Origin: a virus | Virus record (IMG/VR): IMGVR_UViG_3300006324_000015 | Location: 1 to 22,217 of that record | Direction: 5' to 3' (one strand) | Length of the DNA: 22,217 bases | Shown here: positions 1 to 22,217 of the stretch, piece after piece | Position numbering within the stretch: position 1 is the stretch's first letter | Layout of the letters: each line of letters begins with the position of its first letter | The notes under the pieces: model-generated | What the model saw: only the letters and a program-made list of their open reading frames with translations | Told to the model about the DNA's origin: nothing | Databases searched by the model: none | Program-made: the position numbers and the translations under genes

Positions 1-285
1 CCACTTAGGCAAATGATTGAAACCATACTTACTTTTCTTCAGCAACAACACAGACTCTCTCTCCGTTCGAGAAAGATCAATAATGTTCTGGTCGGCGTGA
101 AAAAACGCCAACCAGAACTGATGGGCAGCAACCAAAGTCGTCCACCCAATCTGACGGGCCTTCAAAGTTAGCGAATACCTATTTCTTTCCCAGTGCGTGA
201 CAGCTTCCGCTTGAGCTTGACGTAAAGAAAAAAGAATACGACCGTGAGCAGGGTGAGCAATGTGCCAATAGTTCTGTAAAAAATA
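1..285 (-). CDS. terL: Terminase large subunit, N-terminal ATPase fragment (partial at both ends)
   Basis: This is an open frame running off the left edge, in a different minus-strand frame from the giant gene it overlaps. It translates to about 95 residues that read like the start of a terminase large subunit, the motor that packages DNA into the phage head. Visible features are NYWHIAHPAHGRILFSLRQA, then LTLKARQIGWTTLVAAH as a variant Walker A (P-loop) region, then NIIDLSRTERE and KKSKYGFNHLPKW. This pattern is typical of terminases of siphovirus or other non-T4 type; T4 gp17 has a different local sequence (SRQLGKTT). GC is about 46% by hand count over 1-270, against about 30% just inside the giant gene. 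The frame can be traced back to a GTG at 348 just after a TAA (352-354), but that part is AT-rich, lacks a ribosome binding site and is the giant gene's own sequence. The terminase start is therefore missing. Confidence 0.8.
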
Positions 286-3200
286 TTTCTCCTGTATATC
301 TTGTATATCCTTTAGTTGTGTCTGCAACGTTTTTAAAAGTATATTCACTCGTTAATGCTTCAACATCGCTAATAGTAATATAAATCTGACTTGGTCGTAA
401 ATCCATAGGCCACTTTAACGAAATCTTTTGCTTACTTGCATTACCAGTAAACGATTCAGTTTCTTCAAGAGTTGTAATTAAAAATGTTCCTGTAACCCTA
501 TCAAATCTTGATATAATATGAGCATTACGTACTTTTCCATTACCAAGTTTAGCAGAAACAACAGCCGGTACACCGCCATCAGATTGTGTTCCATTAACTG
601 CAACTGTTGGTGCTGATAAATATCCTGAACCAACATTTGTTATTTTAATGTGTGTAATTTTTCCACCTGTACCAATGTATGCTTGTGCTTTAGCACCTGT
701 TCCGCCGCCACCACTTAATGTAATGACAGGAATCTCAAGATATTTTGTTCCACCATTTTTAATCTGGATCTCTTCAACTTCATAACCTAAGTTATCTTTC
801 CAATGTTTATTTGGATAATTTATAAGTCCAGGATCTACACCATATAATGCATCATCTTTAACTTTTAATGACGCCGGTATAATTCTTCCAGCTTGTATAT
901 CATAAGCTGGAGGTAAATCAAAATCTGTTGTTACTGATTGAGTATTATCTAATTTTGTATAAGAAGTTAAATATTCTCTAATTTTAGTTTTATACGGTTT
1001 AGTTTCTTCAATAAATTTTTCATAACTTGGAAGATTATCATTTTGGAATGTAATTTTTTCAGCTAAATCTCCAATGTTATGTTTTGCTTTAAGGAAACTT
1101 GTTTTAAATGCCCAGTCAACAAATTTTTGTTCAGAAAGCACATAACGTAAACTTGACAAGAATAATTTATTATATTCAACTGCAAGATCATTTATAAAAA
1201 TATCATCACGTAATGCTTCTAAGATTAATCTAAATTCATGAACTGGTTGATTATCATAATTAGATGTATCATAACTTAAACTATCATAACCTATATACCA
1301 ACCTTGATAATTATATAAACTTGAAGAAAACTGTATTGTTCCGTTTTCCCTACCAATTGTTTCATAATTTGTAGTATAATCTACATCAGGAACATCATTG
1401 ATTTTTTTCAATAGTAACCAACCACCTGAACCAACTGTTTTAATTTTAACAACATCACCTAGAGTATCGTCTAATGCAGTTAGTTGATAACTTTCATCAA
1501 TTAAATAATCTACCTGTGTAAACTTATTATATCCTGTTGCGTACCAGTTAGCATAATGCCAATATGCAGGAACATTAAATGCCTGACTATCTGTTCTTTC
1601 CCATAATTCAGATACAGAATTATAAGCATGAATAGACCATTTGTCACCAATACTTTCGTCTGCTTTAATAAGTGTGCTATATTTTCTAACTGTTAATTCT
1701 GTATTTAAACTATACTCTCTACCAGAGTGTTTTACAGTTACAGTAGAAATTTTTCCTAAAGTATCAATTGTTATAATAAGTTCAGCACCTTGCCCGTTAC
1801 CTACTTTACTAAATTGGTATGTTGGTGCTACTTTATAACCTCTACCAGGATCAGCAATATCAACTCTAGCTAATCTACCATTTTCCCAAATAGGTGTTAA
1901 GACTGCTTGTTTAACATTTGCAGTACCAACAAATACTATTTCTGCATAGATATCAACAGCTTGATCAAATTTGCCAGAATTAATAGTTGGCATTGGATCA
2001 ATTGTACCCAATTTATTAAGATCGTATTCATCAACAATAATATGTTGTATAAGAACTCTATTAACTCTTTCAATAAGTTGTTTTACTGCTTCAAGTCTGT
2101 TTACAAACCAACTTTGTCGTGGTCTATTTAAAATACCGTATTTTTCTTTTACACTTAACTCAGGATTCGGAACTGCTCTATAATTTGTGTCCCAACCAAT
2201 TAAACTATCAAACCACTTACGTTCTACATCTGCTTTTGGCTTACTAGTTTTTAATCCTTCACTTATAAGTTGATATTCATTATGAATATTAGTATAAACA
2301 GGAATAGTCCAGTAGCGGAAATTAACTGCTGAATCATTAGCAGTAAATAATGCATCACAATTATACAATGCAAATCTACTATCACTATACAATGCCGCAT
2401 ACTTATAACCTTGAGCTTTAGGATCTTCAATTAATTGTGCTACATCATATGCACTTGTTTTTCTCCAATCCATAGAAGGAATATGTTTTTTATTTTTAAC
2501 CCAATAATAATACTGAGTTGAAAAACTTTGTGCTTGTTTGTTATAAATTTGTCTTGTTGATAATGTACTATCATCAGCAAACTTAGGTTGTCCACTAATT
2601 CCTTGTGCTAATCCTTCTTCTGTATCTGCTAATTCTGACCATTCAGATGGTTTAAGTGTTGTTTCAACCCATTCATAAATATCAATTGACGCTCCTTTAA
2701 ATAACTTACCCCAAGTTGCTGTTTGATAAATTATACTTCCTTGATAAGGATTATGATATTTTGCCGTACTTAAATCCCACCATATTTTTCCAACATAATT
2801 TTTGCCCCAGGCCGCGGATTCATCAACAACAGATATTGTTCCACCTATTGTATATGTTGCTGGGTCATATAATGTTTTAAAAGCAATTTCTTCTTCGGCA
2901 CTACCTGCAATTTTTCCTTGAACTGGGTCAATATAATCTATTTGGCTAGTAAGTACATTCTTTGAAGTATTATAAACAAATACACCTTTAAATTTTGATA
3001 CATCAACTTGATCAAGTGGGTATCGTAATGTTTGCCATGACAAAACATCTCTATTACGTCTAAAATCAATTATAGTTCCCTGATAATTGTCTCCAGGAGT
3101 AGTAGTTAATTCTGGCATTGAAACATAAACATGATTATCTGTAAATAATAAATAATCACCGAAGCGTCTTGTTACAGGATTATTATAAACAAATTTTTCA

Positions 3201-6200
3201 CTATAAAGTAATGTATCATTAAATCTTTGGAAAATAAGAACTTGTCCACTATCTTCATTTGAAGTTTTATACTGAGTAAGATTATTATCAAACGATGTAG
3301 GTAAAACTGTAGTATTTGCATCAAATGTTGTTGTTGATATAAGATCACCACCACGTGATGAAACAGCTAAATTATCTTTATCAAAATCTAATGTTGCTCC
3401 GAATCTTTCTGCTACATCGTTTTCTGGACTATAAAGTGTTTGTGACCATATGAAGCTACCCGCTACTTGCCTATACACATAAACAGCACCATTGTTAGTA
3501 TCTATTTCATCTTGTAATGGGGCTCCAACTGCAACTATAGTTCCATCATCTGAAACTGCAATAGCATTTCCAAACCCTATACCTGCTTTAGGTGTTACTA
3601 TTACTTGACTAAATTCATAATGACCGTTGTTTATTCTGTATATAAGAACTTTAGGATCACTATCAGTAAACTCAGCTACAACAACTAAAATGTTTCCATC
3701 TTTATTAATTGTAAACGGAGTAGCAAAACCCGTTAATGTAGTATGATCTACAATAGTTTCGTCGTCAACTGTTAACCCTAAATCATTAGGAACATATCCT
3801 ACATAATCTATATGACTTGATAATTGTGTCCATAACGATGAATCAAATGCACCAGCTGGTAAATTAGTTTTACTTTGATAAAAATACTGTTGATGTAAAA
3901 CAATATCATTTTCAAAATATGCTACAGTATCACTAAACACACCTTTATAATTTTTATCTTTGCCAACTGCATAATCATATGATATTCCATCAGCATCAGT
4001 ACCATGATTATAAAAATATACCCTACCAGCAGTTCCAACTGTACTACCATCATATTCTACGCCTGAACTTACATGAAGATAATGTAACTTACTATTTGTA
4101 GCAAATTCTAATTGCTTACCGAAGTATTTGAAACCAAAAGTATTACTATCCTCTTCGGCCGCATACTCAGAAACATATCCATGATTTAACGAATACTCAC
4201 CATTGGCTGTTTTATCATAAGTTAAAATTATTCCTTGGTTAACATAAGCACTTGCCACACCTTCAGTATGGGCCTGAATATTAAATGTTTGTACCCAGTC
4301 TTTGTTTAATGGTGTTGGATAATTTGGTATTCTAGAAATTCCGCTAACTGTACTGCTAGAATAAAAATGTACTTCTAACTCGTTTTGAAAAGCCGGCGAA
4401 GTAACAGGTAACTGAGACGAATCCGTGTTTTTAATAACAACCATTTTACCTGCAATCGATGAATCCATATCTGCATGATCTAATCTCCCTGATAAACGAT
4501 TAACACCAGAACTAATAGCATCTTTAATACTAAGAGTACTACTAGCACTATTATTAAATCCGAAGCTAAATGTCCCTACCCTATCTTTTACATAAAGGCG
4601 GCACGTTAATAATTGTTCTTGTAAATACGTTACTTCGGCTGTAGCGCCTGTGGTGTCATCAATAATAATTTCACCTACTTGAGGAATATAAGGATTTCCT
4701 AAATTGTCAAAATTTGTAAATGTAACATCAATAAATCCACTCCATAAGTCATATACAGCATGAGCTGAATTTACATATGAAAATGTTAAACCTAATGATG
4801 CAGGATCAAATACTGAGATAGGTGCAACACCTCCTCTAATAGTATTAAGCCACATTGTAAAGTTATCTGTTACATTAAGAGTATCTGTAAAAACTTTTGC
4901 TCCTCTTATAAACCAAAGCTCACTTAAATTAGGCAATCCTTGTTTATCATAATAACTTAAATGACCTAAACGACCGCCTCTGGTAGGATCAAGAACTAAA
5001 CTTAATGCACGAACATCATCCATTGTATTACCAAAGACAACAGGTGAACGTGATTCAGCTTGAGTAATAAAATCTTGTCCTATAAGATTAGGTATTGAAA
5101 TCTGTTGAGCTGACGTAACTGTTGTAGTAAATGCTGGAATCCCATCAATCTTCCACCAACCGCCAAATGTGTCTGCCGCTGAAGCTGGTCTAATTAATTC
5201 AAAGTCTCCACAACTTACTGCATTGTAGAAAAGTTCACCAGTAGGATCAAATGCACCACTAACATCTGTCATATAAATTATTGATTGACTAACATTTTCA
5301 ATTCGAATATATGCTATTTCACCAACCGCAGTATCTGATGATAATGAATCACCAACTGTTGGAATACGTATTAAATTATCAATGTACAATACTGCATCAA
5401 TTTTATTTGCAATAACTTTCTGTCCTTCAAGTGCCGCAACACCTGGACCTGTATTCCCCCAAGGTAAAACACCATTTGGATAATTTTGTGAAAATTCGTT
5501 CCAATTAAGAACTACTTTATCACCATCTGTTGATCCTTCATATTGTGCAAGTGGGGCTCTAATTAATACGTGATCTGTAGAAACATCTATTCCATAGTCA
5601 CCTCTTATAGCGTAAACTATAGTAGGGTATGAATTATTACCTATATCATAATTTGCTTCTTCTATAAACGATGTTGACCAAAAACTTGGAAACGTTAATG
5701 CACCGGTTGCCGCTGAGATTGGAAATTGTGCTTCCCAGGTTGTTTCTGAATACTTAACAATGTCTCCAGCAACATAAGGTAATCCTCCATCAAAGTCGCC
5801 TTTGAATTTAGTTTTTACATAACTGGCATTTGGAGCGCCAATAACTAAATGATCTCCATTATCAGTTAATGCAATACTAGAACCAAATTTTCCTGGTCCT
5901 GTATAAAGTCCATTAGGTGCTGAAATTGTTTGTCTATGATAATAATCTACATTATCTGCAACTCTATTAAAAACATAAACTTTTTCTTGCTCACTTGCTG
6001 ATGCAATTAAAATAGTATTTCTTTCATCAGATGCAATAACTTTACCAAATAAATGATCTTCCCCAGGTGCTAAATTAGAAATTAATTGGTGTGAACTATA
6101 TGTTGGTTTATTTTGTAGTACGATCCACTTACCAGTATCATCATCATCAACCCAAATTAATTCACCTACTTGTAATTCACTATTAATAATTCTAGTATTT

Positions 6201-9200
6201 GCATCTGCCATAGAAGCAACTCTAGCCGAAACAAATTTTGTAATAAATCCTTGTTTTGTAGTATCAAAGTTTTCTGATAGTTCTACATCTGGAGTTTCAC
6301 CATTTGCATAACAAATTATAGTATCTAATGATACACTTTTAACTTTAAAGAATTTTTCAATTGGTTCAGCTTCGTCCTGGCCGACATCAAGAATACCTAT
6401 AATATCATTAGCTTCGTATCTTGCTTGTGTCTTAAGTTGTAATGTAGTTGTCCCAGCTGTAGTATCTGAACTTACTGCTATAACATTATCTGTTGTTCTA
6501 ACATATTTGACAACATCCCAAGTTGTTCCTCGTAATCCTACCCATACATAATCGCCAACATTTAAATCAGAAATTGTTGCATCTAAAATATCATCAAACT
6601 TTGCAACTGTTAATTTAACATCGTCTTCATTAACAAACCCTGCTGTCTGAATGTACTCAAGAAATGTTGAACGGTTAGGAAATGGTTTATGATTATAATT
6701 GTTAGGTTTAAGATAAACTTCAAATGGTCTTAGACGATAAATTAAATCAGTTTCTAGTCCTGACACAGTATCAACTAATTCTACTGGTTGCGGAGATAAC
6801 TTAAATTTAGCTTCGTCTAATTTAAATTCTACTTCATCAAATCCATCCGATGAACCATATTGTCCTAACTTAACAGCCCATTCTTCATAAAAGTCAATAC
6901 TGTCTTTGTCTGCACTACTTAAAGCATCAAATAATTTTGTTAAACTATTTTGTGTCCCTTTGTCTTGAATATATCCTTGATAAAACTTATACTGACTAAC
7001 ATCATCTTGAATAATATTTGCAAGATAGTCTCTCTTTTGATATCCAATAAGATGTTGTGCTATTCTTTGTTGTTCTGTATCGAAATTATCAGTATCTAAA
7101 TCATAAAAATCTTTAAATTGTTTTGCTTTATAGTCTAGATTGGGGATTAATTTAGCTTCTGGTTTAGCTGTTAGTCTTTCCCACTTAGACGAATCAAAGT
7201 TTTCTGTACCAGGACTTTTTGTTATAGAAATATAATAAAATTCTTTATATTTTACTGTATCACCTAAAACATAATCTTGATAAGATTTCCATTCATTAAT
7301 AATAGCATTATCATAAACGAATCCTGGAATATTTAAAGAGCCTTTCCAGTCATCAGTTCTATAACCTAAAACTTTAATTCGTTCTTGTCTATACCCTGGT
7401 TCTAAATCAAAAATAATATCATTAAAAACTGTATGGTTGTCAATTAAACAAACGTGCTCTTTTTGTATTAAGGGTAGCTTAACAGCATATATACCATCAG
7501 CAGTATTTTGCGTAGTTATTTGAAATTCATTATCGTTACTTCTATAAATTTTAGCAAATTCAGAATCTAATTTACGTCCGTCTGCTCTTAGAAGTGTATA
7601 GTCATGAAAATTATCAAAGATATTATCAGAAACATAATAATCTCTTTTAAATTTTAATCTATTACCAGCAGGACTTAAAGATATAACACTATCTTCACGC
7701 CAATTTTGTGTAGTCCAGAATAAAAATTCTTTAGCACTTAACTCCCAATTTTCAATTACATTAATTTCAGGATTAAAAAAGTTAAAATCAAATCCTTGTG
7801 TTTCTAACCACTTACCATAACCTAATAAAAAGTCAACAACTTCTTGAACAGTTGTTAATAAAGTACCATAAGCTAATTCTTTTGTGCTATTAATAATATT
7901 CGGAGAAAGATCAAACTGACGTCTAAAGAATGCTTCCCTACCTCCAGTAACTGGTAACTCAATTAATCTAGCAAAAAATTGTTGTTGAAATGTTGTTGAA
8001 CTAGTATGAGCTTCTTTAACTCTATAATAATCATTATTAAATTGAACTGTTTGTCCAAGTACATATACTTGATTTTCTGTCCAGTCAAGAAAGGGATCAG
8101 TAACGCCGCCAATTTTTACAACAGGATCATCTGATAACTCACGAGCCGCAAAATATTTAAAATATGGATTAGTTTTATCATATCCTTTTATAACAAATCC
8201 TGCTGGTCTTTTTTCAATCATAACTCCGCTATAACTTACTAAATCAACTACCGAACTTTTATTTAAAAATATCTTATAGTTTTCATCAGGAACAAAAACA
8301 TTACCTTCATTAAATGGAGATCTACTGTCTAATACTAATTTAAATTTGTCTTTATGAGTAAATCCTGCAACCTTAAACCCTATCTGATTTTTTACAGATT
8401 TTAATGCAGTTGTATAATCACTATACGTACCTAATGACTCTGAATTAATATAATCACAAATATAATTAACTAATCCTGAAGTGTTAACTCTATCTTCATC
8501 AGTTATTACCATAGGAAAGATTAAATCTTTTAATCTAAGTCTTTTATCAGTTTCACTATAAATGATTTCTTTTGCTGGATTTCGAATTATTCGTGATCTA
8601 TCAAATCCTAATCCCATAATTTTAGTTGGCTGATTAAGAATCCAACTACAAATAAATGCGAATGGATATTCACTACTTCTGCGCCAGGCTGTTTCTGTTG
8701 GTGCTTCGTCCCCAAATACAAATTCTTTATTTGTTAAAACAAGAACATAATTTTTAGCAAAGTTACTATCTAATGGACTTAATAAATTACCTTCACCATC
8801 AACTGGAATATGCTTTGTAATATCTTTTCTTGCATACGCTGTAAGATATTTTAATGCTTTACCAGGTTCTCTAACAATTCCATCTTCAATATCTTGCCAT
8901 AAAATTTTATTTTCTCTAGTATATGGCGCTGGTCCGTAAACTGTTTTCCACCATGTCGGTTCAATAGTATAACCTAGAATTTCCCAAGGATGGGTATGCG
9001 GACGATCAGTATCAAAGGCTTCTTTATAAACACCTCTCCAATACCCAGGTAATTGTTTACCACTTGGTGCCGTCATAGCACTATAATTAAATGTAAAACT
9101 ATTTGACCTTACATAAAAATCATGATCTGTATAATCTATATTGCCAACATTTTCTAACCAAGCTACAAAGTCTGTAATTAATGCTTTATCTCTTGCCCAT

Positions 9201-12200
9201 TTTGTAAATTTTGTATCTCTTGATTCACCGCCAATAAATTCATGTATATCTAAAATAGTTGAATCATACTCTGATTTTATATTGTTAAAAATTCTTTGTT
9301 CTAACTCTAACAGTAAGTCATCGCGAAAATCACCAAAGCAAACAAATATGTTACCGTCGTGTCCTTGAATAACTTCTGTTGGTACTTGGTAAGTGTTATC
9401 AATATATTTTATGGGTTTATATTTTGGATATAAACCTAATTTAGTAGGAGTTGGTGGAATATAACTTCCATCAGTAGTTTCATATTCATAAATTTCAATA
9501 ATATCATCAACGACTTTAGTTGCTGTAATTGTTACAAAGCCTGGATGGTCTGTTTCAAACTGATAATCTATACCATGATATAATTGTACTTTATTTTTAT
9601 AAATGTAAACTGCTTTATCTGATAAAGCACTTAAATTAAAATCACTTGACAATGCAAAAAATTGTGTATCTTTATCTTTTACAGTATGACTTGTTTTAGT
9701 ATATGTTCCTATACCCATCATATCGCTAAAGAAAAACGGCATATTATTAGTTTTATCTTTAACTACTGCCTGCATTACTTTTTCAAAATGAGGTACTGTC
9801 TCTCCTGTAAATCCTACAGTATTTGCTTTTTGAAGAAATACTCTTCTAAATTTTCCATACTCATTACTAGCATATCTAATTGCTTTAATAATATTTGCAT
9901 TAGTATCAGTAATATGATATAAAGCAAGATCTACTTGTCCGCTATGTTGTACAAAGCGACGACCATATGGAGCAAGATTTCCTATATCTCTTAAATTATT
10001 CATACCAGGCATTGAACCTAAAAACTCATCATTATATTCACTCAATGAATGAACATGATCGTTAACTTCACCTAATGTAAAAGTAAGAACATTATCATTT
10101 AATGGATTTCGTTCTAAGTTATGCGGTATTTCATAATACCCGTTTTCATTTTTCTTTGTAGCACTATTAGATAGAATTTTAACTACATCATCTTTTACTA
10201 ACTCTTTAATAAACGTAACATAAGCTACACCATTAATTCTATTAATTGCAAAATCTGTTATATTAAATTTTCTTATGTTATTAACATACACTCTTAACCA
10301 TAAATCATTTAAGTCACCACTACGATCATAAACATCAACAGCAAAACTATTTGTTTGATTAGAAACAACATATTGTCTTACCACGTGTTGTCTACTATTT
10401 TTAATAGCTTTAATCCATCCTGACGTATATGTAAAAGTACTAATATCACTATACTCTTTTAATAATGTTACATCAGTATTTCCTTTTACTTCTGCATTAT
10501 TTTGTTGATAGGTATATGTACCACCTAATAAATTAAAATCAAATAAAATATCTCCTGAATTTTCTAATGCTCTATAACTTAACGAAAATCCTAACTCTGG
10601 ATCTTTAACTTCACCAGCACCTACTTTATAACTAAAAAGTTTATTTCCAACAAATGTTGATGATGGGTAATAAGTTATGTCCGATAATGAATAACCACTC
10701 TTATCAAATAAATCAAATAAAGGCGGTTGGTTTGCATCAATTTTATCTTGTCCAGCTTTCCACTCGGTACCATTATAATACCACATCTTACCTTTATACT
10801 CATCACCGTTTCTAACTAATACTGTTTCGTTTTCAATTGGGGTTGTATCTGTTTCTTCAATAAGACTAATTTGTCTTATAAGATTATGTGTAATAAATTT
10901 TACTTTAAAAATTTTTCCTGATACTCTACTATCAGGATCAGCAGTAAACAATACACGCATATTGTCAACAATATCTACACCATCAACATTATACCCTATT
11001 GCACCTTCAACATTTGAAAACACATCATTAGTAAATGTATCTAATAAATCAATATCAGCTTTAGCACTAGTACCAAAATTATGTAATTTTAATCCTGCAC
11101 TAAATTCAATAATAGGACGTTTTGCTCTATAATCTTGATCTAGTTCTGGAGGTGTACCTGTAAGTGTTGCAGACAGTTCAATAACTTCTCTATGAAACCA
11201 TCTGTTATACCTTGCCCAAGGATTTCTACTTTTAGATGCTTTATTAACTACAAGATAATCTTTTACTCCTGCAAAACTATTAGCATTACTATATGGTAAC
11301 CTATCAAATCCTACGCTGTCAAACAAAACAGGTTTATCTGTTGCATACGTAGCCGGAATTTCTAAATCTTTTTCATTAATTAAAGTAATTTCAGTTCCAA
11401 CACCTTCAATATACCATTCACCAGTAGCATATTTTGTAGGAGTTACTGTTCCTTGGAAATAAACCTTTAAACCATTTGAAAAAGCTATTCCACCAGTACT
11501 TGTATAAGTTTTTTTACCTAAAATTTCAGCTTCTACATCTATTTCTGTATTATCAACTGCATCTGCAATTTGTATTAACCCACTTGCATTAATATCATTT
11601 CCATTTACATAAAATAATGTATCAGGTGCATTATCAGGAATTGTCCAAGTAATAGTTCCAACATCAACTGTTTGAGTACTATCATCTAGTCCTGTAGTAA
11701 ACAATAAACTAGGATCTAATGAACGTGCAGTTCTAAATGTTAGTGGCATTCCTACTGCATCAATCTCAAAGATATATGTTTGTCCTCTAAATAATTTTAA
11801 TGTTGGATTGGATGTTAATCCATCAGGTGTGAAAATATAACTGTTATTATCTATATTATCTTTTTTAGTTACTTTATACGTGCTTATAACATCTTTAGCA
11901 TTACCGGCAATACCTATTCCTATTGGACCACCTGGAAGCCAATAATATTCTCTAAAATTTACAAACTTGTCCCAATCAATATGCGGATTCCAAGCATAAT
12001 ATTCAGTACTATTAAGTTTACTATGATTATCTACATTACCACCGAACGCTTTTATTTGATTAATATAATCATTGTAGTCTTTATAAAACTTTACATTATC
12101 TAAAGTATCTTTAACAACTACGCCGGGTTCAAATTGATAACTTTCTCTAGCCGTAGTATGTTCTTTAATATAAACATCATTAGCTTGATATGATTTAGCC

Positions 12201-12394
12201 GCGTGGCGACCAAAGTAACCGTTTAGCTTTTCAGCAACACCTGGTGCTATTAATTGATCTAGAGTTGCCCCTAAAAACTTTTTATTATGTCCGGTTCTAA
12301 AATATCTAGGAAGTAATTCAGCACTATGTCTTCGTGGTGGCTTCTTACTAGCACTTGGTAAAGGATATTCGCTTTGTTCATTCGAAAAAGGCAT
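179..12394 (-). CDS. Giant baseplate/tail structural protein (about 4,070 aa), C-terminus probably lost
   Basis: This one gene fills over half the window. Its ATG overlaps the stop of gp6 (TAATG), with GGGAG upstream, so it is probably coupled to gp6 translation. In T4 the gene after gp6 encodes wedge protein gp7. Residues about 1755-1850 hold a helical stretch (RDYLANIIQDDVSQYKFYQG) that resembles the C-terminal helical part of T4 gp7, which is weak support for a gp7-like role. Other visible parts are: a conserved-looking N-terminus with NFREYYWLPGGP; a tryptophan-rich region near 1130-1150 (RPHTHPWEILGYTIEPTWW); carbohydrate-binding-like modules near 1437, 1698, 2193 and 2815; FG-GAP-like blades near 2165-2190 and 2937-3095; and GSGY-type modules near 3505-3555 and 3872-3933. 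No signal peptide or membrane segment is evident. It probably forms the outer wedge and host-contact structures. The last 30 residues (codons 271-182) look foreign, so the natural end is probably missing. T4 gp7 is about 1,030 residues, so a fusion of several wedge or fibre proteins is possible. Confidence 0.85.
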   Translation of the reverse strand: MPFSNEQSEYPLPSASKKPPRRHSAELLPRYFRTGHNKKFLGATLDQLIAPGVAEKLNGYFGRHAAKSYQANDVYIKEHTTARESYQFEPGVVVKDTLDNVKFYKDYNDYINQIKAFGGNVDNHSKLNSTEYYAWNPHIDWDKFVNFREYYWLPGGPIGIGIAGNAKDVISTYKVTKKDNIDNNSYIFTPDGLTSNPTLKLFRGQTYIFEIDAVGMPLTFRTARSLDPSLLFTTGLDDSTQTVDVGTITWTIPDNAPDTLFYVNGNDINASGLIQIADAVDNTEIDVEAEILGKKTYTSTGGIAFSNGLKVYFQGTVTPTKYATGEWYIEGVGTEITLINEKDLEIPATYATDKPVLFDSVGFDRLPYSNANSFAGVKDYLVVNKASKSRNPWARYNRWFHREVIELSATLTGTPPELDQDYRAKRPIIEFSAGLKLHNFGTSAKADIDLLDTFTNDVFSNVEGAIGYNVDGVDIVDNMRVLFTADPDSRVSGKIFKVKFITHNLIRQISLIEETDTTPIENETVLVRNGDEYKGKMWYYNGTEWKAGQDKIDANQPPLFDLFDKSGYSLSDITYYPSSTFVGNKLFSYKVGAGEVKDPELGFSLSYRALENSGDILFDFNLLGGTYTYQQNNAEVKGNTDVTLLKEYSDISTFTYTSGWIKAIKNSRQHVVRQYVVSNQTNSFAVDVYDRSGDLNDLWLRVYVNNIRKFNITDFAINRINGVAYVTFIKELVKDDVVKILSNSATKKNENGYYEIPHNLERNPLNDNVLTFTLGEVNDHVHSLSEYNDEFLGSMPGMNNLRDIGNLAPYGRRFVQHSGQVDLALYHITDTNANIIKAIRYASNEYGKFRRVFLQKANTVGFTGETVPHFEKVMQAVVKDKTNNMPFFFSDMMGIGTYTKTSHTVKDKDTQFFALSSDFNLSALSDKAVYIYKNKVQLYHGIDYQFETDHPGFVTITATKVVDDIIEIYEYETTDGSYIPPTPTKLGLYPKYKPIKYIDNTYQVPTEVIQGHDGNIFVCFGDFRDDLLLELEQRIFNNIKSEYDSTILDIHEFIGGESRDTKFTKWARDKALITDFVAWLENVGNIDYTDHDFYVRSNSFTFNYSAMTAPSGKQLPGYWRGVYKEAFDTDRPHTHPWEILGYTIEPTWWKTVYGPAPYTRENKILWQDIEDGIVREPGKALKYLTAYARKDITKHIPVDGEGNLLSPLDSNFAKNYVLVLTNKEFVFGDEAPTETAWRRSSEYPFAFICSWILNQPTKIMGLGFDRSRIIRNPAKEIIYSETDKRLRLKDLIFPMVITDEDRVNTSGLVNYICDYINSESLGTYSDYTTALKSVKNQIGFKVAGFTHKDKFKLVLDSRSPFNEGNVFVPDENYKIFLNKSSVVDLVSYSGVMIEKRPAGFVIKGYDKTNPYFKYFAARELSDDPVVKIGGVTDPFLDWTENQVYVLGQTVQFNNDYYRVKEAHTSSTTFQQQFFARLIELPVTGGREAFFRRQFDLSPNIINSTKELAYGTLLTTVQEVVDFLLGYGKWLETQGFDFNFFNPEINVIENWELSAKEFLFWTTQNWREDSVISLSPAGNRLKFKRDYYVSDNIFDNFHDYTLLRADGRKLDSEFAKIYRSNDNEFQITTQNTADGIYAVKLPLIQKEHVCLIDNHTVFNDIIFDLEPGYRQERIKVLGYRTDDWKGSLNIPGFVYDNAIINEWKSYQDYVLGDTVKYKEFYYISITKSPGTENFDSSKWERLTAKPEAKLIPNLDYKAKQFKDFYDLDTDNFDTEQQRIAQHLIGYQKRDYLANIIQDDVSQYKFYQGYIQDKGTQNSLTKLFDALSSADKDSIDFYEEWAVKLGQYGSSDGFDEVEFKLDEAKFKLSPQPVELVDTVSGLETDLIYRLRPFEVYLKPNNYNHKPFPNRSTFLEYIQTAGFVNEDDVKLTVAKFDDILDATISDLNVGDYVWVGLRGTTWDVVKYVRTTDNVIAVSSDTTAGTTTLQLKTQARYEANDIIGILDVGQDEAEPIEKFFKVKSVSLDTIICYANGETPDVELSENFDTTKQGFITKFVSARVASMADANTRIINSELQVGELIWVDDDDTGKWIVLQNKPTYSSHQLISNLAPGEDHLFGKVIASDERNTILIASASEQEKVYVFNRVADNVDYYHRQTISAPNGLYTGPGKFGSSIALTDNGDHLVIGAPNASYVKTKFKGDFDGGLPYVAGDIVKYSETTWEAQFPISAATGALTFPSFWSTSFIEEANYDIGNNSYPTIVYAIRGDYGIDVSTDHVLIRAPLAQYEGSTDGDKVVLNWNEFSQNYPNGVLPWGNTGPGVAALEGQKVIANKIDAVLYIDNLIRIPTVGDSLSSDTAVGEIAYIRIENVSQSIIYMTDVSGAFDPTGELFYNAVSCGDFELIRPASAADTFGGWWKIDGIPAFTTTVTSAQQISIPNLIGQDFITQAESRSPVVFGNTMDDVRALSLVLDPTRGGRLGHLSYYDKQGLPNLSELWFIRGAKVFTDTLNVTDNFTMWLNTIRGGVAPISVFDPASLGLTFSYVNSAHAVYDLWSGFIDVTFTNFDNLGNPYIPQVGEIIIDDTTGATAEVTYLQEQLLTCRLYVKDRVGTFSFGFNNSASSTLSIKDAISSGVNRLSGRLDHADMDSSIAGKMVVIKNTDSSQLPVTSPAFQNELEVHFYSSSTVSGISRIPNYPTPLNKDWVQTFNIQAHTEGVASAYVNQGIILTYDKTANGEYSLNHGYVSEYAAEEDSNTFGFKYFGKQLEFATNSKLHYLHVSSGVEYDGSTVGTAGRVYFYNHGTDADGISYDYAVGKDKNYKGVFSDTVAYFENDIVLHQQYFYQSKTNLPAGAFDSSLWTQLSSHIDYVGYVPNDLGLTVDDETIVDHTTLTGFATPFTINKDGNILVVVAEFTDSDPKVLIYRINNGHYEFSQVIVTPKAGIGFGNAIAVSDDGTIVAVGAPLQDEIDTNNGAVYVYRQVAGSFIWSQTLYSPENDVAERFGATLDFDKDNLAVSSRGGDLISTTTFDANTTVLPTSFDNNLTQYKTSNEDSGQVLIFQRFNDTLLYSEKFVYNNPVTRRFGDYLLFTDNHVYVSMPELTTTPGDNYQGTIIDFRRNRDVLSWQTLRYPLDQVDVSKFKGVFVYNTSKNVLTSQIDYIDPVQGKIAGSAEEEIAFKTLYDPATYTIGGTISVVDESAAWGKNYVGKIWWDLSTAKYHNPYQGSIIYQTATWGKLFKGASIDIYEWVETTLKPSEWSELADTEEGLAQGISGQPKFADDSTLSTRQIYNKQAQSFSTQYYYWVKNKKHIPSMDWRKTSAYDVAQLIEDPKAQGYKYAALYSDSRFALYNCDALFTANDSAVNFRYWTIPVYTNIHNEYQLISEGLKTSKPKADVERKWFDSLIGWDTNYRAVPNPELSVKEKYGILNRPRQSWFVNRLEAVKQLIERVNRVLIQHIIVDEYDLNKLGTIDPMPTINSGKFDQAVDIYAEIVFVGTANVKQAVLTPIWENGRLARVDIADPGRGYKVAPTYQFSKVGNGQGAELIITIDTLGKISTVTVKHSGREYSLNTELTVRKYSTLIKADESIGDKWSIHAYNSVSELWERTDSQAFNVPAYWHYANWYATGYNKFTQVDYLIDESYQLTALDDTLGDVVKIKTVGSGGWLLLKKINDVPDVDYTTNYETIGRENGTIQFSSSLYNYQGWYIGYDSLSYDTSNYDNQPVHEFRLILEALRDDIFINDLAVEYNKLFLSSLRYVLSEQKFVDWAFKTSFLKAKHNIGDLAEKITFQNDNLPSYEKFIEETKPYKTKIREYLTSYTKLDNTQSVTTDFDLPPAYDIQAGRIIPASLKVKDDALYGVDPGLINYPNKHWKDNLGYEVEEIQIKNGGTKYLEIPVITLSGGGGTGAKAQAYIGTGGKITHIKITNVGSGYLSAPTVAVNGTQSDGGVPAVVSAKLGNGKVRNAHIISRFDRVTGTFLITTLEETESFTGNASKQKISLKWPMDLRPSQIYITISDVEALTSEYTFKNVADTTKGYTRYTGEIFFTELLAHCSPCSRSYSFFFTSSSSGSCHALGKK
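262..292. other. Probable chimeric junction between baseplate gene and terminase gene
   Basis: Sequence character changes abruptly here. To the right lies AT-rich baseplate coding sequence, to the left terminase coding sequence of near 46% GC in another frame. The giant protein reads sensibly up to about YTGEIFFTE (codons down to about 272). Its last 30 residues are then the out-of-frame reading of terminase DNA, with three cysteines and a serine run. The terminase reads sensibly from about NYWHIAHP onward. No repeat, integrase or attachment-like sequence is visible. Whether this is an assembly error or a real recombination cannot be decided from the sequence alone. Confidence 0.7.
595..780 (-). 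repeat. GSGY-type repeat module near the end of the giant protein
   Basis: Giant protein residues about 3872-3933 contain two half-repeats. The first is EEIQIKNGGTKYLEIPVITL, then a glycine run and GAKAQAYIG. The second is ITHIKITNVGSGYLSAPTVA. The pattern I.I.(N/V)GG..Y...P.(I/V)....GGG.GA is common in phage tail and neck structural proteins and suggests repeated beta hairpins. A related copy lies at about 1720-1890 (VDIADPGRGYKVAPTY, then TVTVKHSGREY). Confidence 0.55.
1720..1890 (-). repeat. GSGY-type repeat module, upstream copy
   Basis: Residues about 3502-3558 read VDIADPGRGYKVAPTYQFSK, then NGQGAELIITID, then ISTVTVKHSGREY. This is the same plan as the module at 595-780, with a G.GY...P half, an NGQGA turn and a second half ending G..Y. 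The two copies lie about 320 residues apart. The helical and aromatic stretch between them is not a repeat. Confidence 0.5.
3110..3600 (-). repeat. FG-GAP-like beta-propeller blades in the giant protein (C-terminal cluster)
   Basis: Within residues about 2937-3095 of the giant protein, three segments repeat the pattern [R/G]FG....(8-10)..G....V..P. They are GFGNAIAVSDDGTIVAVGAP, RFGATLDFDKDNLAVSS and RRFGDYLLFTDNHVYVSMPE. This matches the FG-GAP or integrin-alpha propeller blade, in which a phenylalanine-glycine pair starts a strand and a glycine-alanine-proline ends the next. A blade of the same kind lies upstream at about 5830-5905. Such propellers commonly mediate binding to proteins or glycans. 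The assignment comes from reading the motif by eye. Confidence 0.6.
3820..3950 (-). repeat. Carbohydrate-binding-like module (YxxGDxVxYxxxYY...FxxxxWxxL type)
   Basis: The segment YKGVFSDTVAYFENDIVLHQ, followed by QYFYQSKTNLPAGAFDSSLW, fits a short aromatic module. It begins with W or F and a few residues, then Y..(G/N)D.V.(Y/H)....Y, and ends F....W..L. This resembles CBM5/12 (chitin-binding-like) modules found in phage tail proteins and glycosidases. Similar segments occur in the giant protein at about 5672-5815, 7165-7300 and 7955-8085. The similarity is by eye and short. Sugar binding is inference. Confidence 0.5.
5672..5815 (-). repeat. Carbohydrate-binding-like module, third copy
   Basis: The segment DFDGGLPYVAGDIVKYSETT and the following FPSFWSTSF share the PYV.GD.VKY....W...F..FW pattern of the other modules. 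It directly follows an FG-GAP-like blade, so adhesion-type modules alternate in this part of the protein. Confidence 0.45.
5830..5905 (-). repeat. FG-GAP-like blade, isolated copy
   Basis: KFGSSIALTDNGDHLVIGAP (giant protein residues about 2165-2190) is the best match to the FG-GAP blade in this window. It sits about 750 residues before the three-blade cluster. The intervening sequence may be an insertion into one propeller, or may hold blades too diverged to see. A carbohydrate-binding-like module follows directly. Confidence 0.55.
7165..7300 (-). repeat. Carbohydrate-binding-like module, second type example
   Basis: This copy reads EWKSYQDYVLGDTVKYKEFY, followed by a stretch ending FDSSKWERLT, and is the clearest of the four. 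The shared frame with the other copies is W....(D/Q).YV.GD.V.Y....Y and a closing F....W..L. It lies just before the gp7-like helical part of the giant protein. Confidence 0.5.
7955..8085 (-). repeat. Carbohydrate-binding-like module, fourth copy
   Basis: The segment WTENQVYVLGQTVQFNNDYY, followed by FQQQFFARLIEL, keeps the W....VYVLG..V.....YY core. The closing aromatic is F rather than W, so this copy is more diverged. Confidence 0.4.
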
Positions 12395-15300
12395 TAGATT
12401 AAATTACTCCCAGAGCTTGTAATAGTACCTGATGTATATGTACCAGCACTTTGTATACCTGAATTAGTTGACGTTGCAACAGTTAAAACTCTACCTGAAG
12501 CTTTTAATCTACTTGCTGTAACGGCATCTATTACCTCAACATTATCAACAATTGCTCCACTAATAAAAATTTCATCTGATTCAGATTTAATCTCATATAA
12601 ACTACCAAATCCTTGCAATTCTTGATTAGGAACAATTACAATTGTAACTAAATCAGGAGCAACAGTAGCCATAATAAAAGTACTCAACTCTGAGAAGTAA
12701 AATGTATCTCCAAAATCCCAATTATCTAAAGCAAAAAATTGATTAATTGCTGAAATAACTTTCGCCTTAATTGCATTAGTATTAACAACTTGATCTGGAT
12801 TTTTAACTATTTTAAAGGTTGCTTGTAAATCTAAATCTGCAGAAGCTCCAAATAAAACTTTATATTTTACAGGATGATAAATGACTTCGTCACTAATAGA
12901 TTTAATTTTATTAATTTCTGATCCATAATTATTAAACAAATTATCACTACTTGGGGGTAATGGTTTTATTGTTGTTGTACCATCTAGGAATTCTCTAAAC
13001 GACCCATCATATTCTTTTGTTAAAAGATATGTATCGATAATATTACTACCACTAGGATCAATTCTATTATCATCATCTGCCGCATGAATATATTGGAATT
13101 TAAGTTTATCTCGTCCGACAAAGGCCCTGTAATCTGTTATTAAATCTACTGACGTAGTCGCATATACATATTTTTTAAATACATTCTCTGTGACTAGATA
13201 AAAAACTTGTCCATCAGTATATTGACTCAATGCACCTATATAACTTTCTGCTTGAACTATCGTAATACTTGCACTATCCATATAACTATAATCTTCAATT
13301 CCATCAGTAGTAAGGTATTTTTTTTGGAAGATAAATTTTGTTAAAGGATTTACTAATTCACTAACAATTTCAAGAAATGTTTCTGGATCATCTACAACGC
13401 CATCTTCATCAAAGTCATAAAAACTTACTTCAACTTTTTTACTATCAACATATCCATCAGCATCACGATATGCATCAGAAATTTCCCAATCATGCTGTAC
13501 TGTAAATGGTATAAGTGCATCTGGTTTTAAGTTAATAGACAGGACTGCAATTTTATCTTTAATAATTTGTCCTGTCTTATTATCAAAAACTTTATCACTA
13601 CTATCATAATAAAATCTAATTTCTTCTGCACTTTCAAAAATATACCGTAAACTACGATATGTAATTGTATATTTTTCACCATCAGTTTCAAATAATAAAA
13701 TCCAACTTGCATCTAATTGTTGATTAGTAATATCTCCAGTTTTACCTAAACTAAAATCTCCAAGAATACTTAAATTATTTTCTATAATAATTCGCCATTG
13801 TCTTAAATTAATATCATATCTTAAACCAAATGTTTTTTGTGCAAATACATGATCAACTATTTGTGTTTGCACATCAGCTTCTAATGTTTTAGAAAACTTA
13901 GGTACTATTTGATTTAAAATAGCAGTTGATGGAATAGTATCATTGAGTATAATTGGACCTGATCCATCAGTATTATCAATAGCGCCATCACCTGCAACAC
14001 TAATAACCTTAACCCACTTATAATCAATTGAGCCTGGGTGGTTGGCCGCACCAAGCATTAATGTACCATCTTTCATAAAATGGTATCCTGTAGGTGGAAG
14101 AAATTTTATTAATGTTCCTGCTTCAAGAAATCTTAATGCACTACCTGTAAAACTTCCAACTTGAAATCTTGTACCATCATCATCTTCAAGATGACCAGTT
14201 GTTAAGTTTGTTCCAGTTGTAGTTTGTACCCAATTAGCTCCTAAATCTGCTACAATTGTTTTAGGAAAATTTGTTAGATAATAATTTAATAATTGTTTTT
14301 CAGCTAATACTGGTGTAATAGTGTTTACAATAATACCTTCAATATCTGTTTTTGTTGTAAATGTAAAATGTTTATATTTTGTTAAAGTTTCTTTATATAC
14401 AACACCATCATTACCAAATAAAGTTGTACTAGAATATTTGCCAGTACTATCTAATAAATCAAAGTATCGTGAAATACCACTTGCTGTTCTATTAACACTT
14501 TTAACTTTAACAATTTCTTGACTAATACCTAGTGGAGCAACTTGATAGTCTTCACTGGTAACCATACGATTCTGAGTATAATAAGTAGCTGGTGCATTCT
14601 CACGAATACTTAAATTACTTTCTGAAGTACTACTATTATCTACAGTATACTTTAATGATAATGTTATATTAATTGTTTCAGCATTTCCTACAGCAGAAGA
14701 ATAAGGAATTGCTACACTAATTGATGTTAAATCATCAGGAACAATACTATATGATTGATTAAGACTAGCTCTATAATAAACTCTAAAATCACCTTGAGGT
14801 AAATTACCAAAAACTCCATCAGAAAAAATTATGTTAATTTTATCTTGTGTTTTAGTAAGTACTCCATAGATGTTTCTAATCTTTTTTCGTAAACTATTAT
14901 AAACAATATTATTACCTTCTAATGCATCAACTTTAGTCCATAACTGGGATTCACTACCCAATGAATTTAATTGATACACCCAAACATCTGTATTATTGAC
15001 ATTTACTGCATCAATGGCAATAGTTTGATTGGTACTTGGGGCGTCAACTGTAAATTGTCCTTGGTCTAAAACGCCTTGTCTAAAATGACTAAAATATCCA
15101 GTATTTTCACTACCTGGTCCTCGTCCATCATCTCTAAACAAAAATGCGAAACTATTACCTGGCAAAGGTGGTTCTTCGTATATAACACCATCAACAACAT
15201 CTGTTGAAACTACTTGAAACTGAATGTTTCGTCCGTCAATATTTTTACTAAAAGTAAAAATTGGTACATCAACATTAGTTGCTCTATATCTATATTGATG

Positions 15301-15852
15301 TGTTAATATACCTTCTACTGTATCTTTTTTAATAGGTCGACCAATTGTAGAATTTACTGGCAATGACGCATTAAGAATCTTTTCAAATTGTTCTTTCCAA
15401 TCAGGATTAGTTGGGTCATTCCATACAATTGTTTGATTGGCTAAATTTGTACCATTTGAATCTACAACTTCTTCAGTAGTTGTAATAGCTTCAAACTTTA
15501 GTAACCCATTAGCACACTGATTACGTTTTGGATTATATGATAATAGTCGTGCTAAACGTAATACTGAATCTCTACGCTCAGCTAATTCAAGAAAATTTTC
15601 TCGAGAATTTAAATCAATACGATAAGCAATATTTTGTCCTAGAAATGCAATAAGATCAATTAAAGCTAGATACTCACTAGAGTCGATGTAATCATTAAAA
15701 TCTTCAGGATAGTTATCTCGTATGTACGCAATCATCGTACGACGTAAACTATCAAAGTCATACGACCTAAACTCCGCATTACGAAAAGTTTGATATAAGC
15801 GTTTCCAGTCTTCTGCTAAAAGTAACCTATTTTGTCTATTTGTTGATGACAT
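12394..15852 (-). CDS. gp6: Baseplate wedge protein gp6 (baseplate J family), enlarged
   Basis: This is a wedge subunit; in T4, gp6 dimers form the continuous inner ring of the baseplate around the hub. The N-terminal 110 residues (FRSYDFDSLRRTMIAYIRDN, then YIDSSEYLALIDLIAFLGQN) are typical of gp6. Residues about 414-434 (IRENAPATYYTQNRMVTSED) are the baseplate-J signature. Residues about 990-1070 hold the C-terminal pattern with INQFFALDNWDFGDTFYFSE that gp6 proteins use in ring formation. Its length of 1,152 aa compares with 660 in T4, the extra lying mainly between about 470 and 980. The start ATG at 15852 has AGGG ten bases upstream. A late promoter precedes it, and the gene ends in a TAATG overlap with the giant gene. 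The family call is firm; the role of the insertion is unknown. Confidence 0.88.
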   Translation of the reverse strand: MSSTNRQNRLLLAEDWKRLYQTFRNAEFRSYDFDSLRRTMIAYIRDNYPEDFNDYIDSSEYLALIDLIAFLGQNIAYRIDLNSRENFLELAERRDSVLRLARLLSYNPKRNQCANGLLKFEAITTTEEVVDSNGTNLANQTIVWNDPTNPDWKEQFEKILNASLPVNSTIGRPIKKDTVEGILTHQYRYRATNVDVPIFTFSKNIDGRNIQFQVVSTDVVDGVIYEEPPLPGNSFAFLFRDDGRGPGSENTGYFSHFRQGVLDQGQFTVDAPSTNQTIAIDAVNVNNTDVWVYQLNSLGSESQLWTKVDALEGNNIVYNSLRKKIRNIYGVLTKTQDKINIIFSDGVFGNLPQGDFRVYYRASLNQSYSIVPDDLTSISVAIPYSSAVGNAETINITLSLKYTVDNSSTSESNLSIRENAPATYYTQNRMVTSEDYQVAPLGISQEIVKVKSVNRTASGISRYFDLLDSTGKYSSTTLFGNDGVVYKETLTKYKHFTFTTKTDIEGIIVNTITPVLAEKQLLNYYLTNFPKTIVADLGANWVQTTTGTNLTTGHLEDDDGTRFQVGSFTGSALRFLEAGTLIKFLPPTGYHFMKDGTLMLGAANHPGSIDYKWVKVISVAGDGAIDNTDGSGPIILNDTIPSTAILNQIVPKFSKTLEADVQTQIVDHVFAQKTFGLRYDINLRQWRIIIENNLSILGDFSLGKTGDITNQQLDASWILLFETDGEKYTITYRSLRYIFESAEEIRFYYDSSDKVFDNKTGQIIKDKIAVLSINLKPDALIPFTVQHDWEISDAYRDADGYVDSKKVEVSFYDFDEDGVVDDPETFLEIVSELVNPLTKFIFQKKYLTTDGIEDYSYMDSASITIVQAESYIGALSQYTDGQVFYLVTENVFKKYVYATTSVDLITDYRAFVGRDKLKFQYIHAADDDNRIDPSGSNIIDTYLLTKEYDGSFREFLDGTTTIKPLPPSSDNLFNNYGSEINKIKSISDEVIYHPVKYKVLFGASADLDLQATFKIVKNPDQVVNTNAIKAKVISAINQFFALDNWDFGDTFYFSELSTFIMATVAPDLVTIVIVPNQELQGFGSLYEIKSESDEIFISGAIVDNVEVIDAVTASRLKASGRVLTVATSTNSGIQSAGTYTSGTITSSGSNLI

Positions 15853-15874
15853 ATTGTTTTTTCCCTATTAATAC

Positions 15875-15882
15875 TATTTATT
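15875..15882 (-). promoter_or_regulatory. T4-type late promoter octamer before gp6
   Basis: On the minus strand the 50-base gap between gp25 and gp6 reads AATAAATAGTATTAATAGGG. The T4 late promoter is TATAAATA, often followed by CTATT; here 11 of 13 positions agree. It would start RNA about six bases downstream, giving a leader of about 17 bases that includes the AGGG ribosome site of gp6. T4 late promoters are read by host polymerase carrying the gp55 sigma and gp33/gp45. Those genes are not in the window. Confidence 0.6.
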
Positions 15883-15902
15883 TAAACCCATTAACTACTT
15901 AC

Positions 15903-16355
15903 TTAATTTCCAGCAAACGATGATGCATCTTCATCAAATGTTAGCCGCATTTGTTCAGAAATATTATAAGGTAGATACGTTAATGTACAATCAATTATAA
16001 TTCCTGACTCATACTGCTCAATAAGAATACTATCTACATTAACTCTAGGATCTGAGTTAACAATCTCTGTAACATTTTCAGCTATTAACCTTTTTAATCC
16101 TTCTGTTAATGGTTCATAAATTGCTTCCCAGATAATAGTTCCAAATTCTGGATTTTCTAATTTTTCACCTTGGCGTATATGAAAATGATTTATAATATCT
16201 TGTTTAATTAATTCAATATCATAAAGCACTCTACTTGAATTAGCTGGATTAACTGAACTTAGACCACGATACGCTCTACTTTTAACTGCTGACGGCTCTT
16301 TAGCGGCTGTAGTTACTCTTATTTGTTTGTATAATTCTCTATCTGATTTACTCAT
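15903..16355 (-). CDS. gp25: Baseplate wedge protein gp25 (GPW/gp25 family)
   Basis: A small wedge subunit of about 150 aa (T4 gp25 is 132). It belongs to the family shared by phage baseplates and the type VI secretion sheath base (TssE), where it helps trigger sheath assembly. Residues 63-73 (GEKLENPEFGT) match the conserved G.R..(D/N)PEFG turn, and DPRV at 102-105 sits where the family has its EPR motif. I chose the ATG at 16355, not an upstream one at 16406. It lies one base after the gp5 stop and has AAAGG upstream at 16365-16369, whereas the longer version would add 17 glutamine-rich residues from inside gp5. It is followed by the 50-base gap with the late promoter. Confidence 0.9.
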   Translation of the reverse strand: MSKSDRELYKQIRVTTAAKEPSAVKSRAYRGLSSVNPANSSRVLYDIELIKQDIINHFHIRQGEKLENPEFGTIIWEAIYEPLTEGLKRLIAENVTEIVNSDPRVNVDSILIEQYESGIIIDCTLTYLPYNISEQMRLTFDEDASSFAGN

Positions 16356-16356
16356 A

Positions 16357-17952
16357 TTAATCTGCCTTTGTTGACTCTTTCTTAAAAGGATCTGCTGTTG
16401 GTACAAATGTTAACGGATTAACTGCCGTTACTATATTATCTCTATCTGTTAATACAATTTTAAATGCTAAAGGATTTAAATTTTCATGATGATTCCAAGG
16501 TTCGTGCATCGGTGCTCTTTGTGATAATATTCCTAACGCATTATTTGTTGGAGTGCCAGGCAAAATATGTTTATTAAGAGCTGAAACAATTTGAGAGGCT
16601 GATGCCGCTGGGCCATTCATATGAATTTGTGGAGCAGTTTCTATATGATTACCTCCCGACTTAATATGTGATTGTCCACCTGATGTAATTTTAGTTTCAC
16701 CATTTGTTTTATACTCAGTATTACCTATTGTAGTAACCCATTGATTGCCGCCGAACAAACATTTAAAATCATTAAGTGTTTCTATTTGAATATTCCCTTT
16801 ACGTAATTTAGGTTCCCCATCTAATACACTATAACTTCCACTTGCTTTTAAATCTATATTAGCTCCCGCTTCAATAGTAATATTTCTATCTGCTGTAAAA
16901 TTAAGATCATTTTGAGTATGCAAACTCATACTATCTTTTGCATAAACATCTATTTTTCCATCCGATGTTAATTCAATCCATGCTGATCCTTTTGAGTTAG
17001 CAATATATATTAAATCTTCTGTATTATGTAATAGAAGTTGGTGACCAGTTCTAGTCCGTATCCTAACTAATTCATTATGTGGTAGTTCACGTGATCCATT
17101 TTTTTCGTTAAGAGAAACATTGGCATATTCTGGTGGGCCTTCACCTGCTGATGTTTTTCTTAAAATTTTATCATTACCATCATCCATTACAAATGTTGTT
17201 CCACCTAGTCTACTTCGATATACATGAGCTGGTGAATCTGAAACTCCAACATATCCTTTTGGCGCTCCGATAGTTTTATCAACTGGTCCTGGTGTACTAA
17301 TACCAAATACTGAACTAGGAAGTTCGCGTCTAGCACTAGCCGTTGATGTGCCTCTAAACTCATCTATAAACTCTTTTGTAACTAGTCCTTGTTCTAATAA
17401 TGTATTAAGAAGTCTTAGTTGAAAAGGTTTTAAAAATTTAGTTGGATCGTGAACTGTTCCTTTTTCAAGTTGTTTATTATATTCAACTACAGGAATTTTT
17501 TTACCTTTAAAATCTGAAGGCGTACCAGCAGTTGTTATTGATGTGGCGGCATGACCTGGAACAGAAAAATTTTGAAACGTGTCCCAAATACAGCCTAACC
17601 AATAACATTGATTAGGATTACTCTCAGCAAAAATTACTAATACGTTTGTTCCTGCGTCGGGTGGAACCATCCACATACCATAACTTTGTTGACTCTGCCT
17701 ATAATCATCATTTTTTCCTGTTGACCAAACGGGTGTTTGCCCAGCAAAAGGTGATAGATATCTTGCATGAAATGTTTGTCCTGCTTTTCCTGGTTCATTA
17801 CCTGAAGTTGTTGTCTTTAATAATTCAACTTGAAGGCTTCCCATAAATTCAGGATCTTGGTGACTAACAACTTTAGCTAGGAACGGACCAGGATCTTTAA
17901 GTGCTGGTTCGTCTGCTTGAATTAGATTTAAAAATGATTGTTTTAATCCCAT
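16357..17952 (-). CDS. gp5: gp5-like central spike protein without a visible lysozyme domain
   Basis: This is the central spike that punctures the cell envelope. Residues about 23-125 look like the OB-fold of gp5/VgrG proteins (GTNVLVIFAE, CYWLGCIWD). Residues about 300-450 hold short alternating strands (RTGHQLLLHNTED, then SAWIELTSDGKIDVYAKDSM and ITIEAGANIDLKASG) that suit the triple-stranded beta-helix needle. The C-terminal part has HIETAPQIHMNG (436-447) and HEPWNHHENLNP (483-494), histidine-rich motifs I associate with gp5 homologues of marine T4-like phages. T4 gp5 carries a lysozyme domain between these parts. Here residues 140-290 show no lysozyme-like sequence, so peptidoglycan cleavage, if any, must come from another protein. 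Length is 531 aa against 575 in T4. It lies 18 bases after the hub gene and one base before gp25. Confidence 0.8.
   Translation of the reverse strand: MGLKQSFLNLIQADEPALKDPGPFLAKVVSHQDPEFMGSLQVELLKTTTSGNEPGKAGQTFHARYLSPFAGQTPVWSTGKNDDYRQSQQSYGMWMVPPDAGTNVLVIFAESNPNQCYWLGCIWDTFQNFSVPGHAATSITTAGTPSDFKGKKIPVVEYNKQLEKGTVHDPTKFLKPFQLRLLNTLLEQGLVTKEFIDEFRGTSTASARRELPSSVFGISTPGPVDKTIGAPKGYVGVSDSPAHVYRSRLGGTTFVMDDGNDKILRKTSAGEGPPEYANVSLNEKNGSRELPHNELVRIRTRTGHQLLLHNTEDLIYIANSKGSAWIELTSDGKIDVYAKDSMSLHTQNDLNFTADRNITIEAGANIDLKASGSYSVLDGEPKLRKGNIQIETLNDFKCLFGGNQWVTTIGNTEYKTNGETKITSGGQSHIKSGGNHIETAPQIHMNGPAASASQIVSALNKHILPGTPTNNALGILSQRAPMHEPWNHHENLNPLAFKIVLTDRDNIVTAVNPLTFVPTADPFKKESTKAD
16365..16369 (-). 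promoter_or_regulatory. Ribosome binding site deciding the gp25 start
   Basis: AAAGG on the minus strand, nine bases before the ATG at 16355 and inside the last codons of gp5. It supports the shorter gp25 and translational coupling to gp5. Confidence 0.6.
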
Positions 17953-17970
17953 AATTAATTTCTCTTTTTA

Positions 17971-20736
17971 TTAAAATTCAAAATCAAAATTGTCATCATT
18001 GCCGCCTCCAAAATGGTTGCCTTTGTGTGTATTTAAATGATGTGTATAACTTCCTGACGTGTTAGTTTTTGTCAGGATTTCCTTGGTTGGTAATTGTGGG
18101 AAAGCATTAGCATCGCCTTGTTGGTTAGGTAATCTGATTAATTTTAATTCTTGTTGAAATTTTCCTTGGTTAAATTGCGACACTACTTCTTTTACCCAAT
18201 AAAGTCCGCTAAAGTGTGCTAATTTTGTTCCTTCGTCAGCTGTACCATTAGAATATAGCGGAAATGCCATTGTACCATCTTGATTATAATCAAACGGTGT
18301 TCTAAAATGCAGATCAATATAAACCTTTTTATCTTGATACGTCATTTGCCCTCGCTCATCAATCATCTTTGAAAAAGCACCTTTACTATTATAATTCCCC
18401 ATTCCACTATCAGAAATAAAATAAGGATCACCCCAAATTGTTAAAGAAGCATGAATTAAATCTACTGGATGATTAACTGTGGCATCATGAAATTGTCTTG
18501 CAATTTCATCAGCTTCTCCTGATGCTATTCCCCGCATTCCACCTGAATAATTTACTAAAGCCTTAACTCCTGATTTTTTCCATATCTTCTCTTTAGGTAG
18601 TTCTTGTTTACCAGCAACCTGCCCTTGGGCTAGTCGAATTGCGTCTAATTCAAAGAGAGTTGCATGAGAACCTTCATTATTAAGATCTGCTGTATTTCCA
18701 CCTTTGTCTGGTGTTACACGAGTTAAAAATCTATATTCAAATTTAATATCAAAGTCTATAACATCTTTATTTTTACCTGTATAAAGATAATTGTATTCTT
18801 TAACAGTTGTATCTCTTATCTTCGTAACACCTTTTGCAACGTCAGTAGGTGATACCCACGATGCGGCAGGCTCGTAGTATGGCACAACTCTAAAAACATA
18901 TAACCTTGGAAATCTACCTTTCTTTATTTCTATTTCATATACTGGTACATTAAAAACTTGGTGTTCAATTTTAAACCATTCTCTTTCACCTCTGTCATTT
19001 ACTTTTTTATCCTTTAATCCCCTACCATACGAGCTACACATAACTAGTTCTTCAATAATCTTATTGATCTTGGTTCCTTCTTTAAAAGTAATATCATTGG
19101 TACCTTTAGGAATAAATGCTGAACTTGTTTCATAAACGTCTTTATCTGAGTTGTATGTAAAACCATCTGTTGGATTCCCTGGCTGGCCTTTTTGTAGCAC
19201 GGTAAAAATTATTGATGAACTACCAATCGCATTAGTATTTGCTGGTTGAGCCGCCTTATCTTTGAGAGTCTCGCTTTGATTACCTCTTCTTATTGATACT
19301 CCTAAAATCTTTTTAGTCCAAGTCTCATAATCAAAGGTATTTAATGATATAGCTTTTTTAAGTGCGGCTATATTTGTACCGCTACTAGGATCAAGGTTGT
19401 ACTTTTTTCTTGCTTCTGTAAGTGATCTATGAACACCTTCTTGAGTGGCTGTTGTTTCCACATTATCATTAACTACATTCGATGCACTTGCTCGGTCCTT
19501 TGGAAATAAAACTACATATTCATCAGCGTATGCTAATTCATCTTTTGACTCACGTTTTAACAATGTAGTATTAAGTTGAGCTGTTAAACTAGTTGATGAT
19601 GTTTGCAAAAGCTCATTTAGTGTACCACCTTTAACTGTAATATCTGTTGGTATTTTTTGAACTTCATCTGTTAGCATTGAATCATTATAAGAAATCCCTT
19701 GCATATTATATTCTGAACCACTTTGCGTAACTTTAAAATCTGCATTAGATAGCATAATAGGTAAATATCTTTTGTCTTGACCCTCCATTGAAGATAATCG
19801 TTTTACGTTACCTTTGTCGTCATAACCTACCCAATCTATCATTATAAGCATCGGAGCACCAATATAATTTGCATGGCCGGCTTGGAGGCTGGCAATGTGT
19901 AATGTTTCTAAAAATTGTCCCATACTATATGGTTCGATAATTTTAAAAGAAAACTTATTAAGTGATGCAGTTCGTACTTTTGGATTAGGTGAAATTACAG
20001 CATCAATTTCTAAATCTTCCATAAAGTATTCTACTCTTCCTCCACTATCTTGTCGTTCAAATGCAGTTAAGGCTTTTCTGTCCCCAAGTGTTCGTGTACC
20101 ACCACCAGATTTAAGTATCATCACCTGAGGTCCTTTATTTTTAAGATAAGTATTATCTGGATCAGCTAATTCTTCATTTGATAATACCCCCATCGAAAGT
20201 TGATAATTTACACTAGTGAAAACTTCTAATGGATTTTTAACATAGCGATTCTTTTTTGTCTTCTTCGCTGTTACTTTACTTTTGTCATCTGCTTTTGGTA
20301 TTTTTGTTTCTATTTCTTCTCCCTCATCAAAATCGTTTCGATTAAGGAAAAACGGTATAGAGTTGTTACGAGTAAGATTGCTTATACCATCAGAAAGTTC
20401 AGCTACGAGACCACTGTTAAGCAATTCTTTGCCAAAAGTTTCTGCCGCTGGGAGCGCCTCTAGTTTTACAGCTTTAAGTATATCTTTACCCTGACCTTCG
20501 AGTTGACCAAGTAAATTTGTGACTTCAGGAGAACCTTTAAAATCCGCAACCATCTGCATAGCACCCGATTGAAGACCATCAAGCTGACCTTCGAGTTCTG
20601 GAAGATTTGCTTGAACTTTAGCTGTTAGGTTCTCGGCTTGTTCTCGAACCTGAGCTCCAGTATCAAGTAATTTCTTCTTTTCTCCATCTGATAGATTAAA
20701 TGGCGTTTTACTTAATATGTTTGATAAGTTAAACAT
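17971..20736 (-). CDS. Large baseplate hub protein (gp27/gpD-like), 921 aa
   Basis: This is probably the hub that carries the gp5 spike, judging by its place directly before gp5 and its C-terminal region. Residues about 760-780 (SLTIWGDPYFISDSGMGNY) and 840-869 (FSGLYWVKEVVSQFNQGKFQ, then LKLIRLP) have the shape of the last hub domain in gp27 and gpD proteins, in which a final strand pair reads 'G.Y.V..V.....G.F...L...R'. Residues about 230-310 (KFSFKIIEPYSMGQFLETLH, APMLIMIDWVGYD) resemble the first hub domain of large marine myovirus hubs. The first ~125 residues are helical and rich in A, E, K, L and Q, perhaps a coiled coil. At 921 aa it is more than twice T4 gp27 (391). The C-terminus is rich in H, N and G and ends FDFEF. 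The start has AGGA six bases upstream and lies three bases after the gp53 stop. Confidence 0.6.
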   Translation of the reverse strand: MFNLSNILSKTPFNLSDGEKKKLLDTGAQVREQAENLTAKVQANLPELEGQLDGLQSGAMQMVADFKGSPEVTNLLGQLEGQGKDILKAVKLEALPAAETFGKELLNSGLVAELSDGISNLTRNNSIPFFLNRNDFDEGEEIETKIPKADDKSKVTAKKTKKNRYVKNPLEVFTSVNYQLSMGVLSNEELADPDNTYLKNKGPQVMILKSGGGTRTLGDRKALTAFERQDSGGRVEYFMEDLEIDAVISPNPKVRTASLNKFSFKIIEPYSMGQFLETLHIASLQAGHANYIGAPMLIMIDWVGYDDKGNVKRLSSMEGQDKRYLPIMLSNADFKVTQSGSEYNMQGISYNDSMLTDEVQKIPTDITVKGGTLNELLQTSSTSLTAQLNTTLLKRESKDELAYADEYVVLFPKDRASASNVVNDNVETTATQEGVHRSLTEARKKYNLDPSSGTNIAALKKAISLNTFDYETWTKKILGVSIRRGNQSETLKDKAAQPANTNAIGSSSIIFTVLQKGQPGNPTDGFTYNSDKDVYETSSAFIPKGTNDITFKEGTKINKIIEELVMCSSYGRGLKDKKVNDRGEREWFKIEHQVFNVPVYEIEIKKGRFPRLYVFRVVPYYEPAASWVSPTDVAKGVTKIRDTTVKEYNYLYTGKNKDVIDFDIKFEYRFLTRVTPDKGGNTADLNNEGSHATLFELDAIRLAQGQVAGKQELPKEKIWKKSGVKALVNYSGGMRGIASGEADEIARQFHDATVNHPVDLIHASLTIWGDPYFISDSGMGNYNSKGAFSKMIDERGQMTYQDKKVYIDLHFRTPFDYNQDGTMAFPLYSNGTADEGTKLAHFSGLYWVKEVVSQFNQGKFQQELKLIRLPNQQGDANAFPQLPTKEILTKTNTSGSYTHHLNTHKGNHFGGGNDDNFDFEF

Positions 20737-20739
20737 CTA

Positions 20740-21039
20740 TTATCCTAGTAATTCTTTTATATCGGCGGCTCTTGGTAAAAGGATTTCTACTCCTACTTCA
20801 AAATCGTAAATAGGATCTTCAAGAATATCCATATTACGTTGAATAAAAACCCACCAAAGTTTTGGGGTTCCATATATGTCGTTTGCAAGAAGGTCTGGTC
20901 TATGATTATACGGGGGTGTAATTACAAATGGTGGATCATCCGCACTCGCTGGAACTGGTCTAATTCTAAAATGTCCAAGACGTTCTCCATCTGCTGAATA
21001 ATTTGTAGTATGCCAAGGACTTGATGCTCTGTATGCCAT
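20740..21039 (-). CDS. gp53: Baseplate wedge protein gp53-like
   Basis: A 99-aa wedge subunit. In T4, gp53 holds neighbouring wedges together around the hub. Residues 47-63 (RPDLLANDIYGTPKLWW) line up with RPEELANAIYGNPQLYW of T4 gp53, recalled from knowledge of that protein. The region through YDFEVGVEILLP has the look of a LysM-type fold. It is half the length of T4 gp53 (196 aa), lacking most of the C-terminal part. The ATG overlaps the preceding stop (TAATG) and has GGAGG nine bases upstream at 21049-21053, the strongest ribosome site in the operon. High expression is plausible. Confidence 0.85.
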   Translation of the reverse strand: MAYRASSPWHTTNYSADGERLGHFRIRPVPASADDPPFVITPPYNHRPDLLANDIYGTPKLWWVFIQRNMDILEDPIYDFEVGVEILLPRAADIKELLG

Positions 21040-22019
21040 TAAATAAATCCTCCACCTTTGTTACTAATATATTCACCTTTAACAAATTTTTCAAGACTAA
21101 ATCCTTCAAGTGCCCGTCTGCTGTAAATCGGTTGACAAGTAACTGAAAATAAACTCTGTGTTGGTGCCCAACCATGCAGTGATGCCTTTGTAGAGCCTTG
21201 TTGATAAAAATGATTACTATAAGATTCAGGTCCTGCACCTACCCATGGCCGATGTTTTTTATCGGCTTTTTTAGCATCTGAATCTGTAACAATTTCTGTG
21301 CAAATATAATCAACAGAATCAGGCATATCAATTGTAAATGTAGTTACAACTACTGGGACTCTATTAAACACATAATCTCCATATCCGTCAAGATAAACAA
21401 TCGGTGGTGGAGCACCTAGCTGTTCTCCTTCACCACCATAATACATTTTTGTAATACTTCTTAAATAATGAAGTGCCGCTACCCAATATTGTGCCTCGTG
21501 TCCATTTTGTACAAAAAAATCACCAGTAATAACTAACTGGTCCACTTGTGAGTTTGCATATACTTGGAACGGATAATTACTATGTGTAGGTTGTAATGCA
21601 TTATAACTTGCACTATGTGATATTAATACAGCTGGTGTGAAAGGAAAAACTAACCCGCCTGTCGCATGAAGAGGATACAATATTTTCGAATCACTAGAAA
21701 AAGGTTCTGTGCTAGGAAGACTTAATTTAACCCGCCAATCTTGTTCAACTCCGGCAGGAAATTTTGCCGCGGTTATCACGTTTATTACATCATTTATTGC
21801 GTCTACCGGAACACCTCCTGTCGCCAATCGTAATGATTGCATTAACTTGCTAGGGTCTTGTATCTTTTCTAGAAGCCCTTTAGCGGCGTTAACGCCCTTG
21901 TTAAGTATGCCATCAGGTCCCAAAAACGAACCGGCATTAGAAGCGGCCGCTGATGCGGAACCAAGTAGGTTACTTGCTGTATTGCTAACCTGGCGTTGTA
22001 GATCCGATGTATTAATCAT
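21039..22019 (-). CDS. Baseplate tail-tube cap-like protein (gp48-like)
   Basis: First gene of the leftward operon, 326 aa. The core VDQLVITGDFFVQNGHEAQY, then WVAALHYLRSITKMYYGGEG, and the end (SLFSVTCQPIYSRRALEGFS) resemble the tail-tube-cap family of T4 gp48. In T4, gp48 and gp54 sit on the hub and start tube growth. The order of an aromatic helix followed by P.VYLDGYGDYVFNRVPVVVT fits gp48 homologues of marine T4-like phages as I remember them. gp54 is the main alternative. The N-terminal 60 residues are rich in small residues and probably helical. I chose the ATG at 22019, not 22064. It has AGAGGA seven bases upstream, while the longer form would add MYLIKSTKYLKEDNQ across the divergent promoter. 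Confidence 0.6.
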   Translation of the reverse strand: MINTSDLQRQVSNTASNLLGSASAAASNAGSFLGPDGILNKGVNAAKGLLEKIQDPSKLMQSLRLATGGVPVDAINDVINVITAAKFPAGVEQDWRVKLSLPSTEPFSSDSKILYPLHATGGLVFPFTPAVLISHSASYNALQPTHSNYPFQVYANSQVDQLVITGDFFVQNGHEAQYWVAALHYLRSITKMYYGGEGEQLGAPPPIVYLDGYGDYVFNRVPVVVTTFTIDMPDSVDYICTEIVTDSDAKKADKKHRPWVGAGPESYSNHFYQQGSTKASLHGWAPTQSLFSVTCQPIYSRRALEGFSLEKFVKGEYISNKGGGFI

Positions 22020-22026
22020 TTGGTTA

Positions 22027-22032
22027 TCCTCT
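22027..22032 (-). promoter_or_regulatory. Ribosome binding site deciding the start of the gp48-like gene
   Basis: AGAGGA on the minus strand, seven bases before the ATG at 22019. No comparable site precedes the alternative ATG at 22064. Confidence 0.65.
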
Positions 22033-22038
22033 TTCAAG

Positions 22039-22046
22039 TATTTAGT
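22039..22046 (-). promoter_or_regulatory. Weak candidate late promoter for the baseplate operon
   Basis: ACTAAATA followed by CTTGA on the minus strand agrees with the T4 late octamer TATAAATA at six of eight positions. It would give a leader of about 14 bases with AGAGGA just inside it, the same geometry as before gp6. Some promoter must lie in this 78-base gap if the operon starts here. The match is loose and its edge overlaps the rightward -35 box. Confidence 0.3.
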
Positions 22047-22074
22047 TGACTTTATTAAGTACATAGTTTATAAT
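22046..22074 (+). promoter_or_regulatory. Sigma70-type promoter, rightward
   Basis: TTGACT at 22046-22051, a spacer of exactly 17 bases, and TATAAT at 22069-22074, which is close to the bacterial consensus. Transcription would start near 22081, about 17 bases before the ATG at 22098. A promoter this strong, read by unmodified host polymerase, is what T4-like phages use for early genes. It points away from the late operon. Confidence 0.8.
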
Positions 22075-22097
22075 AAGCTATTACCATGGAGAAATTA

Positions 22098-22217
22098 ATG
22101 AGAAAAGTAAACTATTTGAATAACAGAGATCTACTAGCAGAGATCCACAAATCAAAAAACACATTTAGCAGTTTCACAGATGAGGGGTACGATCAATTTG
22201 ATATAATTTTACCGAGC
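22098..22217 (+). CDS. Hypothetical early protein, N-terminal 40 residues (cut by window end)
   Basis: This frame opens rightward behind the sigma70-type promoter and runs off the window. It reads MRKVNYLNNRDLLAEIHKSK, then NTFSSFTDEGYDQFDIILPS. GGAG at 22088-22091 lies six bases before the ATG at 22098. An in-frame ATG at 22086 would fall almost at the RNA start and lacks a ribosome site, so the later start is preferred. The sequence gives me the impression of a small conserved phage protein of T4-like marine phages, but I cannot name a function. Its base use is AT-rich like the operon, so it belongs to the same genome. Confidence 0.75.
   Translation, partial: MRKVNYLNNRDLLAEIHKSKNTFSSFTDEGYDQFDIILPS

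Follow-up and report, generated by a model that had tools for sequence, protein, structure and literature searches.

Virome assembly is known to produce chimeric contigs, in which different genomes become joined at a short exact match, with a perfect match to one source on each side, and in which switches between strains arise within conserved stretches (PMC3901335). The stretch of DNA analysed here (the window) is the complete IMG/VR record IMGVR_UViG_3300006324_000015, of 22,217 bp. Exact-match mapping resolves it into three pieces, each with an exact or nearly exact counterpart in another IMG/VR record; they meet at two joins, 271-291 (join 1) and 11649-11688 (join 2). We assign a probability of about 0.94 to the reading that assembly produced this chimeric record; taken singly, misassembly is near certain at join 1 and likely at join 2.

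The leftmost piece (1-291) is identical to IMGVR_UViG_3300032820_000282 at 291/291 positions, the next-best terminase relative being 96.9% identical and the remainder below 88%. The middle piece (271-11688) is identical to IMGVR_UViG_3300032820_001714 at 11,418/11,418 positions; further relatives are 81-85% identical, with the exception of 3300032278_000058, which equals the window throughout its overlap (1645-11688). The right-hand piece (11649-22217) shows 5 mismatches in 10.6 kb against IMGVR_UViG_3300006325_000015 and 2 against 3300032278_000245. A separate search of the two sides of join 1, suggested in the preliminary description of this DNA, thus ends in two different phage genomes, each matched exactly; join 2 had been missed there. 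The hand-counted GC contents of about 46% and 30% given there agree with the computed values of 0.459 (1-270) and 0.30 (301-360), and the fraction for 292-22217 is 0.325. The source phages themselves have a GC content of 50% (terminase parent) and 32.6% (phage of the giant gene). A DNA search with window positions 1-1500 against annotated phages gave no match.

The coding features described here lie on the minus strand. The foreign tail, with codons of a terminase large-subunit ATPase, occupies 1-270 and is followed by join 1. The body of a giant virion structural gene, in the haplotype of IMGVR_UViG_3300032820_001714, extends over 292-11648. Beyond join 2, the region 11689-22217 has the haplotype of IMGVR_UViG_3300006325_000015 and holds the 5′ end of the giant gene, the genes for a gp6-like baseplate wedge, a gp25-like protein and a gp5-like hub/lysozyme, and virion structural genes. 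The giant open reading frame as recorded (179-12394, 4,071 aa) is composed of two strain haplotypes and a nonsense tail.

At the left end, a minus-strand open reading frame covers 1-348. Its terminase part (1-291) is an N-terminal piece of the large-subunit ATPase, matches the terminase large subunit of PHROG 5989 (E 3.4e-15), and is read in a frame different from that of the giant open reading frame. The fragment has no gene start of its own and is cut on its other side by the contig end; the giant open reading frame ends in a spurious C-terminal tail of about 29 residues (182-270), produced where translation enters the terminase piece in the wrong frame. The preliminary description was therefore right in placing a terminase N-terminus in another frame at this end, as well as in noting that the terminase lacks a proper start and the giant protein a proper end. 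The intact terminase ATPase gene in IMGVR_UViG_3300032820_000282 possesses a start codon and encodes 300 aa beginning MSRIAELRQEAEWRKCVRDEKYFLQNYWHIAHP. The same record contains a podovirus-type head module, consisting of a portal (which matches a head-tail adaptor family), a scaffold, a major head protein and an internal virion protein. Judged by its sequence, 1-270 is the DNA of a marine podovirus-type phage unrelated to the rest of the record. That the terminase could be a native gene of the giant-gene phage was considered and ruled out, because the GC content differs and neither set of loci carries the other gene: a terminase is found in 0/18 giant-gene loci, and the giant gene in 0/80 terminase loci, 70 of which show more than 300 bp upstream.

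Join 1 had been described as blunt, which it is not: the parents overlap by 21 bp at 271-291 (GTTCTGTAAAAAATATTTCTC) and lose all similarity on both flanks. No other exact match between the two contigs is as long, the next being 15 bp; in 100 first-order Markov shuffles the longest match ranged from 13 to 18 bp and never exceeded 18. Only two records in viral_contigs contain the 21-mer, namely the parents, and a 33-mer spanning the join occurs in none (0 records). A search of the genome collection with the 21-mer returned a Lokiarchaeota MAG contig as its sole match, which is taken as chance. Both parents exist as separate, unjoined contigs of sample 3300032820 (the window may come from another sample), each with its own gene intact. 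All close relatives of the giant gene, with the parent counted in, are collinear past the join (9/9). The joined arrangement is found in neither set of loci (0/18 for the giant gene and 0/80 for the terminase, of which 49 contain a homologue of a 2OG-Fe(II) oxygenase). The joined form breaks both genes, and the foreign piece measures just 270 bp and lies at the contig end. The assembler would have passed from the giant structural gene into the terminase of the unrelated phage via the 21-base word that the two share by chance, both phages being from the same kind of sample, and the contig would have stopped about 270 bases after the crossing. In widely used de Bruijn assemblers the smallest k-mer set by default is 21, although the assembler used for this record may differ.

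Join 2 lies inside the giant gene, where the record switches strain within a 40-bp stretch identical in both strains (11649-11688). The two strains are 82% alike to the left of this stretch and 84% to the right, and the stretch sits in a locally conserved patch with 91-97% identity, compared with about 80-90% nearby. Each haplotype is known unswitched from two records. One pair, 3300032820_001714 and 3300032278_000058, shows no difference across the join, and the members of the other, 3300006325_000015 and 3300032278_000245, agree across it. Sample 3300032278 contains both haplotypes, since two of these records, 3300032278_000058 and 3300032278_000245, each carry one of them. No other record searched has the switched sequence, and the other strains compared fall into the same two clades on both sides. 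Here the assembler would have swapped between two co-occurring strains of the giant-gene phage inside the identical stretch.

For join 1, the preliminary description had left the choice between an assembly chimera and illegitimate recombination, and the evidence strongly favours the former, because one sample contains both parents, each whole and apart from the other, a 21-bp match lies at the join, none of the relatives has the arrangement and the end piece is only 270 bp long. Had the two genomes been joined by illegitimate recombination during co-infection of one cell, with a single-strand annealing recombinase of a phage as one conceivable agent, the identity exactly at the join would be accounted for; phage recombinases are able to use short identities. 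Such an event would nevertheless have destroyed both genes, depriving the giant protein of about 890 aa and the terminase of its start, and would have united phages unlike in type and in GC content; moreover, the join recurs in no other record searched, and each parent is still present in undamaged form, without a single difference from the window in the piece it supplied. We regard this origin as exceedingly improbable, and equally little credit can be given to a living recombinant population, that is, a giant-genome myophage carrying the packaging ATPase region of a podovirus annealed at 21 bp within its giant structural gene. Very unlikely, too, is an artefact of the library, in which PCR or multiple displacement amplification switched templates within the 21 bp common to both genomes, and the resulting molecules were then faithfully assembled. 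Amplification chimeras also arise at short identities, but coverage filters would be expected to remove a contig end supported by a single rare chimera, and the change of strain elsewhere in this record is what graph traversal more typically produces. What has been observed is the exact parentage of the pieces, the words they have in common and the existence of intact, unjoined versions; we infer that the joining took place in software, and not during library preparation or inside a cell.

The case for a biological origin is stronger at join 2, where the assembler may have erred only at join 1 and the switch could be a genuine recent homologous recombinant of the two strains. The sequences are homologous and locally well conserved at the switch, both strains occur in one sample, the open reading frame remains open across the join, and homologous recombination between co-occurring strains would give an identical sequence outcome. 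Such a recombinant must, however, match one parent without any difference for 11.4 kb and depart from the other at only 2-5 positions in 10.6 kb, in a contig that already contains one evident mis-join, and it would be represented by this record alone, each parental haplotype being found unswitched twice. This explanation is accordingly thought unlikely, if far from negligible. A strain-switch mis-join is the simplest account of join 2, given the evident mis-join at join 1 of the same contig.

The phage behind 292-22217 can be described from its parents. In IMGVR_UViG_3300032820_001714 the intact giant gene lies at 18880-33675 and extends about 890 codons beyond join 1. It encodes a baseplate/virion structural protein of 4,931 aa, in which domain matches indicate a chitin-binding module together with an FG-GAP repeat. 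The nine contigs that carry the gene are about 80-85% alike in DNA. The protein family is PHROG 10938. The gene had been called a T4-like baseplate gene, which holds for its neighbourhood, where gp6-, gp25- and gp5-like genes of the T4-type baseplate are found; the gene itself encodes a giant virion structural protein. Further along the window, a structural gene of 921 aa (17971-20736) has 67-75% DNA identity between the two strains where they can be aligned, compared with 80-90% over most of the left flank. This strong divergence is suggestive of a portion of the baseplate that changes quickly or has been exchanged.

The phage group of the terminase parent has a feature of its own. In these marine phages the ATPase (Terminase_6N) and the nuclease (Terminase_6C, with a match slightly below cut-off) are encoded by separate, overlapping genes. 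The split is present in 77/77 loci that show both parts, among 80 related loci. In IMGVR_UViG_3300032820_000282 it lies at 2099-3669, with an ATPase of 300 aa and an RNaseH-type nuclease of 223 aa. The overlap is mostly ATGA, and a smaller subgroup has another frame and a longer overlap. Because the frame offset varies between subgroups, the terminase appears to be a conserved pair of genes and not the product of a frameshift or sequencing error. Programmed frameshifting was considered and is not favoured: no conserved slippery sequence is apparent by eye and the frame of the second gene varies among subgroups. A literature search on the split terminase of this podovirus group found nothing, and the observation may be worth more than the chimera itself.

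The joins are best treated as an artefact to flag and not as a biological fusion, almost certainly so for join 1. The matter is one of data quality: a composite of three records is listed as a separate virus entry, and automatic annotation of it would give a truncated protein of 4,071 aa and a terminase wrongly credited to the giant-gene phage. The reasoning used here requires no reads, as it relies on exact parents on both sides, overlap by a short word and unjoined forms in the same sample, and it is applicable to whole collections.

Among annotated phages, the nearest relative of the terminase gene is that of Podovirus isolate ct52p938 (MW202803.1, Manatee Spring), with 52% identity; there a single gene of about 560 aa encodes the whole terminase, whereas ATPase and nuclease are separate in the source phage of the window. 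For the other source phage, the gp6-like protein is about 35% identical, over 87-97% coverage, to those of Salicola phage SCTP-2, Agrobacterium phage Atu_ph07 and Pseudomonas PA5oct-like phages, which are giant-genome myophages. For the PA5oct group there is a further match, between a virion structural/chitin-binding protein and a 114-residue part of the C-terminal region of the giant gene. These phages are distant relatives only of the source of 292-22217, and none of the matches listed has a terminase at the corresponding place. As an assembly product, the record agrees with the chimeric contigs described from viromes and metagenomes, both in the joining of different genomes at a short exact match with a perfect source on each side and in the strain-level switch within a conserved stretch, and there is no essential difference between them (PMC3901335). 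What sets this record apart is that its exact parents, and the words they share, can be identified by name.
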